This document shows, in pieces, positions 1 to 64,000 of a DNA stretch of 64,000 nt; the stretch's first letter is position 1, and the number at the start of each line of letters is the position of its first letter. A program made the translations under genes and the position numbers. Under the pieces are notes generated by a model. It searched no databases, was not told where the DNA came from, and saw nothing but the letters and a program-made list of their open reading frames with translations. The stretch comes from Falsiroseomonas oleicola (GTDB taxonomy: Bacteria > Pseudomonadota > Alphaproteobacteria > Acetobacterales > Acetobacteraceae): positions 62,001 through 126,000 of the forward strand of contig NZ_JAERQM010000002.1 of the NCBI RefSeq assembly GCF_019029495.1. Reading direction: 5' to 3'.

Positions 1-24
1 GCGCAACCGAGAGAGAGGCCCGCC

Positions 25-870
25 ATGTCCTTCACCGCCCCCCCGCGCCGGCTCGGCACGCTCGACCGCCCGGATTGCCGCATCGCTTATGAGGTGACGG
101 GCAGCGGCCCGCCCATCGTCTTCGCCCATGGGCTGGGCGGCTGCTACCTGTCCTGGTTCCAGCAGGTGGCGTATTTCGCGCCGCGCTACACCTGCGTCAG
201 CTTCTCCCATCGCGGCTTCTTCCCCTCCACCGCGCCGGCCGGCGGGCCGGATCCGCGCGACTATGCGGGGGACCTGGCGGCGCTGGTCGACCATCTGGAG
301 CTCGGCGACATCGCTTTGGTCTGCCAGTCCATGGGCGGCTGGACGGGTGTGGAATATGCGCTGGCCCGGCCGGGGCGGCTGCGCGCCCTGGTGCTGGCCG
401 CGACCACCGGCTCGCTCGACCCCCGCCAGATGCGGGAGCCCGCGCGGGGCCGGCTGGAGGGTTGGAACCGGGACTCGGCCGCGGCCCGCGCCGCCATGCA
501 GGCCGCCCATATCCACCCGGCCGGCGGCCCGGCCATGGCGGAGCGCCAGCCTGCGCACCACCACCTCTACGCCGCGCTCGACCGGCTGAGCGCCGGGCTG
601 GACAAGGAGGCGCTGCGCGCGCGGATGACGGAGATGCGCCGCCGCCCGCCCGCCGACCTCGCTGGCGGCAATTGCCCGGTGCTGTTCATGCCGAACGGCC
701 AGGACCAGGTGATCCCGCCCTTCGCGCTGGAGGCGATGGCGCCCGAGATTCCCGGCGCCCGCGTGGCGCGCATCCCCGATGCCGCCCATTCCGCCTATTT
801 CGAGACCCCCGCCGCCTTCAACGCTTTGGTCGAGGCCTTCCTGATCGAGGTCGGCCACTCACCCCAATAG
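25..870 (+). CDS. Alpha/beta-fold hydrolase
   Basis: This 281-residue protein has the layout of a soluble alpha/beta hydrolase. An HGLGG oxyanion-hole motif lies near residue 35, the nucleophile elbow CQSMGG places the catalytic serine at residue 102, and a late Asp (NGQDQVIPP) and His (DAAHSAYF) complete the triad. No signal peptide is visible, so it is probably cytoplasmic. A purine-rich GAGAGAGG lies just upstream of the ATG. Its 3' end overlaps by 12 bp the end of the convergent DUF3147 gene. The substrate cannot be told; esterases, lactonases and C-C hydrolases share this pattern. Confidence 0.85.
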   Translation: MSFTAPPRRLGTLDRPDCRIAYEVTGSGPPIVFAHGLGGCYLSWFQQVAYFAPRYTCVSFSHRGFFPSTAPAGGPDPRDYAGDLAALVDHLELGDIALVCQSMGGWTGVEYALARPGRLRALVLAATTGSLDPRQMREPARGRLEGWNRDSAAARAAMQAAHIHPAGGPAMAERQPAHHHLYAALDRLSAGLDKEALRARMTEMRRRPPADLAGGNCPVLFMPNGQDQVIPPFALEAMAPEIPGARVARIPDAAHSAYFETPAAFNALVEAFLIEVGHSPQ

Positions 871-1194
871 GCCGTAATGCCGGGCGGCCAGGGTGTAGAA
901 GCCCCAGGCGACGGCGCCGCAGCCCAGCGCCAGGGGCAGCGACAGCCCCTGGCCCATGGCGACGGCGATGATGCCGAGCACGGTCGCCGTCGGCACCAGC
1001 CCCCAGAGCACGGTGACGGTGAAGGCGCGGATTTCCGCCGGTGGCGCGCCATCCACGCCGAGCCAGATCATCGACAGGATGGAGATCAGCGGCAGGGCCG
1101 CGATCCAGCCGCCGAGCTGCGGATTGTGCCGCGCCAGCAGGTTGATGCCGCCGATCACCGCGGCGGAGGCGGCGATCTTGAAGAGCATCAACAT
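859..1194 (-). CDS. DUF3147 family small membrane protein
   Basis: This 111-residue protein is almost entirely hydrophobic, with about four membrane-spanning segments separated by short polar turns, for example the LPLISILSMIWLGVDG region. Size and pattern match the DUF3147 family of unknown function. Its start lies inside the end of the upstream marR-like gene (7-bp overlap), so the two are probably one transcript and translationally coupled. A MarR regulator paired with a small inner-membrane protein suggests a regulated envelope or efflux role, but this is only inference from context. Confidence 0.75.
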   Translation of the reverse strand: MLMLFKIAASAAVIGGINLLARHNPQLGGWIAALPLISILSMIWLGVDGAPPAEIRAFTVTVLWGLVPTATVLGIIAVAMGQGLSLPLALGCGAVAWGFYTLAARHYGLLG

Positions 1195-1625
1195 GGCGGC
1201 TCGCCCCCCGTCACGCAGCGCAGCAGCAGCGCCATCCCCTCCGCGATCCGGTCGCGCTCGGCCTGCGTCAGCCGGGCAAGACAGGCGGCCAGGCGCGCCT
1301 CGTCGAGGCCTGTATGCTCCCTGAGCACCACCATGCCCTGTGAAGTCACCGACACCTCCACAACGCGCTCATCCGAGGATCGCCGCGTCTTGGTGATGAG
1401 ACCCTTGTCCGCCAGCCGGCGGGTGATTTCGGAGGCGGTGTTGGTGGCGCAGCCGATGGCCTGGCCGAGGGATCGGATGGTCGCGCCACCCTCTGCCGCA
1501 TATTGCAGCGCGCGCACGGCCTGATGACTGAGCGGGGTCGTATAGGGGGCGTGGCAGTGGCGATAGATCGCCGCGTGGTGGTCGGAGAGCCGGCGCGCCA
1601 AGGTCGTGCTGGTATCACTTCGCAT
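1188..1625 (-). CDS. MarR family transcriptional regulator
   Basis: This 145-residue protein has the MarR winged-helix layout. A recognition-helix region around residues 55-80 includes IGCATNTASEITRRL, followed by the wing sequence TKTRRSSDERVVEVSVT, where the DER is characteristic of the family. Members are dimeric repressors or activators that often sense phenolics or oxidants. It precedes and overlaps the DUF3147 gene, which is its likely target together with itself. An inverted repeat lies over its start codon. The ligand is unknown. Confidence 0.85.
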   Translation of the reverse strand: MRSDTSTTLARRLSDHHAAIYRHCHAPYTTPLSHQAVRALQYAAEGGATIRSLGQAIGCATNTASEITRRLADKGLITKTRRSSDERVVEVSVTSQGMVVLREHTGLDEARLAACLARLTQAERDRIAEGMALLLRCVTGGEPPC

Positions 1626-1637
1626 ATGACGAATATG
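1623..1637. promoter_or_regulatory. Candidate MarR operator (inverted repeat)
   Basis: CATAT-5 bp-ATATG forms a perfect inverted repeat that begins at the marR-like start codon and extends into the 183-bp gap before the divergent GNAT gene. The surrounding ~50 bp is the most AT-rich stretch nearby. MarR proteins often bind such palindromes to autoregulate. Only the symmetry is seen; binding is inferred. Confidence 0.25.
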
Positions 1638-1808
1638 TCGTTTGATACGATATTTTTCCAGCGCAAAATCTCAGCACCTGCGCCAGATGTCGACGGTGAT
1701 CTCCTGCCAGCCTGCCAGCGCCATCCCTCCGACCGGCAGCGCGGACGTCGCCGTCGTTGGGGGCATGGTATGCCTCCGCGTGCTTTCGCCAGAGAGAGAT
1801 GATCGGCC

Positions 1809-2285
1809 ATGCGAATCAAAAGAGCGACCCCAATGGATGCGCCACGCTGCGTGGAACTCGTTGAAGCGCGACGTTTGGAATACCAGGCCTATGAGCCCGT
1901 ATTCTGGAAGAAGGCGCCCGGTTCGGTAGCCTCGACCTTGCCCTGGTTCGAGCAGTTGTTCTCGGACTCGCGAAATGTGTCCCTGGTGGCCGTGGAGGAT
2001 GAGGTGGTCGTCGGCTTTGTCATCGCGCGTGAATTTCCAACGCCGCCTGTCTACGACCCCGGCGGCGCAACCGCCCTGATCGACGACTTCTGCGTTGCGT
2101 CAAAGAGCCGCTGGCTGGATGTCGGTGCCGCATTGCTGCGGGAAGCGAAGTCGGAGCTGAAGAACAGGGCTTATGCGCAGGTCGTCGTGGTGGGCGCGCG
2201 CCAGGATGCGGCAAAGATGGCTTTTCTGAGCCAGACCGATCTTTCCTTGGCGTCGACATGGTGGACGGGAGCGCTGCAGCCGTGA
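1809..2285 (+). CDS. GNAT-family N-acetyltransferase-like protein
   Basis: This 158-residue protein begins MRIKRATPMDAPRCVEL, typical of GNAT domains (beta1-alpha1). A central strand pair LVAVEDEVVVGFVIA is followed by IDDFCVASKSRWLDVGAALL, which corresponds to the acetyl-CoA-binding beta4/alpha3 region, although the usual Q/RxxGxG/A is degenerate (SRWLDVGA). The C-terminal part keeps the VVVVGA and FLSQTDLSLASTWW pattern. The degenerate P-loop leaves activity uncertain. It is transcribed divergently from marR. Composition is slightly lower in GC than the core genes, hinting at a mobile or accessory origin. Confidence 0.7.
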   Translation: MRIKRATPMDAPRCVELVEARRLEYQAYEPVFWKKAPGSVASTLPWFEQLFSDSRNVSLVAVEDEVVVGFVIAREFPTPPVYDPGGATALIDDFCVASKSRWLDVGAALLREAKSELKNRAYAQVVVVGARQDAAKMAFLSQTDLSLASTWWTGALQP

Positions 2286-2569
2286 GCAAAATTGCTGCGG
2301 GGTGACGCTACGCCGGCGACAGGCTGAAGGTCCCGCCGATGCGGTTCGGGTTCAGCAGCGGCCAGTACTACAATATGTCCCACCTGGGCGGCGAGAGGTT
2401 GTTAGGAATAGGGTCTGGCGGGCCGCGCCCGACGATGATGAGCACTATGTCTACGCTATAGCCCCCTGACGCCGCGTCTTGGCGTCATTCCGAGCAACGG
2501 TGGGATTCTTGGCGATAAGCGACAATGGCCGGATCTTTCCAGGGCGATGCTTGCAAAAAAGGGAAACAC
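2286..2569 (+). other. Intergenic stretch with a possible gene remnant
   Basis: No intact gene is seen. One plus-strand frame (about 2306-2461) reads as plausible protein (RYAGDRLKVPPMRFGFSSGQ and onward to LGGERLLGIG) before stopping, and has no start codon of its own upstream. It may be the tail of a decayed gene, but it is only about 51 codons and I cannot name a family. The rest has no clear hairpin or promoter. The next gene is preceded by AAAAAAGGGAAA, a weak ribosome-binding site. Confidence 0.2.
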
Positions 2570-3082
2570 ATGGCTGTTCCAACGTCCAAGGTGGAATTGC
2601 TGGCTGCGATTACGACGACATTCGAAAAGTTGATGGCGGACTTAGCGAAGGTTCGGCCCGACCGCGCAGGTGAGGCCACGATGAAGGGCCATGCCGACGG
2701 AACCACCATGAGCCCGGCCGATCTGGTGGCATATCTGATCGGATGGAACGAGTTGGTTCTGAAATGGCTGGATCGCGACGACCGGGATGAACCGGTTGAT
2801 TATCCCGAGGCCGGCTTCAAATGGAACCAGCTCGGCGTGCTGGCTCAGAAATTCTACGCAGATTACAACGCAATGCCATGGCACGAACTGCTCGCCCGTC
2901 TGGAGGATGCGAAAGCAGGATTGATCGCGACGATCACGGTCCGATCAGATGAGGAACTTTATGGCAGCGCCTGGTACGGGAAATGGACCAAGGGTCGTAT
3001 GATCCAGTTCAATACCTCATCCGCCTACGCCAATGCTCGAGCCCGGATTCGGGCAGCGCCGCTAGAACTCGATCGTGACTGA
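2570..3082 (+). CDS. ClbS/DfsB family four-helix bundle protein
   Basis: I place the start at the ATG giving MAVPTSKVELLAAITTTFEK, because family members begin with this '.p.sK.eLL..i...y.kL..' pattern. An in-frame ATG 15 codons upstream is less likely. The 170-residue product matches the DinB-like DfsB/ClbS (DUF1706) family, with GHADGTTMSPADLVAYLIGW and WHELLARLEDAK as diagnostic stretches and a late YGSAWYGKWTKGRMIQFNT motif. ClbS hydrolyses colibactin's cyclopropane; most relatives have no known substrate. The 3' end overlaps the convergent VOC gene by 21 bp. Confidence 0.85.
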   Translation: MAVPTSKVELLAAITTTFEKLMADLAKVRPDRAGEATMKGHADGTTMSPADLVAYLIGWNELVLKWLDRDDRDEPVDYPEAGFKWNQLGVLAQKFYADYNAMPWHELLARLEDAKAGLIATITVRSDEELYGSAWYGKWTKGRMIQFNTSSAYANARARIRAAPLELDRD

Positions 3083-3490
3083 CGGCGCGCTTCGCCTCGC
3101 CTCGCCTTGATATACGGCCTCAATGTTATTCCCATCGGGATCAAGGACGAAAGCGGCGTAGTATCCCGGATGATAGGCTCGCACTCCGGGTGCGCCGTTG
3201 TCGCGCCCTCCGTGGGCCAACGCCGCGCTATAGAAGGCATCGACAGTTGCGCGATTTTTCGCCTGGAAAGCCAGGTGATGTCGCCCCGTCAATTCGCCCG
3301 CTGCTGTGGAGCTGTCTCCCGAGGATATAATGAGTTCATCGGCCAAGAAGTAGCCGTTGTCCGTGCTGAGAACTGGTATATCCAGCACAGACATGACTGC
3401 CTTGTAGAAAATTTCGCTCGCGGCGAGGTCGCGCACGACAAGCTGGATATGATCGATCAAGCGTCCACGGTGCAGTCGGTTTGCTTCCAT
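3062..3490 (-). CDS. VOC family (glyoxalase/dioxygenase-fold) protein
   Basis: This 142-residue protein has the two beta-alpha-beta-beta-beta modules of the vicinal oxygen chelate superfamily. It opens with RLIDHIQLVVRDLAASEIFY, including the first metal-ligand His, and ends with GYYAAFVLDPDGNNIEAVYQ, including the conserved Glu ligand. A central HHLAFQAKNRATVDAFY supplies the second His. Such proteins include glyoxalase I, fosfomycin and bleomycin resistance proteins and ring-cleavage dioxygenases; the substrate here is unknown. It ends inside the convergent ClbS-like gene. Confidence 0.85.
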   Translation of the reverse strand: MEANRLHRGRLIDHIQLVVRDLAASEIFYKAVMSVLDIPVLSTDNGYFLADELIISSGDSSTAAGELTGRHHLAFQAKNRATVDAFYSAALAHGGRDNGAPGVRAYHPGYYAAFVLDPDGNNIEAVYQGEARRSAPSVTIEF

Positions 3491-3667
3491 GTCTTTTTTC
3501 CGTCGAATGAGAGGCGGACAGACCTTCGCACAGTCGGGAGTGACCGGTAAGTTTCAAAGCCGCCATTCTCAACGAAGAATACAAACGACTGGAATAGGGT
3601 CTCGATGCCGGCGGCGTTTGTGTAGCCGTCGCGCACAACATCGCGCCACAGAGGACAATCGGCGGAA

Positions 3668-3703
3668 AATGGCGGGGCGGGACGAGCCCGATATCAACGG
3701 TCG
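3668..3703 (+). repeat. Island repeat, right half (copy A)
   Basis: The 36 bp starting AATGGCGGGGCGGGACGAGC match the right half of the full repeat at 9563-9636 (ACTGGCGGTGCGAGACGAGC and onward to ATCGACGGTC) with a few substitutions. It lies upstream of the first toxin-like gene, so the first module is preceded by a right half and followed by a left half (5711-5743). Confidence 0.55.
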
Positions 3704-3760
3704 CTGGGCGAGCGGCCGGTGCCAGCCGCCGAGGCAAACCAGTGTATTCGCGGTTTGTTC

Positions 3761-3790
3761 TTGACCTCGGAGCGCGGTTGGGAATATGGT
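3761..3790 (+). promoter_or_regulatory. Sigma70-like promoter for toxin-immunity module 1
   Basis: TTGACC (3761-3766) and TATGGT (3785-3790) are separated by 18 bp and lie just ahead of the toxin-like gene. The predicted transcription start near 3797 would leave only a short leader holding the AGGAGGT ribosome-binding site. The match is good but not perfect. Confidence 0.45.
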
Positions 3791-3809
3791 CACATCACAG
3801 GAGGTGGCC

Positions 3810-4886
3810 ATGCCCGACCCGATCCCCGTGAGCGCCTCCGATCTGCGCCAGGCGATGCGCGATCCGCGATACTGGCAGTCGGGCCATCCGGAGCGTGGAG
3901 ACTACACCAAATGGGTTGAAGGCGCCTTTCGACAGCTTCAAGAAGGCTCGGCCAACTTGGACAGCCTCGTTTGGGTCAACCCCTATACGCGCACGCGGGA
4001 CGGCGAAACCGAGGAAGTCAGCGGCCATTTCCGCCACTCGGGCAGGCAAGGTGGCCTGGGCGATCCAAGTGGCGATGCAGCCCAGGGCGCCGTTTCGGTC
4101 GAGAACGAGCCGGGTCGCGGCGTCGCGCGCCGCACCACTGTGCGCGACCGCTCGGGACGCCTCATCGGTCGTTGCGAGACCCTCTCAGATGACGGCCAGA
4201 TTTGCACCATGGCTATGCCGGATGGCGGTATCCTCGTGCAGGGTTTGCGGGCTGGCGACGGCGCGTTCGTGCCCGTCGCCGCCCCAGCGGCTGCCTATGC
4301 CTTCCCGGCGTTGCTCGGCGCTGCCACAGGGCTCTACAACTACTTGCCCAATCGGCCGCTGACAGCGCCACCTGGCAGCGCCGAGGCGGATACGCCCTTC
4401 CTGTATTTCTATCGCGGCTTCGAGGGAACCGAGGCCGGCGTGCGGGTCACTGTCGGCCAGCTTTCAGAGCAGCGTGTGCGCGACTTCTGTCCGAAGACCG
4501 CGGAGTTCGAGGAAAGGCTGAGCGAGATCGCCGCGGGGCTGCCTCGCGAAGGACGTTCGCCTCAGCAATGGGGCACTGATGTCCACACAGCGATGCATCA
4601 CAGCTTGCGGCGGCAATATGGCACGACTTCGAGCGTGGTCAGGCCGGAGTTGTCCGTGGTCGGTGGCGTGGGACAACGCTATGGAACGGCAGGGTCGACG
4701 CGTCTCGATATCTATCACCGCGTAGAGAGAACCGACACGATCTGCGCCTATGACATCAAAACGGGCACGGCGGGCTTAAGCGCAAGCCAGGCCGCGCGGA
4801 TCTATGCTGGCGCCCATGCTTTCGGTCGCAGCAACAACATCAGCAATCCGCGTGTCCTGGTCATCGAACTCCGCCGGACGCCCTGA
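3810..4886 (+). CDS. Putative polymorphic toxin with C-terminal RecB-like PD-(D/E)XK nuclease domain
   Basis: The start is set by AGGAGGT 4 bp before the ATG at 3810; an in-frame ATG at 3786 lacks a site. The 358-residue product has no signal peptide. Its N-terminal half has DPRYWQSGHPER (residues 18-29) and a VNPYTRTRDGETEEVSGHFR motif (56-75), a repeat-like style I associate with polymorphic toxins. Residues 254-335 show RecB/Cas4-type nuclease motifs in order: WGTDVH (His259), Glu280, GSTRLD (Asp300), YDIKTG (Asp315, Lys317) and QAARIY. DNA cleavage is therefore likely. The gene is followed 2 bp later by its probable immunity gene. No secretion marker (PAAR, VgrG, Rhs) is visible, so delivery is unknown. 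A defence nuclease is the main alternative. Confidence 0.6.
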   Translation: MPDPIPVSASDLRQAMRDPRYWQSGHPERGDYTKWVEGAFRQLQEGSANLDSLVWVNPYTRTRDGETEEVSGHFRHSGRQGGLGDPSGDAAQGAVSVENEPGRGVARRTTVRDRSGRLIGRCETLSDDGQICTMAMPDGGILVQGLRAGDGAFVPVAAPAAAYAFPALLGAATGLYNYLPNRPLTAPPGSAEADTPFLYFYRGFEGTEAGVRVTVGQLSEQRVRDFCPKTAEFEERLSEIAAGLPREGRSPQQWGTDVHTAMHHSLRRQYGTTSSVVRPELSVVGGVGQRYGTAGSTRLDIYHRVERTDTICAYDIKTGTAGLSASQAARIYAGAHAFGRSNNISNPRVLVIELRRTP

Positions 4887-4888
4887 TC

Positions 4889-5611
4889 ATGGCAACGCTG
4901 AAGCAACTTCGCGAAATCTTCGCCCCGATCCTGGTCGAGCATCCCGACCTGGTTTTGCGTGGCCGCTGGCTGTTCCGCCCGCCGATCGAGAGTGCGATTG
5001 TGGGTTTGTATATCGGCCGAACTTCGTCAGCCAGCGACTCTGTAATGGCACTGTCGGTCATCCCGCTATCACGCTTCGATCATCCCTTGACGCTTGGATT
5101 TGACGAACCGTTTGAAGTGGAGCGTGTCATTGGCGTGCCTGCTCCCAACCGGTGGGTGCGGAGCGAGGAGGAAGGTCCCCCACGCATCTTTCAGGACATG
5201 TTCGCGCCAGAGTACCAAACGGAACTCTTGCGCAATTTCAACGCAAAGGTACCGGCGTTTTTCGATGCGTTCCGCAACTTCGACGATGTCGCTGCCTGGG
5301 TTCGCCGTTTCTGTCAGCCGCCCGACGGTCGAGGGGACATCGATAAATTCAGTGCTTGGCTTGCAACGATGCAAGGGGACTTCGTGACCGCCGCCAACAG
5401 GCTTCAAGCCCACATAGACTGGATGACGCCATCCTGGTCAGCATTCGGCGCAGACAGCGGGCGTGAAGAGAGAGCGATCCGAGACGTCCTGCGCACCGGC
5501 GACAGAGCGCATATCGCCGCCTTTCTGCACGCGATGGAGGAGCGCACGATCTCGCAAAACCGCCTCCAGCGCTTCTGGCGCCGCACGCCATTCCCTTTCG
5601 AGAGAGCGTAG
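4889..5611 (+). CDS. Putative immunity/partner protein of the RecB-like toxin (copy 1)
   Basis: This 240-residue protein has no family I can name. It starts 2 bp after the toxin stop codon, so the two are surely co-translated. It is soluble, with no signal peptide or membrane segment, as expected if it neutralises a cytoplasmic nuclease. A paralogue lies at 8740-9462 in the same position relative to a truncated toxin copy. The two share the first ~28 residues, the GPPRIFQDMF and NFNAKV blocks and the last ~35 residues (AAFLHAMEERTI, RLQRFWRRTPFPFE), while the middle is diverged. Conserved ends with a variable centre fit an immunity protein tracking its toxin. The function is inference. Confidence 0.55.
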   Translation: MATLKQLREIFAPILVEHPDLVLRGRWLFRPPIESAIVGLYIGRTSSASDSVMALSVIPLSRFDHPLTLGFDEPFEVERVIGVPAPNRWVRSEEEGPPRIFQDMFAPEYQTELLRNFNAKVPAFFDAFRNFDDVAAWVRRFCQPPDGRGDIDKFSAWLATMQGDFVTAANRLQAHIDWMTPSWSAFGADSGREERAIRDVLRTGDRAHIAAFLHAMEERTISQNRLQRFWRRTPFPFERA

Positions 5612-5710
5612 CTTTGGCTGCTAATCGCTATGCTCCGTATGGGGGCATGCTAGGAAACAGCCCGATCTATTCCGAGCAAGGATCGAAGGTAGCGGCGAGG
5701 ATGAGGGTAA

Positions 5711-5743
5711 GGGAGCGAGAAGCTGGGTAGCGGTGCGAACCGG
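5711..5743 (+). repeat. Island repeat, left half, cut by IS66 (copy B)
   Basis: The 33 bp ending TAGCGGTGCGAACCGG match the left half of the repeats at 9563-9636 and 10795-10839. The match stops exactly at the left end of the IS66 element, where the other copies continue with GCGAAACTGGCGG. The element therefore lies against the middle of this repeat. Confidence 0.6.
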
Positions 5744-5765
5744 GTAAGCGTCCGCTGACGGCTGC
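5744..5765 (+). repeat. IS66 left terminal inverted repeat
   Basis: The sequence begins GTAAGCGTCCGCTGACGG. It matches the reverse complement of the right end, which begins GTAAGCGTCCTCTGCTGA: the first ten bases are identical and a one-base offset follows. It lies 44 bp beyond the tnpC stop codon. Confidence 0.8.
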
Positions 5766-5787
5766 GGCCGTGGCGGCTTGACGCGGC

Positions 5788-7380
5788 TCAGGTGGCGTCG
5801 GGCCGGAGGTTCCAGGGTGCGAGTTCGCCGATGCGGTTGATCGGGTGGTCGGCGATGCGGTCGAGGAGCACGCGCAGGTAGGCCTGCGGATCCCAGCCGT
5901 TGAGCTCGGCGGTGCCAACCAGGGTGTAGATGATCGCGGCCCGCCTGCCGCCCTCGAGCGACCCGGCGAACAGGTAGTTTTTCCGGCCCAGGGCGAGCGG
6001 GCGCATCCGGCGCTCGGCGGCGTTGTTGTGCAGGCAGGCGCGGCCGTCGCGCAACACCGTCGTCAGCGCGTCCCATTGCGCCAGCGCGTAGCGGATGGCC
6101 TTGGCCAGGTCCGACTTGCCGGAGATCCGCCGCAGCGTCGCCTCCAGCCAGGCATGCAGGTCCGCCATCACCGGCGCCGAGCGGGCCTGGCGGGCGGCGA
6201 GGCGGGCCTCCGGCGGCTGTCCATGGATGTCGGCCTCGATGGCGAACAGCGGCCCCATCCGCTCGATCGCCTCGCGCGCGAGCAGGCTGCCGTTGGCCAG
6301 CATCTCATCGTGGAAGTAGCGCCGCGCATGCGTCCAGCACGCCGCCTCGACCACGCGGCCGCTTTCGTAGAGCGCGTTGAACCCGGAGTAGGCATCGGCT
6401 TGCAGGATGCCCTGGAAGTCGCGCAGGCGCCGCTGCGGATGCTCGCCCTTCCGGTCCGGCGTGAACTCGTAGAACACAGCGGGCGGGTCGCGCCCGCCGA
6501 ACGGCCGATCGTCGCGGAGATAGGCCCAGACCATTGCCGTCTGCGTCTTGCCGCGGCCCGGTGCCAGCATCGGCATTGGGGTATCGTCGGCATGGATGCG
6601 CGGGCCGGACAGCGCATGGCGACAGATGAACGACGCCATCGGCTCGGCCAGTGCGGCCGACCTGCCAACCCAGCCCGCCAACAGTCCCCTGGGCAGGTCC
6701 AGCCCGTCCCGGGCGTAGATCTCCGCCTGGCGGTAGAGGGGCAGGTGGTCGCAGTACTTCGAGACCAGCACATGGGCCAGCAGACCCGGGCCGGGCCTGC
6801 CACGCTCGATCGGCAGGGATGGCATCGGCGCCTGCGTCATCGCCTCGCAGGTCCGGCAGGAGAACGCAGGCCGGACATGGCGCACCACCTCGAACCGGCC
6901 GGGGCGGTATTCCAGAATTTCCGTCACATCCTCGCCCACCTTGCGCAGCACCCCGCCGCAGGACCGGCAGGCGCAGCCTCCGACAGGTAGATGCTCGACA
7001 TCCCGTCGCGGCAGATTCTCCGGCAGCGGGCGGCGGCCGCGGCGCTGCGCCTTCTCCTCCGATGCCGGGCTGCTGGCGGCGCCGTCCTCCTCGTCACCGG
7101 CACCACCCGCGACGGCGATGTCGGCGAGCACCTCGTCGAGCCGCAGCTCCAGCTGCGCGACCTCAGCGGCCAGGCGCTCCGACGATCGCCCGAACCGCTC
7201 ATGCCGGAGACGCGCAATCTGCACCCGCAGCCGCTCCGCCTCGAGCGTCTTGGCCTGCAGGCCAAGCTCCGCGATGCGACGGGCCGCGCGCTCCTCGGCC
7301 AGCTCACCGCGCAGCGCCGCGATCATCGCCGCCAGGGCGGCGGGATCCTCAGGCGGCGCGCTGTTCGGGTGCGGCGTCAC
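5788..7380 (-). CDS. tnpC: IS66 transposase TnpC (DDE)
   Basis: The product is about 530 residues, normal for IS66 TnpC. It has an N-terminal coiled-coil/leucine-zipper region, a zinc-finger-like CACRSC...CRTC segment and a DDE core: HADDTP (first Asp), LQADAYSGFNALY (second Asp) and HNNAAERRMRPLALGRKNYL (Glu). The C-terminal DUF4372-like tail LNGWDPQAYLRVLL is also typical. I favour the GTG at 7380 (VTPHPNSAPPEDP), which matches common IS66 N-termini; an ATG at 7440, 2 bp after the tnpB stop, would add 20 residues. It cuts and joins the IS66 ends. Confidence 0.9.
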   Translation of the reverse strand: MTPHPNSAPPEDPAALAAMIAALRGELAEERAARRIAELGLQAKTLEAERLRVQIARLRHERFGRSSERLAAEVAQLELRLDEVLADIAVAGGAGDEEDGAASSPASEEKAQRRGRRPLPENLPRRDVEHLPVGGCACRSCGGVLRKVGEDVTEILEYRPGRFEVVRHVRPAFSCRTCEAMTQAPMPSLPIERGRPGPGLLAHVLVSKYCDHLPLYRQAEIYARDGLDLPRGLLAGWVGRSAALAEPMASFICRHALSGPRIHADDTPMPMLAPGRGKTQTAMVWAYLRDDRPFGGRDPPAVFYEFTPDRKGEHPQRRLRDFQGILQADAYSGFNALYESGRVVEAACWTHARRYFHDEMLANGSLLAREAIERMGPLFAIEADIHGQPPEARLAARQARSAPVMADLHAWLEATLRRISGKSDLAKAIRYALAQWDALTTVLRDGRACLHNNAAERRMRPLALGRKNYLFAGSLEGGRRAAIIYTLVGTAELNGWDPQAYLRVLLDRIADHPINRIGELAPWNLRPDAT

Positions 7381-7442
7381 GCCGGAATCGTCCCAAACGC
7401 AGCCGCGTCGGGGCAAGGTGAAACTGCTGGAACGCCGCATTT

Positions 7443-7793
7443 CTATACCGCGATCTCGGGCTTCCAGCTCGGCGTCGGCGTGCGCCAGTCCAGCCCCTCC
7501 AGCAGCATCGCCATCTGCGCCGTCGTCAACGTCACCGCACCCTCGCGCGCGATCGTCGGCCAGATGAATCGGCCCTTCTCGAGCCGCTTGGCCAGCAGCA
7601 CCAGCCCTTGGCCGTCCCACCACAAAGCCTTGAGGAGATCACCGCGCCTGCCGCGGAACAGGAACAGGTGGCCGGAGAAGGGGTCGGCCTTCAGCACCGT
7701 CTGCACCTGCGCGGCCAGCCCGTCGAAACCCTTGCGCATGTCTGTCGCACCGAGCGCGAGGTGCACGCGCATCCCGGCATGCAGCGATAGCAT
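7443..7793 (-). CDS. tnpB: IS66 accessory protein TnpB (Orf2)
   Basis: This 116-residue protein carries the IS66 Orf2 signature: VHLALGATDMRKGFDGLA near the start, then LFLFRGRRGDLLKALWWDGQ and LLAKRLEKGRFIWP. It is required for IS66 transposition although its biochemical role is not well defined. Its ATG overlaps the tnpA stop codon (ATGA), the usual translational coupling in this family, and tnpC follows directly. Confidence 0.93.
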   Translation of the reverse strand: MLSLHAGMRVHLALGATDMRKGFDGLAAQVQTVLKADPFSGHLFLFRGRRGDLLKALWWDGQGLVLLAKRLEKGRFIWPTIAREGAVTLTTAQMAMLLEGLDWRTPTPSWKPEIAV

Positions 7794-8203
7794 CAGGCGT
7801 CGAGCGCCGCCGCCAGACGCCCTAGCACCTCAGGCCGGATCATCTCGGAGACGCGCAGCACCCGGCCGTTCGTCAGCACCACCTCGACCATCGCCGCGGC
7901 CTTGCCTGGTCGCACGACAGGCCCGCGCGACGGCAATGGCGCGCACGGTGCCTGCCTGGAGGCCGCAGCCTCGACCACACGCACTGGGACCAACGTCGGG
8001 GCTCCATCAGCGCGCACCACCCCAGGCATCGTTCCTTCTCGCACCTGGCGCCGCCAATCAAACAGCAGGCTGCGGCTCATCCCGTGCCGGTCCGCCACAG
8101 CCGCGACCGATGCCCCAGGCCGCGACAGCTCCTCAACCAACGCAAGCTTCTGCTCGACCGGCCACCGCCGACGACGCGCCACCACGCTGATCACCTCGCT
8201 CAC
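7793..8203 (-). CDS. tnpA: IS66 accessory protein TnpA (helix-turn-helix)
   Basis: I favour the GTG at 8203, giving VSEVISVVARRRRWPVEQKL, because IS66 TnpA proteins commonly begin MSEVI...RRRW. A longer reading from 8248 is possible. The 136-residue product has a helix-turn-helix (ASVAAVADRHGMSRSLLFDW) like the IS3/IS911 OrfA group and a C-terminal MVEVVLTNGRVLRV strand region shared by IS66 TnpA. It probably binds the element's ends or regulates transposition. Confidence 0.88.
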   Translation of the reverse strand: MSEVISVVARRRRWPVEQKLALVEELSRPGASVAAVADRHGMSRSLLFDWRRQVREGTMPGVVRADGAPTLVPVRVVEAAASRQAPCAPLPSRGPVVRPGKAAAMVEVVLTNGRVLRVSEMIRPEVLGRLAAALDA

Positions 8204-8307
8204 ACGACCGTCCGGCACCGACCTTACCCCTAGGCGTAAGGGCGCCAACGGACATCCGCGTCGCCCAGCATCACAGGAGATCAGCCGATCCGCGATACCG
8301 CCACAAG

Positions 8308-8329
8308 GCAGTCAGCAGAGGACGCTTAC
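8308..8329 (-). repeat. IS66 right terminal inverted repeat
   Basis: Read on the minus strand this end begins GTAAGCGTCCTCTGCTGA, matching the left end with one offset base. Immediately outside it the sequence CGATTTCTGCCCGAAG is the interior of the second toxin copy, equivalent to 4481-4496 in copy 1. Confidence 0.8.
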
Positions 8330-8737
8330 CGATTTCTGCCCGAAGACCGTGGAATTCGAGGAAAGGCTGAGCGAGATCGCCGCGGGGCTGCCACGCGAAG
8401 GACGCTCGCCGCAGCGATGGGAATGGATGTCCATACGGCGATGCACCACGGCTTGCGACGGCAATATGGTACGACCTCAAGCGTGGTCAGGTCGGAGTTG
8501 TCCTTGGTCGAAAATCTAGTTCGTCCCTACGGTACAGCAGGAGCAACGCGCCTCGATATCTATCACCGCGTCGAGGGAACAGACACAATTTGCGCCTATG
8601 ACATCAAGACTGAGACGACGGGGTTGAGCGCGACGCAGGCGGCGCGCATCTACGCAACAGCGCATGCATTCGGCCAACGGAGCGGGAACATCCCTAATCC
8701 GCGCGTTCTCGTCATCGAACTGCGGCGGACGCCCTGA
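8330..8737 (+). pseudogene. Truncated, frameshifted second copy of the RecB-like toxin gene
   Basis: From the IS66 end onward the sequence aligns with toxin copy 1 from Asp225 (DFCPKT) to the stop, so the first ~224 codons are missing. A single-base deletion near 8415, at the codons for QQWGTD in copy 1, shifts the frame. Downstream of it a 106-codon frame starting ATG at 8417 (MGMDVHTAMHHGLRRQYG) runs to the stop and keeps every nuclease motif: His, Glu (RSELS), TRLDIY and YDIKTE. It is thus a bare nuclease domain. It could still be made from that ATG, but the ribosome-binding site is weak. The intact immunity copy follows 2 bp after the stop. Confidence 0.75.
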
Positions 8738-8739
8738 TC

Positions 8740-9462
8740 ATGGCAACGCTAAAGCAACTTCGCGAAATCTTCGCCCCGATCCTGGTCGAGCATCCTGATC
8801 TGGTGCTACGCGGCCGCTGGTTGTTCCACCCGCCCATCGAGACGGCCATTATTGGGCTTTACATTGGCCGGGCAGCCTGTGCCGGCAGCTCGGACATGGC
8901 TCTGTCAGTGATTCCGCTATCGCGCTTCGCGCCACCCTCAGCGCTTGGCGACAGGCGGGGCTTCGAAGTCGAACGCGTCATTGGCGTACCGCCACCCGGA
9001 CGTTGGGTTCGAGGCGGGGACGAAGGTCCCCCGCGCATCTTCCAGGACATGTTTGCAGCGGAATATCAGGCGCATCTGGTGCGCAATTTCAATGCCAAAG
9101 TGTCACCGTTTCTGAATTCGGTAAGAGAATTCGCCGATGTGCTGTCCTGGGTCAGCTCCCTTCGTGGATCGCTCTTCGACAGTGGGCCGATCGACCTCAT
9201 CGACGGCTGGCTGGCTGCGATGCGGGGCGACTTCGCCACGGCCGCTGACAGGCTAAATGCGTATATTAAAAGGGCAGGCACACCGTCGTCGCCTCTTGGC
9301 ATTCAGGAGCATCAGCAACGCGGAGTGCTTCTGGATGCGCTTCAGACCGGCGACAGGGTGGGTATCGCCGCCTTTCTGCACGAGATGGAGGAGCGGACGA
9401 TCACCCATCACCGCCTGCAGCGCTTCTGGCGCCGGACGCCATTTCCTTTCGAGAACGCGTAG
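8740..9462 (+). CDS. Putative immunity/partner protein (copy 2)
   Basis: This 240-residue protein is a paralogue of the one at 4889-5611 and is intact. The N-terminal 28 residues are identical, but stretches around residues 45-75 and 125-190 differ strongly (for example SSLRGSLFDSGPIDLID here). The ending GIAAFLHEMEERTITHHRLQ and RFWRRTPFPFENA is conserved. Keeping an intact immunity gene while the toxin is broken is a common state in toxin arrays, where the orphan immunity protein can protect against related strains. No other family assignment is possible by eye. Confidence 0.55.
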   Translation: MATLKQLREIFAPILVEHPDLVLRGRWLFHPPIETAIIGLYIGRAACAGSSDMALSVIPLSRFAPPSALGDRRGFEVERVIGVPPPGRWVRGGDEGPPRIFQDMFAAEYQAHLVRNFNAKVSPFLNSVREFADVLSWVSSLRGSLFDSGPIDLIDGWLAAMRGDFATAADRLNAYIKRAGTPSSPLGIQEHQQRGVLLDALQTGDRVGIAAFLHEMEERTITHHRLQRFWRRTPFPFENA

Positions 9463-9562
9463 CTTCGGCTGCCAATCGATGTACCCAGTATGGTCACGCG
9501 CCGGGACGAAAGTCCTATCGGTTCCCAGCAAAGGCAAGATTGGCGGTGGGGAGGAGCGTGTT

Positions 9563-9636
9563 GGAGCGAAAAGCCGCTTAGCGGTGCGAACCGGAGCGAA
9601 ACTGGCGGTGCGAGACGAGCCGGAAATCGACGGTCT
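9563..9636 (+). repeat. Island repeat, full copy (copy C)
   Basis: This is the only complete copy: a left half (GGAGCGAAAAGC to GCGGTGCGAACCGG) joined to a right half (AGCGAAACTGGCGGTGCGAG to ATCGACGGTC). The left half recurs at 5711-5743 and 10795-10839 and the right half at 3668-3703. It separates module 2 from the DUF6968-like segment, as expected for a junction between tandem modules. The remaining sequence between 9463 and 9693 shows no gene. Confidence 0.6.
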
Positions 9637-9693
9637 CTGCAAACCTATCGGCCCGCTGTCGGATGCCGGGGCGACCCGACAGACGGCGATGGA

Positions 9694-10044
9694 TCACTTC
9701 GGCCCGCTGACCTCTCCTTCGGAGCGTATCGGTGGCGAGGGCAGCCCGAAATCCTTGAAGTCCCCAAACCAGGACAACCTGCCCTGCGCGTTCTCTGCAC
9801 AAATCTCCACGTCAACGGAAATGCAGTAGATCGCGTTCACCAGCGCCTGCATGGCATCCTCACCGCCAAATCGCCCCCTGCGGTTTGTCAGCGGTCCGAC
9901 AATTTCATAGGCGCAGAACCAGGATCTACCCTCTGGCGCAAGCTTCGGGCGGCCAATCCTGACGTGGAACTGTGGCTTGCCATCTACCTCCATGACCCTG
10001 GAGGCGATGATTTCCGTGAGATCGTCCGCTGGAATGCCAACCAT
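9694..10044 (-). CDS. DUF6968-like small protein
   Basis: This 116-residue protein has an order of blocks I associate with DUF6968: an N-terminal IIASRVMEV strand, FHVRIGRPKLAPEGRSWFCA, a central CAYEIVGP, then RRGRFGGEDAMQALVNAIYC and a final WFGDFKDFGLP. The family is of unknown function. Its ATG is preceded by GGGAGGT about 9 bp upstream and lies 17 bp after the previous gene on the same strand, so the two are probably an operon. In this island an orphan immunity role is a reasonable guess but is not shown. Family assignment is from memory of the pattern. Confidence 0.6.
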   Translation of the reverse strand: MVGIPADDLTEIIASRVMEVDGKPQFHVRIGRPKLAPEGRSWFCAYEIVGPLTNRRGRFGGEDAMQALVNAIYCISVDVEICAENAQGRLSWFGDFKDFGLPSPPIRSEGEVSGPK

Positions 10045-10061
10045 CTTGAGCTACCTCCCGA

Positions 10062-10367
10062 TTACGAGCGGTGGGATGTAGGCATCGCGACCACATTGCG
10101 CATAACGTCCATGGCGCTGGCCCAGCAAGACCGCCTCACACCGGGTGTGGCCAAGGCATCGCAGACCCTTTGATCGCGCACAAGCTGCCCGTCGCATGCA
10201 GCGCTTCTTCTGTAGGCAACGGCGATGTAGCGGTCCGCCTCGCCGCCTTCGGCGATGGCTACATCCAGATCTTCGTTGTCCCCGCCCGGGGGATCAGCGC
10301 GCGTGTGGGCAGAGACGGTCACGGGTTTGCCGTCTACCGTTCTGACGTAGCTCCGCACATTTACAAT
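10062..10367 (-). CDS. Small Cys-containing protein with a VRSYVR-type N-terminal motif
   Basis: The coding character begins at VNVRSYVRTVDGKPV and TVSAHTRADPPGG, a motif resembling VNPYTRTRDGETEEVSGHFR in the toxin of this island. The rest has a CDGQLVRDQRVCDALATPG and RRSCWASAMDVMRN pattern (three Cys), which I have seen in small proteins near polymorphic toxins. No ATG sits at the right place: GGGAGCGAGG lies 5 bp before an ATT codon at 10367, and a GTG at 10358 is the other choice. ATG codons farther upstream (10511, 10538) would add low-complexity sequence. It may be a trimmed toxin head. About 101 residues. Confidence 0.4.
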   Translation of the reverse strand: MVNVRSYVRTVDGKPVTVSAHTRADPPGGDNEDLDVAIAEGGEADRYIAVAYRRSAACDGQLVRDQRVCDALATPGVRRSCWASAMDVMRNVVAMPTSHRS

Positions 10368-10794
10368 GCCGGCCTCGCTCCCGATGCCACGACGTGTCGA
10401 CGCGCTGCGTGAGGGTGGGTCGGTACCGAGAAGCGGTCTTCTGGCGAGCGCTGGGGAGCTTTGGGTAGCTGCCGCGCGGTCTGGAATTGCAACAGATGAC
10501 AGCCCGCCCATGAGAGGTCTCCGTGTTCGAAGACGCATCCTGCATCAATATAGGAAAATAGTCAAGAACAAAATTAGAACTCTGCATCTGTGCAAATGCT
10601 ATGGCCTCCCCCAACGCTTGCCGCACAAGGGCCAAGGTAGACAGCCCAAACCCGATCACTGCCGGTTGGGGCTGCCTAGGGTATTCGTCATGAGGAAACT
10701 AGCCACTGTGGCCCTCATGAGCGAAGGAGGGGCGCTCAGTTGGATGGCTTTGCGTAGGTTCCTGCTCGGCTTCGCCGCGAGGCTGCGCGAGCCA
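10368..10794. other. Intergenic stretch before the tRNA-Ser
   Basis: I see no convincing gene in this ~430 bp. It includes the most AT-rich patch of the island, around 10545-10600 (TAGGAAAATAGTCAAGAAC), which may hold the promoter for the minus-strand pair at 10367-9694. It ends in a left half of the island repeat. Confidence 0.35.
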
Positions 10795-10839
10795 GAGCGA
10801 AAAGCAGCGTAGCGGTGCGAACCGGGGCGAAACTGGCGG
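10795..10839 (+). repeat. Island repeat, left half abutting tRNA-Ser (copy D)
   Basis: AGCGAAAAGCAGCG to GTGCGAACCGGGGCGAAAC matches copy C and runs straight into TGGCGG, which is the complement of the last six bases (CCGCCA) of the tRNA-Ser gene. Copy C has the same TGGCGG at its midpoint. The repeat thus includes the tRNA 3' tip plus ~38 bp of downstream flank, the usual layout of an attachment-site duplication, though the tRNA-derived part is short. Confidence 0.55.
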
Positions 10840-10923
10840 ACGGGGTGGGATTCGAACCCACGAGACGCTTTCACGTCTACACACTTTCCAGGCGTGCGCC
10901 ATCGACCACTCGGCCACCCGTCC
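10834..10923 (-). tRNA. tRNA-Ser(GGA)
   Basis: The minus strand begins GGACGGGTGGCCGAGTGG and ends CCCGTCCGCCA, giving a 7-bp acceptor stem, discriminator G and encoded CCA. The anticodon loop CTGGAAA gives anticodon GGA, read within a CACGC/GTGTG stem. A long variable arm (AGACGTGAAAGCGTCT) is diagnostic of a class II serine tRNA. T-loop GTTCGAATC is normal. Its 3' end faces the accessory island. Confidence 0.95.
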
Positions 10924-11076
10924 CGCGCAAGGCCGGCTATCTACCAGACGTCCCGCTCGCCGCAACCCCGCCACCTGTTGTCCGGCGCATTTTGCGCGGC
11001 GGCGCACCCTGGCGGTTGCCAGCCGCCCTGCCGCCGGCCCATAGCCAAGGTGCATGGCGGCGAAGGAGATTTCGGC

Positions 11077-11400
11077 GTGGACAAGGATGAACTGACGCGC
11101 TGGGCCCTGGCCAGCGGCTGGCAGATGCTCGCGGGCCATCCGAGCCTCACCAAGCCCCGGTCACCGAAGGAGGCGATCGTGCGCCTGGTGCTGAAGGCCA
11201 CCGTGGTGCATGTTGAGGTGAAGAAGCCCGCCGGGAAGTGGGAAAAGATGACCGGCGCCGCCTATGGCGACATCCAGCCGGACCCCGATACCGGCCTGCC
11301 CATCGGCCTTGGGCTGGACACCATCACCGGCTTCACCATGCTCATGCAGGACAACAAGGACCGCCAGGTCTTCGCCCGGATGACCGGCGGCGCGCCCTGA
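11077..11400 (+). CDS. Conserved hypothetical protein
   Basis: The GTG start (VDKDELTRWALASGW) is chosen because GAAGGAG lies 8 bp upstream; the frame continues farther upstream but loses protein character inside the tRNA region. The 107-residue product is soluble, rich in Lys and Asp, with no signal peptide. The segment SPKEAIVRLVLKATVVHVEVKK followed by GDIQPDPDTGLPIGLGLDTI suggests a small alpha/beta domain. I do not recognise the family. Confidence 0.65.
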   Translation: MDKDELTRWALASGWQMLAGHPSLTKPRSPKEAIVRLVLKATVVHVEVKKPAGKWEKMTGAAYGDIQPDPDTGLPIGLGLDTITGFTMLMQDNKDRQVFARMTGGAP

Positions 11401-11488
11401 AAACCTCGGCAGGCGCGCCCCAAGCCTCGACCTGCGCCGCCGCCGGGTGCATAGGGGGCGCCCTTAATCCGACCGGAGAGTACTACGG

Positions 11489-11737
11489 ATGAAGCCAGCC
11501 GAGATCGCCCGCGTGCAAGCCTATCTGCGCCGCCTGCTGGCCACGGACCGCATCACCCTTCTGGCCCCCGCCCGCCCAGGCCTGTCGGTCGAGGTCGCGG
11601 TGCAGGACGAGGTCATTGGCACGGTGCATCGCGATGATGAGGAAGGCGAGGTCTCCTACGCCGTCATGCTGACGGTGCTGGAGGAAGACCTGCCGCCCGA
11701 GACCGCCCCGTCGCCGCCGGCCCGCGGTCGGCGCTGA
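11489..11737 (+). CDS. DUF3126 family protein
   Basis: This 82-residue protein matches DUF3126, a small family widespread in alphaproteobacteria: an N-terminal MKPAEIARVQAYLRRLL, a central VEVAVQDEVIGTVHRDDEEG and SYAVMLTVLEEDL. The C-terminal 12 residues are a Pro/Arg tail. The function is unknown. It lies 88 bp after the preceding hypothetical gene on the same strand. Confidence 0.85.
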   Translation: MKPAEIARVQAYLRRLLATDRITLLAPARPGLSVEVAVQDEVIGTVHRDDEEGEVSYAVMLTVLEEDLPPETAPSPPARGRR

Positions 11738-11753
11738 AGGGCGAGGCCCGGTC

Positions 11754-12062
11754 TCAGCGATACCGGCGCTCGTTGCCCCAGCCCGGCTGAAGCAGCAGGT
11801 CCGGCATGGGCATCGGCTGCGGCGTGGCGGAAGGCGGCACCAGGCCGCTGCCGCAGGCCGGGCGCAGGATGCCGCAATCCCAGGTGAAGCGATCCGGCCT
11901 GCCCGTCATGCTGCCGCCGCGGACGAAGCCGCAGGTACAAAGCTTGCCGGCGATGCAGGCCACCGTCCCCTCCCGCGCGGCCGTGCAGGCGGGCGGCGGC
12001 GCTTCCGCCCACGCGGGCGGTGCGGTCAGCAGGAGCAGAAGAACAGCCAGGATGCGCCACAT
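11754..12062 (-). CDS. Small secreted cysteine-containing protein
   Basis: MWRILAVLLLLLTAPPAWAE is a clear Sec signal peptide with an AWA cleavage site near residue 19. The ~83-residue mature part has six cysteines (ACTA, ACIAGKLCTCG, DCG, ACG), suggesting disulfides in the periplasm. The C-terminus is Pro/Met-rich. I do not recognise a family. It is downstream of and on the same strand as the dsbD-like gene (51 bp beyond that gene's stop on the map is upstream here), so a link to periplasmic disulfide chemistry is possible but unproven. Confidence 0.65.
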   Translation of the reverse strand: MWRILAVLLLLLTAPPAWAEAPPPACTAAREGTVACIAGKLCTCGFVRGGSMTGRPDRFTWDCGILRPACGSGLVPPSATPQPMPMPDLLLQPGWGNERRYR

Positions 12063-12113
12063 CCCGGCAGATTGCGCCCGTATTCATGAAGCAGGGCTTG
12101 ACGCAGCCGCCTG

Positions 12114-14183
12114 TCAGCCGCCGTTGAGCGCGCCGATCACCAGCCCCTCGGTCAGGATCTGCGGCAGCACCATCGGCGCGGCGGCGCCCGGCGCCCAGTA
12201 GAGATACAGCGGCACACCCTCCCGCCCCTGTTCGCGCAGCAGGGCGCCGATGGCCGGGTCGCCGCGGGTCCAGTCGGCCTTGAGATAGGCCACGTCCCGC
12301 GCCGCGAAGGCGTCCCGCACGGCGGCGGCGCGCAGCGCCACCCGGTCATTCACCTGGCAGGTGATGCACCAGGCGGCGGTGGCATTGACGAAAACCGGCC
12401 GTCCCGCCGCCCGCAGCGCCTCCACCCGCGCCGCGGACCATGGCTCCGCATTGGTATCGGCCGCGGCGGCCACGGCCGGCGAGGCGGAAAGGCGCGGCAG
12501 CAGCGCCAGCGCCACCAGCACCGCGACCCCCGCCGCCGTCACCCCGGCGATCCGCCACCGGCCCGCGCCGGCCCGCTGCGCCAGCCCGAGCCCCCAGAGG
12601 CCGGCCGCCAGCACCACGGCACCGGCCAGGCCGAACAACACCCCATCCGGCCCGACCTGAAGCGCCAGCACCCAGACCAGCCAGGCGGCGGTGGCATAGA
12701 TCGGGAAGGCCAGCGCCTGGCGCAGCCGCTCCATCCAGGCGCCGGGCCGGGGCAGGGCGCGCGCCAGCCCCGGAAACAGCCCGAGCAGCGCATAGGGCAG
12801 CGCCAGCCCCAGCCCGAGGGCCAGGAACACCGCCATGGTCGCGGCCGGCGGCATCACCATGGCGGCGCCGAGGGCGGCGGCCATGAAGGGCGCGGTGCAG
12901 GGCGTGGCCAGCAGCACCGCCAGCCCGCCCGTGGCGAAGGCCCCGGGCAGCCCGCCGCGCCCCGCCACCGCCTGGCCGGCGCCCACCGTGCCGCCGAAGG
13001 CGAAGACGCCCGACAGGTTGAGCCCAACCGCCAGCATCAGCCAGGCCATGGCGGCGACGAAGGCGGGTTCGGTGAACTGGAAGCCCCAGCCGGCGGCCAG
13101 GCCCGCCGCGCGCAGCGCCACCAGCAGCCCGCCAATGGCGGCGAAGCTCACCAGCACGCCGGCGGTATAGGCGGCGGCATGCAGGCGGATGGTGCCGCGC
13201 GCCGCGCCGCCCAGCCGCGCCAGCGCCATGGCCTTCATCGCCAGCACCGGGAAGACGCAGGGCATCAGGTTCAGCACCAGCCCGCCGGCCAGCGCCAGCA
13301 GCATCGCCTGCCACAGCCCCATCCCCCCGATGGAGGAGGCGGGGCCAGTGGCGGTGGCGGCGACCTCGAAAGCCGCGCTCTGGCCGCCCGCATCGTGCAG
13401 CAGCAGCGTCCCCTCCAGCGCTGCCGGGGCGACGCCGGGCAGCAGCGCCAGGCCGAGGGTCAGGGTGCCATCCCGCAGCGCCAGGGGCTGCGGCGCGGTG
13501 TTGTCGATCAGCCCCGGCGCGTTGGGGAAAAAGAAGGCGTCCCGCACCATTTCCGCCGTCAGCCCGGTCGCGGCCAGGGTCAGGCTGGCACGGCCCGGCG
13601 CCTCGGCCGCGGCGCTCACCCCGGCCTGGGCGGTCCAGGGCAGGGCGCGTGGCAGGCGCGCGCTGGCGGCCTCGAACAGCTCGGTGGTGAGGGGGGAGGG
13701 GATGGGCGTCTCCGCCACCGGCAGGGTCAGGCGGAAGCTGCCCTCCTCCGGGATGCAGACATCGGCGCAGACCAGCCACGTCGCCTCGGCCGACAGGGTG
13801 AAGGCCGCGCCCGGCGCCAGCCCGGCCGGCACGGCGATCCGCAGCGGCAGCAGCACCTCGTTCTTGTAGCCGAAATTGACCAGGGGGCCGTAGGGGATGC
13901 GCTCCGGCGCCGGCCAGGCGAAGGGGCCGGCACTGGCGCCTTCCGGCAGGGTCCAGGTGATCTCCGGCGCGGCACCGGCATCGCCGGCATTGCGCCAATA
14001 GCTGTGCCAGCCCGGGGCGAGGCGCAGCCGCAACCCGGCCTGGAATTCCTGGCCGGGTGCCACCGCCGCCACATCCGTCACCAGTGTCGCGGTGGCGCGG
14101 GGGGAACGGACGGCCTCACTCTCCACCGCCAAGGCCGGGGTGGTGAGCAGAAGCCCGAGCAGGAGGGCGGTGCGGCGCAGCAT
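12114..14183 (-). CDS. DsbD/ScsB-type protein-disulfide reductase
   Basis: The ATG at 14183 starts a signal peptide (LLLGLLLTTPALAV). The 689-residue product has the three DsbD parts: a periplasmic N-terminal domain with CADVCIP near residue 145, a central polytopic domain with the conserved cysteines NLMPCVFPVLAMKAM and LLATPCTAPFMAAALG, and a C-terminal thioredoxin-like domain with AAWCITCQVN near residue 605. It moves electrons from cytoplasmic thioredoxin across the membrane to periplasmic partners. The longer N-terminal domain and motif wording resemble ScsB more than E. coli DsbD. An upstream in-frame extension to 14357 is not protein-like. Confidence 0.9.
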   Translation of the reverse strand: MLRRTALLLGLLLTTPALAVESEAVRSPRATATLVTDVAAVAPGQEFQAGLRLRLAPGWHSYWRNAGDAGAAPEITWTLPEGASAGPFAWPAPERIPYGPLVNFGYKNEVLLPLRIAVPAGLAPGAAFTLSAEATWLVCADVCIPEEGSFRLTLPVAETPIPSPLTTELFEAASARLPRALPWTAQAGVSAAAEAPGRASLTLAATGLTAEMVRDAFFFPNAPGLIDNTAPQPLALRDGTLTLGLALLPGVAPAALEGTLLLHDAGGQSAAFEVAATATGPASSIGGMGLWQAMLLALAGGLVLNLMPCVFPVLAMKAMALARLGGAARGTIRLHAAAYTAGVLVSFAAIGGLLVALRAAGLAAGWGFQFTEPAFVAAMAWLMLAVGLNLSGVFAFGGTVGAGQAVAGRGGLPGAFATGGLAVLLATPCTAPFMAAALGAAMVMPPAATMAVFLALGLGLALPYALLGLFPGLARALPRPGAWMERLRQALAFPIYATAAWLVWVLALQVGPDGVLFGLAGAVVLAAGLWGLGLAQRAGAGRWRIAGVTAAGVAVLVALALLPRLSASPAVAAAADTNAEPWSAARVEALRAAGRPVFVNATAAWCITCQVNDRVALRAAAVRDAFAARDVAYLKADWTRGDPAIGALLREQGREGVPLYLYWAPGAAAPMVLPQILTEGLVIGALNGG

Positions 14184-14265
14184 GATGGGGATATAGCATG
14201 TGCGGCGCCGATTGCGCCCCCGCCGGCGCGGGCCGCGAACAGGGCACCTGGTCGGAGTGGCTGGT

Positions 14266-15264
14266 TCAGAAACGCCGGACTGGCGCGGGCGGCAGGCGCG
14301 CGGCCAGGTCGCGGATGGCCTGCGCCACCAGCCCCGGCGCCTGCCAGGGAATGTCATGGTCCGCCTGGTCGGTCACGCGCAGCTCCGCCTGCGGCAGCCC
14401 GGCCGCCAGGGCCCGCTGCGCCGCCAGGGCTTCCGCCTGCGCCACGGGCGCCGCCATCCCCTTCGGCACCACCACGGCACCATGGGTGGAGGCGAGGACG
14501 ATGCAGGGCTGGCGCGGCGGCGGCGCGGCATCGATGGCAGCGGTGTCGGCGGCCAACTGCGCCAGTTCGGCGCGGGTGGCCCGCAGGCCGCGCGCGGATT
14601 GCGAAAGTCGCGTCCAGGCCGCCACCATGCTCTCCGGCGTCACCCGGGCCGGGCGGGGCGGCAGCCCCTTGCGCCAGCGCCACAGCCGCCAGAGGCCCAG
14701 GCGCGCCGCCGGCACCTTCCACCACAGCGACCGCGCGAAGCTGGAGCGTACGATGGACCCCGCCTGGCTCGCCGAGATGGTCTCCACCAGCAGCAGGGCG
14801 GCGACATCCTCGGGGTAGCGTGCCGCATGCAGCCGGGCGGTATGGCCGGAGCAGGAATGCGCCACCAGCAGCCAGGGCGGTGCCAGGTGCATCGCGGCGA
14901 GCAGCGCCCGCTGTTCGGCCAGCAGCGCCTCCACCCCCCGTGATGGCTTGCCCGGTCCCAGGCTGCTCCACAGATGGCCGCCGCGGTCATAGGTCAGCAC
15001 CAGCCAGTCCGGCCCCAATTCGCGCACCACGCCGGGCCAGGTCAGGCTGCCATTGGTCAGCCCGCCATCCATCACCACCACGGGCTGGTCGATGCTGCGG
15101 CGGCGGCCCTGGAGGTCGGCATGCAGCAGGGCCTCGCCCAGCGCCACGACCTCTCCGGCTTTGGCGATGCGGCCGCGATCACGGGCGGCGGCCCAGCTCT
15201 CCCATGCCATCCCGATCAGGCCGAGCAGGGCCACGACCAGCACTGTCAACATGGCCGCCATCAT
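14266..15264 (-). CDS. Membrane-anchored alpha/beta hydrolase
   Basis: This 332-residue protein starts with a hydrophobic segment (MLTVLVVALLGLIGMAW), probably an uncleaved anchor, then an alpha/beta-hydrolase domain. It shows VVVMDGGLTNGSLTW at the oxyanion region, the nucleophile elbow VAHSCSGH, and a late DQADHDIPW with the catalytic His. The N-terminal RGRIAKAGEVVALGEALLHA resembles secreted haloperoxidase-like and proline iminopeptidase-like hydrolases. Substrate unknown. Its stop lies 82 bp from the dsbD-like start on the same strand. Confidence 0.8.
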   Translation of the reverse strand: MMAAMLTVLVVALLGLIGMAWESWAAARDRGRIAKAGEVVALGEALLHADLQGRRRSIDQPVVVMDGGLTNGSLTWPGVVRELGPDWLVLTYDRGGHLWSSLGPGKPSRGVEALLAEQRALLAAMHLAPPWLLVAHSCSGHTARLHAARYPEDVAALLLVETISASQAGSIVRSSFARSLWWKVPAARLGLWRLWRWRKGLPPRPARVTPESMVAAWTRLSQSARGLRATRAELAQLAADTAAIDAAPPPRQPCIVLASTHGAVVVPKGMAAPVAQAEALAAQRALAAGLPQAELRVTDQADHDIPWQAPGLVAQAIRDLAARLPPAPVRRF

Positions 15265-15712
15265 GGCTGGTGACGACGCTGTCTCGTTGAGGCGTGTCGG
15301 GCGTTCGGGGGCGTCATGGCCGGTCGCGGCGCGCGGACCGGCGGTCGCAGCGGCATGGCAGGCGCTGCGGCCGAGGCGTCCGGCCAGGCTCGGTCATCTT
15401 CAGCGTCCCTGCTCATGTCCCGGCTTCGTTGCCATCCACTGCGCGGCAAGACGGGTCCCCGACACCACGAACCATGCCGGCTGGATCCCGTCACGGCTGG
15501 CGCAGGGTGCGGTTCACCGGCATGCCCAGGCAAAATGCGACGCATTCGCGAATGACGCAACGGGGCAACTCCATGCTGCCCAGAGGGCCGTTCCAAACCC
15601 CATGATCTCAGCGCAATCCGCAGTTAAGGCCGAAATCAGCATGTAATCAACACTATTTCATACTATCGGGTCATGTCGTCCTGAGGCATCTCGTTGCCCG
15701 TCTGCGCGGGCT
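15265..15712. other. Gene-free stretch of about 450 bp
   Basis: Both strands have short frames but none looks like a protein. A weak minus-strand promoter pattern, TTGATT (15645-15650), 17 bp, TTAACT (15622-15627), lies in an AT-richer patch and would point at the hydrolase gene through a ~360-nt leader, which could also hold a small RNA. No terminator or riboswitch fold was recognised. Confidence 0.3.
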
Positions 15713-17146
15713 TCACGGAAAAGCGGCGGCGTCCTCCCCCGTCTCACGCAGCCGCACATCCTCCAGCTCCACATAGCCGAGCGGATGCGGCCGGAAGCCG
15801 CGCAGGCCGGGGCGCGCACCGGCCAGGACATCGGCGGCATAGAGCGGCAGGACCGGCAATTCGGCATGCACCAGGCGCTGCGCCTCCGCATAGGTCTCGC
15901 GCTGCCGCGCCGGATCGGCGCTGCGCCGGGCCTCGGCCACCAGCGTGTCGAGGCGGGGGTTGGAATAGCCGCCGGCATTGAAGGCGCCGCCGGTGCAAAG
16001 GTCGCGCTGGAACAGGATATGCGGATGCGGCCGGGCGGATGCGCCCTGGATCGCCATCTGCCAGCCGCCCTGGAGATAGACCGCCGGCCACCAGGGCGGG
16101 TCCCAATAATGCCGCAGGTCGAGCTCGATGCCGATGGCCGCGAGCCCGGCCGCCACCTGCGCCGCCACGCCGGGCACCGGCGGCATGGCGGTGGTGGAGA
16201 CCTGCACGCGCACCCCGTCGCCATGGCCGGCTTCACGCACCAGCGCCCGGGCGCGGTCCGGATCGAAGGGCAGCGGCTCCAGCTTCTCCGCCCAGGGATC
16301 GTCCTCCGGCAGCACCCCCACCACCAGCCGGCCACGATCGCCCAGATGGCGGGCGCGGATCGCCTCCAGGTCCAGCGCATGCGCCACGGCCTGGCGCATG
16401 CGGGGGTCGTCGAAGGGCGGCTCGGTGGTGCGGAAGGCGATGACGGTCTTGCGCGGGGAATTCGCCACCAGGGCCTGCACCAGGCCGCGCGCGACAAGAT
16501 CGGCGGCGGCGCCGGCGGGCAGGGTCTCGATGATGTCGGCGGCGCCGGCCTCGATGGCGGCGATGCGGTCGGCGGCGCGGGGCGCGAAGCGGATCACCAG
16601 CTCCTCCGCCGCGAAGCGGTGGGCGGCGTAGTGGCCGGGGAATTTGCGCAGGCGCAGATGGCTGCCGCGGCGCCATTCCAGCACCTCATAGGGCCCAGCG
16701 CCGACCGGTTGCACGGCGACATCATCGGCCAGGAAGCAGCGCCAGGCCAGCGCCGGCAGGAAGGCCAGGTGGGGTTCGGCGAAGCGGAAGCGCAGCGTCA
16801 GCCGGCCGGTCGCCTCCACCGCCTCCAGCCCCGCGAAATCGCCCTGGAGCGGGCTTTGCACCCGGGGGTCGAAGATGCGGTGGAAGCAGGCGGCGGCGGC
16901 CTCCGCCTCCAGCGCCCGGCCGTTGTGGAAGGTCAGGCCCGGCCGCAGCGTGAAGTCGAAGATGCGATGGCCGTCCGAGACGCGCCAGGATTCGGCCAGG
17001 TCCGGCTGCGGTCGCATCGCAGGGTCCAGCCGCAGCAGGCTGGGGCAGGCGAGCTTCAGGATGACGGTGGCGGAGCTGGAATCGCCCTCATGGGTATTGG
17101 GGGCGAGGGAGATCGGCTCGTGGTTGAACAGCAGGTGCAGGCGCAT
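15713..17146 (-). CDS. Solute-binding protein family 5-like, without signal peptide
   Basis: This 477-residue protein has the SBP_bac_5 (oligopeptide/nickel-binding) fold: ATVILKLACPSLLRLDP, PDLAESWRVSDGHRIFDFTL, RPGLTFHNGRALEAE, the GAGPYEVLEW turn and DDPRMRQAVAHALDLEAIRA. The N-terminus MRLHLLFNHEPISLAPNT begins directly with the first strand and has no signal peptide, and no in-frame extension supplies one. No permease or ATPase genes are adjacent. It may be cytoplasmic, like the sugar-sensing domain of SgrR, or the start may be misplaced. Confidence 0.8.
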   Translation of the reverse strand: MRLHLLFNHEPISLAPNTHEGDSSSATVILKLACPSLLRLDPAMRPQPDLAESWRVSDGHRIFDFTLRPGLTFHNGRALEAEAAAACFHRIFDPRVQSPLQGDFAGLEAVEATGRLTLRFRFAEPHLAFLPALAWRCFLADDVAVQPVGAGPYEVLEWRRGSHLRLRKFPGHYAAHRFAAEELVIRFAPRAADRIAAIEAGAADIIETLPAGAAADLVARGLVQALVANSPRKTVIAFRTTEPPFDDPRMRQAVAHALDLEAIRARHLGDRGRLVVGVLPEDDPWAEKLEPLPFDPDRARALVREAGHGDGVRVQVSTTAMPPVPGVAAQVAAGLAAIGIELDLRHYWDPPWWPAVYLQGGWQMAIQGASARPHPHILFQRDLCTGGAFNAGGYSNPRLDTLVAEARRSADPARQRETYAEAQRLVHAELPVLPLYAADVLAGARPGLRGFRPHPLGYVELEDVRLRETGEDAAAFP

Positions 17147-17283
17147 GGGCCAGTCTCGCCGCGGTCTGCCAGGGTGGGAAGGGCCGGGGTGATGGATTCG
17201 TCACCGCCGGCGCAGCATCTGCCGGGCGCCCGCTTGCCGGCCGGCGGGCGCTTCGCTATAGCGCAGGCCTCGCCGCCAGCCGC

Positions 17284-17360
17284 CGGAGTGTAGCTCAGCC
17301 TGGTAGAGCACTGTGTTCGGGACGCAGGGGCCGGAGGTTCGAATCCTCTCACTCCGACCA
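17284..17360 (+). tRNA. tRNA-Pro(CGG)
   Basis: The gene begins CGGAGTGTAGCTCAGCCTGG and ends CACTCCGACCA with an encoded CCA. Acceptor stem CGGAGTG/CACTCCG starts with C, as proline tRNAs do. The anticodon loop TTCGGGA gives CGG within CTGTG/CGCAG. T-loop GGTTCGAATC is normal. Length 77 nt. A strong terminator follows. Confidence 0.96.
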
Positions 17361-17378
17361 AACGCGCGGCGGCGAGGG

Positions 17379-17414
17379 AAACCCCGCCAGGACCTGGTCC
17401 TGGCGGGGTTTTTT
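17379..17414 (+). terminator. Rho-independent terminator after tRNA-Pro
   Basis: AACCCCGCCAGGAC, a CTG loop and GTCCTGGCGGGGTT form a perfect 14-bp stem directly followed by a T run (TTTTTT including the stem end). It lies 18 bp after the tRNA and ends that transcript. Confidence 0.93.
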
Positions 17415-17578
17415 CATGCCCTCGGGACGGTGCCGCCTTTGTGCGATGCAAAACTGCCACAGGGGCTGTCGAATTTCTGCAACTTCGCGGAAATCGCTTC
17501 CGTCCGCCGCGCGCCCTGCTACTTGTTGCGTGACTGCTTACAAAACACGCAGCCGAACGCGAGACGCGAGGATTGCCC

Positions 17579-18358
17579 ATGATTCGCTCCATGACCCTGG
17601 CTTCGACTGCCTTGTTTGGGGGCATCTTGCTTGCATCCGGTGCAGGCCATGCCCAGCAGACCATCGAGGGTGCGGGGTTGACCATCACCACGACCCCGAC
17701 GATCGCCTCGGACTATTCTTTCCGCGGCATGAGCCAGACGCGGAACCGCCCCGCCGCCCAGCTCACCCTGGATGTCGAGCACAGCTCCGGCCTCTATGTC
17801 GGTGCCTTCGTCAGCAACGTCGCCTTCGCCGGCACCAATGCGCGGCAGGAAGTGGACCTGAACGCCGGCTACCGTTTCGAACTGGCGGGCGTGAAGCTGG
17901 ACCTCGGCGCCACCTACTATGCCTATCCGGGCTATGACGCGCCGACCGGCGGCTACGAGCTGAACTTCTACGAATTCGCCCTGCGCGCCTCCTATGAGAT
18001 CGCACCGCTGAAGTTCGTCGGCCTCGCCGCCGTCTCCCCGGACTTCACCGGCGAATCCGGCCTCGGCGTTTATCTCGAGGGCGGCGTGGACGTCACGCTC
18101 GACTACGGCTTCACCATCGGCGGCCGCTACGGCTACCAGTGGGTCGAGCGCAACTTCGCCACGCCCGGCCGCAACGAGGGCGCCTTCGGTGCCGAGGACT
18201 ACGCCAATGTCTCCCTCTTCGTGTCGCGGGAGATCATCGGCGGCGTGACCGGCACGCTGTCCGGCGTGTTCACCTCGCTCGACCAGCGCCAGGATTGCTT
18301 CGGCGGTTCCAAGGTCTGCGACAACCGGGTGATCTTCACCCTCAGCCGCACCTTCTGA
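17579..18358 (+). CDS. TorF family putative porin
   Basis: The ATG at 17579 ([20 protein letters not shown]) is preceded by GAGGAT. The 259-residue protein has a signal peptide ending GHAQQ and then the TIGR02001/TorF pattern: [20 protein letters not shown] and [20 protein letters not shown], followed by alternating aromatic beta strands and a C-terminal Phe (TLSRTF) typical of outer-membrane beta-barrels. It is expected in the outer membrane as a small channel of unknown specificity. It has its own upstream region after the tRNA-Pro terminator. Confidence 0.88.
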
Positions 18359-18388
18359 TCGAAGGCTGGCTGATCGAAGCCGGGATCA

Positions 18389-18417
18389 GGCCGGGCGCCC
18401 TGGAAGGGGCGCCGGCC
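18389..18417. terminator. Candidate bidirectional terminator hairpin
   Basis: GGCCGGGCGCCC and GGGGCGCCGGCC pair across a five-base loop with one bulge. The hairpin lies between the convergent torF-like gene and the DUF2842 gene (which stops at 18420). No T run follows on either side, so it may be an mRNA 3'-end stabiliser instead. Confidence 0.35.
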
Positions 18418-18419
18418 GA

Positions 18420-18614
18420 TCAGCCGCGGCCGCGCGCGGCCCAGAACATCAGCCATTTGGCCGGCCAGGCCCAGGCCATGCCGACGACGACGAAATAGGC
18501 GAATTGCAGCAGCCAGTGCCGCCCCAGCACATGGTCGGCCAGCGCCACCCCCGCCATCACATACAGGGCGAAGCCGAGAAGTCCGCCCAGCAGGGCGATG
18601 GTGATGCGGGACAT
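18420..18614 (-). CDS. DUF2842 domain-containing membrane protein
   Basis: This 64-residue protein consists of two transmembrane helices ([20 protein letters not shown] and [20 protein letters not shown]) with a short loop. Size and the [11 protein letters not shown] ending match DUF2842, a small family common next to housekeeping genes in alphaproteobacteria. The ATG at 18614 is chosen because the upstream frame has no protein character and runs through apt. Function unknown. Confidence 0.75.
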
Positions 18615-18779
18615 GTCGGGGATGTGGCCCAGCCTGCCCGCCGCGCCAAGCCCCCGACCCAACCCTGCCTTGCCACGCGAAGGTTGCCGGCCCCGCTTGC
18701 CCCGCCTAGTTTGCCCGCCGCGCGGCAGCACGGCCCCGACCGGCCGCAGCGCCGCGGCAGGGAGCACCCGAACCGCAGC

Positions 18780-19337
18780 ATGGCCGATACCTCCTCCACC
18801 CGCCTCGCCGTCGATCCCAGCATCGACCTGAAGGACCATATCCGCGGCATCCCGGACTTCCCCAAGCCCGGCATCATGTTCCTGGATATATCCACCCTGC
18901 TGCGGCACGGCGCGGCCTGGCGCAGCGCCATGGCCCGGCTGGCCGACATCATCCGCCCCTACAAGCCGGACATGCTGGCCGGCATCGAAAGCCGCGGCTT
19001 CCTGGTGGCGGCGCCGCTGGCGCTGGAACTCGGCCTGGGCTTCGTCATGCTGCGCAAGCCGCGCAAGCTGCCGGGGCTGACCATCGGCCTGAACTACGCG
19101 CTGGAATACGGCACCGATCGCATCGAGATGCAGGCCGATGCGGTGAAGAAGGGCGACCGGGTGGTGGTGCTGGACGACCTTCTGGCCACCGGCGGCACCC
19201 TGGCCGCCGGCATCTCCCTGCTGCGCCAGGCGGGTGCGGAGGTGCCCTGCGCGGCAACATTGATCGAACTCAGCTTCCTGAACGGCCGTGCGCGTCTCGA
19301 CGTGCCCTTCGAGTCGCTGATGACCTACGACAGTTGA
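18780..19337 (+). CDS. apt: Adenine phosphoribosyltransferase
   Basis: The 185-residue product catalyses AMP formation from adenine and PRPP in purine salvage. It shows [19 protein letters not shown] at the N-terminus, the RKPRKLPG loop and the PRPP-binding motif [13 protein letters not shown] around residues 124-136, all highly conserved in Apt. The start at [13 protein letters not shown] gives a normal length. It is divergent from the DUF2842 gene. Its cell role and family assignment are secure. Confidence 0.95.
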
Positions 19338-19398
19338 TCCGGGGGCGTTCCGCAGGCTTGCCACGTTTCTGCCCCATTCGGGCCGCTAGGTGGCAGGC

Positions 19399-20448
19399 AT
19401 GAAGGCCGGTGGGATGGGAGACAGGGACCCGACCCGGCGGGCAGTCGGCCGCGGGATCGCGGCGGCGCTCGCCGCCTTCGCATGTCCGAGTGCCGGCGGC
19501 GCGGCGATCGCCGCCATCAACGTGCCCGAGGCCGCCACCCTGCTGGCACCGGGGCCGGAGCAGGGCACGGCCGCCCATCTCGCGGCCCGCGCGGCCGCGG
19601 CGCTGGCGCGCGGCCTGGTGCAGGCCGCAGCGCTACGGGTTTCAGTGCTCGGCGGGCCGGATGGCATCACCGCCGCCAACCGCTTCGCCACCTCCACCGC
19701 CCGCGACGGGCCCATGCTGCTGCTGCTGTCGGGGCTCGCCGCCCAGGCTCAGCTCGTCGGCGATGCCCGCGCCCGCTTCGAACCGCGCCACTGGCCGGCG
19801 ATCTGCGGCAATGTGCAGCCCGCCTTGCTGGCCATCCGCCGCGGCCTGGCGCCCGATACCCCGCTGCGCCTGGCGCTGCCGGGGCCGGCGGCGCCGGAGG
19901 CAGGGGCGCTGCTGGCGCTGGACCTGCTGCGCCGCCCCGCCACGCCGGTCTTCGGCCTGGCCGCCGAGGGCGGCCCGCGCCCGGCACTGGCCGAGGCGGC
20001 GCTGCGGGAAGGTTCGGCGGATGCGGTGGTGCTTTGCGGCAGCGATGCGGCCCTGCGGGCCGCCGCGCTGGGGCTGGTGCCGCTTTTCGCCTTCGACGCC
20101 CCGGGCCATGCCCGCGACGTGGCGCTGCCGGAGGTGCCGGCCCTGGGGGAATTGCTGGCCGACCCCTCGCGGCCGGAGCTGCTGGAGGCCGCCCGCGGCG
20201 CCGGCGCCGCCTTGCGCTGCCGGGCGCTGCTGGTGCTGCCGGCGCTGACATCGGCCAATGTCGTCGCCCTTTGGCGCGGCGCGGCCCAGACCTGGCCGGA
20301 GGAGGCGCCGGACACGCCGGAGGCCGGCACCCGGCGCATAGGCCCGGGCGAGGCCACCGTCCTGCTCAGTACGCTCTGCCCGGGGCCGGAGGCGGCGCTG
20401 GCCTATCGGCTCTGGCTGCTGCGCCGCCTGAATTTCCAGGCGGGTTGA
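19399..20448 (+). CDS. TctC/Bug-like periplasmic protein (divergent)
   Basis: A DPTRRAVGRGIAAALAAFAC segment looks like a Tat-type signal with twin Arg, so the ~345-residue product is probably exported. The mature part has an alternating alpha/beta layout with GGPDGITAANRFATSTARDG and LLAIRRGLAPDTPLRLALPG, weakly like Bug/TctC solute-binding proteins; the correspondence is not firm. GTG at 19390 and ATG at 19414 are alternative starts. It ends 14 bp from the convergent AbrB-type transporter gene, with which it could work. Confidence 0.45.
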   Translation: MKAGGMGDRDPTRRAVGRGIAAALAAFACPSAGGAAIAAINVPEAATLLAPGPEQGTAAHLAARAAAALARGLVQAAALRVSVLGGPDGITAANRFATSTARDGPMLLLLSGLAAQAQLVGDARARFEPRHWPAICGNVQPALLAIRRGLAPDTPLRLALPGPAAPEAGALLALDLLRRPATPVFGLAAEGGPRPALAEAALREGSADAVVLCGSDAALRAAALGLVPLFAFDAPGHARDVALPEVPALGELLADPSRPELLEAARGAGAALRCRALLVLPALTSANVVALWRGAAQTWPEEAPDTPEAGTRRIGPGEATVLLSTLCPGPEAALAYRLWLLRRLNFQAG

Positions 20449-20462
20449 GCGAAGGGTATCAC

Positions 20463-21536
20463 TCACTCTTTCTCGCGGGGACCGCCCAGCCCGATCCGTT
20501 CCGCGACGTTCCAGACCGGGCCGACCAGCAGGTTGCAGGCCACCGTCCGCACCAGGTGGAACCCCAGCACCAGCGGCACCGCGAGATCCAGCGCCTTGGC
20601 CGTGATGGTCATCTCCGGCATCCCGCCCGGCGCCATGCCCAGAACCACGGCGGCCGGCGGCAGGCCGGAGATCAGGCCGAGGCCAATTCCCAGCAGGGCC
20701 ATCAGCGCCGACAGAAGGAAGGTGGACCCCACCGAGGCCAGCGCCAGGCGGCGGGAACTCAGCAGGAACCGCCGGTTCATCCGCGCCCCCAGCCCGGCCC
20801 CCATGCCGATCTGCGCCACATCGATCATCCAGAGCGGCACGCCGGATGGCAGCATCTCGAAGGCCGAGAGCAGGATCACCAGAAGGCAGGGGCCGAGCAT
20901 CCAGGGATTGGCCAGCTTCAAAAGGCGGATCAACAGCGCGACACCAAGGCCCGCCACCATCAGCAGCGCCAGCCCGGCCATATCCACCGGTGGACGTTCC
21001 GCGAAGAAAGCCCCGGCGCCACCACGCGGTGCCAGCCATGTGATCAGCGGCGGGAAGATCACCACCACGACCATCACGCGGATGGTCTGCGCCAATGTCA
21101 CCGACGGCACCGAAACCCCGGCGCGCTGCGCCAGAACGACCATGACAATGATCCCGCCGGGCACCGCCGAAAAATAGCCGGTCCGCGCATCCGTCCCCGC
21201 CATGCGGGCGAAAATCCGCGCCACCAGCGCGCCGACGATGATGCTGACCAGCGCCGCCAGGATCAGCCAGGGCAGGGCCGCGGCCAGCGCCGCCAGCACC
21301 GGCGTGGTGAAGGTCTGGCCGAGCCCGAGGCCGAGGAACAGCAGCGCCACCGGCCGCACCGGGGCGGCGACCGCCGCACGCTCATGCCAGGCCAGCACGC
21401 CGGTCGCGGCCATGGCGCCCAGCATCCAGGGCAGCGGAATGTGCAGGAGCCAGGCAATGGCCCCGCCCCCCGAGGCCACCGCGGCGGTGAGGAGGTGGTT
21501 GTAGACGGTGGAGGCGGAGGGGGTGCTGATGGTCAC
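20463..21536 (-). CDS. AbrB family (putative ammonia monooxygenase-type) membrane transporter
   Basis: The GTG at 21536 gives a 357-residue protein with about ten membrane segments. Two similar halves are visible, as in Pfam AbrB (PF05145): first half IPLPWMLGAMAATGV and FSAVPGGIIVMVV, second half LANPWMLGPCLLVILL and LGMAPGGMPEMTITAKAL. The paired PWMLG and PGG..EM motifs are diagnostic. Members are annotated as putative ammonia monooxygenases but are probably transporters or regulators of unknown substrate. It is not the DNA-binding AbrB. Confidence 0.85.
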   Translation of the reverse strand: MTISTPSASTVYNHLLTAAVASGGGAIAWLLHIPLPWMLGAMAATGVLAWHERAAVAAPVRPVALLFLGLGLGQTFTTPVLAALAAALPWLILAALVSIIVGALVARIFARMAGTDARTGYFSAVPGGIIVMVVLAQRAGVSVPSVTLAQTIRVMVVVVIFPPLITWLAPRGGAGAFFAERPPVDMAGLALLMVAGLGVALLIRLLKLANPWMLGPCLLVILLSAFEMLPSGVPLWMIDVAQIGMGAGLGARMNRRFLLSSRRLALASVGSTFLLSALMALLGIGLGLISGLPPAAVVLGMAPGGMPEMTITAKALDLAVPLVLGFHLVRTVACNLLVGPVWNVAERIGLGGPREKE

Positions 21537-21702
21537 TGGGCGCCGTCTTGCTGCACCACACCATCGACCCCCGGATCGGCCTCGGCAACCCCCGGCGGGC
21601 GGTTTCGCGGGCGCGCAACGGAAGCCTTCGCGCGATTCATGCTTTCTCAAGCTTCGCCGCATTAGATGCGACGTTGATATATTTCCTGAGAGGAATCCCG
21701 AG

Positions 21703-21975
21703 ATGCTGAGTGCCACCTCACCCGTCGGCGCCGTGCGTCCCGTGCCCGAAACGCCACGTGCCGCGCCCACCGCCGAACCCCCGAAACCTCCCCTGGCGCC
21801 GGCGAAGCAACTGCGCATCGAGCCCGCGCTGCAGCTGGTGGTGACCGAATTCCGCACGCCGGACGGGGAGGTGCGGCAGAGCATCCCGACGCCGCGGGAG
21901 ATCGACGCCTATCGCAACCCGCCGCTGCCCTCCCCCGACAAGGCGGCCGATGCCGGGGTGGACGTCAAGAGCTGA
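21703..21975 (+). CDS. Hypothetical protein, possibly FlaG-like
   Basis: This 90-residue protein starts at an ATG 9 bp after GAGAGGAAT. The N-terminal half is Pro/Ala-rich and looks disordered. The C-terminal half ALQLVVTEFRTPDGEVRQSI followed by PTPREIDAYRNPP resembles short Rhodospirillales proteins of the 'l.v.efr...G.v..siPs.rq..AYr' kind, distantly like FlaG. No flagellar genes adjoin, so function is open. Confidence 0.6.
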   Translation: MLSATSPVGAVRPVPETPRAAPTAEPPKPPLAPAKQLRIEPALQLVVTEFRTPDGEVRQSIPTPREIDAYRNPPLPSPDKAADAGVDVKS

Positions 21976-22013
21976 GCGGCGCGGCGCCGCCGGTGCCCAT
22001 CAGCTATGGGCCG

Positions 22014-22616
22014 TCAGGCGTGGCCCGCCGCGCCGGACAGCGCGCTCGGGTCCACCCGCAGCTTGGCCAGTGCGCGGCGCCAGAGCTGGTCCGGCGCGCC
22101 CTCGAACAGCAGGGCCTCATCCGCCGGCACGCTCAGCCAGGCATTCTGCTGCAATTCGCTGTCGAGCTGCCCTGGTCCCCAGCCGGCATAGCCCAGCGCC
22201 AGCAGCCCCTCCCGCGGCCCGCCGCCCTCGGCGATTGCCTTCAGGATCTCGACATTGGCGGTGAGTGCGAGGCCGGGCATCACCTCCAGGCTGCCTTCCG
22301 TCTCCCAATCCGCCGTGTGCAGCACGAAGCCGCGGCTGCCTTCCACCGGCCCGCCCTGCGTCAGGCGGATGCGCCGCGCCGGCGGCACCGGGTCCAGCCC
22401 CAGCTGGCTCAGCAACTGGTCGAAGGTGAGGTTGTCGAGCGGCTGGTTCAGCACCAGCCCCATCGCGCCCTCGGCCGAATGGGCGCAGAGGCAGATGACG
22501 CTGCGGGCGAAGCGCGGGTCGGACATGCCCGGCATGGCGACCAGCAACTGGCCGGCCAGGTAGCCATCCGCGCCGGGATCGTCTTCGGTGAGGGGGGAGG
22601 TGTCTCGGCTTGCCAT
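22014..22616 (-). CDS. YqgE/AlgH family protein
   Basis: The ATG at 22616 gives a 200-residue protein with the UPF0301 pattern: YLAGQLLVAMPGMSDPRFAR near the start, SVICLCAHSAEGAMGLVLNQ, then GGPVEGSRGFVLH, LALGYAGWGPGQLDSE and ELQQNAWLSVPAD. This is a strong match to YqgE/AlgH, a widespread family of uncertain cellular role. It is divergent from thrC. Confidence 0.92.
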   Translation of the reverse strand: MASRDTSPLTEDDPGADGYLAGQLLVAMPGMSDPRFARSVICLCAHSAEGAMGLVLNQPLDNLTFDQLLSQLGLDPVPPARRIRLTQGGPVEGSRGFVLHTADWETEGSLEVMPGLALTANVEILKAIAEGGGPREGLLALGYAGWGPGQLDSELQQNAWLSVPADEALLFEGAPDQLWRRALAKLRVDPSALSGAAGHA

Positions 22617-22751
22617 GATGCCCCCCAAGATGGCGCTGCCCTCCGGGCGCCGCAAGCGGCAAGCCGCGTAGCGGCAGGCGCGTGGCGCCCTCTCGCGGCT
22701 GGCGCATGGCGCCCCCTCGCGGACGGCGTTCCGCCGGGCTAGTCTGAGCGC

Positions 22752-24155
22752 ATGCGCTATATCTCAACCCGCGGCGATGCCCCGTCGCGCGATTTCGAAG
22801 GCGTCCTGCTGGCCGGCCTGGCCGAGGATGGCGGGCTGTTCGTGCCGGAAAGCTGGCCGGTGCTGACCAGCGCCGAATGGCGCGCGCTGCGCGGCCTGCC
22901 CTATCCGGACCTCGCCGCCCGCATCCTGTCGCTGTTCACCGGCGGCCAGCCGGATGAGGCGGTGCTGCGGCCGATGCTGCGCCAGGCCTATGCCAGCTTC
23001 GGCCATCCCGCCATCGCGCCGCTGGTGCAGCTCGACACGCGGGTCCATGCGCTGGAGCTGTTCCATGGCCCGACGCTGGCCTTCAAGGACATGGCGATGC
23101 AGGCCCTGGGCCCGCTCTTCGACCATGTGCTGACCCGGCGTGGGGAGAGGGTGACGGTGGTCGGCGCCACCTCCGGCGATACCGGCTCCGCCGCCATCGA
23201 GGCGCTGCGCGACCGTGCGGCCGTGGATGTGGTGATCCTGCATCCGGAAGGCCGCACCAGCGTGGTGCAGCGCCGGCAGATGACCACGGTGCTGTCGCCC
23301 AATATCGCCAACCTCGCCATCCAGGGCTCCTTCGACGATTGCCAGGACCTGGTGAAGGAGATGTTTTCCGATGCGCCCTTCCGGGCGGAGATGCACCTGT
23401 CGGCGGTGAATTCGATCAACTGGGCGCGGATCGCGCTGCAGATCCCATACTACGTCGCCTCCGCTCTGGCGCTCGGTGCGCCGGACCGGGAAGTGGCCTT
23501 CGCAGTGCCCACCGGCAATTTCGGCAATGTGCTGGCGGCCTGGGCCGCGCGGCGGATGGGGCTGCCGATCGCGCAACTGCTGATCGCCTCCAACCGCAAC
23601 GACATCCTGACCCGCTTTCTGTCCTCCAACGACATGACCATGCGGAGCGTCGAACCCTCCTTCTCCCCCTCCATGGACATCCAGGTGTCCTCCAATTTCG
23701 AGCGCCTGCTGTTCGAACTGCTGGGGCGCGACCCGGCGGCGACGGCCGACACCATGCGGCGTTTCCGGGCGGAGGGCCGCATGCCGGTGCCCGATGCCGC
23801 CTGGCGCAGCGCCACCCAGGTGTTTCGCGGCTTTGCCCTGGACGATGCCGGCACGCTGGCGGAAATCCGGCGGCTGCACGGGCAGGGCTACCTGGCCGAC
23901 CCGCACACCGCCATCGGCACCGCCGCCGCCATGGCCAGCCCGCCTTCCGACCCCGCCATCCCCATCGTGGTGGCGGCCACCGCGCATCCCGCGAAATTCC
24001 CCGATGCGGTGCGCCAGGCGACCGGCATCGAGGCCCCTCTGCCTTCGCGCCTCGCCGACCTATATGACCGTCCCGAGCGTTTCACCCGCCTGCCGGCCGA
24101 TCTCGGCCAGATCGAGGCCTTCGTGCGACGCCACACCCTGCGCAACGTCGCCTGA
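22752..24155 (+). CDS. thrC: Threonine synthase
   Basis: The 467-residue PLP enzyme converts O-phosphohomoserine to threonine. It begins MRYISTRGDAPSRDFEGVLL, typical of the gamma-proteobacterial/alphaproteobacterial class. The Schiff-base lysine is Lys112 in GPTLAFKDMAMQ. The phosphate loop region VVGATSGDTGSAAIEAL follows, and NSINWARIALQIPYYV and FAVPTGNFGNVLA are further family blocks. It is 18 bp upstream of an M16 peptidase gene and probably co-transcribed with it, an arrangement common in alphaproteobacteria. Confidence 0.96.
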   Translation: MRYISTRGDAPSRDFEGVLLAGLAEDGGLFVPESWPVLTSAEWRALRGLPYPDLAARILSLFTGGQPDEAVLRPMLRQAYASFGHPAIAPLVQLDTRVHALELFHGPTLAFKDMAMQALGPLFDHVLTRRGERVTVVGATSGDTGSAAIEALRDRAAVDVVILHPEGRTSVVQRRQMTTVLSPNIANLAIQGSFDDCQDLVKEMFSDAPFRAEMHLSAVNSINWARIALQIPYYVASALALGAPDREVAFAVPTGNFGNVLAAWAARRMGLPIAQLLIASNRNDILTRFLSSNDMTMRSVEPSFSPSMDIQVSSNFERLLFELLGRDPAATADTMRRFRAEGRMPVPDAAWRSATQVFRGFALDDAGTLAEIRRLHGQGYLADPHTAIGTAAAMASPPSDPAIPIVVAATAHPAKFPDAVRQATGIEAPLPSRLADLYDRPERFTRLPADLGQIEAFVRRHTLRNVA

Positions 24156-24173
24156 CTGCGGCGAAGGAAGCCC

Positions 24174-25439
24174 ATGAACGACGCCATTCGCCTGACCCGG
24201 CTGCCGAGCGGCCTGACCGTGGTGTCCGAGAAGATGCCCCGGGTCGAGACCGTCTCCATCGGCGCCTATGTCGATGCCGGCACGCGGCATGAGGCGGCGC
24301 CGGAGAACGGCGTCTCCCACTTCCTGGAACACATGGCCTTCAAGGGCACCGAACGCCGCGACGCCGCCGCCATCGCGCGGGAGATCGAGAATGTCGGCGG
24401 CCACCTGAACGCCTATACCTCCCGCGAGAACACCGCCTTCTACGCCAAGATCCTGAAGGAGGATGTCGGCCTCGCCGCCGACATCCTGGGCGACATCCTG
24501 TCCCACAGCACCTTCGTGCCGGAGGAGCTGGAGCGTGAGCGCGGCGTGATCCTGCAGGAGATCGGCCAGGCCAACGACACGCCGGACGACATCGTCTTCG
24601 ACCATTTCCAGGCCACCGCCTACGGGTCCCAGGCGATGGGCCGCCCGGTGCTCGGCACCGAGGAAACCGTCGCGGCGATGAGCCGGGAGGCGCTGACCGG
24701 CTATATGCGCCGTCACTACGGCCCCAGCCGCATGGTGGTCGCCGCCGCCGGGGCGCTGGAGCATGAGGACCTGCTGGACCTCGCCCAGCGGCATTTTTCG
24801 GAGCTTCCCGACGCCGTCGCGGCCGTGCCGGAACCCGCCCGCTACACCGGCGGGGAGTTCCGGGAGGAGCGGGACCTGGACCAGGTGCATCTCTGCTTCG
24901 GCTTCCCCTCCGTCGCCTCCACCCACCGGCTGCACATGGCGACGCAGCTTCTGTCGACCCTGCTCGGCGGTGGCATGTCCTCCCGCCTCTTCCAGGAAAT
25001 CCGGGAGAAGCGCGGGCTGGTCTATTCCATCTATTCCTTTGCCTCGCCATTCCAGGATGGCGGGCTGTTCGGCATCTATGCCGGCACCGGCGAGGACCAG
25101 GCGGAAGAGCTGGTGCCGGTGACGCTGGAGGAACTGCGCCGCGTGCAGCGGGACGTGACGGAGGACGAGCTGAACCGCGCCAAGGCGCAGCTTCGCGCCA
25201 GCCTGCTGATGAGCCTGGAATCCACCGGCAGCCGCTGCGAACAGCTCGCCCGCCAGCTCCAGGTGCATGGCCGCATCATCCCCACCGAGGAAACCAAGGC
25301 CCGCATCGCCGCCGTGACGGTGGAGCAGATCCAGGAAGCCGCGGCGCTGGCCTTCCGGGGCGCGCCGACGCTGGCGGCGCTGGGACCTGCTGGCAAGGTG
25401 CCGGGGCTGCCGGCGATCATCGAGAAGCTGGCGGCCTGA
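24174..25439 (+). CDS. M16 family zinc metallopeptidase (processing peptidase-like)
   Basis: This 421-residue protein has the inverted zinc motif HFLEH (His49, Glu52, His53) in GVSHFLEHMAFKGT, the downstream Glu-containing helix LERERGVILQEIGQAND, and the C-terminal substrate-channel motif LLGGGMSSRLFQEIREKRGL. No signal peptide is seen, so it is probably cytoplasmic, related to mitochondrial processing peptidase beta. GAAGGAAG precedes the ATG. It follows thrC closely. Confidence 0.93.
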   Translation: MNDAIRLTRLPSGLTVVSEKMPRVETVSIGAYVDAGTRHEAAPENGVSHFLEHMAFKGTERRDAAAIAREIENVGGHLNAYTSRENTAFYAKILKEDVGLAADILGDILSHSTFVPEELERERGVILQEIGQANDTPDDIVFDHFQATAYGSQAMGRPVLGTEETVAAMSREALTGYMRRHYGPSRMVVAAAGALEHEDLLDLAQRHFSELPDAVAAVPEPARYTGGEFREERDLDQVHLCFGFPSVASTHRLHMATQLLSTLLGGGMSSRLFQEIREKRGLVYSIYSFASPFQDGGLFGIYAGTGEDQAEELVPVTLEELRRVQRDVTEDELNRAKAQLRASLLMSLESTGSRCEQLARQLQVHGRIIPTEETKARIAAVTVEQIQEAAALAFRGAPTLAALGPAGKVPGLPAIIEKLAA

Positions 25440-25460
25440 AACGGGCTGGCCGGCCCGCAT

Positions 25461-25489
25461 TTGACGTCGGCGTCGTGGGACAGTTACTT
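25461..25489 (+). promoter_or_regulatory. Sigma70-like promoter of the biosynthetic operon (near-leaderless)
   Basis: TTGACG (25461-25466), a 17-bp spacer and TTACTT (25484-25489) form a good promoter. The predicted transcription start at about 25496 is one base before the ATG at 25497, and no ribosome-binding site precedes that ATG. The mRNA should be leaderless or nearly so. Confidence 0.55.
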
Positions 25490-25496
25490 TCACGAC

Positions 25497-26576
25497 ATGA
25501 CTGCTACGTTATCCACTGCTGACCGGACGTTCTCCGAACCCGGCCTGGCCACCGGTGCCCCCGACACGGTCCACGAGCCGGTGCTGTACGGGGAGGCCGG
25601 GACGGTTCCGGGCGGCGAAGCGGCCGAGGCGGGCGCCCGGATATCGGACTACCTGGCGGATTGCGCCGGTCTGGCCCGCGCGGCATTCGCCGAGGCGCCG
25701 GTGGACCCGGCGCCACCTCTGGACCCGGTCGAGGCGATCCTCGGCGTCCTGCTGCGCCACGAATTCAACCACCAATCCCGGGGCCGCGTCGCGCATCTGC
25801 TGCCCGGCCTGCGTCAGCGGCTGCAGGCACAGGTCCAGCGCGCCGCGCCCATCCCCTTCTTCATGAGCTACAATGGCGGCTACCACGCCACCACGCGGCC
25901 CGATTTTTCCCGCCCCCTCGGCTTCGAGGCCGGGATCGCGGAACTGCTGTTCCTGCACATGATCGCGCGGCTCAAGCGCCGGCTCGCCGCCGTCTACCCG
26001 CCGGGCATGGTCTACCACATCGTCCTGAACAACGGTGTCGCCGACTGGGTGAACGACATTCCGACCGCCCGCACGGAAGCCTATGCGCGGGCGCTGGAGG
26101 GCATGGCGGCGGCGCTGGGCGCGGCAGGGCAGGTGCGCCTGCTGGTGCAATCGCATCTCGGCGATTTCGCGGCCCGCATGCGCCAGGTGCCGATCGCCCC
26201 GGCGGCGGAGATCGACCCCGCCACGCATCACAACATCGAACGCTTCCTCGGCCGTCCCTGCACGGCGGCGGAGGCCCGGCTGCGCCTGGCCCGCTACGCC
26301 CCGGCCGAGTCCGCCTGGTGGCAGGAGCTGCGCGGCATCGTCGATGCGGCGGGGGGCATTCGCCTGCTGCAGGTGGCGAGCGCGGATTTCCTGTCCTTCC
26401 GTCCCTTTCCCGGCGCCGCGACCCGGGCGCAGACCGGGCAGGTGGGTTTCCGCCTGCAGGGCGGCAAGCCGGTGCCGATGCTCATCACCACCGCCACCTT
26501 CGCCGGCGCGGGTGTCGTGCCGGTGCCGGTGCGCTGGCCCCTGAGCCTCGCCTGGCCGGATTCCGCCGCGGCATGA
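25497..26576 (+). CDS. Remote PvcA/Dit1 (isocyanide synthase)-like biosynthetic protein
   Basis: This 359-residue protein has no confident family by eye, but its block order resembles PvcA/Dit1: AQVQRAAPIPFFMSYN in the place of the 'pi.f.lp.fP.Ks' block, GFEAGIAELLFLHMIARLKR for the 'PDlaE.laL..L' helix, then AAVYPPGMVYHIVLNNGVAD, close to the family's 'iYPPGa.l.i.sDG.vf.D', and FRLQGGKPVPML near the end. The usual Lys-Ser after the first strand is absent, so activity on an amino acid amine is uncertain. Its stop overlaps the next gene's start (ATGA), an NRPS-like enzyme, which supports a natural-product role. Moderate to low confidence. Confidence 0.45.
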   Translation: MTATLSTADRTFSEPGLATGAPDTVHEPVLYGEAGTVPGGEAAEAGARISDYLADCAGLARAAFAEAPVDPAPPLDPVEAILGVLLRHEFNHQSRGRVAHLLPGLRQRLQAQVQRAAPIPFFMSYNGGYHATTRPDFSRPLGFEAGIAELLFLHMIARLKRRLAAVYPPGMVYHIVLNNGVADWVNDIPTARTEAYARALEGMAAALGAAGQVRLLVQSHLGDFAARMRQVPIAPAAEIDPATHHNIERFLGRPCTAAEARLRLARYAPAESAWWQELRGIVDAAGGIRLLQVASADFLSFRPFPGAATRAQTGQVGFRLQGGKPVPMLITTATFAGAGVVPVPVRWPLSLAWPDSAAA

Positions 26577-29572
26577 CGGCGGCGGTCCTGGCGGCCGATC
26601 CGCTGGCGGAGGACACGCATTGGCGCCGCTCCACCCTGCCGGCGCCGCCGGCCGAAGTGCTGGCGATGACCCTGTGCGAAAGCCTGGCCTGGATCGCCGC
26701 GCGCCATCCGGACCGGCCGGCCATCCTCTCCGCGACTGAGCGGGTAAGTTTCGCTGAACTGCTCGGCCAGGTCGGCGCGCTGGCGGCGGCGATCCGCGCG
26801 GCCGCCGCGCCGCCTGGGCCGGTGGCGCTGCTGCTGCCGGCCGGCATGGGCTACATTGCCGCCTGGTTCGCCTGCGCGGCGGCGGGGCGGCCGATGCTGA
26901 TGGTGGAACTGGCCAACCCACCCGCCCGCAACGCCGCGCTGCTGGCGGCGGCGGGCGCGGCACTGGTCCTGCATGATGGCGACGCGGCGGCTGTGGAGGC
27001 GATGGGCGACCTGCCGGGCCTCTGCCTGTCGTTCCCGCTGGTGCCCGGCCCGCTGCCGTCTGACCCGTTCCCGCCGGGCGGGCTGGAATCGGCGGCGCCG
27101 GCCTTCCTCTTCGCCACCTCCGGCTCCTCCGGCCAGCCGAAGCTGGTGGTCTATGCCCAGGCAACGGTGCAGGCGAAGGTGCAGTGCTCCGCTTTGGTCA
27201 TGGGGGTGGGGCCGGGCGACACGGTGATGATCGCCGGCTCCCACGCCAATTTCGGCGTGCTGCACCACGCGCTGGTCTTCCTGTTCCGGGGTGGCACGCT
27301 GTGCCTGCACGACATGCGGGAAGGCGGGCTCTCGGGCATGTTCGGCGCCATCGCGCGCTTCGGGGTGAATCACCTGCGCTTCACCCCTTCGCTGTTTCGC
27401 AGCGTGGCGGCGATGCCGGAGGCGGCGCCGGCGCTGCGCCAGGCGGCCTGCATCCGCTTCGCCGGGGAGCCGCTGCTGCGCGATGATATCGCGCTGGCCC
27501 GCACCCACCTGCCGCCGGGCTGCGAGGTGCAGAACCTGTATGGCAGCACGGAGAGCATGATCTTCTTCTGGTCCGACCGGACCGAGGCGCTGCCCCCCGG
27601 CGCCCTGGTGCCGAACGGCCGCATCTACCCGGTGGCGGAATTCCTGCTGCTGGACGAGGCCGGCCGCCCGGCGGCGGAAGGCGCGGCGGGGGAGCTGGTC
27701 ATCAGCTCCCGCCTGCATGCGCTGGGCGACTGGGTGGAGGGGCGGGTGGACCCGGAACGATTCCCGCCCGACCCGCGCGGCGGCGGGCGCCGGCTGTACC
27801 ACACCGGCGACGTGGTGCGGCTGCTGCCGGATGGCTGCATGGTGGTCCAGGGGCGGCGCGACCGGCTGCTGAAGGTGAACGGCCAGCGTGTCTCCCTGCT
27901 GGAGATCGAGGCGACGTTGCGCGGCATGCCCGGCTGCGCCCAGGTCTCGGTGCAGCCGCGGGAACAGGATGGCGCGACGCAGCTCGTGGCCTTCCTGGTG
28001 ACGGAGCAGGGCGCGCCGGCCGACCCCGGCGCCTGGCTGGCGGCCCGGCTGCCACGCTACATGGTGCCGGCCCGCTTCTGGCCCGTGCCGGCGCTGCCGC
28101 TGTTGCCCGGCGGCAAGGTGGATGGCCGGGCGCTGCTGGCACTTCTGCCGGCGGCGGCGGCCCCGGAGCTGTCCGAACCGGATGCGGCCGAGGGGGAAGG
28201 GCTGGAGGCCCAGCTTCGCGCCGACTGGGTGCGGATCCTCGGCGTCGAGGCGCCCGATCCGGATGCGGATTTCTTCGCCCTGGGCGGCGACTCCGTGAAA
28301 CTGCTCGAGCTGACCCTGGCGATGGAGCGGCGGACGGCGCGGCCGCTCAGCCCGGCCGCCTTCCTCGAACAGCCGACGATCCGGGGCCTGCTGGCCTTGA
28401 TGCGAATGCAGCAAAAGTCTGCCTGGACCGGGGCTGCGCCCGCAGCCGGGCGCTTCGATGCGCGCGGGCGTGTGACGCTGAAGCGGCTGCGCCATGCGCG
28501 GGGCATTTCGAAGGGCATCATCCTGGGAATGCCAAGCTACAAGGGCCATCTCGCGCCGCTCGCCATGTTCGCCCAGCATGTCCTACCCGATCATGAGATC
28601 TGGGGTTTCGATGCCGATATCGGCGATCGCAACATCCTGCAGGACGGGGCGTGGCTGGCCTGCGCGCAGGAGATCGCCGGGCAACTGGCCGCGACGCCCT
28701 GGCTGCGGCCCTGCGCCATGGTCGGCTTCTCCGTCGCCGGCTACCTCGCCTGGCTGGTCCACGGACTTCTGGCCGGCGGGCCTTGGCGGCCAGGCCGGAT
28801 CGTCGCCCTGGATGCGGCGCCTCTGCATGCCGGACAGGGCGCGGTGGAGACCGAAGCGAAGGCGCTGCTCCCGGGCAGCGAGGACCGCCCCGCTGAGATG
28901 CTGCTGGTCTGCCGACGCCCGCCCGATCCTTTCATGCCATTGGACGAGATTCCGGCGCGCTGGCGGGCGCTCGGTGTTCCCTTCCAGCCCCTGAACCTGC
29001 CGACGATCGACCATGGCGACTTCAACCGCGCGGAGGTCGTCCGCGTCCTGGCCCCTTCGATCGCGGCCTTCGTGGAAACCGGCCAGGCTCCGGCGTTGAC
29101 GCTGCCCGAGGACTTCTCCTCCACCACCTGCGGCTGCCGGCTTCACCGGATGCTCACCGAGGGCGCGCCGCCCCGGCCAGACCAGTTGCGCGACCTGCTG
29201 GCGGATGTGCCACTGGCCGACAACCTGCGTTCCATGGTGGCGCTGCTGTTCCTCGTGATCGTGGGGGGGGAGCATGCCATGGCGCTGGAACTGGCGCGGC
29301 ACTGTGCCAGGCCGGTTGGCCATCGCCGGACCCACACCCATGCCCTCGTCGGGCTGCTCAGCATGAAGGGCGAGGTGGCGCAGGCCACGGCTATCGCCGA
29401 ATCCTGGTGCCGGGCCTGCGGCGAGAATGCGGAGATGCGACAGCGTGTCCTGCCGGTTTTCCGCCCACCGCAGCCCTGGGCCGCGCTGGCCCGGCACCCG
29501 ATGGCCAGTGTCGCGATGGTCGACCTGGCGCTGGATTGGATGGCGGCGCGTGAGGGCGTGGGGCCGGCCTGA
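26573..29572 (+). CDS. NRPS-like enzyme: adenylation, carrier and thioesterase domains
   Basis: The 999-residue protein starts in the stop codon of the previous gene. Residues ~25-510 are an adenylation domain with core motifs LFATSGSSGQPKLVV, LYGSTES, YHTGDVVR, GRRDRLLKVNGQRVSLLEIE and LPLLPGGKVDG. A carrier domain follows near residue 565 (FFALGGDSVKLLEL, with the phosphopantetheine Ser). Residues ~640-850 look like a thioesterase, with nucleophile elbow VGFSVAGYLAW and a late IDHGDF histidine. The last ~150 residues are helical and TPR-like. There is no condensation or reductase domain and no PPTase nearby. Such A-T-TE proteins activate one acid and release or dimerise it. The substrate is unknown. 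Confidence 0.85.
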   Translation: MTAAVLAADPLAEDTHWRRSTLPAPPAEVLAMTLCESLAWIAARHPDRPAILSATERVSFAELLGQVGALAAAIRAAAAPPGPVALLLPAGMGYIAAWFACAAAGRPMLMVELANPPARNAALLAAAGAALVLHDGDAAAVEAMGDLPGLCLSFPLVPGPLPSDPFPPGGLESAAPAFLFATSGSSGQPKLVVYAQATVQAKVQCSALVMGVGPGDTVMIAGSHANFGVLHHALVFLFRGGTLCLHDMREGGLSGMFGAIARFGVNHLRFTPSLFRSVAAMPEAAPALRQAACIRFAGEPLLRDDIALARTHLPPGCEVQNLYGSTESMIFFWSDRTEALPPGALVPNGRIYPVAEFLLLDEAGRPAAEGAAGELVISSRLHALGDWVEGRVDPERFPPDPRGGGRRLYHTGDVVRLLPDGCMVVQGRRDRLLKVNGQRVSLLEIEATLRGMPGCAQVSVQPREQDGATQLVAFLVTEQGAPADPGAWLAARLPRYMVPARFWPVPALPLLPGGKVDGRALLALLPAAAAPELSEPDAAEGEGLEAQLRADWVRILGVEAPDPDADFFALGGDSVKLLELTLAMERRTARPLSPAAFLEQPTIRGLLALMRMQQKSAWTGAAPAAGRFDARGRVTLKRLRHARGISKGIILGMPSYKGHLAPLAMFAQHVLPDHEIWGFDADIGDRNILQDGAWLACAQEIAGQLAATPWLRPCAMVGFSVAGYLAWLVHGLLAGGPWRPGRIVALDAAPLHAGQGAVETEAKALLPGSEDRPAEMLLVCRRPPDPFMPLDEIPARWRALGVPFQPLNLPTIDHGDFNRAEVVRVLAPSIAAFVETGQAPALTLPEDFSSTTCGCRLHRMLTEGAPPRPDQLRDLLADVPLADNLRSMVALLFLVIVGGEHAMALELARHCARPVGHRRTHTHALVGLLSMKGEVAQATAIAESWCRACGENAEMRQRVLPVFRPPQPWAALARHPMASVAMVDLALDWMAAREGVGPA
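29263..29270 (+). repeat. Poly-G tract of eight in the NRPS-like gene
   Basis: Eight consecutive G encode part of VIVGGEHAM in the C-terminal tail. Runs this long can slip. A change of length would alter only the last ~100 residues, leaving adenylation, carrier and thioesterase domains intact. Confidence 0.5.
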
Positions 29573-29697
29573 GCACCTGCCCCGCAGGACCGGGCTGGCC
29601 TGGCCGCGCGGATCGTGGTTGTTGGGGCTGCGCGGCAAGGCAACCACGGCAAGCCGGCCGGCCGGACGGCCCCGAAGGGCCATGATGCGGAGCGAGC

Positions 29698-31029
29698 ATG
29701 AGCGACCTGAACCATCTTTCCGACCTCGTCGCCGCCGCCCGGAAGGCCGGCGCGGATTCGGCGGATGCGCTGCTGGTCCGCAATGAATCCCTCTCCGTCT
29801 CCCGCCGCCTTGGGCGGATCGAACAGTTGGAGCGGTCGGAAGGCTTCGACATCGGGCTGCGCGTCTTCCTCGGCAAACGCCAGGCCATTGTCTCGACCAC
29901 GGTGGCGGACCCTGCCGGCTTCGCGGCGCTGGCCGAACGCGCCGTGGCGATGGCGAAGGTGGTGCCGGAGGATCCCTTCGGCGGCCTCGCCGACCAGTTC
30001 GACCCGCCGCGCGACGCCGCCGAGCTGGACCTGCACGACCCCACCGAGCCGGATGCGGAGGAGCTGATCGCCCGCGCCGCGGCGGCGGAGGAGGCGGCGC
30101 TGGCGGTGCGCGGCGTGACAAACAGCGAGGGCGCCGATGCCGGCTGGGGCCGGGTGCGCATCGCGCTCGCCACCAGCGCGGGCTTCGCCGGCCACTATGT
30201 CCGCACCTCCCACAGCCTGTCCTGCACCGCGCTGGCGGGGCAGGGGACGGCGATGGAGCGGGATTACGACTATTCCTCCGTCGTGCACCTGGCCGATCTG
30301 GAGGATGCCGAGGCCATGGGCCGGCGCGCCGGACAGCAGGCGGTGGCGCGGCTGAACCCGGTGCGGGCGAAGACGGCGCGCATCCCGGTGGTCTATGGGC
30401 CGCGCGTGGCGTCTTCCCTGCTTGGGCATCTGCTGGGGGCGATCAACGGCGCCTCCGTGGCGCGCGGCACCTCCTTCCTCGCCGATCGGGTGGGCAGCCA
30501 GGTGTTGGCCAAGGGCCTGACGGTGCGCGACGACCCCTGGCGCCCGCGCGGGTTGCGCTCCCGCCCCTTCGACGGGGAGGGCATGGCCGGCGCGCCGCGC
30601 GCCATCGTCGAGGACGGGGTGCTGACCACCTGGATCATGGACTGGCGCAGCGCCCGGCAGCTCGGCCTGGCCAGCACCGGCCATGCCAGCCGCGGCACCG
30701 GCGGCCCGCCCGGCCCGGCGGCGAGCAACCTGTGGCTGGCGCCGGGCGTGCTGAGCCCGGCGGCGCTGATGGCCGATATCAAGGAAGGTCTCTACGTCAC
30801 CGACCTGATCGGCATGGGGGTGAACGGCATCACCGGCGACTACAGCCGCGGCGCCGCCGGATTCATGATCCGCGACGGCGTCCTGGCCGAGGCGGTGAGC
30901 GAGATCACCATCGCCGGCAACCTGAAGGACATTTTCCTCAACATGACGGCGGCGGACGACCTGGTGTTCCGGCGCGGCACGGATGCGCCGACGGTTCGCG
31001 TGGAGGGGCTGACCCTCGCCGGTGCTTGA
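29698..31029 (+). CDS. pmbA: TldD/PmbA family metallopeptidase (TldE/PmbA)
   Basis: This 443-residue protein matches PmbA/TldE: RNESLSVSRRLGRIEQLERS, GLRVFLGKRQAIVSTT near the N-terminus and DLIGMGVNGITGDYSRGAAG near the C-terminus, followed by AVSEITIAGNLKDIF. It lacks the zinc HExxxH of its partner TldD, as expected for TldE. The TldD/TldE heterodimer degrades unfolded or leader peptides (microcin B17 maturation, CcdA turnover). tldD is not adjacent. The function in this organism is likely peptide turnover. Confidence 0.93.
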   Translation: MSDLNHLSDLVAAARKAGADSADALLVRNESLSVSRRLGRIEQLERSEGFDIGLRVFLGKRQAIVSTTVADPAGFAALAERAVAMAKVVPEDPFGGLADQFDPPRDAAELDLHDPTEPDAEELIARAAAAEEAALAVRGVTNSEGADAGWGRVRIALATSAGFAGHYVRTSHSLSCTALAGQGTAMERDYDYSSVVHLADLEDAEAMGRRAGQQAVARLNPVRAKTARIPVVYGPRVASSLLGHLLGAINGASVARGTSFLADRVGSQVLAKGLTVRDDPWRPRGLRSRPFDGEGMAGAPRAIVEDGVLTTWIMDWRSARQLGLASTGHASRGTGGPPGPAASNLWLAPGVLSPAALMADIKEGLYVTDLIGMGVNGITGDYSRGAAGFMIRDGVLAEAVSEITIAGNLKDIFLNMTAADDLVFRRGTDAPTVRVEGLTLAGA

Positions 31030-31061
31030 AGCGGGGGCGGGGCGGGGCCTAGTCTGGCCCC

Positions 31062-31307
31062 ATGGACGGCACCATCGAAGCGCGGCCCGAACTGTCTGAC
31101 CTGCTGGACCGCGTCCGGCGGGGGGAGACGCTGACCATCACGGAAGGCGGCAGGCCGGTGGCGCGGCTGGGGCCGGCGGAGGTGGCTGGACATGACGTCG
31201 GCGCGGCGCTTCAGGCGGCCGCGGAGTTGACAGCCCTCCGCGATCGTATGGACCTCCGAGGCCTGCGGTGGTCTGACATCAAGGATGAGGGGAAGCGATA
31301 CCCGTGA
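31062..31307 (+). CDS. Type II antitoxin, Phd/VapB-like
   Basis: This 81-residue protein begins MDGTIEARPELSDLLDRVRR and continues GETLTITEGGRPVARLGP, the Phd/YefM-type N-terminal DNA-binding fold. Its C-terminal WSDIKDEGKRYP is the sort of flexible tail that wraps a PIN toxin. Its stop codon overlaps the start of the PIN toxin gene by 4 bp. It should bind and neutralise the toxin and repress the operon. It lies 32 bp after pmbA. Confidence 0.85.
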   Translation: MDGTIEARPELSDLLDRVRRGETLTITEGGRPVARLGPAEVAGHDVGAALQAAAELTALRDRMDLRGLRWSDIKDEGKRYP

Positions 31308-31720
31308 CGGCGCTGGTGCTCGACGCATCGGCGACGGCGCCCTGGTTCCTGATTGACGAAGCTGATGCAGCCTCTGCGGCCCTTCTGATCCAGGTCGCGC
31401 AGCAGGGTGCCGTTGTGCCGGCAATCTGGCATTTCGAGGTGGCCAGCATCCTGCGAAGCGCTGAACGACGCTCGCGTCTCACCCCCGACTTTGCCGATGC
31501 CGTCTATCTCAAGCTGGCCCGCATGCCCATTGCCACAGATGCGCCGGCGCTCGGTACGCTTGCCGGCCGTCTGCACCGGTTGGCGCGGCAGCATGGGCTC
31601 ACCCCTTATGACGCCGCCTATCTCGAACTCGCCCAGCGCCGCGCCCTGCCGCTGGCGACCCGCGACGCGGCACTGATCCGCGCCGCGACGGCGGAGGGCG
31701 TGGCGCTGCTGCCAGCCTAA
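31304..31720 (+). CDS. PIN-domain toxin, VapC-like ribonuclease
   Basis: The 138-residue protein begins with GTG inside the antitoxin stop (GTGA). It has the four acidic residues of a PIN nuclease: Asp7 (LVLDASA), Glu45 (WHFEVAS), Asp103 (LTPYDAAYLELA) and Asp121 (LATRDAALI). VapC toxins cut tRNA or rRNA in the cytoplasm. The pair looks intact and functional. The 3' end overlaps the convergent SBP gene by 4 bp. Confidence 0.92.
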   Translation: MTALVLDASATAPWFLIDEADAASAALLIQVAQQGAVVPAIWHFEVASILRSAERRSRLTPDFADAVYLKLARMPIATDAPALGTLAGRLHRLARQHGLTPYDAAYLELAQRRALPLATRDAALIRAATAEGVALLPA

Positions 31721-33348
31721 TCCACCCGGATTTCCCGCACCTGCACCTGGTTGTCCGCCCGGTGCGTCACCGTCACCCCGGCCCGGTGCGCCCAGGGGAT
31801 CATCATGTGATACATCGGGATGTGGCCGAGATCGGCATTGTGCAGCGCATGCGCCTGGCGGATCAGGCCGCGCCGCGCCTCCGGGTCCTGTTCCGCGTCG
31901 ATGCGCGGGATCAGCGCGTCGAAGGCGGGGTTGGACCAGCCGCCGGCATTCCAGGTCGCCGCCCTGCCCACGGCGCGGGAGGCCATGACGGCGCGGATCG
32001 TGTAGCTGGCATCGAAGGTCGGCACGCCCCAGGACAGCGCATACATCATCGGCTCCTGCCGCCGGATGCGCTGGGAGAACTGGGCATTGGGCAGGATGTT
32101 GAGCTGCGCCCGGATGCCGACGCGGGCCAGCATGCCGGCCACCGCCTGGCAGGCCTCGTCATAGGTGCCGGTCGGGCATTCGAAGGGCACCGAGAAGCCG
32201 TTCGGATAGCCCGCCTCGGCCAGCAGCGCGCGCGACCGCGCCGGGTCGTGGGGCAGGCGCCGATCCGCCTCGGCCGACCAGCCATTGACGAATTGCGTCC
32301 ACATGCTGGCCGTGGGCACGCCCTGGCCACGAAGCGTGGTGCGGCGCATCGCCTCCACATCCAGCGCATGGGCGATGGCCTGGCGCACCCGCAGGTCCTT
32401 GAAGGGATTGCGGCCGCGCACATCGGACCCGGCCAGCTCCTCCACATCCTGGCGCAGGCCGAGCCAGACGGTGCGGTTCTCCTGCCCCTCCAGGATGCGC
32501 AGGCGCGGGTCGCGCCGGATGCGGGCGACATCCTGCACCGGCACGACATGCACCATGTCCACCTCACCGGACAGCAGGGCGGCGACGCGCGTCGCATCCG
32601 AATTCAGGGTGATGTGGTGGTATTCGGTGACGTTGCCGCCCGCCTGGCCGTTGCTTCCCTGGCCATTGCCCCACCAGTTCGGGTTGCGGACCATGACGGT
32701 GCGCTGCTCGGCCTCCCGGCTCCGGATCACGAAGGGGCCGGTGCCATTGGCGTTGCGGACGGTGAAGGTCTCCTCCCGCTGCGCGAAGTTCTGCGGCGCG
32801 GTGGCGCGGTTCGCCTCCGACCAGCCGCGATCCATCATCAGCACGCGGGTCAGCTTGTCCGGCACCACCGGGTCGGGCACGCGGGTCACGATATCGACCG
32901 TCAGCGCGTCCACCGCGACGACGGAGGCCACGGTGTCGACATAGATGCCGTAGTTGGAGGTGGGGGTCAGCGCCCGGGTGATGCTGAACACCACGTCGTC
33001 GGAATCGAAGGTCTCGCCGCCGGCGAAGCGCACATCCGGGCGCAGGTGGAAGCGCCAGCGCGTGGCTTCCACCTGTTCCCAGCGCAGCGCCAGGCCGGGC
33101 TGCACCTTCAGGTCGTCGGCGCGATGCGTCAGGGTCTCATAGACCTGGCTGACCACGAGGTAGGTGAACAGCGCATTGGTCGCATGCGGGTCCAGCGTCG
33201 CGGCATCGACGCTGGTGGCCATGCGGAAGACCCGGGCCGGCGTGTTGCCCTGCGCCGCCGCGCTTTGTGCGCCCGCCACCTGCGCGGCCAGCGCCAGGCC
33301 TGCCGCGATTGTCCAGATCCGTCCCGCCCGCTGCATCGCAAACCCCAT
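31717..33348 (-). CDS. ABC transporter solute-binding protein, family 5
   Basis: This 543-residue protein has a signal peptide (RIWTIAAGLALAAQVAGAQ) and the family 5 pattern: FRMATSVDAATLDPHATNAL, RFHLRPDVRFAGGETFDSDD and DLRVRQAIAHALDVEAMRR. It would bind peptides, opines or similar solutes in the periplasm and deliver them to an ABC permease. No permease or ATPase genes are adjacent, so its transporter is encoded elsewhere. The ATG at 33348 is used; one at 33336 would also keep the signal. Confidence 0.9.
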   Translation of the reverse strand: MGFAMQRAGRIWTIAAGLALAAQVAGAQSAAAQGNTPARVFRMATSVDAATLDPHATNALFTYLVVSQVYETLTHRADDLKVQPGLALRWEQVEATRWRFHLRPDVRFAGGETFDSDDVVFSITRALTPTSNYGIYVDTVASVVAVDALTVDIVTRVPDPVVPDKLTRVLMMDRGWSEANRATAPQNFAQREETFTVRNANGTGPFVIRSREAEQRTVMVRNPNWWGNGQGSNGQAGGNVTEYHHITLNSDATRVAALLSGEVDMVHVVPVQDVARIRRDPRLRILEGQENRTVWLGLRQDVEELAGSDVRGRNPFKDLRVRQAIAHALDVEAMRRTTLRGQGVPTASMWTQFVNGWSAEADRRLPHDPARSRALLAEAGYPNGFSVPFECPTGTYDEACQAVAGMLARVGIRAQLNILPNAQFSQRIRRQEPMMYALSWGVPTFDASYTIRAVMASRAVGRAATWNAGGWSNPAFDALIPRIDAEQDPEARRGLIRQAHALHNADLGHIPMYHMMIPWAHRAGVTVTHRADNQVQVREIRVD

Positions 33349-33488
33349 GTCTCGAAGGCGAACAGACTGCGCAATGGCCGGCGCAAGGGCAAGCGCGCCG
33401 TCGTGATGGGTCTGTCCGTCCGTCCGTCCTATTTTAAGAACTTCTGCGTTAGGGGAGGGGTGCGCCCCGCGCGGTAGGAATCCCCCGG

Positions 33489-34310
33489 TTGCAGCCTGAC
33501 CCAGCCCTGGCCCTCCACAATGTCCGGCGCCTCGGCCAAGGACCCCTGCGCATCCTCCTGGCCCATGGCTATGGGTGCGACCAGTCCATCTGGCGCCTTG
33601 TGGCCCCGCTGCTGGCGCGGGATTTCGAGGTGGTGCTGTTCGACCATGTCGGCGCCGGCAGCGCCACCGCCCTTTACGATCCGCATCGCCATGCCGGGCT
33701 CCAGGGCTATGCCGAGGATGTGCTGGCGATCTGCCGGGCGCTGGGGCCGGAGCCGCTGGTCTTCGTCGGTCATTCCGTCAGCGCCAGCATCGGCGTGCTG
33801 GCCGCGGCGATGGCGCCGGAATGCTTCGCCCGGCTGGTTCTGCTGACGCCCTCGCCACGCTACATCAATGACGGCGACTATATCGGCGGCTTCACGGCGG
33901 AGGATATCGAATCGCTGCTGGCGCTGCTGGAGGCGGACCAGGAGGGTTGGGCCGCCGCCATGGCGCCCACCGTCATGGGCAACCCCGACCGCCCTGCACT
34001 GGCGGAGGAGCTGGAGGCGCGCTTCTGCAGGCTGGACCCCGCCGTGGCGCTCAGCTTCGCCCGCGTCACCTTCACCGCCGACAACCGCGCCGACCTGGCA
34101 CGGGTCCGGACCCGGACGCTGGTCCTGCAATGCGAGGATGATTCCCTTGCGCCCGCCGGCGTCGGCAGCTTCGTGCGCGACCGGCTGCCCAACGGGTCGC
34201 TGCAGACTCTGGCCGTTGCCGGCCATTGCCCGCATCTCTCGGCCCCGGTCGAAACCGCGGCCGCGATCCGCGCCTTCCTGGCCGACCATGTCCAATCGGA
34301 TCGGAGGTGA
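33489..34310 (+). CDS. RsbQ-like alpha/beta hydrolase
   Basis: The 273-residue product starts with TTG and closely matches the RsbQ/KAI2-type subgroup: ILLAHGYGCDQSIWR, FDHVGAGSATALYD, the nucleophile elbow FVGHSVSAS with Ser96, then Asp in CEDDSLAP and His in AGHCPHLS. In Bacillus RsbQ is needed for energy-stress activation of the phosphatase RsbP, probably through a small hydrophobic ligand. Here it is followed 2 bp later by a PAS/kinase-like gene rather than RsbP, implying a similar ligand-sensing partnership. The TTG start follows a weak AGGAA. Confidence 0.87.
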   Translation: MQPDPALALHNVRRLGQGPLRILLAHGYGCDQSIWRLVAPLLARDFEVVLFDHVGAGSATALYDPHRHAGLQGYAEDVLAICRALGPEPLVFVGHSVSASIGVLAAAMAPECFARLVLLTPSPRYINDGDYIGGFTAEDIESLLALLEADQEGWAAAMAPTVMGNPDRPALAEELEARFCRLDPAVALSFARVTFTADNRADLARVRTRTLVLQCEDDSLAPAGVGSFVRDRLPNGSLQTLAVAGHCPHLSAPVETAAAIRAFLADHVQSDRR

Positions 34311-34312
34311 CC

Positions 34313-35467
34313 ATGCCGCAGGGCGTGCTGGTGGAGAATCTCCAGGATTTCTATGAGGATGCACCCTGTGGCTACCTGTCCTGGCGGATCGAGGATGGTG
34401 CCTTGCTCCGGGCCAACCGGACCTTGCTGCGCTGGATCGGGCCGTGGGAGGCCATCAAGGGCGCCGGGCGCTTCCGCGACCTGCTGACCCCGCCCGGCCG
34501 GATCATGCACGAAACCCGCCACACGCCCCGGCTGCGGGCAGGCGGGGCGGTGGAGGCGGTGGCGCTGGAACTGGCCTGTGCCGATGGCCAGCGCCTGCCG
34601 GTTCTGGCGCATTCCCAGCTTCTGGCAGATGGCCCCGATGGCGGGTCCGTGGTGCGCACCTCCCTGTTCGACGCCACCGTGTATCGCCGTTACGAGGAAG
34701 GGCTGGTCGCGGCGCGGCGACGGGCGGAGCAGGCGGAGGCCGAGGCCCGCCGGGCGCTGGTGGCGGCCGAGGCGGCGGCGCGGGCCAAGACCGGCTTCCT
34801 GGCGGCGATGAACCATGAATTCCGCACGCCGATCGGCATCGTCTCCGGCTTCACCGGACTGCTGCGGGCGGAGGCGGAGGCCGGCGGGCCGGGTGCCGCG
34901 CGACTCGACTGGCTGCGCGATGTGGAGGCAGCCTCCGAGCACCTGCTGGTGCTGCTGGAGGATGCGACGCTCTTCGCCCGGCTGGATGACATGGCGCGCC
35001 GCATGGTGGTGCGGCCGGTGGCGCTGCGCCGCCTGGTCGATTCGGCCATGGTGCTGGCCGCGCCGGTGCTTCAGCGGCTGGGCATTCATGCCAGCGCACC
35101 GGATGTGGAGGGCGCGCCCAGCCTCCGCGCCGATCCGGCCCTGGCGGCGGAGGCGCTGGCCTGCGGGCTGCGCGAGATGGCGCGGATGGCACCGCAGGGC
35201 GCGCATATCCTGATCGAGAATGCGTTCGAAGGCGGGCTGGCCAGCATCCGACTGACCTGCCCGAAGCTGGAGATGGGCGAGGCCGCCCTGGCCGATCTGC
35301 GCGCACCGCTGGCCCCTTCCGCCCTGCTGTCGCGTGGGCTGCAAGGCTCCGGCCTTGCCATCGCGGTGGCCCAGCGCATCGCGGAACTGCACCAGGGCAG
35401 CCTGCGGATCGAGGCGCCGCCGCTGGGCGGGCTGATGCTGGCGCTGGACCTGCCGCAGGAAAGCTGA
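34313..35467 (+). CDS. PAS-type sensor with HisKA and a degenerate ATPase domain
   Basis: GGAGGT overlapping the previous stop sets the ATG at 34313. The 384-residue protein has an N-terminal PAS-like region (FYEDAPCGYLSWRIEDGALL), a coiled coil rich in Ala/Glu/Arg (~130-157), an H box AAMNHEFRTPIGIV with His168, and a C-terminal part ending GLQGSGLAIAVAQRIAELHQ and GSLRIEAPPLGG. The H box and the final G box are kinase-like, but a clear N box and DxGxG are not visible, so ATP use is uncertain. It is probably soluble. Coupling to an RsbQ-like hydrolase suggests it senses the hydrolase's product. Confidence 0.75.
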   Translation: MPQGVLVENLQDFYEDAPCGYLSWRIEDGALLRANRTLLRWIGPWEAIKGAGRFRDLLTPPGRIMHETRHTPRLRAGGAVEAVALELACADGQRLPVLAHSQLLADGPDGGSVVRTSLFDATVYRRYEEGLVAARRRAEQAEAEARRALVAAEAAARAKTGFLAAMNHEFRTPIGIVSGFTGLLRAEAEAGGPGAARLDWLRDVEAASEHLLVLLEDATLFARLDDMARRMVVRPVALRRLVDSAMVLAAPVLQRLGIHASAPDVEGAPSLRADPALAAEALACGLREMARMAPQGAHILIENAFEGGLASIRLTCPKLEMGEAALADLRAPLAPSALLSRGLQGSGLAIAVAQRIAELHQGSLRIEAPPLGGLMLALDLPQES

Positions 35468-35567
35468 ACCGCGGGCGCTGAACCGCCCTCCGACAAGGCA
35501 TCGCAATTCCCACCAGCCATGCCTATATTACAGCCAGGAAACCCAACCGGAGCCACGGAACCCCAAC

Positions 35568-36548
35568 ATGCGCCGCAAAGCATCCATTCTCGCCGCCGTC
35601 GCCGTCGTGGCGCTGGCGCTCGCCCCGGCCTTCGCGGAAGCGCGCCGTGGTGGTGGTTTCTCCTCCGGCAGCCGCGGCGCGCGCACCTATCAGGCGCCGC
35701 CTCCGACCTCCACCGCCCCCGGCGGTGCGACGCAGATGCAGCGCACCCAGGCCGCGCCGACCGCCGCGACGGCCGGCGCCGCCACGGCTGGCACGGCCGC
35801 GGCCGGTGCCGCCGCCGCGCGCACCGGCATGCGGGGTGGGCTGATGGGTGGCCTGCTCGGCGCTGGTTTGTTCGGCATGTTCCTGGGTGCCGGCCTGTTC
35901 GGCGGCCTGGGCGGCTTCGCCTCCATCCTCGGCCTGCTGCTTCAGGTGGCGCTGATCGGTGGCGTGATCTGGCTGGTGATGCGCATGATCCGCGGCCGCC
36001 GCGAGGCGACTGCGGGCGGCCCGCCCAATGCCTATGCGCGCGACATGCAGCAGGGCGTCGGCCCACGGCCGATGACCGGTGGTACCATGGGCGCGCCGCG
36101 CGGCGCGATGCCGGCCGCGGCCGAGCCCGAGGTGGCCACCCAGCCGTTGCAGATCGTCGAATCCGACTACCAGGAATTCGAGCAGAACCTGCACGCGGTG
36201 AACGACGCCTGGACCCGCCAGGACCTGGAGGCGCTGCGCCGTCTGTCGACGCCGGAGATGACCAACTACTTCGCCAATGACCTGAAGGACCTGCGCGCCC
36301 GCGGCTGGACCAATGCGACCAGCGGCACGCAGCTTCTTGCCGGCGACCTCTCCGAGGCCTGGCAGGAGAATGGCCAGCATTTCGCCACGGTGGCGATGCG
36401 CTATTCCATCGTCGACGTGACCACGGACGCCGCCGGCAAGGTGGTCGAGGGTGATGCCACGGCGCCGCAGACGGTGACGGAACTGCTGACCTATACCCGC
36501 TTCCCGGGCGAGGCCTGGCGCCTGTCGGCGATCCAGCAGACCGCCTGA
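35568..36548 (+). CDS. Tim44-like domain protein
   Basis: The 326-residue protein has an N-terminal signal or anchor (ILAAVAVVALALAPAFAEA), a low-complexity Ala/Thr/Gly-rich linker, a Gly-rich hydrophobic segment (GLLGAGLFGMFLGAGLFGGL) with a following membrane helix (LLQVALIGGVIWLVMRMI), and a C-terminal Tim44-like domain from ESDYQEFEQNLHAVNDAW to TYTRFPGEAWRLSAIQQ. Bacterial homologues (TimA) are membrane associated. The role is not settled. ARRGGGFSSGSRG resembles related secreted forms. Confidence 0.88.
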   Translation: MRRKASILAAVAVVALALAPAFAEARRGGGFSSGSRGARTYQAPPPTSTAPGGATQMQRTQAAPTAATAGAATAGTAAAGAAAARTGMRGGLMGGLLGAGLFGMFLGAGLFGGLGGFASILGLLLQVALIGGVIWLVMRMIRGRREATAGGPPNAYARDMQQGVGPRPMTGGTMGAPRGAMPAAAEPEVATQPLQIVESDYQEFEQNLHAVNDAWTRQDLEALRRLSTPEMTNYFANDLKDLRARGWTNATSGTQLLAGDLSEAWQENGQHFATVAMRYSIVDVTTDAAGKVVEGDATAPQTVTELLTYTRFPGEAWRLSAIQQTA

Positions 36549-36555
36549 ATCCCCG

Positions 36556-36584
36556 GGGCGAAGGGGCGAAAACCCCCTTCGCCC
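36556..36584. terminator. Hairpin after the Tim44-like gene
   Basis: GGGCGAAGGGG and CCCCTTCGCCC form a perfect 11-bp stem with a 7-base loop, starting 8 bp after the stop codon. No T run follows, so it may end transcription with Rho or protect the mRNA. Further down, GGCGCA/TGCGCC near 36641-36660 forms a smaller hairpin ahead of rplY. Confidence 0.5.
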
Positions 36585-36712
36585 TGGACTCCGCACCCTG
36601 CATCGGCTAGGCGTCCCCGCTGCGTCGGCACCCCTGGAGGCCGGCGCATTTTCTTTGCGCCCATCCCGCCGGCAACGGCGAGGGGCGCATTCATTCTTGA
36701 AGGAGCCTGGCA

Positions 36713-37408
36713 ATGGTCCAGACAGTGCGGATCGAAGCCGTGGCGCGCGCAGATGCAGGTAAGGGGGCAGCGCGCGCGACCCGGCGGGAGGGGCTGGTCC
36801 CCGGTGTTGTGTATGGTGCGAAGCAGGCGGCGACGCTGGTGGCCTTCGACCCGCGCGACATCATGAAGGAACTCACCAAGGGTGGCTGGCAGTCGCACCT
36901 CTATGAGGTCGTCGTGAAGGACGGCCCGACCGAGCGCACCATCATGCGCGAGGTGCAGTTCCACCCGGTGACGGATCGCCCCATCCACATCGACTTCCAG
37001 CGCGTGGCCCCCGGTGCGCGTATCCGCGTCCGCGTGCCGGTGGTGTTCCTGAACGAGGAAACCTCGGTCGGCATCAAGGCCGGTGGCGTGCTGAACGTGG
37101 TCCGCCGCGAGGTTGAGGTTCTGGCCGAGACCGACAAGGTGCCGGACCAGTTCGAGATCGACCTGGCCGAGGCCAAGATCGGCGACGGCCTGCGCTGGTC
37201 CGCCATCAAGGACCATCAGGGTGCGCGCCCCGGCATCGCCGGCCGCGACTTCATGATCGCCTCGATCGCCGCGCCGACCATCGACGAGAGCCTGGCCCCC
37301 GTTGTGGTCGCCGCGCCGGAGCCGGTGAAGGGCAAGGGCAAGGCCCCGGCCAAGGCCGCCGCCAAGCCGGCCGCCGCGGCCCCCGCCGCGCCCGCCAAGA
37401 AGAAGTGA
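36713..37408 (+). CDS. rplY: 50S ribosomal protein L25/Ctc
   Basis: The 231-residue protein binds 5S rRNA. The N-terminal L25 domain has RADAGKGAARATRREGLVPG and VVYGAKQAATLVAFDPRDI. The C-terminal TL5/Ctc domain has HPVTDRPIHIDFQRV and VPVVFLNEETSVGIKAGGVL. A Lys/Ala/Pro tail follows, common in alphaproteobacteria. GAAGGAGCC precedes the ATG. It is followed by pth, the standard bacterial order ctc-pth-ychF. Confidence 0.96.
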   Translation: MVQTVRIEAVARADAGKGAARATRREGLVPGVVYGAKQAATLVAFDPRDIMKELTKGGWQSHLYEVVVKDGPTERTIMREVQFHPVTDRPIHIDFQRVAPGARIRVRVPVVFLNEETSVGIKAGGVLNVVRREVEVLAETDKVPDQFEIDLAEAKIGDGLRWSAIKDHQGARPGIAGRDFMIASIAAPTIDESLAPVVVAAPEPVKGKGKAPAKAAAKPAAAAPAAPAKKK

Positions 37409-37414
37409 TCAGCC

Positions 37415-37450
37415 GGAGCGCGACCTGCCCGGAAGGGCGGATCGCGCTCC
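37415..37450. promoter_or_regulatory. Hairpin between rplY and pth
   Basis: GGAGCGCGA and TCGCGCTCC pair over 9 bp, and inside them GCCC/GGGC closes a GGAA tetraloop. There is no T run. It may attenuate or process the rplY-pth transcript rather than end it. Confidence 0.4.
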
Positions 37451-37476
37451 ACTGACAGCAAAAGGGGTCCGTCGCT

Positions 37477-38052
37477 GTGGCGCTGCTTTGGGTCGGCCTC
37501 GGCAATCCGGGGCAGGAACATGCGCGGCAGCGCCACAACATCGGCTTCATGGCGATGGACGCCATCGCCCGGCGCCACGGTTTTTCGGCCTGGCGCAAGC
37601 GCTTCAAGGGGCAGGTGGCGGAGGGCATGCTCGGCGGCCAGAAGATCCTGGCCCTGAAGCCCGAGACCTATATGAATGCGAGTGGCGACGCCGTGCAGCA
37701 GGCCGCGGCCTTCCTGAAGCTGGGCACGCCCGATATCTGGGCCTTCCACGACGAGCTGGACCTGGCGCCCGGCAAGCTCAAGGTGAAGAAGGGCGGCGGC
37801 ACCGCCGGCCATAACGGGCTGCGCGACATGCAGCGCGCCTTCGGCAATGCGGATTTCTGGCGCGTCCGCCTCGGCATCGGCCATCCCGGCCACAAGGACC
37901 GCGTCACCGGCCATGTGCTCGGCAATTTCGCCAAGGTGGAAACCTGGGTGGAACCGCTGCTGGATGCGGTGGCCGATGCCGCGCCGCTGCTCGCGGAGGG
38001 CCAGCACGAGGCCTTCATGACGCGCGTGGCGCTGTTGACGCAGGAAGGATGA
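37477..38052 (+). CDS. pth: Peptidyl-tRNA hydrolase
   Basis: The 191-residue enzyme frees tRNA from stalled peptidyl-tRNA. It starts with GTG and shows [20 protein letters not shown] with catalytic His20, [14 protein letters not shown] with the conserved Asn, [19 protein letters not shown] with the Asp partner, and GHNGLRDM. Length and motifs are normal. It is downstream of rplY and its stop overlaps the next gene (ATGA). Confidence 0.96.
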
Positions 38053-38537
38053 CTCCGATGAGCGGCCTGGACGAAGACAGCGTGTTCGACGGCGATTTCG
38101 GCGGCCCCGGCCCCGAGGATTTTGCCAATGGCGCCGCCGCCCTGGCCGCCGGGCTGATCCGCGAAGCCCAGGGCCTTGCCCAGGCCGCCGCCGCGCTGCG
38201 CAGCGTCGCCGCGCCGAACGCGCCCGGCGTTCCGGGTGGCGAGCCGGTGTCCGACATCCGCCGCCAGCGCATGGTGCTGCACACCGCCGGAGAGGCCGCG
38301 ATGCGCGCCGCCCTGGCGCTGGATGCCGCGGCCCTGCTGGCTGAATCCCGCGCGCCGGCCGAACAGGCCGCCCGCATCGCGGAGGCAGCCAAGAAGGTCG
38401 GGCTGCCGCCCGCCACCCTCGCCCCCTTCCTGCGCAGCGCGGCGCTGGATTTTCGGACGGATGACGCGGCGGCCCGCATCGCCGCCTCCACCCTCGCCAA
38501 CGACCTCTGCGCGCTGCTCGACGCCGCTTCCAGCTGA
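38049..38537 (+). CDS. Hypothetical helical protein between pth and ychF
   Basis: The ATG lies inside the pth stop codon, so translation is coupled; a second ATG at 38058 is possible. The 162-residue product is Ala-rich and all-helical in appearance, with no signal or membrane segment. I see no known motif. Its operon position suggests a translation-linked or housekeeping role, but that is only context. Confidence 0.6.
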
Positions 38538-38551
38538 ACGGATAACTTCCC

Positions 38552-39646
38552 ATGGGTTTCAACTGCGGCATCGTCGGCCTGCCCAATGTCGGCAAGTCCA
38601 CGCTTTTCAACGCGCTGACGGCCACCGCCAGCGCCCAGGCGGCGAATTATCCCTTCTGCACCATCGAGCCGAATGTCGGCCGCGTGGCGGTCCCGGACCC
38701 GCGCCTGGCGGTGCTGTCCAAGGTGGGCAAGTCGCAGAAGATCGTGCCGACCAGCCTGGAATTCGTCGACATCGCCGGCCTGGTGCGCGGCGCCTCCAAG
38801 GGCGAGGGGCTGGGCAACCAGTTCCTGGCGAACATCCGGGAGGTGGACGCCATCGTCCATGTGCTGCGCTGCTTCGAGGATGACGACGTCACCCATGTGG
38901 AGGGCAATGTCGATCCGGTGCGGGATGCCGAGACGGTCGAGACGGAGCTGATGCTCGCCGACCTGGACAGCCTGGAGAAGCGCGCCTACGGCCTGAACAA
39001 GCGCGCCCGCGGCGGCGACAAGGAGGCCAGCGCGCAGCTTGCGCTGATCGAGCCGATCCTGGCCGCCCTGACCGAGGGCCGCGCCGCCCGCACGGCGATC
39101 CCGAAGGGCGAGGAGGAGGCGGTGCGCCGGCTTCAGCTCATGACCAGCAAGCCCGTGCTCTACGTCTGCAATGTGGAGGAATCCTCCGCCGCCACCGGCA
39201 ATGCGCATTCGGAAAAGGTCTTCGCGATGGCGAAGGCGCAGGGTGCCAAGGCGGTGATCGTCTCCGCCGCCATCGAGGCCGAGATCAGCATGATGGCCGA
39301 GGCCGACCGGGCCGAGTTCCTGGAAAGCCTCGGTCTCGGCGATAGCGGGCTCGATCGCATCATCCGCGCGGGCTACGAGCTACTCGGCCTGATCACCTAC
39401 TTCACCGTGGGGCCGAAGGAGACGCGGGCCTGGACCATCACCCGCGGCACCAAGGCCCCGGGCGCGGCCGGCGTCATCCATGGCGATTTCGAGCGCGGCT
39501 TCATCGCCTGCGAGACCACCGCCTATGACGACTATACCAGCCTCGGCGGCGAGCAGGGCGCCAAGGAAGCCGGCAGGATGCGCGTCGAGGGCAAGGAATA
39601 CGTGGTGAAGGACGGCGACGTCCTGCTGTTCCGCTTCAACGTTTGA
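38552..39646 (+). CDS. ychF: Redox-regulated ATPase YchF (OLA1)
   Basis: The 364-residue P-loop protein of the Obg-like family begins [20 protein letters not shown], contains [20 protein letters not shown] (G3 and switch), the NVEE replacement of NKxD (YVCNVEESS) that gives ATP preference, and a C-terminal TGS domain ([29 protein letters not shown]). It binds ribosomes and is involved in stress responses. It ends the rplY-pth-hypothetical-ychF group. Confidence 0.96.
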
Positions 39647-39799
39647 AGATTTTCTTGTCCTCAGACGCCGGCGCGCGCATCCGCGCGCTTGGCTTCGTCA
39701 CGCCGAAGGCGTGCCTTTGGCACGACGCATGAGCGGCGGCGCCCATTCGGGCGCTCGCCCGCCTGCGGCGGGCGCAGGTCGTGCTTCAGGAGATGCGGC

Positions 39800-40906
39800 A
39801 TGATCCAGTCCTTCGAGATCTTCCTGGCCACCGCCCCCGGCCTGGAACCCCTGCTGTTCGAGGAAGTCCGCACCAAGGGTTTCAAGCGCCCCAAGGCGGT
39901 GCCGGGCGGCGTGACCATCGCGGGTGGCTGGCCGGAAGTCTGGCGCGCCAATCTCTGGCTGCGCGGCGCTGGGCGCGTGCTGGCGCGGATCGACAGTTTC
40001 CGGGCGGTGCATCTGGCGCAGCTCGACGCCAAGGCGCGGCGGGTGGACTGGGCCAGCGTGCTGCGCGCCGATGTGCCCTTCCGGGTGGAGGCGAGCTGCG
40101 CCGCATCCCGCATCTACCATTCCGGCGCCGCGGCGCAGCGGATCGAGACGGCGATTCGGGAGACGCTGGGCGCGAAGCCGTCGGAGGACGGCGTGCTGGT
40201 GATGGTCCGGCTGGAGAACGACCAGTGCACCATCAGCGTCGATACATCGGGGGAGCCGCTGCACAAGCGTGGCTACAAGGAAGCGATCAACCCGGCGCCG
40301 CTGCGCGAGACCATGGCCTCGCTGTTCCTGCAGGCCTGCGGCCATGACGGCACGGAGCCGGTGGTGGACCCGATGTGCGGCGCCGGCACCTTCGTCATCG
40401 AGGCGGCGGAGATCACCGCGCGGCTGAATCCCGGCCGGTCCCGCGCCTTCGCCTTTGAGCGCCTCGCGAGTTTCGACGACGCGGCCTGGCAGGCGATGCG
40501 CGCGGTGCGCCGCGCCCCGGCCTCGGCCGCGCGCTGCCATGGCCGGGACCGCGATGCGGGCGCCATCGCGATGAGCCGGGCCAATGCGGAACGTGCCGGC
40601 GTCGCCGAGAACACCGATTTCGCCCAGGCGCCGATCAGCGAGCTGACCCCGCCGGAAGGCCCGCCGGGCCTCGTCATGGTCAACCCGCCCTATGGCAGCC
40701 GGATGGGGGAGGGCACGGACCTCGCGCCCCTCTACGCCGCCTTCGGCCAGGTGATGCTGCGGCGCTTCGCCGGCTGGCGCGTCGGCATGGTGACCAGCGA
40801 GCCGAAGCTGGCCCATGCGACGCGGCTGCCCTTCCTGCCGAACACCGCGCCGGTGCCGCATGGCGGGCTGCGGGTCGCGCTGTACCGGACGCTGCCGCTG
40901 GCGTGA
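39800..40906 (+). CDS. THUMP-domain class I rRNA methyltransferase (RlmL/YcbY N-half type)
   Basis: The 368-residue protein has an N-terminal ferredoxin-like/THUMP region (IFLATAPGLEPLLFEEVRTK) and a C-terminal SAM methyltransferase with DPMCGAGTFVIEAAEI (SAM loop) and the catalytic VNPPYGSRMG. LHKRGYKEAINPAPLRETMA is diagnostic of the RlmL/TrmN6 group that makes m2G in RNA, probably 23S G2445. It lacks the RlmK half found in E. coli. The ATG at 39800 follows CAGGAG. The ~150-bp gap before it has short repeats but no gene. Confidence 0.9.
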   Translation: MIQSFEIFLATAPGLEPLLFEEVRTKGFKRPKAVPGGVTIAGGWPEVWRANLWLRGAGRVLARIDSFRAVHLAQLDAKARRVDWASVLRADVPFRVEASCAASRIYHSGAAAQRIETAIRETLGAKPSEDGVLVMVRLENDQCTISVDTSGEPLHKRGYKEAINPAPLRETMASLFLQACGHDGTEPVVDPMCGAGTFVIEAAEITARLNPGRSRAFAFERLASFDDAAWQAMRAVRRAPASAARCHGRDRDAGAIAMSRANAERAGVAENTDFAQAPISELTPPEGPPGLVMVNPPYGSRMGEGTDLAPLYAAFGQVMLRRFAGWRVGMVTSEPKLAHATRLPFLPNTAPVPHGGLRVALYRTLPLA

Positions 40907-41425
40907 TCAGCCGCCGCGGCGCGGCGCCCGCTTCCTGGCAGGGGGGGGCGGTGCGGCGTCGGGCATGGGCGCGGACATCGGCATCCGCATGGGCTGCATG
41001 GGCATCCCCATGGCTGGGGGCATCCCGCCCATTGGCGCAGACGGCATCGCTGCGCCCGGCATTGGCGCGGCGCGCATCTGCATGCCGTGCTCCGCCGCCA
41101 TGGCTTCCACCTTCCGGCAATAGACATGGTAGAGCACGGTCATGATGTCCCGCACGGATTGGTCGCCGATGCGGTAGAAGATGTGATGCGCCGCGCGCCG
41201 CGTCTCCACCAGCTTCTCCTGCCGCAGCCGCGCTAGGTGCTGCGACAGGGCGGACTGGCTCAGTTCCAGCATCGCGGCGAGGTCGGAGACAGAGCGCTCG
41301 CCGAGCGCGAGCTCGCACATGATCATGATGCGCGTGCGGTTCGCCAATGTCCGCAGCAGCGCCGCCGCGGCATCGGCGCGCTGCGCCAGTTCGGCCAGAT
41401 CCAGGGAGCGCTGGGTCTCGTCCAC
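40907..41425 (-). CDS. ArsR family regulator with Met/Pro-rich C-terminal tail
   Basis: Residues 1-105 are an ArsR/SmtB winged helix: ALLRTLANRTRIMIMCELAL, SVSDLAAMLELSQSALSQHL and ARLRQEKLVETRRAAHHIFY. The C-terminal ~60 residues are a low-complexity tail with about a dozen Met residues (PMGGMPPAMGMPMQPMRMPM) ending in PPPPARKRAPRRGG. Such Met clusters can bind Cu(I), but may simply be disordered. A Cys in CELAL and one in YCRKVEA are the only Cys. It is back to back with the methyltransferase gene ends (40906/40907). Confidence 0.87.
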   Translation of the reverse strand: MDETQRSLDLAELAQRADAAAALLRTLANRTRIMIMCELALGERSVSDLAAMLELSQSALSQHLARLRQEKLVETRRAAHHIFYRIGDQSVRDIMTVLYHVYCRKVEAMAAEHGMQMRAAPMPGAAMPSAPMGGMPPAMGMPMQPMRMPMSAPMPDAAPPPPARKRAPRRGG

Positions 41426-41471
41426 GATTTCCTTGCCCCTTACGACCGACGCTGCCCCATGGCGCGGCGGT

Positions 41472-42365
41472 TCAGCGTTGCATGCCCCATCTTACCACCG
41501 TCCGCGCCTCCAGCGTACGGAACACCACGCCTTCCATCAGCAATCCGATGACGATCACCGCCATCAGCCCGGCGAAGACCTCCGCCGTCTCCAGCGAATT
41601 GCGGCGCTCGAAGATGAACCAGCCGAGGCCGCCGGAGCCGGCGGAGACGCCGAAGACCAGCTCCGCCGCGATCAGCGTGCGCCAGGCGAAGGCCCAGCCG
41701 ATCTTCAGGCCCGAGACGATGGATGGCAGCGCCGCCGGCACCAGGATCAGCAGGACGTAGCGGATGCCACGCAGCCCGTAATTCTGCCCGGCCATGCGCT
41801 GCGCATCCGGCACGGCGCGGAAGCCGGCCAGCGTGTTCAGCGCCACCGCCCAGAGCACGGAATGGACGATGACGAAGATGATGCTGCCGGAGCCCAGGCC
41901 GAACCACATCAGCGCCAGCGGCAGCAGCGCGATGGCCGGCAGCGGGTTGAACATGGCGGTCAGGGTGGAGAGCAGATCCGCGCCCCAGCGGCTGCCGATG
42001 GCCAGCGAGGTCAGCACCGCCGCGAGCAGGATGCCGACGGCATAGCCCATCAGCAGGATCTCCAGCGAGGTGCCGATGCGGTCCGGCAGCGTGCCATCCA
42101 GCATCAGCCGCAACAATGCCGCCGCCGTCTCGCCGAAGCTCGGGAACAGCAGCGGGTTGTCGTAGAGCCGCGCATTCAGCTCCCACAGCGCCGCGATGCA
42201 GACCAGCACGATGGCGCGCCGGAACCAGCCCTGCGCGGCCAGCCGCTGCGCGAAGGGCAGGGGGCGCACCACCGGCTCGGTGATGGCGCTGGCGGCGATG
42301 GGCGCTTCCTCACGTTCGGGACGCGCGGCGGTGGCGCGGCGCGGCGCGGTGGCGGACAGGCTCAT
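41472..42365 (-). CDS. ABC transporter permease (SsuC/TauC type)
   Basis: The 297-residue protein has an N-terminal cytoplasmic extension, six membrane helices and the BPD_transp_1 EAA-type loop (MAGQNYGLRGIRYVLLILVP, AALPSIVSGLKIGWAFAW). It matches the nitrate/sulfonate/taurine class. Its start overlaps the upstream ATPase gene by 4 bp, so the order is isomerase, binding protein, ATPase, permease. It lies 46 bp from the divergent-in-function ArsR gene on the same strand. Confidence 0.92.
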   Translation of the reverse strand: MSLSATAPRRATAARPEREEAPIAASAITEPVVRPLPFAQRLAAQGWFRRAIVLVCIAALWELNARLYDNPLLFPSFGETAAALLRLMLDGTLPDRIGTSLEILLMGYAVGILLAAVLTSLAIGSRWGADLLSTLTAMFNPLPAIALLPLALMWFGLGSGSIIFVIVHSVLWAVALNTLAGFRAVPDAQRMAGQNYGLRGIRYVLLILVPAALPSIVSGLKIGWAFAWRTLIAAELVFGVSAGSGGLGWFIFERRNSLETAEVFAGLMAVIVIGLLMEGVVFRTLEARTVVRWGMQR

Positions 42366-43153
42366 GCGGGAACTTCCTCGACCGGCTCGGCGAAGAGCAT
42401 GCTGTGGATGCGCTGGTGCAGGCGCTGGAATTCAGGGCTGCCCTGCTGCTGCTGGTCGAGCCCCGCCGCATCCAGCTCCGCCCGCACCCGGCCCGGATGC
42501 GGCGACAGCACCAGGATGCGGGAGCCGACGATGATCGCCTCCTCGATCGAATGCGTCACGAACAGCGCGGTGAAGCCGATGTCGTGCCACAGCGCCAGGA
42601 ACTCCTCCTGCATCCGCCGCCGCGTCAGCGCATCCAGCGCCGCATAGGGCTCGTCCATCAGCAGGATGTCGGGCTTCATCGCCATGGCGCGGGCGATGGC
42701 GACGCGCTGCTTCATGCCGCCCGAGAGGGTATGCGGATAGGCATCGGCGAAGGCGGCCAGGCCGACCTTGGCGATATAGTGCCGCGCGCGCTCCTCCACC
42801 TCCCGCCCGCTGAGCCCGCCGCCGACCTTCATCGGGAAGGCGACATTGCCGAGCACGGTCTTCCAGGGCAGCAGCTGGTCGAATTCCTGGAAGACCATCA
42901 TGCGGTCGGGGCCGGGCCGTTCCACCGGCCGGCCATGCAGCAGGATGCGGCCCTCCTCCGGCTTCAGGAAGCCGCCCACCGCCTTCAGCAGGCTGGACTT
43001 GCCGCAGCCGGAGGGGCCCAGCAGCACGAAACGGTCGCCATCCTGCACCTGGAAGCTGACGCGGGAGGTGGCGGTCACCTGCCGTTCCGGCGTGGTGAAG
43101 CGCAGGGTGACGCCCTGCACGTCGAGCAGCGGCGCGGCGCTTGCCTCAGCCAT
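42362..43153 (-). CDS. ABC transporter ATP-binding protein (SsuB/TauB type)
   Basis: The 263-residue ATPase has Walker A LLGPSGCGKSSLLKAVGG, Q loop MVFQEFDQLLPWK, signature LSGGMKQRVAIARAMA, Walker B PDILLMDEPYAALDAL and the H loop FVTHSIEEA. It powers the adjacent permease. The nitrate/sulfonate/taurine family assignment rests on the LLPWKTVLGNV and MDEPYAALD wording. It is 3 bp from the binding-protein gene. Confidence 0.95.
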   Translation of the reverse strand: MAEASAAPLLDVQGVTLRFTTPERQVTATSRVSFQVQDGDRFVLLGPSGCGKSSLLKAVGGFLKPEEGRILLHGRPVERPGPDRMMVFQEFDQLLPWKTVLGNVAFPMKVGGGLSGREVEERARHYIAKVGLAAFADAYPHTLSGGMKQRVAIARAMAMKPDILLMDEPYAALDALTRRRMQEEFLALWHDIGFTALFVTHSIEEAIIVGSRILVLSPHPGRVRAELDAAGLDQQQQGSPEFQRLHQRIHSMLFAEPVEEVPA

Positions 43154-43156
43154 CGA

Positions 43157-44170
43157 TCAGCCGCCCGCCCGGTCGTGCATATTGTCCCAGAACAGATCCT
43201 TGAAGCTGGGCGGCAGGGTGCGGATCTGGCCGCGGCGATGCATGAAGCTGACATAGGGCATCACGCCCATCGGCGTGGAGGTGAATTCCAGCACCGACTT
43301 GTCGCGGATCATCGCCTCCGTCTCCGCCAGGTCGATCCGCCCGGGATTGCTGCTGGCGTAGATCTCGGCGGCCCGGCGCGGCTCCTCGTTGATCAGCTGC
43401 ATCGCATCCTCGATCGCCAGGGCGACGGCATCGAAGACCTTCGGATTGGCGTTGCGCCAGCGGCCGGTGTTGTAGAGCACGGCGCCCGCATGCGGCCCGC
43501 CCAGCACATCCTCCGACGAGATCACGCGGGTGATGCGGGAGTCCTTCGCCTCGTACCAGGCGAAGGGCATATTGGCGAAGTGGGAGGTGATCTCGGTCTG
43601 GCCGGAGAGCAGCGCCTGCATCGCCTCCGGATGCGGCATGGAGACGGTCTGGCGGTCCAGCCGGTCGAAGCCGCTTTCGCCGAAGGCCTTTTCGCAGGCC
43701 ATCTGAAGCGTCAGCGCCTGGACCGAGATGCGCACCGCCGGCAGCGCGATGCGGCCCTTGCCGATGAGGCCCGCCAGATCGCGCACATCCGGCACCACTG
43801 TGTTGAGATGCAGCGGCGAATTGCCCATGGAGGCGATGGCCCGCACCTGCAGCGAGCTGCGCGTCTTGTCCCAGAGGTTGATCATCGGCGGCACGCCGCC
43901 GGAGATGAAATCCACCTGCCCCGCCAGCATCGCGTCGATCATGGCCGGGCCGCCGGTGATCTTCAGCAGTCGCGCCGCGACCGGCCCGACGCCGAGCTGG
44001 CGGGCTCTGCGGTCCACCAGGCCTTCCTTCACCATGACGGTGATCGGCAGGTAGCTGAGGCCGAAGCCCTCGGCGAAGCGCACCTCGCCGACTTCGGCGC
44101 GCGCCAGGCGCGGGGCAGCGAGGCTGAGCAGGCCGGCGGCGGTCAGCGCGCGTCGGGTCGTCGTCATCAT
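43157..44170 (-). CDS. ABC transporter substrate-binding protein (NMT1/SsuA type)
   Basis: The ATG at 44170 overlaps the isomerase stop and starts a signal peptide with a twin Arg (MMTTTRRALTAAGLLSLA, ARA cleavage). The 337-residue product has the NMT1/THI5 and SsuA layout: EGFGLSYLPITVMVKEGLVD, LLKITGGPAMIDAMLAGQVD and FISGGVPPMINLW. The ligand may be a sulfonate, an aromatic or a pyrimidine-type solute. Together with the ATPase and permease it forms a complete importer. Confidence 0.9.
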   Translation of the reverse strand: MMTTTRRALTAAGLLSLAAPRLARAEVGEVRFAEGFGLSYLPITVMVKEGLVDRRARQLGVGPVAARLLKITGGPAMIDAMLAGQVDFISGGVPPMINLWDKTRSSLQVRAIASMGNSPLHLNTVVPDVRDLAGLIGKGRIALPAVRISVQALTLQMACEKAFGESGFDRLDRQTVSMPHPEAMQALLSGQTEITSHFANMPFAWYEAKDSRITRVISSEDVLGGPHAGAVLYNTGRWRNANPKVFDAVALAIEDAMQLINEEPRRAAEIYASSNPGRIDLAETEAMIRDKSVLEFTSTPMGVMPYVSFMHRRGQIRTLPPSFKDLFWDNMHDRAGG

Positions 44171-44772
44171 GTGTCTCTCCCGCTGGAAGGGTGCTGCAGC
44201 GCTTCCTCGAGCTGGGCCAGTTGGTCCTGGCCCCAGAATATTTCCCCCGCGAGGGCGTAGGTCGGCGCGCCGAAGACGCCGGCGGCCAGCGCCTGGCGCG
44301 TATTGGCGTGCCATTCCTCCAGGATCGCGGGGCTGGTGGCGGCGGCGACCAGCGCCGCGCCATCGAAGCGGTCGGTGAATTCGGCCAGCATGTCGGGCGC
44401 GGCGATGTCGCGGTCGCGCAGCCAGCAGGCGGACATCACCCACTCGGCGATCGGGAAGGGGTCCCGCCCGGCCCGCTGCGCCGCGATGACGAGGCCCGCG
44501 CCCAATTCGCGGGAGACGCCATGGCAATGCGGGTCCAGCAGGATGGGAATGCCGCGGCGGCGACCCCAGCGCGCCAGCTCCACCAGGCGATAGACCTGCC
44601 GGGCCGGGGCGCGGTCCGGCAGCTTCAGCCCGCCGGTGGCGGCGAAGATCGGCTCCAGATTGACCGGGAGGTGCCGGACCTCCGCGTCGTGGCGCGCGGC
44701 GAGCGCCTGGAAGGCGGCATGGCCGAGGAAGGAGAAGGGGGAACCCAGGGAATAGAAATAGTCGATGCGCAT
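44167..44772 (-). CDS. 2-hydroxychromene-2-carboxylate isomerase family protein (DsbA fold)
   Basis: The 201-residue protein has a DsbA-like fold with MRIDYFYSLGSPFSFLGHAA at the N-terminus, where Ser replaces the CXXC, as in HCCA isomerases and kappa GSTs. GVFGAPTYALAGEIFWGQDQ is the conserved C-terminal cis-Pro region. HCCA isomerase works glutathione-dependently in naphthalene breakdown, but many relatives have other substrates. It heads the transporter operon with a 4-bp overlap, suggesting that the imported solute is its substrate or precursor. Confidence 0.88.
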   Translation of the reverse strand: MRIDYFYSLGSPFSFLGHAAFQALAARHDAEVRHLPVNLEPIFAATGGLKLPDRAPARQVYRLVELARWGRRRGIPILLDPHCHGVSRELGAGLVIAAQRAGRDPFPIAEWVMSACWLRDRDIAAPDMLAEFTDRFDGAALVAAATSPAILEEWHANTRQALAAGVFGAPTYALAGEIFWGQDQLAQLEEALQHPSSGRDT

Positions 44773-44858
44773 GCCGCCTGCCTGCCATTGGGCTCGGCGG
44801 GCAGCCTGGAATGAATTAGAGAATTAGTAAATCCATAATGTTTGCGGATGTGGCTGCC

Positions 44859-45773
44859 CTACAGCCGCCAGCGCCGGTGCTGCCACAGCCACTGGCCCGG
44901 ATATTCGCGCACCCAGCCCTCGACGATGTCGTTCACCTGCTGGGTCGCTGCCTGGATGTCGATCTGGCCCTTCGCGTCCCGCACGAGGTCCACGGCCTCC
45001 GTCAGTTCCAGCCGGAAGCGGCCGCCGGGCAGGCGGATGGCCCGCGCGCCGTGGATCGGGCAATCGAAGCGCCGGGCGAGGCGGGCCAGGATCGGGATGG
45101 CGCTGGCCTCGCGCCCCAGGAAGCGGATGCGCGGGCCGCGGCCGAAGCGCTGGTCCACCAGCATGCCGAGATGCATCCCCTCATCCAGCGCCTCCATCAT
45201 GCGGATCGGCGCGGCGGGGCCGGCGGGGATCAGCGCGCCCATCACGCCGCGGCGCAGCGCCAGGATGTCGCGGGCGATGGCGGCGTTGTTGGGGGTGCGG
45301 TAGAGCGCCGCCGCCGGCAGGCCGTGACGCAGCGCGGCAACGGCGGGCAGTTCCCAATTCGCCAGGTGGGCGGCGAAGATGATGGCGGGCTTGCCGTCAT
45401 CGCGCAGGCGCTCGAAGCGCGCCATGCTGTCGGCGTCCAGCTCGATGCGGCCGGTATTCGGATTCTCCGGATCGAAATCCCAGAGATCGCCGAGATGCAC
45501 ATATTCGCTGGCGGTGCGGCCGAGATTCGCCCAGCTCTCGCGCAGGATCGCGGCGCGTTCGGCGGCGGTCTTCTCGGGAAAGGCCGCGTCGATATTCTCG
45601 CGCGCGATCCGGTTGGCGGAGGTCAGCGGGCCGAGGGTTCGCGCCACCGCGGCGCCGATGCGCCCCGCGCGGTCCGGCCCCAGCGCGCGAATCAACGCGA
45701 AGCCGCCCCGGACCAGGGCGGCCAGCGTTTCGTCCGCGGCGCGTTTCAGCGCGGCCTTCATGGAAACCGGCAA
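44859..45773 (-). CDS. Lipid A acyltransferase, LpxXL-like
   Basis: The 304-residue protein belongs to the LpxL/HtrB lysophospholipid acyltransferase family. It has the catalytic HX4E as HLANWE (His126, Glu131) in IIFAAHLANWELPAV, then DQRFGRGPRIRFLGR and a basic C-terminus YPGQWLWQHRRW typical of these inner-membrane enzymes. It ends a six-gene operon whose order matches rhizobial acpXL to lpxXL, where LpxXL transfers a very-long-chain fatty acid from AcpXL to lipid A. The start could also be at 45761. Confidence 0.85.
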   Translation of the reverse strand: MPVSMKAALKRAADETLAALVRGGFALIRALGPDRAGRIGAAVARTLGPLTSANRIARENIDAAFPEKTAAERAAILRESWANLGRTASEYVHLGDLWDFDPENPNTGRIELDADSMARFERLRDDGKPAIIFAAHLANWELPAVAALRHGLPAAALYRTPNNAAIARDILALRRGVMGALIPAGPAAPIRMMEALDEGMHLGMLVDQRFGRGPRIRFLGREASAIPILARLARRFDCPIHGARAIRLPGGRFRLELTEAVDLVRDAKGQIDIQAATQQVNDIVEGWVREYPGQWLWQHRRWRL

Positions 45774-45777
45774 AAAA

Positions 45778-46800
45778 TCAGAACTTCACCACGATCTTGC
45801 CGAAGACGCGGCGCGATTCCAGCCGCTCCAGGCCTTCCGTGAAGCGTTCCAGCGGCACCACGGTGTCCAGCACCGGCAGGATGCCCTGCGACATCTTGCC
45901 CAGCGCATCGCCGACGTTGCGGATGGCGCAGCCGAAACTCCCAAAAATGCGGAGCTGGCGCTGGAAGATCATCATCAGGTTCGTCTCGGCCGAGACGCCG
46001 GAGGTGCTGCCGCAGGTCACCAGCCGCCCACCTGGGCGCAGCGACAGCAGCGATCCCGCCCAGGTGGTCGCGCCCACATGCTCGAACACCACATCGACGC
46101 CGCGCTTGCCCGTCACCCGGCGCGCCACCGTCGAAAAGTTCTTGTCGGTGTAGTTCACCACATGGTCGGCGCCGAGCGCCTGCGCCTTGGCGCATTTCTC
46201 GTCATCGCCGGCCGTGGCGATCACGGTGCAGCCATGGGCCTTGGCGACGCGGATGGCCACCGAGCCGATGCCTGACCCCGCAGCCTGGATCAGGATGGTC
46301 TCGCCCGGCTTCAACTGCGCATTGTCGAACAGCATGTGCTCGACGGTGCCAAAGGTGACGGTGGCGCAGGCCGCTTCCTCGAAAGGCACGTTTTCCGGCA
46401 CGCGCACCAGCAGCCGCGCCGGCACATTCGCCAGTTCGCGCGCGAAGCCGTCGATATGGAAGCCGGCGACGCCGGAGACGTTCTCGCAGAAATTGTCGCG
46501 GCCTTCGCGGCAGGCGGCGCAATGGCCGCAGGTGCGGGCGCCATAGGGCACGGCGCGGTCGCCGGCCTTCCAGCCGCTGACGCCGGCGCCGACGGCCACC
46601 ACCTCGCCCGACGCCTCCGCGCCCACCGCCAGCGGCAGCGTCCGCTGGGCGAAGGCCATGCCGCGCCAGCCCCAGACGTCGATATGGTTCAGCGAGACGG
46701 CGCGGATGCGAAGCTGCACCTCGCCCTCGGCGGGCGGCGGCGGCGGTTCGATATCCTCCAGCCGCAGGTCACGGTCGCCATGCAGGCGGAGCGCGCGCAT
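45778..46800 (-). CDS. Zinc-binding alcohol dehydrogenase in the VLCFA cluster
   Basis: The ATG at 46800 overlaps the fabF1 stop (TGATG). The 340-residue MDR protein has the structural zinc cluster CGHCAACREGRDNFC, catalytic-site residues in GAEASGEVVAVGAGV, and the Rossmann motif ILIQAAGSGIGSVAI. In rhizobia an adh2XL gene sits in the same place, presumably as an enoyl reductase or dehydrogenase in long-chain acyl synthesis. It is 4 bp from the acyltransferase gene. Confidence 0.88.
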   Translation of the reverse strand: MRALRLHGDRDLRLEDIEPPPPPAEGEVQLRIRAVSLNHIDVWGWRGMAFAQRTLPLAVGAEASGEVVAVGAGVSGWKAGDRAVPYGARTCGHCAACREGRDNFCENVSGVAGFHIDGFARELANVPARLLVRVPENVPFEEAACATVTFGTVEHMLFDNAQLKPGETILIQAAGSGIGSVAIRVAKAHGCTVIATAGDDEKCAKAQALGADHVVNYTDKNFSTVARRVTGKRGVDVVFEHVGATTWAGSLLSLRPGGRLVTCGSTSGVSAETNLMMIFQRQLRIFGSFGCAIRNVGDALGKMSQGILPVLDTVVPLERFTEGLERLESRRVFGKIVVKF

Positions 46801-48074
46801 CAGCCGGGCTCCCCGCTCAGCACCAGGCACACATTCTGCCCGCCGAAGCCAAAGCTGTTGGACATCACATGGGTGACCTTCGCGGCGCGGGCGACATTCG
46901 GCACCACGTCCAGCGTGATCGCCGGGTCCGGCTCGTCATGGTTGATGGTGGGCGGCAGCATCTGGTCGCGGATCGCCAGCAGGCTGAAGGCGGCCTCGAT
47001 GGCGCCCGCGGCCGACAGCGTATGGCCGATCATGGATTTGTTGGAGGAGATCGGCGGCGCCTGCTCGCCGAAAACGGCGCGCATGGCGAGGTTCTCCATC
47101 TTGTCGTTCTCCGGCGTGCCGGTGCCGTGGGCATTGACGTAGGAAATGTCGTCCGGCGTCAGCCCGGCATCGGCGATGGCATTGCGCATGGCCTGGATCA
47201 CCGCGCTGCCATTGGGGTTTGAGCGGGTACGGTGGAAACTGTCCGACTTCTCGCCGGCGCCGCGCACCACGCCCAGGATGCGCGCCCCGCGCGCACGGGC
47301 ATGGGAAAGGCTTTCCAGCACCAGGCAGGCGGCGCCCTCGCTCATCACGAAGCCGCCGCGGGTCTTCTCGAAGGGGCGGGAGGCGGCGGTGGGGTCCTCG
47401 TTGCGGGTCGACAGGGCCGAGAGCAGGGAGAAGCGGATCAGCGCCTCCGGCTGCACCGTGCCGTCCGCGCCGATGGCCAGCGCCGCCTGGGTCTCGCCGC
47501 GCTGGATCGCCTCGACGCCGAGCTGGATGGCGGAGGCACCGGTGGCGCAGGCGGTGGTGACGGCGATGGGCGAACCGCGCGTGCCGAAACGGGCGGCGAG
47601 ATGCTCGCCGACGCTGGCGAAGGCGGCCGTCTCATACAGCGCCGTCCAGCCGGTGGCCGCTTCCGTCAGATCCGGATAGGCGACGGCGGCCGGGGCCAGG
47701 CGGCGGGCGAGTTCGAAGCGGTGCGGCCATTCGACCTCGACCGGCGGCATGCCCAGCATCAGTGGGCCGGGGAAGGCGCCATCGGCGCCGAGGCCGGATT
47801 CGGCCAGGGCTTCCTCGGCCGCCATCACCGCCATGCGCATGACGCGGGGGGTGGCGGTCAGCGGCGCGCCCTCCGCCTCCTCCGGCAGGTCGACCGTGCC
47901 GGCGATGGTGGTGCGCAGGTGGTCGGTGGGGAAGCGGGTGATGCGGCGGATGCCGGAAGTGCCGGCCAGCAGCGCCGCCCAGTTCTGCGCGACGCCGAAG
48001 CCCAGTGGCGTGACCAGGCCGATGCCGGTGACGGCGACGATCGGGCGGCCGGCGTGATCCAGGAAAGCGCTCAC
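46800..48074 (-). CDS. Beta-ketoacyl-ACP synthase (FabF1XL-like)
   Basis: The 424-residue condensing enzyme has the Cys-His-His triad: Cys176 in VTTACATGASAIQ, His in YVNAHGTGTPENDKMEN, and Lys/His in SNKSMIGHTLSAAGAIEA. VAVTGIGLVTPLG and the FGFGGQN ending are typical of FabF. In the VLCFA cluster it would elongate acyl chains on AcpXL. It overlaps both neighbours, fabF2 by 4 bp and adh by 3 bp. Confidence 0.93.
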   Translation of the reverse strand: MSAFLDHAGRPIVAVTGIGLVTPLGFGVAQNWAALLAGTSGIRRITRFPTDHLRTTIAGTVDLPEEAEGAPLTATPRVMRMAVMAAEEALAESGLGADGAFPGPLMLGMPPVEVEWPHRFELARRLAPAAVAYPDLTEAATGWTALYETAAFASVGEHLAARFGTRGSPIAVTTACATGASAIQLGVEAIQRGETQAALAIGADGTVQPEALIRFSLLSALSTRNEDPTAASRPFEKTRGGFVMSEGAACLVLESLSHARARGARILGVVRGAGEKSDSFHRTRSNPNGSAVIQAMRNAIADAGLTPDDISYVNAHGTGTPENDKMENLAMRAVFGEQAPPISSNKSMIGHTLSAAGAIEAAFSLLAIRDQMLPPTINHDEPDPAITLDVVPNVARAAKVTHVMSNSFGFGGQNVCLVLSGEPG

Positions 48075-49276
48075 GCCTGTTCCTCCGCCGGGATCGCCCG
48101 CAGATGGGCCAGGGCCTCGCCGCGCCAGGCGCCGAAGCCGGTCACCAGCAGGTCGCGGGCGGGTTCGGTCATCGGGGCTTCGGCGTCTTCCAGCGCGGGC
48201 GGCGTCAGCCCCTCGGCCAGCATCAGCGCGCCCAGGGCGAGGCTGGCGGGGAAGCTGGCCTCCACGCCCCAGCCGAGCCGGCTGCCGGCGGCGCGCAGCG
48301 TGACCTCCCGGCCAAGCCCGGCGAGGAATTCCCGCTCCGCCGCCAGGGGCGCGGCGAGGCCGGTGGCGCCGGACAGCACGGTGAGCGGGCCTTCCGGCAG
48401 GTCCAGCCGCGCCAGCGCGCGGCCGGCGGCGGCGCCGGAAGTGTCGGTGGCGCTGCGGCGTGCCTGTTCGCAGGCGACGCCCATCACCTGGGCGAGGCCC
48501 CGGGCGCCGCGGGCGCGGGCGCTGCCAGCGGTCTCCAGCACCAGGAAGGCGCCGAGCGTGCCGGGAATGGCGCCGGGCGCCGCCGCGCGGGCGAAGACCG
48601 GGGCGTAGCCGCCCCGGCGCAGCAGCCCGCCCGCATGATACAGCACCAGCAGGTCCCAGCGCGGGGCGATGAAGGCGCCGCCGACCAGGGCCGACTGGCC
48701 GCGGCCTTCGGCCAGACGCGCGGCGGCGATGCGCACCGCCTCCGCCCCCGCCTGTTCCTCCCCCATCAGGGTGCGGGAGGCGCCGGTGACGCCGTGGACG
48801 ATGGAGACATTGCCGGCCAGCAGGTTCGAAAGCTGCGCCAGGAACAGGGTCGGCCGCAGCCCGCCGGCCAGCAGGCTGTTGAGCATGGTGGCCGCTTCCG
48901 GCGGCGGCAGGCCGGCCAGCGCGGCCAGCACATTCTCATCCAGGCCCATGTCGCGCTCGCCGCCGCCGGCGGCGATCAGCAGGTCCATCTCCGCCACCAG
49001 GGGGCGGGCGCCGGCATCGTCCAGGGCCAGGCCGGCGGCATAGGTGCCGAGGCGCTGCCAGGGCTCCATCTGCCGCTGGTCACCCTTCTTCGGGATCTGG
49101 CGGTCCAGTTCCAGCATCGGCGAGGGATGCAGCGGGAAGGGGGCGTGGCTTTCGGCATCGACCGGCGGCGGCGCGGTGCCGGCCAGCAGTGCCGCATGGG
49201 TGGCGCGGCCCTCGCCGGCGGCGGAAACCAGCCCGATGCCGGTGATCCAGATCGGCTCCTGCGCCATCTCAGCCAT
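48071..49276 (-). CDS. Ketosynthase-like protein lacking the active-site Cys (FabF2XL-like)
   Basis: The 401-residue protein keeps the thiolase-fold framework: IWITGIGLVSAAGEGRA at the N-terminus, the VHGVTGASRTLMGEEQAGAE helix and GAFLVLETAGSARARGA. At the nucleophile position VTGASRT replaces TACATG, so there is no Cys. GATGLAAP replaces HGTGTP and the second His is missing. It cannot be a normal condensing enzyme and is best compared with chain-length-factor subunits, pairing with FabF1. I choose the ATG at 49276 after GGATCGGGG; 49267 and 49291 are alternatives. Confidence 0.85.
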   Translation of the reverse strand: MAEMAQEPIWITGIGLVSAAGEGRATHAALLAGTAPPPVDAESHAPFPLHPSPMLELDRQIPKKGDQRQMEPWQRLGTYAAGLALDDAGARPLVAEMDLLIAAGGGERDMGLDENVLAALAGLPPPEAATMLNSLLAGGLRPTLFLAQLSNLLAGNVSIVHGVTGASRTLMGEEQAGAEAVRIAAARLAEGRGQSALVGGAFIAPRWDLLVLYHAGGLLRRGGYAPVFARAAAPGAIPGTLGAFLVLETAGSARARGARGLAQVMGVACEQARRSATDTSGAAAGRALARLDLPEGPLTVLSGATGLAAPLAAEREFLAGLGREVTLRAAGSRLGWGVEASFPASLALGALMLAEGLTPPALEDAEAPMTEPARDLLVTGFGAWRGEALAHLRAIPAEEQA

Positions 49277-49739
49277 GCCCCGATCCATCATATCCGGGCA
49301 GGCCGATGCGCCGGGCGGTTTCGGTCATGGCCTGGCGCAGCGGCTCGGCGGGAAAATCCATGATCCGGAAGGTCAGCTCGGCATCGGCCACGCGCTTGCC
49401 GTCGGACAGGATGCGGGCGCTGGCGACGGCGTAGCCGGAGCCGTCATGGGTGCGCGTCGCTTCCACCACCAGCGGTGCGCCGGGGCCGACGAAGCCGCGG
49501 AAATTGGCGCCGTTGACCTTCAGCAGGAAGGGCATGCGTTGCAGCTTCTCGATCGACAGCAGCAGCCAGCCGGCGGTCTGGGCCATGGTCTCCACCAGCA
49601 GCACGCCGGGGACGATGGCGTAGCCGGGGAAATGGCCCTCGAAGACCGGGCTGGCCTCCGGCACCCGGCTTTCGACCGTGATCCGGTCCGCGTCGAGCGT
49701 CACCACGCGATCGACCATCTGGAAATATTCCAGCCGCAT
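49269..49739 (-). CDS. 3-hydroxyacyl-ACP dehydratase, FabZ-like
   Basis: The 156-residue hot-dog protein has the FabZ active-site helix EGHFPGYAIVPGVLLVETMA, with His36 and Glu50, followed by GANFRGFVGPGAPLVVEATR. It should dehydrate 3-hydroxyacyl chains on the specialised ACP. It is longer than housekeeping FabZ at the C-terminus. Its stop overlaps the ketosynthase-like start by 8 bp, and acpXL lies 36 bp upstream. Confidence 0.9.
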   Translation of the reverse strand: MRLEYFQMVDRVVTLDADRITVESRVPEASPVFEGHFPGYAIVPGVLLVETMAQTAGWLLLSIEKLQRMPFLLKVNGANFRGFVGPGAPLVVEATRTHDGSGYAVASARILSDGKRVADAELTFRIMDFPAEPLRQAMTETARRIGLPGYDGSGHG

Positions 49740-49775
49740 CGCCTGTGCCCCCGTCTCCCCCTCGAACGCCTGGCC

Positions 49776-50066
49776 TCAGGCCTTGGCCTGCTTGGCGGCC
49801 ACCAGCTCCTCGATCCGCTGGGCGAGGTTGCCCATGACGAAATACTTCTCGGCCGGCGCGGTGCCGGCATTCACTTCCTGCGTCCAGCTTTCCACCGGCA
49901 CCTTGATGCCGAAGGCCTTGTCGATGGCGAAGACGATGTCGAGGAAGTCCAGGCTGTCGATGCCCAGGTCATTGATGACATGCGCGCCCGGCGTGATGCT
50001 GTCGCGCGCCACTTCGCTGTTCTCGGCGATGATGTCGGCGATCTGGTCGAAAACCGGGGTTGTCAT
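49776..50066 (-). CDS. acpXL: Acyl carrier protein AcpXL-like
   Basis: The 96-residue protein has the phosphopantetheine site [19 protein letters not shown] at Ser38. It is longer than the housekeeping ACP (about 78 residues) because of the [13 protein letters not shown] and [16 protein letters not shown] insert and tail, which match AcpXL of rhizobia. AcpXL carries the very-long-chain hydroxyacyl group for lipid A. It is the first gene of the cluster. Confidence 0.92.
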
Positions 50067-50144
50067 GGCGAACAGGCTCCGGGGGCGATGGCGGAAGCGC
50101 GCCTCTTCGCCCGAACCGGCCGCCTTGTCCAGCGCCGAGCAGTT

Positions 50145-50963
50145 TCAGACCCGGCCGAGAAAGGCCAGGACCGCCGTATTGAACTGTTCCGGCTGCTCCA
50201 TCGGCACGGAATGACCGGCATCGGCGATGGCCACCACCTTCGCCTGCGGCACATGCCGCAGCCAGCGCGCCATCAGCGTCGGCGGCGCATAGAGATCGGC
50301 GCTGGCGGTGATGGCCAGCATGGGCAGGCGGATCGCCGCGATCTTGGCGAAGGTGTTGGGGGTGCGGAGCGAGGGCTGGGTCGGCGCGTCCTTCTGCTTC
50401 GCCACCTCCTGCGCATGGGCCCAGGCTTCGGTCCGCTCGGGATGCAGGGCGCGGAAGGAGGGGCCGATCTCGCGGAAGCTCTCGGGCAATTGCCGGAAGC
50501 CGTCGAACAGCACGTTCCGGGTCAGTTGCTCCATTTCGGGCTCGGAGAAGGCGCCGGTGCTGGCGGCGACGGTCAGGCTGCGCAGCCGGTCCTGCCGCCA
50601 GCCGGCATAGTCCAGCGCGATGAAGCCGCCACCGGCGACGCCCAGAAGGTGGAAGGGCGGCAGGTTCAGGTGGTTGGCCAGCGCGTCCAGATCCTCCGCC
50701 ACGCTGCCCGGCTGCGGGCCGGTGGCGGGGTCGGCCAGGCTGTTGCCCCAGAAGCGGCGGTCGAAGGCGATCACGCGGTGGCCGGCGGCGGTGAAGGCGG
50801 CGAATTGCGGCTCCCAGCTCGCGCTGGTGCCGGTATTGGCGTGCAGCAGCACGATGGGCGCGCCCGTGCCTCCATTGGGACCGCCGCTGTCGCGGTAGCA
50901 GAGGCTGACGCCGGGCAGCGCGGCCTGGCGGGGCGGTGGGGTGGCGGGGCCGGCAAGGCTCAT
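50145..50963 (-). CDS. Alpha/beta hydrolase
   Basis: The 272-residue protein has IVLLHANTGTSASWEPQF at the oxyanion hole, FDRRFWGNS, the nucleophile elbow LLGVAGGGFIALDY and DAGHSVPMEQPEQ with the late His. At the elbow the usual GxSxGG reads GVAGGG, with Ala at the nucleophile position, so classic Ser catalysis is doubtful. It is similar to the 3-oxoadipate enol-lactonase subgroup in shape. It is 78 bp upstream of acpXL on the same strand. Confidence 0.8.
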   Translation of the reverse strand: MSLAGPATPPPRQAALPGVSLCYRDSGGPNGGTGAPIVLLHANTGTSASWEPQFAAFTAAGHRVIAFDRRFWGNSLADPATGPQPGSVAEDLDALANHLNLPPFHLLGVAGGGFIALDYAGWRQDRLRSLTVAASTGAFSEPEMEQLTRNVLFDGFRQLPESFREIGPSFRALHPERTEAWAHAQEVAKQKDAPTQPSLRTPNTFAKIAAIRLPMLAITASADLYAPPTLMARWLRHVPQAKVVAIADAGHSVPMEQPEQFNTAVLAFLGRV

Positions 50964-51097
50964 GGTTGGGGCGTCTCCTTGGCGGAAAGGTTAGTCCTGT
51001 GACCTATTTCCTGTCGAGCCAGGGCCGCCCCATCTGGCCGCGCCCGCCCGCCGGCGGTAGCTTCGGCGGGACGGAATCAAGGGAAGGAACCGCATCC

Positions 51098-52165
51098 ATG
51101 GGCAAGCGCATCGCCATCATCGGGGCCGGCGCGGTCGGCGGCTATGCCGGCGCGTATATGGTCCAGGCCGGCGAGGATGTGACCTTCGTCGACATGTGGC
51201 CGGAGAATGTGGAGGCGATCCGCAGCACCGGGCTGCGCATCAGCCACATCAAGGACGTGCCCGAATTCACCGTGAAGGCGCGCGCTTTGCACCTGACCGA
51301 GTTGCAGTCCGTGGCGCGGCAAAAACCCTTCGACATCGCCTTCATCTGCGTGAAGTCCTACGACACCGACTGGGCGACGCTGATGGTGCGGCAGTACCTG
51401 GCGCCGGATGGCTATGTGGTCAGCCTGCAGAACTGCATGAATGAGGAAACCATCGCCGGCCTCGTCGGCTGGGGCCGCACGCTGGGCTGCATCGCCAGCT
51501 CCATCACCGTGGAACTCGCCGCCCCCGGCCATGTGAAGCGCGCCTCCGGCAAGGGCGGCGCGGCGCATACGGTCTACCGGGTGGGGGAGGTGCATGGCCG
51601 CATCACCGACCGGGCGAAGGAGGTGGCGCGGCTGACCGCGCTCTCCGACAGCACGCTGGTCACCAACAACCTGTGGGGCGAACGCTGGTCCAAGCTGGTG
51701 ACCAATGTGATGGGCAATGGCATTTCGGCCGCCACCGGCCTCATCAGCCGCGACGTGCTGCTGGACGACCGGCTGCGCCATTTCACCGCCCGGCTGGGCA
51801 GCGAGGCGATCCGCCTCGGCCAGGCGCTGGGCTATGGGCTGGAGGAGATCCTGCATCTCGACCCCGAGCTGATCGCCCGCGCGGGTGAAGGCGATGCGGA
51901 AGCCGTCGCCGGCTACGACAAGGCGCGGCTCGCGGAGGCCAACAAGCCGGGCGGCGCGGCGGGGCACCGGCCTTCCATGGGCCAGGACATGGTGAAGGGG
52001 CGGCGGACGGAGATCGAATACCTGAACGGTTTCATCGCCACCCAGGCCGCGCCGCTCGGCCTGGCGACGCCCGCCAATGCGGCATTGACCGCCCTGGTGC
52101 AGCGGATCGAGCGCGGCGAGATCGCGCCCGACCCGGCGCATATCCACGCCCTGCGGCTGAACTGA
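51098..52165 (+). CDS. 2-dehydropantoate 2-reductase family protein
   Basis: The 355-residue protein begins MGKRIAIIGAGAVGGYAGAY, the NADPH-binding Rossmann motif, and continues in the ApbA/PanE pattern with FICVKSYDTDWATLMV, NCMNEETIAGLVGWGRTLGC and LVTNVMGNGISAATGL. True PanE is about 300 residues; the extra length suggests a relative rather than the pantothenate enzyme. GGGAAGGAA precedes the ATG. It is divergent from the hydrolase at 50145-50963. Confidence 0.85.
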   Translation: MGKRIAIIGAGAVGGYAGAYMVQAGEDVTFVDMWPENVEAIRSTGLRISHIKDVPEFTVKARALHLTELQSVARQKPFDIAFICVKSYDTDWATLMVRQYLAPDGYVVSLQNCMNEETIAGLVGWGRTLGCIASSITVELAAPGHVKRASGKGGAAHTVYRVGEVHGRITDRAKEVARLTALSDSTLVTNNLWGERWSKLVTNVMGNGISAATGLISRDVLLDDRLRHFTARLGSEAIRLGQALGYGLEEILHLDPELIARAGEGDAEAVAGYDKARLAEANKPGGAAGHRPSMGQDMVKGRRTEIEYLNGFIATQAAPLGLATPANAALTALVQRIERGEIAPDPAHIHALRLN

Positions 52166-52205
52166 GGGCCGCGCCGCGCGTTGGGGGGGCAGAGGAGGAC
52201 CGAGC

Positions 52206-52400
52206 ATGGACAGCAACGAGATGCACCGCGCCGTCACCCAGGCCCGCCGTGGCGCCCCGACCCGGGCGGCGCTCGAAACCCTTCGGCGAGGCGAACGCGA
52301 CGAACCCGCCGCGACGGCCGAAAGCTGCCTGCGGCAGGGCCAGGATCCGGAGCGGCGGCTGGAGCCGTTGCGCCGGGGGGCGCCGCCTCACCAGGCATAG
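52206..52400 (+). CDS. Small hypothetical protein
   Basis: A 64-residue frame begins ATG after AGGAGGA. The product is rich in Arg, Ala and Glu (MHRAVTQARRGAPTRAALET, LRRGERDEPAATAESCLRQG), probably helical and soluble, with a short repeated AxETLRRG-type pattern. It overlaps the convergent gamma-glutamyltransferase end by 13 bp. The good ribosome-binding site is the main support; no family is known to me. Confidence 0.35.
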   Translation: MDSNEMHRAVTQARRGAPTRAALETLRRGERDEPAATAESCLRQGQDPERRLEPLRRGAPPHQA

Positions 52401-54001
52401 GCGACTCCACCGCCGCCGCGCGGATCGGCGCCGCCGGTCGGCACGCCGTCCCGCAGCAGGATGGCGTGCGCCCGGCTCATGCCCGGGTCGTAGGAGAGCG
52501 GCGAATGCCGCACCTCATGGCCCAGCTCGCGCAGCGCCTGCACCACATCCGCCTGCACCCTGGCCTCACAAAACACGGGGCCGGCCTCGCAATGGATGCG
52601 GGGGAAGGAGACGGCCTCGACGGCACTCATGCCGAAGTCGATGGCATTGACGATCGTGGTCAGCACGGCGGAGATGATGACGCTGCCGCCGGGCGCGCCG
52701 ACGATCATCCAGGGCCTGTCATCCTTGAAGACCAGGGTGGGCACCATGCCGGTGGTGCGCGCCTTGCCCGGCGCCATGCTGTTCGGGCGGCCCGGCCGCA
52801 TGTCGAACAGCTTCATCGCATTGTTCCAGTTGAAGCCGAGGCCCGGCGTGACCACCCCCGCCCCGGTGCCCAGCGTATGCGTCAGCGACACACAATTGCC
52901 GGCCGCATCCCAGACGGAGAGATGCGTGGTGCAGGAGGGTGGCGCGGCCACGCCGCCGCCGGGCATCCAGCCTTCCCGGATCTTCGCCGCCCAGCGCGCG
53001 GCGCGGTCCTTCGAGATCATCTCCTCCACCGGCACGTCATGGAATTCGGGGTCGGCCAGCATCGCCTCCCGGTCCTCATGTGCCGCCGCCATGGCGCGGG
53101 CCACCAGATCGTAATGCCGCGCGCTGCCGGGATGGGTCGCGGAGAGGTCGAAATTCTCCAGGATATTGAGCATGGCGATCAGCACCGCGCCGGAGCCGGG
53201 CGGAGGGTTCGAGGCGATGCGATGGCCGCGATAGCTGCCGATGACGGGTGCGCTTTCCCGCACCCGGTAGCCCGCGAGGTCCGCCGCCGTGACGAAGGCG
53301 CCCTGCGCGGCGAAGTCCTCGGCGATGCGCGCGGCGATCCCGCCGCTGTAGAAATCCGCGGCGCCGTGCCGTGCCAGCCGTTCCAGCGTGGCTGCCATCT
53401 CCGGATGGCGGAGCGTCTCCCCCACCTCATGCAGCCTGCCATCCGGCCGCAGATACAGCGCGGCGCAGGCCGGGGTGGTGGAAACCCGGGAAAGTCCGTC
53501 CGGCAGGCCGGGCTGGGGCTTGCGGGAGAGGAAGTCGCGGAAGAAGGGGGTCACCGTCACCCCCTCCCGCGCCATGCGGATCGCCGGTTGCAGCAGATCG
53601 GCCCAGTCGCGGGTGCAGAAGGTGGCATGCAGATGCGCCAGGCCGGCGACGGTACCGGGGGTCATGATGGCCTGGTAGCCGAGTTCCGCCCGGTGGTCGT
53701 CGAACAGCGCATAGCCGGAAATCTCCGACCTTCCCTGGCTGTCGGCGGCCCACATCGCGGGCGTCACGCCGGCCCCGGCGCGGGCGTGGAAGTCGATCAT
53801 GCCATGGCGGCCGCCGGCCGCCTCGAAGAATTGCAGCGTGCCCATGCCGCCCAGCCCGCACATGAAGGGGTCCTGAAGCATCTGGCAGAAGGCGGCGGCC
53901 AGGGCGGCGTCGAAGGCATTGCCACCCTCCCGCAGCACGGCCGCCCCGGCATCGGCCGCACGCGGCTGCGGGCAGACGACGAGGCCCTTGAGTCCGGACA
54001 T
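52388..54001 (-). CDS. Gamma-glutamyltransferase family Ntn hydrolase
   Basis: The 537-residue protein has the GGT core: GNAFDAALAAAFCQMLQDPF near the N-terminus, the autocatalytic cleavage site PSCTTHLSVWDAAGNCVSLT, where the second Thr becomes the nucleophile, and MVPTLVFKDDRPWMIVGAPG with the GG loop. It has no signal peptide, so it may be cytoplasmic, unlike classical periplasmic GGT. It may act on glutathione or gamma-glutamyl or cephalosporin-like amides. It is divergent from the Bug protein gene. Confidence 0.9.
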   Translation of the reverse strand: MSGLKGLVVCPQPRAADAGAAVLREGGNAFDAALAAAFCQMLQDPFMCGLGGMGTLQFFEAAGGRHGMIDFHARAGAGVTPAMWAADSQGRSEISGYALFDDHRAELGYQAIMTPGTVAGLAHLHATFCTRDWADLLQPAIRMAREGVTVTPFFRDFLSRKPQPGLPDGLSRVSTTPACAALYLRPDGRLHEVGETLRHPEMAATLERLARHGAADFYSGGIAARIAEDFAAQGAFVTAADLAGYRVRESAPVIGSYRGHRIASNPPPGSGAVLIAMLNILENFDLSATHPGSARHYDLVARAMAAAHEDREAMLADPEFHDVPVEEMISKDRAARWAAKIREGWMPGGGVAAPPSCTTHLSVWDAAGNCVSLTHTLGTGAGVVTPGLGFNWNNAMKLFDMRPGRPNSMAPGKARTTGMVPTLVFKDDRPWMIVGAPGGSVIISAVLTTIVNAIDFGMSAVEAVSFPRIHCEAGPVFCEARVQADVVQALRELGHEVRHSPLSYDPGMSRAHAILLRDGVPTGGADPRGGGGVAYAW

Positions 54002-54131
54002 GGCGCTTTCCCTTGCTGTGCCTCGCAAGGCTGCACCGGGGCGCGCGGGGGCGGAACCCGGGCGGCGTGGTTTTGACAGGACTTTTCCAGGCTGGTTTCA
54101 TCCCCCCTTGAACCAGGAAGTGGATCCAGTG

Positions 54132-55097
54132 ATGCAGATCAACCGCCGCACCCTCCTCGGCGCCGCCACCCTGCTGCCCCTCGCCGCCCAGGCCCAAGGC
54201 CGCTATCCCGACCGGCCGATCCGCCTGGTCGTGCCCTTCGCCGCCGGCGGCATCATCGATGTGGTGGCGCGCCTGGTGGCGGAGCCGCTGTCGCGGGAAC
54301 TCGGCCAGCCCGTGGTGGTGGAAAACCAGCCCGGCGCCGGCTCCACCATCGGTGCCCGCACCGTCGCCCGCGCCCGGCCGGATGGCCATACGCTGCTGCT
54401 GAACGGCGCCGCGCATCCGGTGATCCCGGCGCTCTACAAGGAGGCCGGCTTCGACAATGTGGCGGACTTCGCCCCGGTCGGGCTGGTCGGCGACCAGTCC
54501 TTCCTGGCCTGCCTGCATCCCTCCGTCCCCGTCACCGATGTGCCCAGCCTGCTGGCCTGGCTGCGGGAGAAGCGCGGCCAGGCGACCTTCGCCACCACCG
54601 GCATCGGCGCGGCCTCCCACCTCGCGGGTGAGCTGCTGAAAAGCCTGGCGAATGTGGATTTCACCGTGGTGACCTATCGCGGCACCCCGGCGGCGGTGAC
54701 GGATTTCATCGCCGGGCGGATCGACATGATGATCGACAGCCAGACCCTGCTGGCGCCCTTCGTGGCGGATGGCAAGGCGCGGGCCGTGGCGGTGACCACC
54801 ACGCGCCGGTCGCGCATGTTCCCCGACCTGCCGACCTTCGCGGAAGCGGGCATCACCGGCTACCGCGCCTCCTCCTTCCAGTCGCTCTATGCCCCGGCCG
54901 GGACGCCGGAGCCGATCATCGCCACGCTGTCGGCCGCGCTTCTGAAGGTGCTGGCCGACCCGGCGGTGCAGGCCAGCTTCGTCGATCGCGGGGTGGACCC
55001 GATGCCGGGCGACCCGGCGGCGGCGCGGGCCTTCCTGAAGGCGGAGGCTGACAAATGGCTGCCGATCCTGGCCCGCACCGGTGCGAGCGCCGGTTGA
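54132..55097 (+). CDS. Bug family (TctC-type) solute-binding protein
   Basis: The 321-residue protein starts MQINRRTLLGAATLLPLAAQ, a signal peptide with twin Arg. It has the Bug family wording YPDRPIRLVVPFAAGGIIDV, LSRELGQPVVVENQPGAG, ARARPDGHTLLL and TYRGTPAAVTDFIAGRIDMM. Bug proteins bind carboxylates or amino acids in the periplasm. No TctA/TctB membrane genes adjoin. Its stop overlaps the next gene (TGATG). Confidence 0.94.
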   Translation: MQINRRTLLGAATLLPLAAQAQGRYPDRPIRLVVPFAAGGIIDVVARLVAEPLSRELGQPVVVENQPGAGSTIGARTVARARPDGHTLLLNGAAHPVIPALYKEAGFDNVADFAPVGLVGDQSFLACLHPSVPVTDVPSLLAWLREKRGQATFATTGIGAASHLAGELLKSLANVDFTVVTYRGTPAAVTDFIAGRIDMMIDSQTLLAPFVADGKARAVAVTTTRRSRMFPDLPTFAEAGITGYRASSFQSLYAPAGTPEPIIATLSAALLKVLADPAVQASFVDRGVDPMPGDPAAARAFLKAEADKWLPILARTGASAG

Positions 55098-56002
55098 TGG
55101 AAAGGCTGGTCCTGATCGAGCCCTTCCGGGCGATCTTCTACGCGCCCTACTACGTGGCCCTGGAACGCGGCTGCTTCACGGCGGAAGGCATCGAGATGAT
55201 GCTGGAGACCGCCGGCACGCCGGATGCCGCCGCCGGCCGCCTGCTGGATGGCAGTGCCGACCTCGCCTGGTCCGGCCCGATGCGGCCCATGCTGGAACGC
55301 AGCCGCGACGCTGCCAGCCCGCTGCGCAGCTTCGGCGCGGCGGTGATGCGCGACCCCTTCCTGCTGATGGGGATGGGCGCGCGACCCGACTTCAGCCTTT
55401 CCGACCTCGCCACGATGCGCGTCGCCATTCCATCCGAAGTGCCGACCCCCTGGTGGTGCCTGATGCACGACCTGCGCCTGGCCGGCATCGACCCCGCCGC
55501 CTGCCCGGGCCATGTCCGCATGCCGATGCCCGAAGGGGCCAGGGCGCTGCTGGCCGGCGAGGTCGATGCGGTGATGCTGTTCGAGCCGATGGCGGCGGCG
55601 CTGGAGGAACAGGGGGCGAGCCAGTGGTACGCCGCCGCCAGCCGCGGCCCCACCGCCTATTCCGCGCTCTATGCCACCACCACCCGCATCGCGGAGAAGC
55701 ATGCCGCCTTCACCGCCGTGGTGCGGGCGCTCGGCGTGGCCAAGGACTGGCTGCGGGATGCGGAGGATGCCGCGATCGTGGAGGTGCTGGCGCCGCGCTT
55801 CGCGGATGTGGAAGGGCGGCACCTGGCCCGGGCCGTGGCCCGCTATCGCGGCCTCGACCTCTGGGGCGGCACCACCCATCTGCCGGAGGCGGCGCTGGAC
55901 TGGCTGGCGGCGGCGATGATCTCCTCCGGCGCCATGGCCCATCATCCCGGCTACGAGTCCTGCATCGACCGCAGCCTGGACCTCGTCGGACCGCGGGGCT
56001 GA
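55097..56002 (+). CDS. NMT1/SsuA-like solute-binding domain protein, no signal peptide
   Basis: The 301-residue protein starts at the ATG overlapping the Bug gene stop. It begins directly with LVLIEPFRAIFYAPYYVALE and RGCFTAEGIEMMLETAG, the NMT1/THI5-like layout, and lacks a signal peptide. VGRAAIPSEVPTPWWCLMHD-like region and AGEVDAVMLFEPMAAALEE follow. It may be a cytoplasmic pyrimidine-precursor-type protein (THI5-like) or a binding protein exported with help. The pairing with a Bug protein is unusual. Confidence 0.75.
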   Translation: MERLVLIEPFRAIFYAPYYVALERGCFTAEGIEMMLETAGTPDAAAGRLLDGSADLAWSGPMRPMLERSRDAASPLRSFGAAVMRDPFLLMGMGARPDFSLSDLATMRVAIPSEVPTPWWCLMHDLRLAGIDPAACPGHVRMPMPEGARALLAGEVDAVMLFEPMAAALEEQGASQWYAAASRGPTAYSALYATTTRIAEKHAAFTAVVRALGVAKDWLRDAEDAAIVEVLAPRFADVEGRHLARAVARYRGLDLWGGTTHLPEAALDWLAAAMISSGAMAHHPGYESCIDRSLDLVGPRG

Positions 56003-56089
56003 ATGGGTTCACAACCCTGGCGCCGGCGCGGATGATCCGGGCCTGACCGCGGCCCGGTGGCCGCGGCGGTTGGGGGGATATCGAACCGG

Positions 56090-57298
56090 ATGCGACGCGG
56101 CCAGGCCTGGACACTTCTGCTGGTCGCGCTCGGCGCCATGTTCTTCCAGCAGACCTTCGCCGCGCTCGGGCGCAACCTGATCTCGGTCATCGCGCCGGCC
56201 ATCCTGCAGGACCTGGCGCTCGATCCGGCCTGGCTCGGCGTCTATGTCGGGATCGGGGCGGCGGGGTCGCTGCTGTTCCAGCTCGGCTGCGGCAGCTTCA
56301 TCATCCGCCATGGCGCGCTGCGTATCAGCCAGATGGCGCTGCTGATGCTGGCGGTGGGGCTGGTGGTGGCGACCGCCGGATCGCTGGCCTTCTTCGCCAT
56401 CTCCGCCCTGATCGGGGCCGGCGGGGCGGCGGTCTCCACCCCCGCCAGTTCGCATCTGCTCGGCCGCTATTCGCCGCCGCGCTACGCGCCGCTGGTGTTT
56501 TCCATCAAGCAGACGGCGGTGCCGGCCGGGCTGCTGCTGGCCGGGCTGCTCGGGCCGCTGCTGACCGGATGGTGGGGCTGGCGCGGCGCGCTGCTGACCT
56601 CCGCCGCCGCCTGCCTGGTTCTGGCGGTGCTGCTGCAGCCGCTGCGGGCGGAATTCGACGCCGACCGCGTGCCATCCCGCAGCTTCCGGCTTTCCGACTT
56701 CCAAACCACCCTGGCGGTGGTGATGCGCGACCGGCCGCTGTTCAAGCTCGCCTTGGCCTGCTTCGTCTTCAACGGCATGCAGACCGTCTTCATGTCCTAT
56801 TTCGTGGTCTACCTGACGGCGCTGGGGCATGAGCTGGCGGTGGCCGGGATGGTGTTCTCGGTGGCGACGCTGATCGCCGTGCCGGGGCGCATCCTGTGGG
56901 GCTGGGCCGGCAGCGTGCTGACCAGCCCGCGCGTGGTGATGGGCGTGCTGGCGCTGGGCATGGCGGCCAGCTTCCTGTTCGCCGGCCTGTCCGGGCCGGG
57001 CTGGTCGCTGGTGGCGCTGGGCCTGGTCGGGGTGGGGCTGAGCGCCACGGCGCTGTCCTGGAACGGCGTGCTGCTGGCGGAGGCGGCACGGCTGGCGCCG
57101 AAGGGCATGATGGGGGCGGCGACCGGTGGCGTGCTGTCCTTCGGCCAGCTCGGCGCGCTGCTGATGCCGCTGGTCTTCGCCGCGGCGCTGGGGCTGAGCG
57201 GCGGCTATGTGCTGGGCTACCTGATCTGCGCGGTGCCCTCGCTCGCCTGCGGGCTGATGCTGCTGCGTGGCGGGCTGCGGGAGCGGCCGCAGGCGTAA
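56090..57298 (+). CDS. MFS transporter
   Basis: The 402-residue protein has about twelve membrane helices and MFS motifs, for example LGVYVGIGAAGSLLFQLGCG and the loop GRILWGWAGSVLTSPRVVMG between halves. I choose the ATG at 56090 (MRRGQAWTLLLVALGAMFFQ); a GTG at 56057 adds 11 residues. The substrate is unknown. It follows the two binding-protein genes by 87 bp and may be expressed with them. The substrate class could be small carboxylates. Confidence 0.87.
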   Translation: MRRGQAWTLLLVALGAMFFQQTFAALGRNLISVIAPAILQDLALDPAWLGVYVGIGAAGSLLFQLGCGSFIIRHGALRISQMALLMLAVGLVVATAGSLAFFAISALIGAGGAAVSTPASSHLLGRYSPPRYAPLVFSIKQTAVPAGLLLAGLLGPLLTGWWGWRGALLTSAAACLVLAVLLQPLRAEFDADRVPSRSFRLSDFQTTLAVVMRDRPLFKLALACFVFNGMQTVFMSYFVVYLTALGHELAVAGMVFSVATLIAVPGRILWGWAGSVLTSPRVVMGVLALGMAASFLFAGLSGPGWSLVALGLVGVGLSATALSWNGVLLAEAARLAPKGMMGAATGGVLSFGQLGALLMPLVFAAALGLSGGYVLGYLICAVPSLACGLMLLRGGLRERPQA

Positions 57299-57379
57299 AC
57301 GCCCCGCGGGGGCGCAACCCGGCCCGCTCTTCACGATACGCTCATTACTCTTCCCTACACTTCGCGCATCACCAAAGGC

Positions 57380-57709
57380 GTGAGCGTGAACATGCGTGTC
57401 AACGACGCAGATGAAGCAGACTCGTCCGTCATCCGCCTGTCCGGGCCGCTGACGATCGGCACCGCGCAGCAGGCACGCGACAGGTTGCTGGACGCGCTGC
57501 GGGCGCCGGGGCCGGTGACGGTCGACTGCGCCGAGGCAACGGCCTTCGACATCGCCTTCATCCAGCTTCTGGAATCGGCACGCATCCTCGCCACCCGCCA
57601 GGGAACCACGCTGCGCCTGGCGCAGCCACTGCCGCCACGACTGGCCGAGATGCTGGCCGCCGGCGGCTTTCGCGGCTGGGACGCCGCTCAGGATCGGAGT
57701 GCAGCATGA
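57380..57709 (+). CDS. STAS domain protein (chemotaxis operon)
   Basis: The ~109-residue protein has a STAS fold: SSVIRLSGPLTIGTAQQARD, PVTVDCAEATAFDIAFIQLL and ESARILATRQGTTLRLAQPL. The usual phosphorylatable Ser position is in the TAFDIAFIQLL region and is not obvious. GTG codons at 57380 and 57386 and an ATG at 57392 are possible starts; AAAGG favours 57386. Its stop overlaps cheY (ATGA). A STAS protein at the head of a CheY-CheA-CheW operon is a recurrent arrangement. Confidence 0.85.
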   Translation: MSVNMRVNDADEADSSVIRLSGPLTIGTAQQARDRLLDALRAPGPVTVDCAEATAFDIAFIQLLESARILATRQGTTLRLAQPLPPRLAEMLAAGGFRGWDAAQDRSAA

Positions 57710-58068
57710 AGAGCGTTCTCACCGTCGATGACTCGGCCAGCATCCGGCAGATGGTGCGCCTGACCCTCTCCGGCTCCGGCTACAAGGTGGTGGAGGCGGA
57801 GAATGGCGCGGAGGGCCTGAAGCAGGCCAAGGCCGCGCCGGTGAACATGATCGTCACCGACCTCAACATGCCAGTGATGGATGGGCTGACCTTCATCCGC
57901 GAACTGCGCAAGCTGCCCGCCTACAAGGGGGTGCCGATCATCTTCCTGACGACCGAATCGGATGCCGCGCGCAAGCAGGAGGCGAAGCTGGCGGGCGCCA
58001 CCGGTTGGATCACGAAACCCTTCCAGCAGGACCAGTTGCTGAACGTCGTCCGGAAGGTGCTGGGATGA
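57706..58068 (+). CDS. cheY: CheY-like response regulator
   Basis: The 120-residue receiver domain has the acid pair Asp8-Asp9 (VDDSASIRQ), phospho-acceptor Asp52 in IVTDLNMPVMDG, switch Thr in IIFLTTES and Lys104 in WITKPF. It consists of the receiver alone. Being between the STAS and cheA genes, it is the likely CheA target. It overlaps both neighbours by 4 bp. Confidence 0.96.
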   Translation: MKSVLTVDDSASIRQMVRLTLSGSGYKVVEAENGAEGLKQAKAAPVNMIVTDLNMPVMDGLTFIRELRKLPAYKGVPIIFLTTESDAARKQEAKLAGATGWITKPFQQDQLLNVVRKVLG

Positions 58069-60077
58069 GCAGCATCGCCGAAGCCACGGAGATCTTCCGC
58101 CAGGAAGCCAGCGAATTGCTGGAGCAGTTGGAGCAGGCGCTGCTCGACCTGCATCGCCAGCCGGACAATCGCAGTCTGGTGGACACAGCCTTCCGGGCGC
58201 TGCACACGATCAAGGGCTCCGGCGCCATGTTCGGCTTCGATGCCGTGGCGGCCTTCGTGCATGATTTCGAAACCGCCTTCGATCGCGTGCGGCGCGGCCT
58301 GAGCCCCTGCAGCCCGGCGCTCGTTGCTGCGGCGCTGGAAGCGCGCGACCATATCCGCGCGCTGATCGAGCAGCCGCAGGCGGCCGATGCGGCGCATGGC
58401 GAATCGCTGCTGCGGGCGCTGCGCGCGGCGGTGGAAGGGGAGGTCGCGGCCACTCCTGCCGCCACCCCTGACGCCAGCCCTGGCCCCATCCATGGCCCCA
58501 CCCCTGGCCAGGACTGGCGCGTGCGCTTCCACCTGGGGGCGGAGGCGCTGGTGAATGGCGCCAATCCGCTGCTGATGCTGGACGAGTTGCACAGCCTGGG
58601 CACGGCGCAGGTCACCGCGCTGGTCGATGCGGTGCCGCCGCTGGACGAGATCGATCCCGAAAGCTGCCATCTGGGCTGGGAGGTGCTGCTGCGCACCGAA
58701 AGCCCGCGCGCCGCGATCGAGGAGGTCTTCATCTTCGTCAGCGACGACGCCCGCATCGAGATCACGCCGATGACGACGGCGGAGGTGCCCGCCGCGACCA
58801 CGGCCGAGGCCGCGCCCATCGCCGCCGTCCCGGCTGCCGCCACGCCAGCCGCCGTCGCGGAACGCCCGCGCGCTGAGGCGGAGATCGGCCGGGTCGGTGG
58901 CAGCCTGCGCGTGCAGGCCGAACGGCTGGATGAGCTGATGGATCGCGTCGGCGAATTGGTGATCGCCCAGGCCCGGCTCAGCCAGCTTGCCGTCGGCGGC
59001 GATACCGGCCTGACCACGGTGGCGGAGGAAATCGGCCGCCTGGTGTCGGAACTGCGCGACACCACCATGGGCATCCGCATGCTGCCCATCGGTTCCCTGT
59101 TCGGCCGCTTCCGCCGCCTGCTGCACGACCTGTCGCGCGAACTCGGCAAGCCGGTGGAGCTGGTGACCAGCGGCGAGGAGACCGAACTCGACAAGACGAT
59201 GATCGAGCGCCTGGCCGATCCGCTGGTGCATCTGATCCGCAACGCCGTGGATCATGGGCTGGAGATGCCAGAGGCGCGGCGCGCGGCGGGCAAGCCCGCC
59301 GGCGGCGTCATCCGCCTCAAGGCGCGGCATGCCGGGGCGGAGGTGCTTGTCACCGTCAGCGACGATGGTCGCGGCCTGGATGCGGAACGCATCCGCGCCA
59401 AGGCGCTGGAGCAGGGGCTGATCGCCGCGGAGGCGCGGCTCAGCGAAAGCGAAATCCACCAATTGCTGTTCCAGCCGGGCTTCTCCACGGCCAAGGAAAT
59501 CTCCGCCATCTCCGGCCGCGGCGTCGGCATGGATGTGGTGAAGCGCACCATCGAACAACTGCGCGGCGGCATCGAGATCGCGAGCCGCCCGGGCCAGGGC
59601 ACCGATGTCACGCTGCGCCTGCCGCTGACGCTGGCGATCATCGAGGGACTGCTGGTGCGCGTCGGCAACGGCCGCTACGTCATCCCGCTGTCCGCGGTCG
59701 AGGAATGCGTCGAGCTGCCGGCGGGCGAGGCGGCGCGCTCCGGCGGCTACAGCCTGCTCAATATCCGTGACGCGCTGGTGCCCTTCCTGCGGCTGCGGGA
59801 GATGATGCATTGCGCGACGCCGGCCGACCCGCATCAGAAGGTGGTCATCATTTCCGCCGGTGACCAGCGGCTCGGCCTGGTCGTGGACCAGATCCTCGGC
59901 AGCCACCAGACGGTCATCAAGTCGCTGTCGCGGCTGCATGCCGATGTGAAGACCTTCTCCGGCGCCACCATCCTCGGTGATGGCAGCGTCGCGCTCATCC
60001 TCGACGTCGCCCAGCTTCTGGAGATCGGGCAGGCGGAGGAGGAGGAGCTGCGCAACCGCTCAAGGCAGGCCGCATGA
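58065..60077 (+). CDS. cheA: Chemotaxis histidine kinase CheA
   Basis: The 670-residue kinase has an Hpt domain with His47 (RALHTIKGSGAMFGF), a linker with Ala/Pro-rich stretches, a second domain (YDIWEV-like P2 is not obvious), the dimerisation helices (VQAERLDELMDRVGELVIAQ), an ATPase with NAVDHGLEMPEAR, DDGRGLD and GRGVGMDVVKRTI, and a C-terminal CheW-like P5 domain ending VALILDVAQLLEI. It phosphorylates CheY in response to receptors. It overlaps cheY and cheW. Confidence 0.95.
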   Translation: MSSIAEATEIFRQEASELLEQLEQALLDLHRQPDNRSLVDTAFRALHTIKGSGAMFGFDAVAAFVHDFETAFDRVRRGLSPCSPALVAAALEARDHIRALIEQPQAADAAHGESLLRALRAAVEGEVAATPAATPDASPGPIHGPTPGQDWRVRFHLGAEALVNGANPLLMLDELHSLGTAQVTALVDAVPPLDEIDPESCHLGWEVLLRTESPRAAIEEVFIFVSDDARIEITPMTTAEVPAATTAEAAPIAAVPAAATPAAVAERPRAEAEIGRVGGSLRVQAERLDELMDRVGELVIAQARLSQLAVGGDTGLTTVAEEIGRLVSELRDTTMGIRMLPIGSLFGRFRRLLHDLSRELGKPVELVTSGEETELDKTMIERLADPLVHLIRNAVDHGLEMPEARRAAGKPAGGVIRLKARHAGAEVLVTVSDDGRGLDAERIRAKALEQGLIAAEARLSESEIHQLLFQPGFSTAKEISAISGRGVGMDVVKRTIEQLRGGIEIASRPGQGTDVTLRLPLTLAIIEGLLVRVGNGRYVIPLSAVEECVELPAGEAARSGGYSLLNIRDALVPFLRLREMMHCATPADPHQKVVIISAGDQRLGLVVDQILGSHQTVIKSLSRLHADVKTFSGATILGDGSVALILDVAQLLEIGQAEEEELRNRSRQAA

Positions 60078-60526
60078 TGTCAGAGACCCATCCCCCCGCC
60101 ATGCTCGACGTGCTGACGCTCGGCATCGGCGGCGAGACCTTCGCCATCGAGGCCGGCATGGTGCGCGAGATCCTGGATCTTGTTCCCGTCACGGATGTGC
60201 CGGGCGCGCGGGACTTCGTGCGCGGCGTCGTCAATGTGCGCGGCCGCATCGTGCCGCTGGCCGATCTGCGCTGGCAATTCGGCATGAAGCAGACCGCGCC
60301 GACCGCCGATACGCGCATCATCGTGCTGGAGCTGGAACTGGACGGGGAGGCGACGCCGGTCGGCATCCTGGCCGACCGCGTGCATGAGGTGACGCAGCTC
60401 GCGACCGCCAGCCTGGAAAGCGCGCCGCGGGTCGGCATGCGCTGGCGTCCCGAATTCATCCGCGGTGTCGGCATGCGGGGCGACGACCTGATCATCCTGC
60501 CCGATCTTGCCCGCATCCTGAACTGA
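60074..60526 (+). CDS. cheW: Chemotaxis adaptor CheW
   Basis: The 150-residue SH3-like adaptor has LGIGGETFAIEAGMVREILD, the conserved GVVNVRGRIVPLADLRWQFG and a C-terminal VGMRGDDLIILPDLARIL. It links CheA to the receptors encoded next. Its ATG overlaps the cheA stop. Length and motifs are normal. Confidence 0.95.
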   Translation: MMSETHPPAMLDVLTLGIGGETFAIEAGMVREILDLVPVTDVPGARDFVRGVVNVRGRIVPLADLRWQFGMKQTAPTADTRIIVLELELDGEATPVGILADRVHEVTQLATASLESAPRVGMRWRPEFIRGVGMRGDDLIILPDLARILN

Positions 60527-60553
60527 TCGAACAAGTTACGAAGGAGCGCTGCC

Positions 60554-62245
60554 ATGCGCATCACAGTCAAGGCGAAGCTGTTCGCCGCATTCGGACTCGT
60601 CCTGCTGTTGATGGCTGGCATGGGTGGGCTTGGCATCGCCAGCCTCGGCCGGCTGGATGCGGAGCTGGAAGGCGTGCTCGACGGCCCGGTGCCGCGGGTG
60701 CAGCGGGCGATGAACGCCAAGATCGAGATGGGCCTGCTGGTGCAGGCCGAGAAGAACATGCTGGTCGCGGGTGGGCGCGGCGCTGCCGAGCAGTTCGTGA
60801 CCGAGATGGAGCAGCGCCAGCAGGCCATGTTGCGCGCCATGGACGACGCCCTGGCGGTGGTGCCGGACAGCGAGAAGCCGCATTGGGCGGGCGCGCGGGC
60901 CTCCCTGCAAAGCTATCTCCCCTTGCAGCAGCAGATGCGTGACATGGTGCGGGGCGGTGCCGTCGCGCAGGCGGAGACGATCTCGACCGGGATCGCGCAG
61001 CGGCATGTGACGGAGGCGGTCCGGCACCTGACCGACGCGGTCACCGCCGACCAGGCCGATATGCGGGAGGCACGCGCGCATTCCGCGGCCACCTATCGTG
61101 AAGCGCGGCTGATGCTGATCGGCCTGGGCATTGGTGCATTGCTCATCGGCCTGGTGGCTGCGGTCTGGATCGCGCTGTCGATCAGCCGTGGCCTGGCCAA
61201 GGCGGTGACGCTGGCGGATGCCATCGCCACTGGCGACCTGACACGCCATGCGCAGGTGAACTCCAACGACGAGATCAAGGACCTGATCTCCGCCATGGAA
61301 CGCATGACGCTGGGGCTGCGCGGTGTGGTGACGGAAGCGATGACGGCGGCGCAGAATGTGTCCTCCGGCAGCCAGGAGCTGTCCTCCAGCGCCGAGCAAC
61401 TGGCGCAGGGCGCGACGGAACAGGCCTCCTCGGCCGAGGAAGCATCTTCCTCGATGGAAGAGATGGCGGCGAACATCAAGCAGAACGCCGACAATGCCGG
61501 CCAGACGGAAAAGATCGCGCGCCAGTCGGCGCTGGATGCGCAGCGCAGCGGCGATGCGGTGGGCCAGGCGGTGGCGGCGATGCAGTCGATCGCCGAGAAG
61601 ATCAACATCGTGCAGGAAATCGCCCGCCAGACCGACCTGCTGGCGCTGAACGCGGCGGTGGAAGCGGCGCGCGCCGGCGAACATGGTCGCGGCTTCGCTG
61701 TCGTGGCTTCCGAAGTGCGCAAGCTGGCGGAACGCAGCCAGGCGGCGGCGGGGGAGATCAGCACGTTGTCGTCCAATACGCTGAAGACGGCGCAGGAAGC
61801 GGGCGACATGCTGCTGCGGCTGGTGCCGGACATCAAGCGCACGGCGGAGCTGGTGGAGGAGATCACGGCGGCGTGCCGCGAGCAGGATATCGGCGCCAGC
61901 CAGATCAACCAGGCGATCCAGCAGCTCGACAAGGTGACGCAGCAGAACGCCAGCGCGTCCGAGGAAGTCTCCGCGACTTCCGAGGAACTCTCCACCCAGG
62001 CCGAGGTGCTGCAGTCGACGATCTCCTACTTCCGCCTGGGTGCGGAGGATGCGCCGAAGCCAAACTCCGTGCCCCGGACGGCCCCGGCGCCACGCCAGAT
62101 CCGCGTGGCGCGCGTCGCGGATTTCGCGAAGCCCGCCACGCGGCGCCCGGCGCGCCCCACCACCAGTGGCAAGCTGAATGGCGGCTTCGCCATCGACATG
62201 GCCGGCGCTGGCGATCCGCTGGATGCGGACTTCCAGCGCCACTGA
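60554..62245 (+). CDS. Methyl-accepting chemotaxis protein 1
   Basis: The 563-residue receptor starts after GAAGGAG. It has TM1 ([20 protein letters not shown]), a periplasmic four-helix-bundle sensor (~residues 32-185), TM2 ([20 protein letters not shown]), a single HAMP (~210-260) and a signalling domain with the tip [20 protein letters not shown] and [20 protein letters not shown]. The C-terminal ~45 residues are a Pro/Arg-rich linker without an obvious CheR pentapeptide. The ligand is unknown. The signalling domain is nearly identical to that of the next gene. Confidence 0.94.
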
Positions 62246-62292
62246 GACCACCCCTTCCATCCAAACCGCTCGAGACAGGATGATTCGGACCA

Positions 62293-64000
62293 TGCGTATC
62301 ACGGTAAAGGCGAAACTCTTTGCCGCCTTCGGCTTCGTCATCCTGCTGATGGCAGGCATGGTGGGGCTGGGCATCAGCAGCCTCGGCGCGCTGAACACGA
62401 CCCTGGAGGATGTGCTGAACGGCGCCGTGCCCCGCGTGCAGCGCTCCCAGACCGTGCAGACCGACATGGCGCTGCTGGTGCGGGCGGAGAAGAACCTGCT
62501 GGTCTCGACCGACCGGGCCACGATTGACCAGTTCGCGGGCGAGATGGACCAGCGGCGCCAGGCGCTGACCCAATCCATGGATGATGCGATCCGCGTCGCC
62601 TCCGAAGCGGGTCGGCCGCGCTGGGTCGCCGCGCGCGCGGCGTTGCAGCAGTACATCCAGGCGCAGGACCAGATTCGTGACTTCGTGCGGGCTGGCAACA
62701 ATGCGCAGGGCGTGGCGATATCCACCTCTGCCGGCCGGCGCCATGTCACGGAGGCGATGGATCGTCTTGGGGAGATTGTCTCGCTGAACCAGGACATGGC
62801 GCGCGCGGCGCAGGCCGAGGCGGTCGCCACTTATGAGCAGGCACGCACCCTGCTGCTGTCCATCGCCGGCGTGGCCTTGCTGATCGCCATCGGCGCCGCG
62901 CTGTGGATCGCGCTGTCCGTCAGCCGCGGTCTTGCCCTGGCCGTGGGCGTGGCGAATGCCGTCGCGATCGGTGACCTGACGGCGGAAGCCAAGGTCTCGA
63001 CCAATGACGAGATCAAGGACCTGATCGACTCCATGGCCCGCATGACGGAAGGCCTGAAGGCCACCGCCGCGGTGGCGGAGGAGATCGCCAATGGCAACCT
63101 GGCCGTGCAGGCCAGGCGCCTGTCCGACAAGGACACGATGGGCATCGCGCTGGAGCGGATGCTGGAGAAGCTGCGCGGCGTGGTCTCCGAGGCCGTGACG
63201 GCGGCGCAGAACGTCTCCTCCGGCAGCCAGGAACTGTCCTCCAGCGCCGAGCAACTGGCGCAGGGCGCGACGGAACAGGCCTCCTCGGCCGAGGAAGCCT
63301 CTTCCTCGATGGAAGAGATGGCCGCGAACATCAAGCAGAACGCCGAGAATGCCGGCACGACGGAAAAGATCGCGCGGCAGTCGGCGCTGGATGCGCAGCG
63401 CAGCGGCGATGCGGTGGGCCAGGCGGTGGCGGCGATGCAGTCCATCGCCGAGAAGATCAACATCGTGCAGGAAATCGCCCGCCAGACCGACCTGCTGGCG
63501 CTGAACGCGGCGGTGGAAGCGGCACGTGCCGGCGAACACGGCAAGGGCTTCGCCGTCGTGGCCTCCGAAGTGCGCAAGCTGGCGGAACGCAGCCAGGCGG
63601 CGGCGGGCGAGATCAGCACGCTGTCGTCGAACACGCTGAAGACGGCGCAGGAAGCGGGCGACATGCTGCTGCGGCTGGTGCCGGACATCAAGCGCACGGC
63701 GGAGCTGGTGGAGGAGATCACGGCGGCGTGCCGCGAGCAGGATATCGGCGCCAGCCAGATCAACCAGGCGATCCAGCAGCTCGACAAGGTGACGCAGCAG
63801 AACGCCAGCGCGTCCGAGGAAGTCTCCGCGACCTCCGAGGAACTCTCCACCCAGGCCGAGGTGCTGCAGAACACCATCGCCTATTTCCGCCTGGGTTCGG
63901 AGACGCATCACGCCCAGCCCGCGGCCCCGATCCAGGCTGCGCGTCCGGCCAACTTCGCGCGGTCCAGGCCGATGGTGAAGGCCGCGCCGAAGCGGGCGCC
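62293..64000 (+). CDS. Methyl-accepting chemotaxis protein 2 (runs off the window)
   Basis: This receptor starts at ATG 62293 ([20 protein letters not shown]) and is open at the window end, 569 codons in. It has the same TM1, four-helix sensor and TM2 ([20 protein letters not shown]) layout as MCP 1. After the first HAMP it has an extra ~43-residue unit ([20 protein letters not shown]), like a second HAMP, absent from MCP 1. The signalling domain (63190-63890) is almost the same DNA sequence as in MCP 1 (61340-62030), including silent positions. Confidence 0.92.

Follow-up and report, generated by a model that had tools for sequence, protein, structure and literature searches.

The window, a stretch of 64,000 nucleotides from Falsiroseomonas oleicola, encodes a two-gene unit that is, on balance, probably a polymorphic toxin cassette, in which a nuclease effector would enter an endogenous phage-like particle by means of a scaffold-mimicking tag and would be countered by a cognate immunity protein. 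Sequence comparison and modelling resolve the 358-aa product of the first gene into a scaffold-like tag, a linker motif, a predicted beta-rich and hydrophobic middle and a PD-(D/E)XK-type tip, and for the pair as a whole we infer toxicity, immunity, encapsidation and delivery. Among polymorphic toxins the pair is new in its tip and its partner, and also new in its probable route. The features are collected in Table 1.

Table 1. Features of the cassette and its surroundings (positions in the window; residues of the 358-aa protein)
Feature	Position	Strand	Basis or remark
RBS-like AGGAGG ahead of ATG 3810	3798..3803	+	by eye
Nuclease toxin candidate, 358 aa	3810..4886, stop included	+	ORF list, relatives
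Scaffold-C-terminus-like tag, residues 10-46	3837..3947	+	begins SDLRQAMRDPRYW, ends FRQLQEG
VxxYTRxxDGxxxxVxxHxR motif, residues 54-75	3969..4034	+	PHROG 21154, weak
Hydrophobic helix, residues 164-181, N-terminal to nuclease tip	4299..4352	+	predicted, model
PD-(D/E)XK-type nuclease tip, residues 209-358	4434..4883	+	alignment, model
Putative cognate immunity protein, 240 aa	4889..5611	+	beta-sheet and TPR-like helices (model)
Presumed IS66-like insertion element between both copies	5744..8329	-	element ends share GTAAGCGTCC
Second nuclease tip, without N-terminal half, frameshifted near 8423	8330..8737	+	
Second 240-aa immunity-like protein, open frame, 64% identical to first	8740..9462	+	
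DUF6968 protein, 116 aa, partner in third degenerate cassette	9694..10044	-	Pfam PF22302, E 1.5e-18
158-aa ORF with VxxYVRxxDG motif, remnant of third tagged cassette	10062..10538	-	

Both reading frames of the original prediction are present, 2 bp apart, and the start of the first is supported by a close relative (L356) that begins at the matching position. Neither protein gave a significant match to a Pfam, NCBIfam or PADLOC model, and the sole family hint for either is a weak match of PHROG 21154 to toxin residues 51-75 (E 4.4e-4), where a motif lies that by eye has a counterpart in most of the tagged genes described below. Plasmid and phage records searched with the 358-aa protein yielded no match, a 32-aa motif query returned a single phage-record match at E 8, and in viral contigs the strict VxxYTR pattern was absent and a looser one occurred in nine stretches, of which only L349 resembles a real small protein by eye. 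With the motif searches of phage records and viral contigs thus unproductive, it is the weak PHROG 21154 match that links this motif to phages. Within its own genome the 358-aa protein found itself, a second tip in two pieces and one gene on contig C29, whose first 222 residues match it and which does not carry this tip. A hydrophobic stretch comparable to the predicted helix is visible by eye in relatives.

The C-terminal domain had been predicted to adopt a restriction-endonuclease-like fold with the RecB/Cas4 motifs in order. The model agrees with the fold, since the predicted tip core runs alpha-beta-beta-beta-alpha-beta with D...(D/E)xK, as in the PD-(D/E)XK superfamily, and its helix and three strands hold every invariant residue except C227 and T318. 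Eleven residues are invariant in an alignment of 34 tips that omits L015, L025, L035 and L047 of the 36 loci introduced below as well as the window's second copy (C227, G255, H259, E280, R298, D300, C312, Y314, D315, K317 and T318, numbered as in the 358-aa protein); the disrupted copy L015 lacks C227 and D315. The motif order held in part: H259, E280, D300, D315 and K317 occur in all 34 tips, but the predicted QAARIY motif did not hold, its Q being present in 4 of the 34 by eye. RecB/Cas4-type PD-(D/E)XK nucleases share with the window tip the order H, E, D, DxK and the fold topology, but QxxxY is unconserved among relatives of the window tip, which has no sequence match to solved members. 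Membership in RecB/Cas4 proper was therefore rejected on the QxxxY expected after the DxK strand. Solved structures searched by sequence gave nothing useful for tip or partner, the Tako8 matches looking like a repeat-protein artefact, and Foldseek found no match at E 0.001 or better with either model. The tip profile found nothing in viral contigs, and the Tox-REase models of Pfam matched none of 27 scanned member proteins at E 0.05, a set that includes the contig C29 gene, which does not have this tip. The Tox-REase families, above all Tox-REase-9, as described by Zhang et al. 2012 (PMC3482391), likewise place a restriction-endonuclease-fold tip on their toxins; the GxxxH, E, D order of Tox-REase-9 resembles the GTxxH, E, D of the window tip, but its last motif is ELKP whereas the window tip has DxKT.

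The original prediction found no delivery marker; we identify a candidate in the N-terminal tag. The N-terminal sequences of the window toxin and of the contig C29 gene were combined into a profile, which matched at E 0.01 in at least 90 of 299 Acetobacterales genomes, with no more than 18 candidates scored in each. Those of its strong, long matches that were examined proved to be other tagged genes; weaker ones, to about positions 7-54, come up repeatedly, as a rule in a single gene of each genome. This recurrent gene, for example in L052, has the C-terminus ...ELRKMMRDPRYWRTREPDFVQRVTEGFRRLVRA and sits in the F. oleicola genome with a head-tail adaptor (matching PHROG 332 at E 3e-85) on one side and a major head protein (matching PHROG 3437 at E 1e-65) on the other; because of this position and its own weak 'head assembly' match (E 0.006), it is probably a scaffolding protein. 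When a profile of 11 such scaffold C-termini was run against the 935 window ORFs, the toxin was the sole significant match (E 4.2e-8; next ORF, E 1.3), with an alignment that reaches the very end of the scaffold; a caveat is that the scaffold rows had come to notice through the tag profile in the first place. Similarly, in 21 further loci chosen by tag-profile match, with three clear scaffolds set aside, all 22 remaining tag-profile matches also fit the scaffold profile at E below 0.01, and none of the other ORFs among 910 did so; the reversed profile gave a best E of 0.32. One of the 22 (L365) we take to be a scaffold, which leaves 21 tagged genes. Elsewhere, the tips of tagged genes and the genes behind them are of various kinds; by eye, some tips look like a lysozyme-type enzyme (L361, L362) or an alpha/beta hydrolase (L364, L372). 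Helices in the tag are predicted at low confidence (residues 9-17, 20-23 and 32-44), and solved structures searched with the scaffold sequence gave nothing useful. In phage P22 the scaffold C-terminus anchors on the inner coat surface, and the scaffolds of P22, SPP1 and T7 exit during maturation (PMC9965877).

The genes around the probable scaffold resemble a head-tail-terminase set. Against solved structures the adaptor matched phage portals (E 4e-31 to 3e-5) and the capsid a phage major capsid protein (9eg4, E 5e-28) and, at no better than E 0.047, a 'T7-like' capsid. For a tail protein the match was a tail nozzle (E 2e-67), and for the terminase it was two large subunits (E 3e-24 and 5e-24), one named DNA maturase B; it is from the names of these structures that we call the element podovirus-like. 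It is seen in the F. oleicola genome (L387, contig C12, 664000-680000, with capsid and scaffold at about 671-673 kb) and in L402, and is a candidate domesticated particle. The capsid occurs in 86 of the 299 Acetobacterales genomes and gives just one match in 79. Where a strong tag is present (E 1e-10 or better; 19 genomes), the capsid is always there too (p 1.1e-11, uncorrected for phylogeny); six genomes with weak tag matches only (E 0.003 to 0.01) lack it. Among 84 genomes with scaffold and capsid matches, 77 have both on one contig among the matches listed, five have them on different contigs and in two the scaffold falls outside those matches; in 73 of the 77 no more than 600 bp separate the end of the scaffold match from the capsid match that follows (median 257). 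In L397 and L398, two of the remaining four, this gap holds a tagged gene and a downstream partner, and in a viral contig (L386, 4359-7215) a tagged gene with three partner-like genes in tandem behind it lies between scaffold and capsid; the tips of these genes differ from that of the window toxin. The gaps of about 1 kb in the other two, L403 and L404, contained no ORF that passed our filter (over 90 aa, codon-position G+C), and in L369 a tagged gene follows the scaffold and the contig ends before any capsid. Upstream of the element, all eight genomes compared share a regulator that we take to be LexA/S24-like, and four of the eight share a flanking gene that is presumably lysS-like, the stretch ending too soon to show it in two of the other four. 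Because of this shared regulator and flank, the data suggest vertical inheritance of the element in part of the group. In being mostly single-copy and in having a flanking host gene common to several genomes this putative carrier may be like gene transfer agents, but we assume it to be podovirus-like rather than RcGTA-like.

A scaffold-like tag joined to a DNA-nuclease-type tip would also suit a capsid-targeted antiviral nuclease, which would enter the procapsids of invading or induced podovirus-like phages and destroy their DNA during packaging, with the partner shielding the chromosome until then. The absence of any recognised phage gene among the ORFs of positions 1-14000 (inspected by eye, with eight proteins scanned against Pfam) accords with such a role. 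However, the lysozyme-like and hydrolase-like tips on other tagged genes look, by eye, unrelated to DNA cutting, and certain tagged cassettes are part of the head operon, a place that a defence gene would have no need to occupy, so that we consider this explanation unlikely.

The reading of the pair as toxin and immunity protein draws its support from a family-specific partner. A three-row tip alignment scanned against 84,980 species genomes recovered 36 tip loci; to judge by their titles, most come from genera assigned to Hyphomicrobiales, and those of Falsiroseomonas and Roseococcus are the nearest. A partner homologue lies downstream of the tip in 35 of the 36, a count that shows adjacency more than discovery since the partner profile derives mostly from these same loci. 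In the exception, L042, a partner-like stretch (2344-4134) is on the minus strand, opposite to the tip. The tip or partner is disrupted at a few loci (L015, L029, L035 and L047). In L015, a Falsiroseomonas locus, tip and partner are fused in one frame (7428-9191) with the catalytic Asp replaced by Glu, and this copy has probably decayed. Among 289 genomes of the class the tip occurs in F. oleicola and one other, whose downstream 227-aa gene is a partner homologue 28% identical to the 240-aa protein; the latter, as a single-sequence query of these genomes, found only its own. We then scored tip and partner profiles separately in the order to which G283 belongs (347 genomes, 8 or 9 candidates in each). 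The partner was found in 17, the tip in 16 and both in 14 (Fisher p 2.5e-20), and at 19 of 23 tip places the partner follows at -1 to +86 bp. The four tips without an adjacent downstream partner count against the pairing; G573 has a full tip and no partner was found there, and L100, L106 and L108 have weak, distant tips without the partner. L100 and L108, with an N-terminus of the QPRDExGRW type or a variant, are followed by a different short gene of 146-156 aa, which may represent a second family of immunity proteins against this nuclease, and L106 has the tip alone. Conversely, 15 of 34 partner places are not directly behind a tip: five are extra copies near one, and the ten others have no tip on their own contig and strand. 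Tipless places include a tandem set (G465), single genes (G577, G474), fragments and a weak match (G311), and extra immunity-like copies are arranged in tandem. The best match of the partner model in a second Foldseek look covered 63 residues of TPR-like helices only.

The predicted polymorphic-toxin layout is likewise upheld, in that unrelated N-termini (scaffold-like, QPRxPxG and MuF) precede the same tip, and the tag by eye carries several other tips. At 23 of the 36 loci the 1500 bp that precede the tip contain, in one frame or another, the pattern QPRxPxG..GGxW, and a Phage_Mu_F domain is present in one of the 27 scanned proteins (L028, Devosia, E 2e-11). The stricter QPRxPAGxxxGGQW is frequent in viral contigs, among the matches listed. 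From 97 complete ORFs of 150-750 aa bearing it, near-duplicates kept, the first 60 included 14 with Phage_portal and nine with a CdiA-CT RNase A domain, plus single matches to Ntox37, ADP-ribosyltransferase, deaminase and MuF models. Ten chosen proteins with this motif comprised eight portals, three of which have a toxin domain after the motif, in frame; in these viral contigs (L113, 707-2476; L119, 3293-5254; L120, 9631-11196) a portal domain, QPRxPAGxxxGGQW and an Ntox37 or CdiA-CT RNase A domain share one frame. For QPRDExGRW, with 45 of 68 eligible ORFs scanned, portal, protease and head proteins were among the commonest of the first 25 of 44 families. From these sequence patterns we read the QPR-type motifs as putative junctions that join head proteins to toxin tips. 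Among the open-licence papers listed in literature searches, titles and abstract openings showed neither a scaffold-tagged toxin or portal-motif-toxin fusion nor the letters QPRVPAG or GGQWT in a junction sense.

These exchanges also bear on whether the pair instead acts in its own cell, as a toxin-antitoxin or abortive-infection system with a vestigial N-terminus and no delivery. A two-gene operon with closely spaced genes is what such a system would look like, and the lack of a PADLOC match for either protein is neutral. Nevertheless, N-terminal modules are swapped while the tip-partner unit is kept, and partner copies without tips stand in arrays, which immunity to outside toxins fits better; we regard action in the own cell as improbable.

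Downstream in the window, the predicted paralogous pair proved to be half intact: the second partner is a full open frame, but the second nuclease is only a truncated tip that begins at the end (about 8329) of the insertion element, presumably IS66-like, and contains a 1-bp frameshift relative to copy 1. No target duplication was seen at the element. The third cassette has a tag-bearing counterpart with the same gene pair in L366 (by eye), and its own tag was absent from the three minus-strand frames of 9601-10900 checked by eye. Although this truncated second copy, the untagged third cassette and the disrupted L015 could point to a relic in decay that no longer has a function, copy 1 is unbroken and keeps all invariant residues, and dN/dS is 0.23 between the two partner copies and 0.12 for the tip against L014, making a relic quite improbable.

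Among the closest known systems are the MuF polymorphic toxins (Jamet et al. 2017, PMC5576092) and MuF-SS (Zhang et al. 2012, PMC3482391), which share with the pair a tip on a phage head-associated N-terminus, a small downstream immunity-like gene and a proposal of phage-head loading; the L028 relative of this tip has a MuF domain itself. They differ in that the window N-terminus resembles the C-terminus of a scaffold-position protein, with no prophage recognised beside it by eye among the ORFs of 1-14000. Classification of the window protein as a MuF toxin was rejected, as it has no MuF match and a single scanned member does. In P22 cargo capsids, cargo enters the procapsid because it is fused to a scaffold that has retained the coat-binding end; those capsids are man-made (PMC9962691), whereas the window would present a natural N-terminal tag from another scaffold family and a putative encapsidation.

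Under the favoured toxin reading, the tag would imitate the coat-binding end of a phage scaffolding protein and draw the toxin into a procapsid, either that of the podovirus-like particle encoded by the cell itself (contig C12, about 669-680 kb) or that of a related phage. The nuclease would stay inside the particle, leave with it and attack the DNA of a recipient cell, and binding by the 240-aa protein would make the tip harmless to the producer and its kin. The window locus would then be an orphan cassette, some 600 kb from the capsid genes. More tentatively, and as a possibility rather than a probability, a domesticated podovirus-like particle in Acetobacterales may carry a large polymorphic-toxin set, any toxin with a copy of the roughly 40-residue scaffold coat-binding end being loaded, whether from the head operon or from orphan cassettes; if true, the engineered scaffold-fusion capsids would have an equivalent in nature. 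For many predicted polymorphic toxins that lack a secretion marker, the way out of the cell is an unsolved problem. A short tag that mimics a scaffold would allow capsid-borne effectors to be found by a simple sequence rule, would tie this nuclease and its putative immunity partner to one definite particle encoded in the same genome, would open the loading of toxins into phage heads, as proposed for MuF proteins, to direct tests, and would hint at why a phage-like element is so widely kept.
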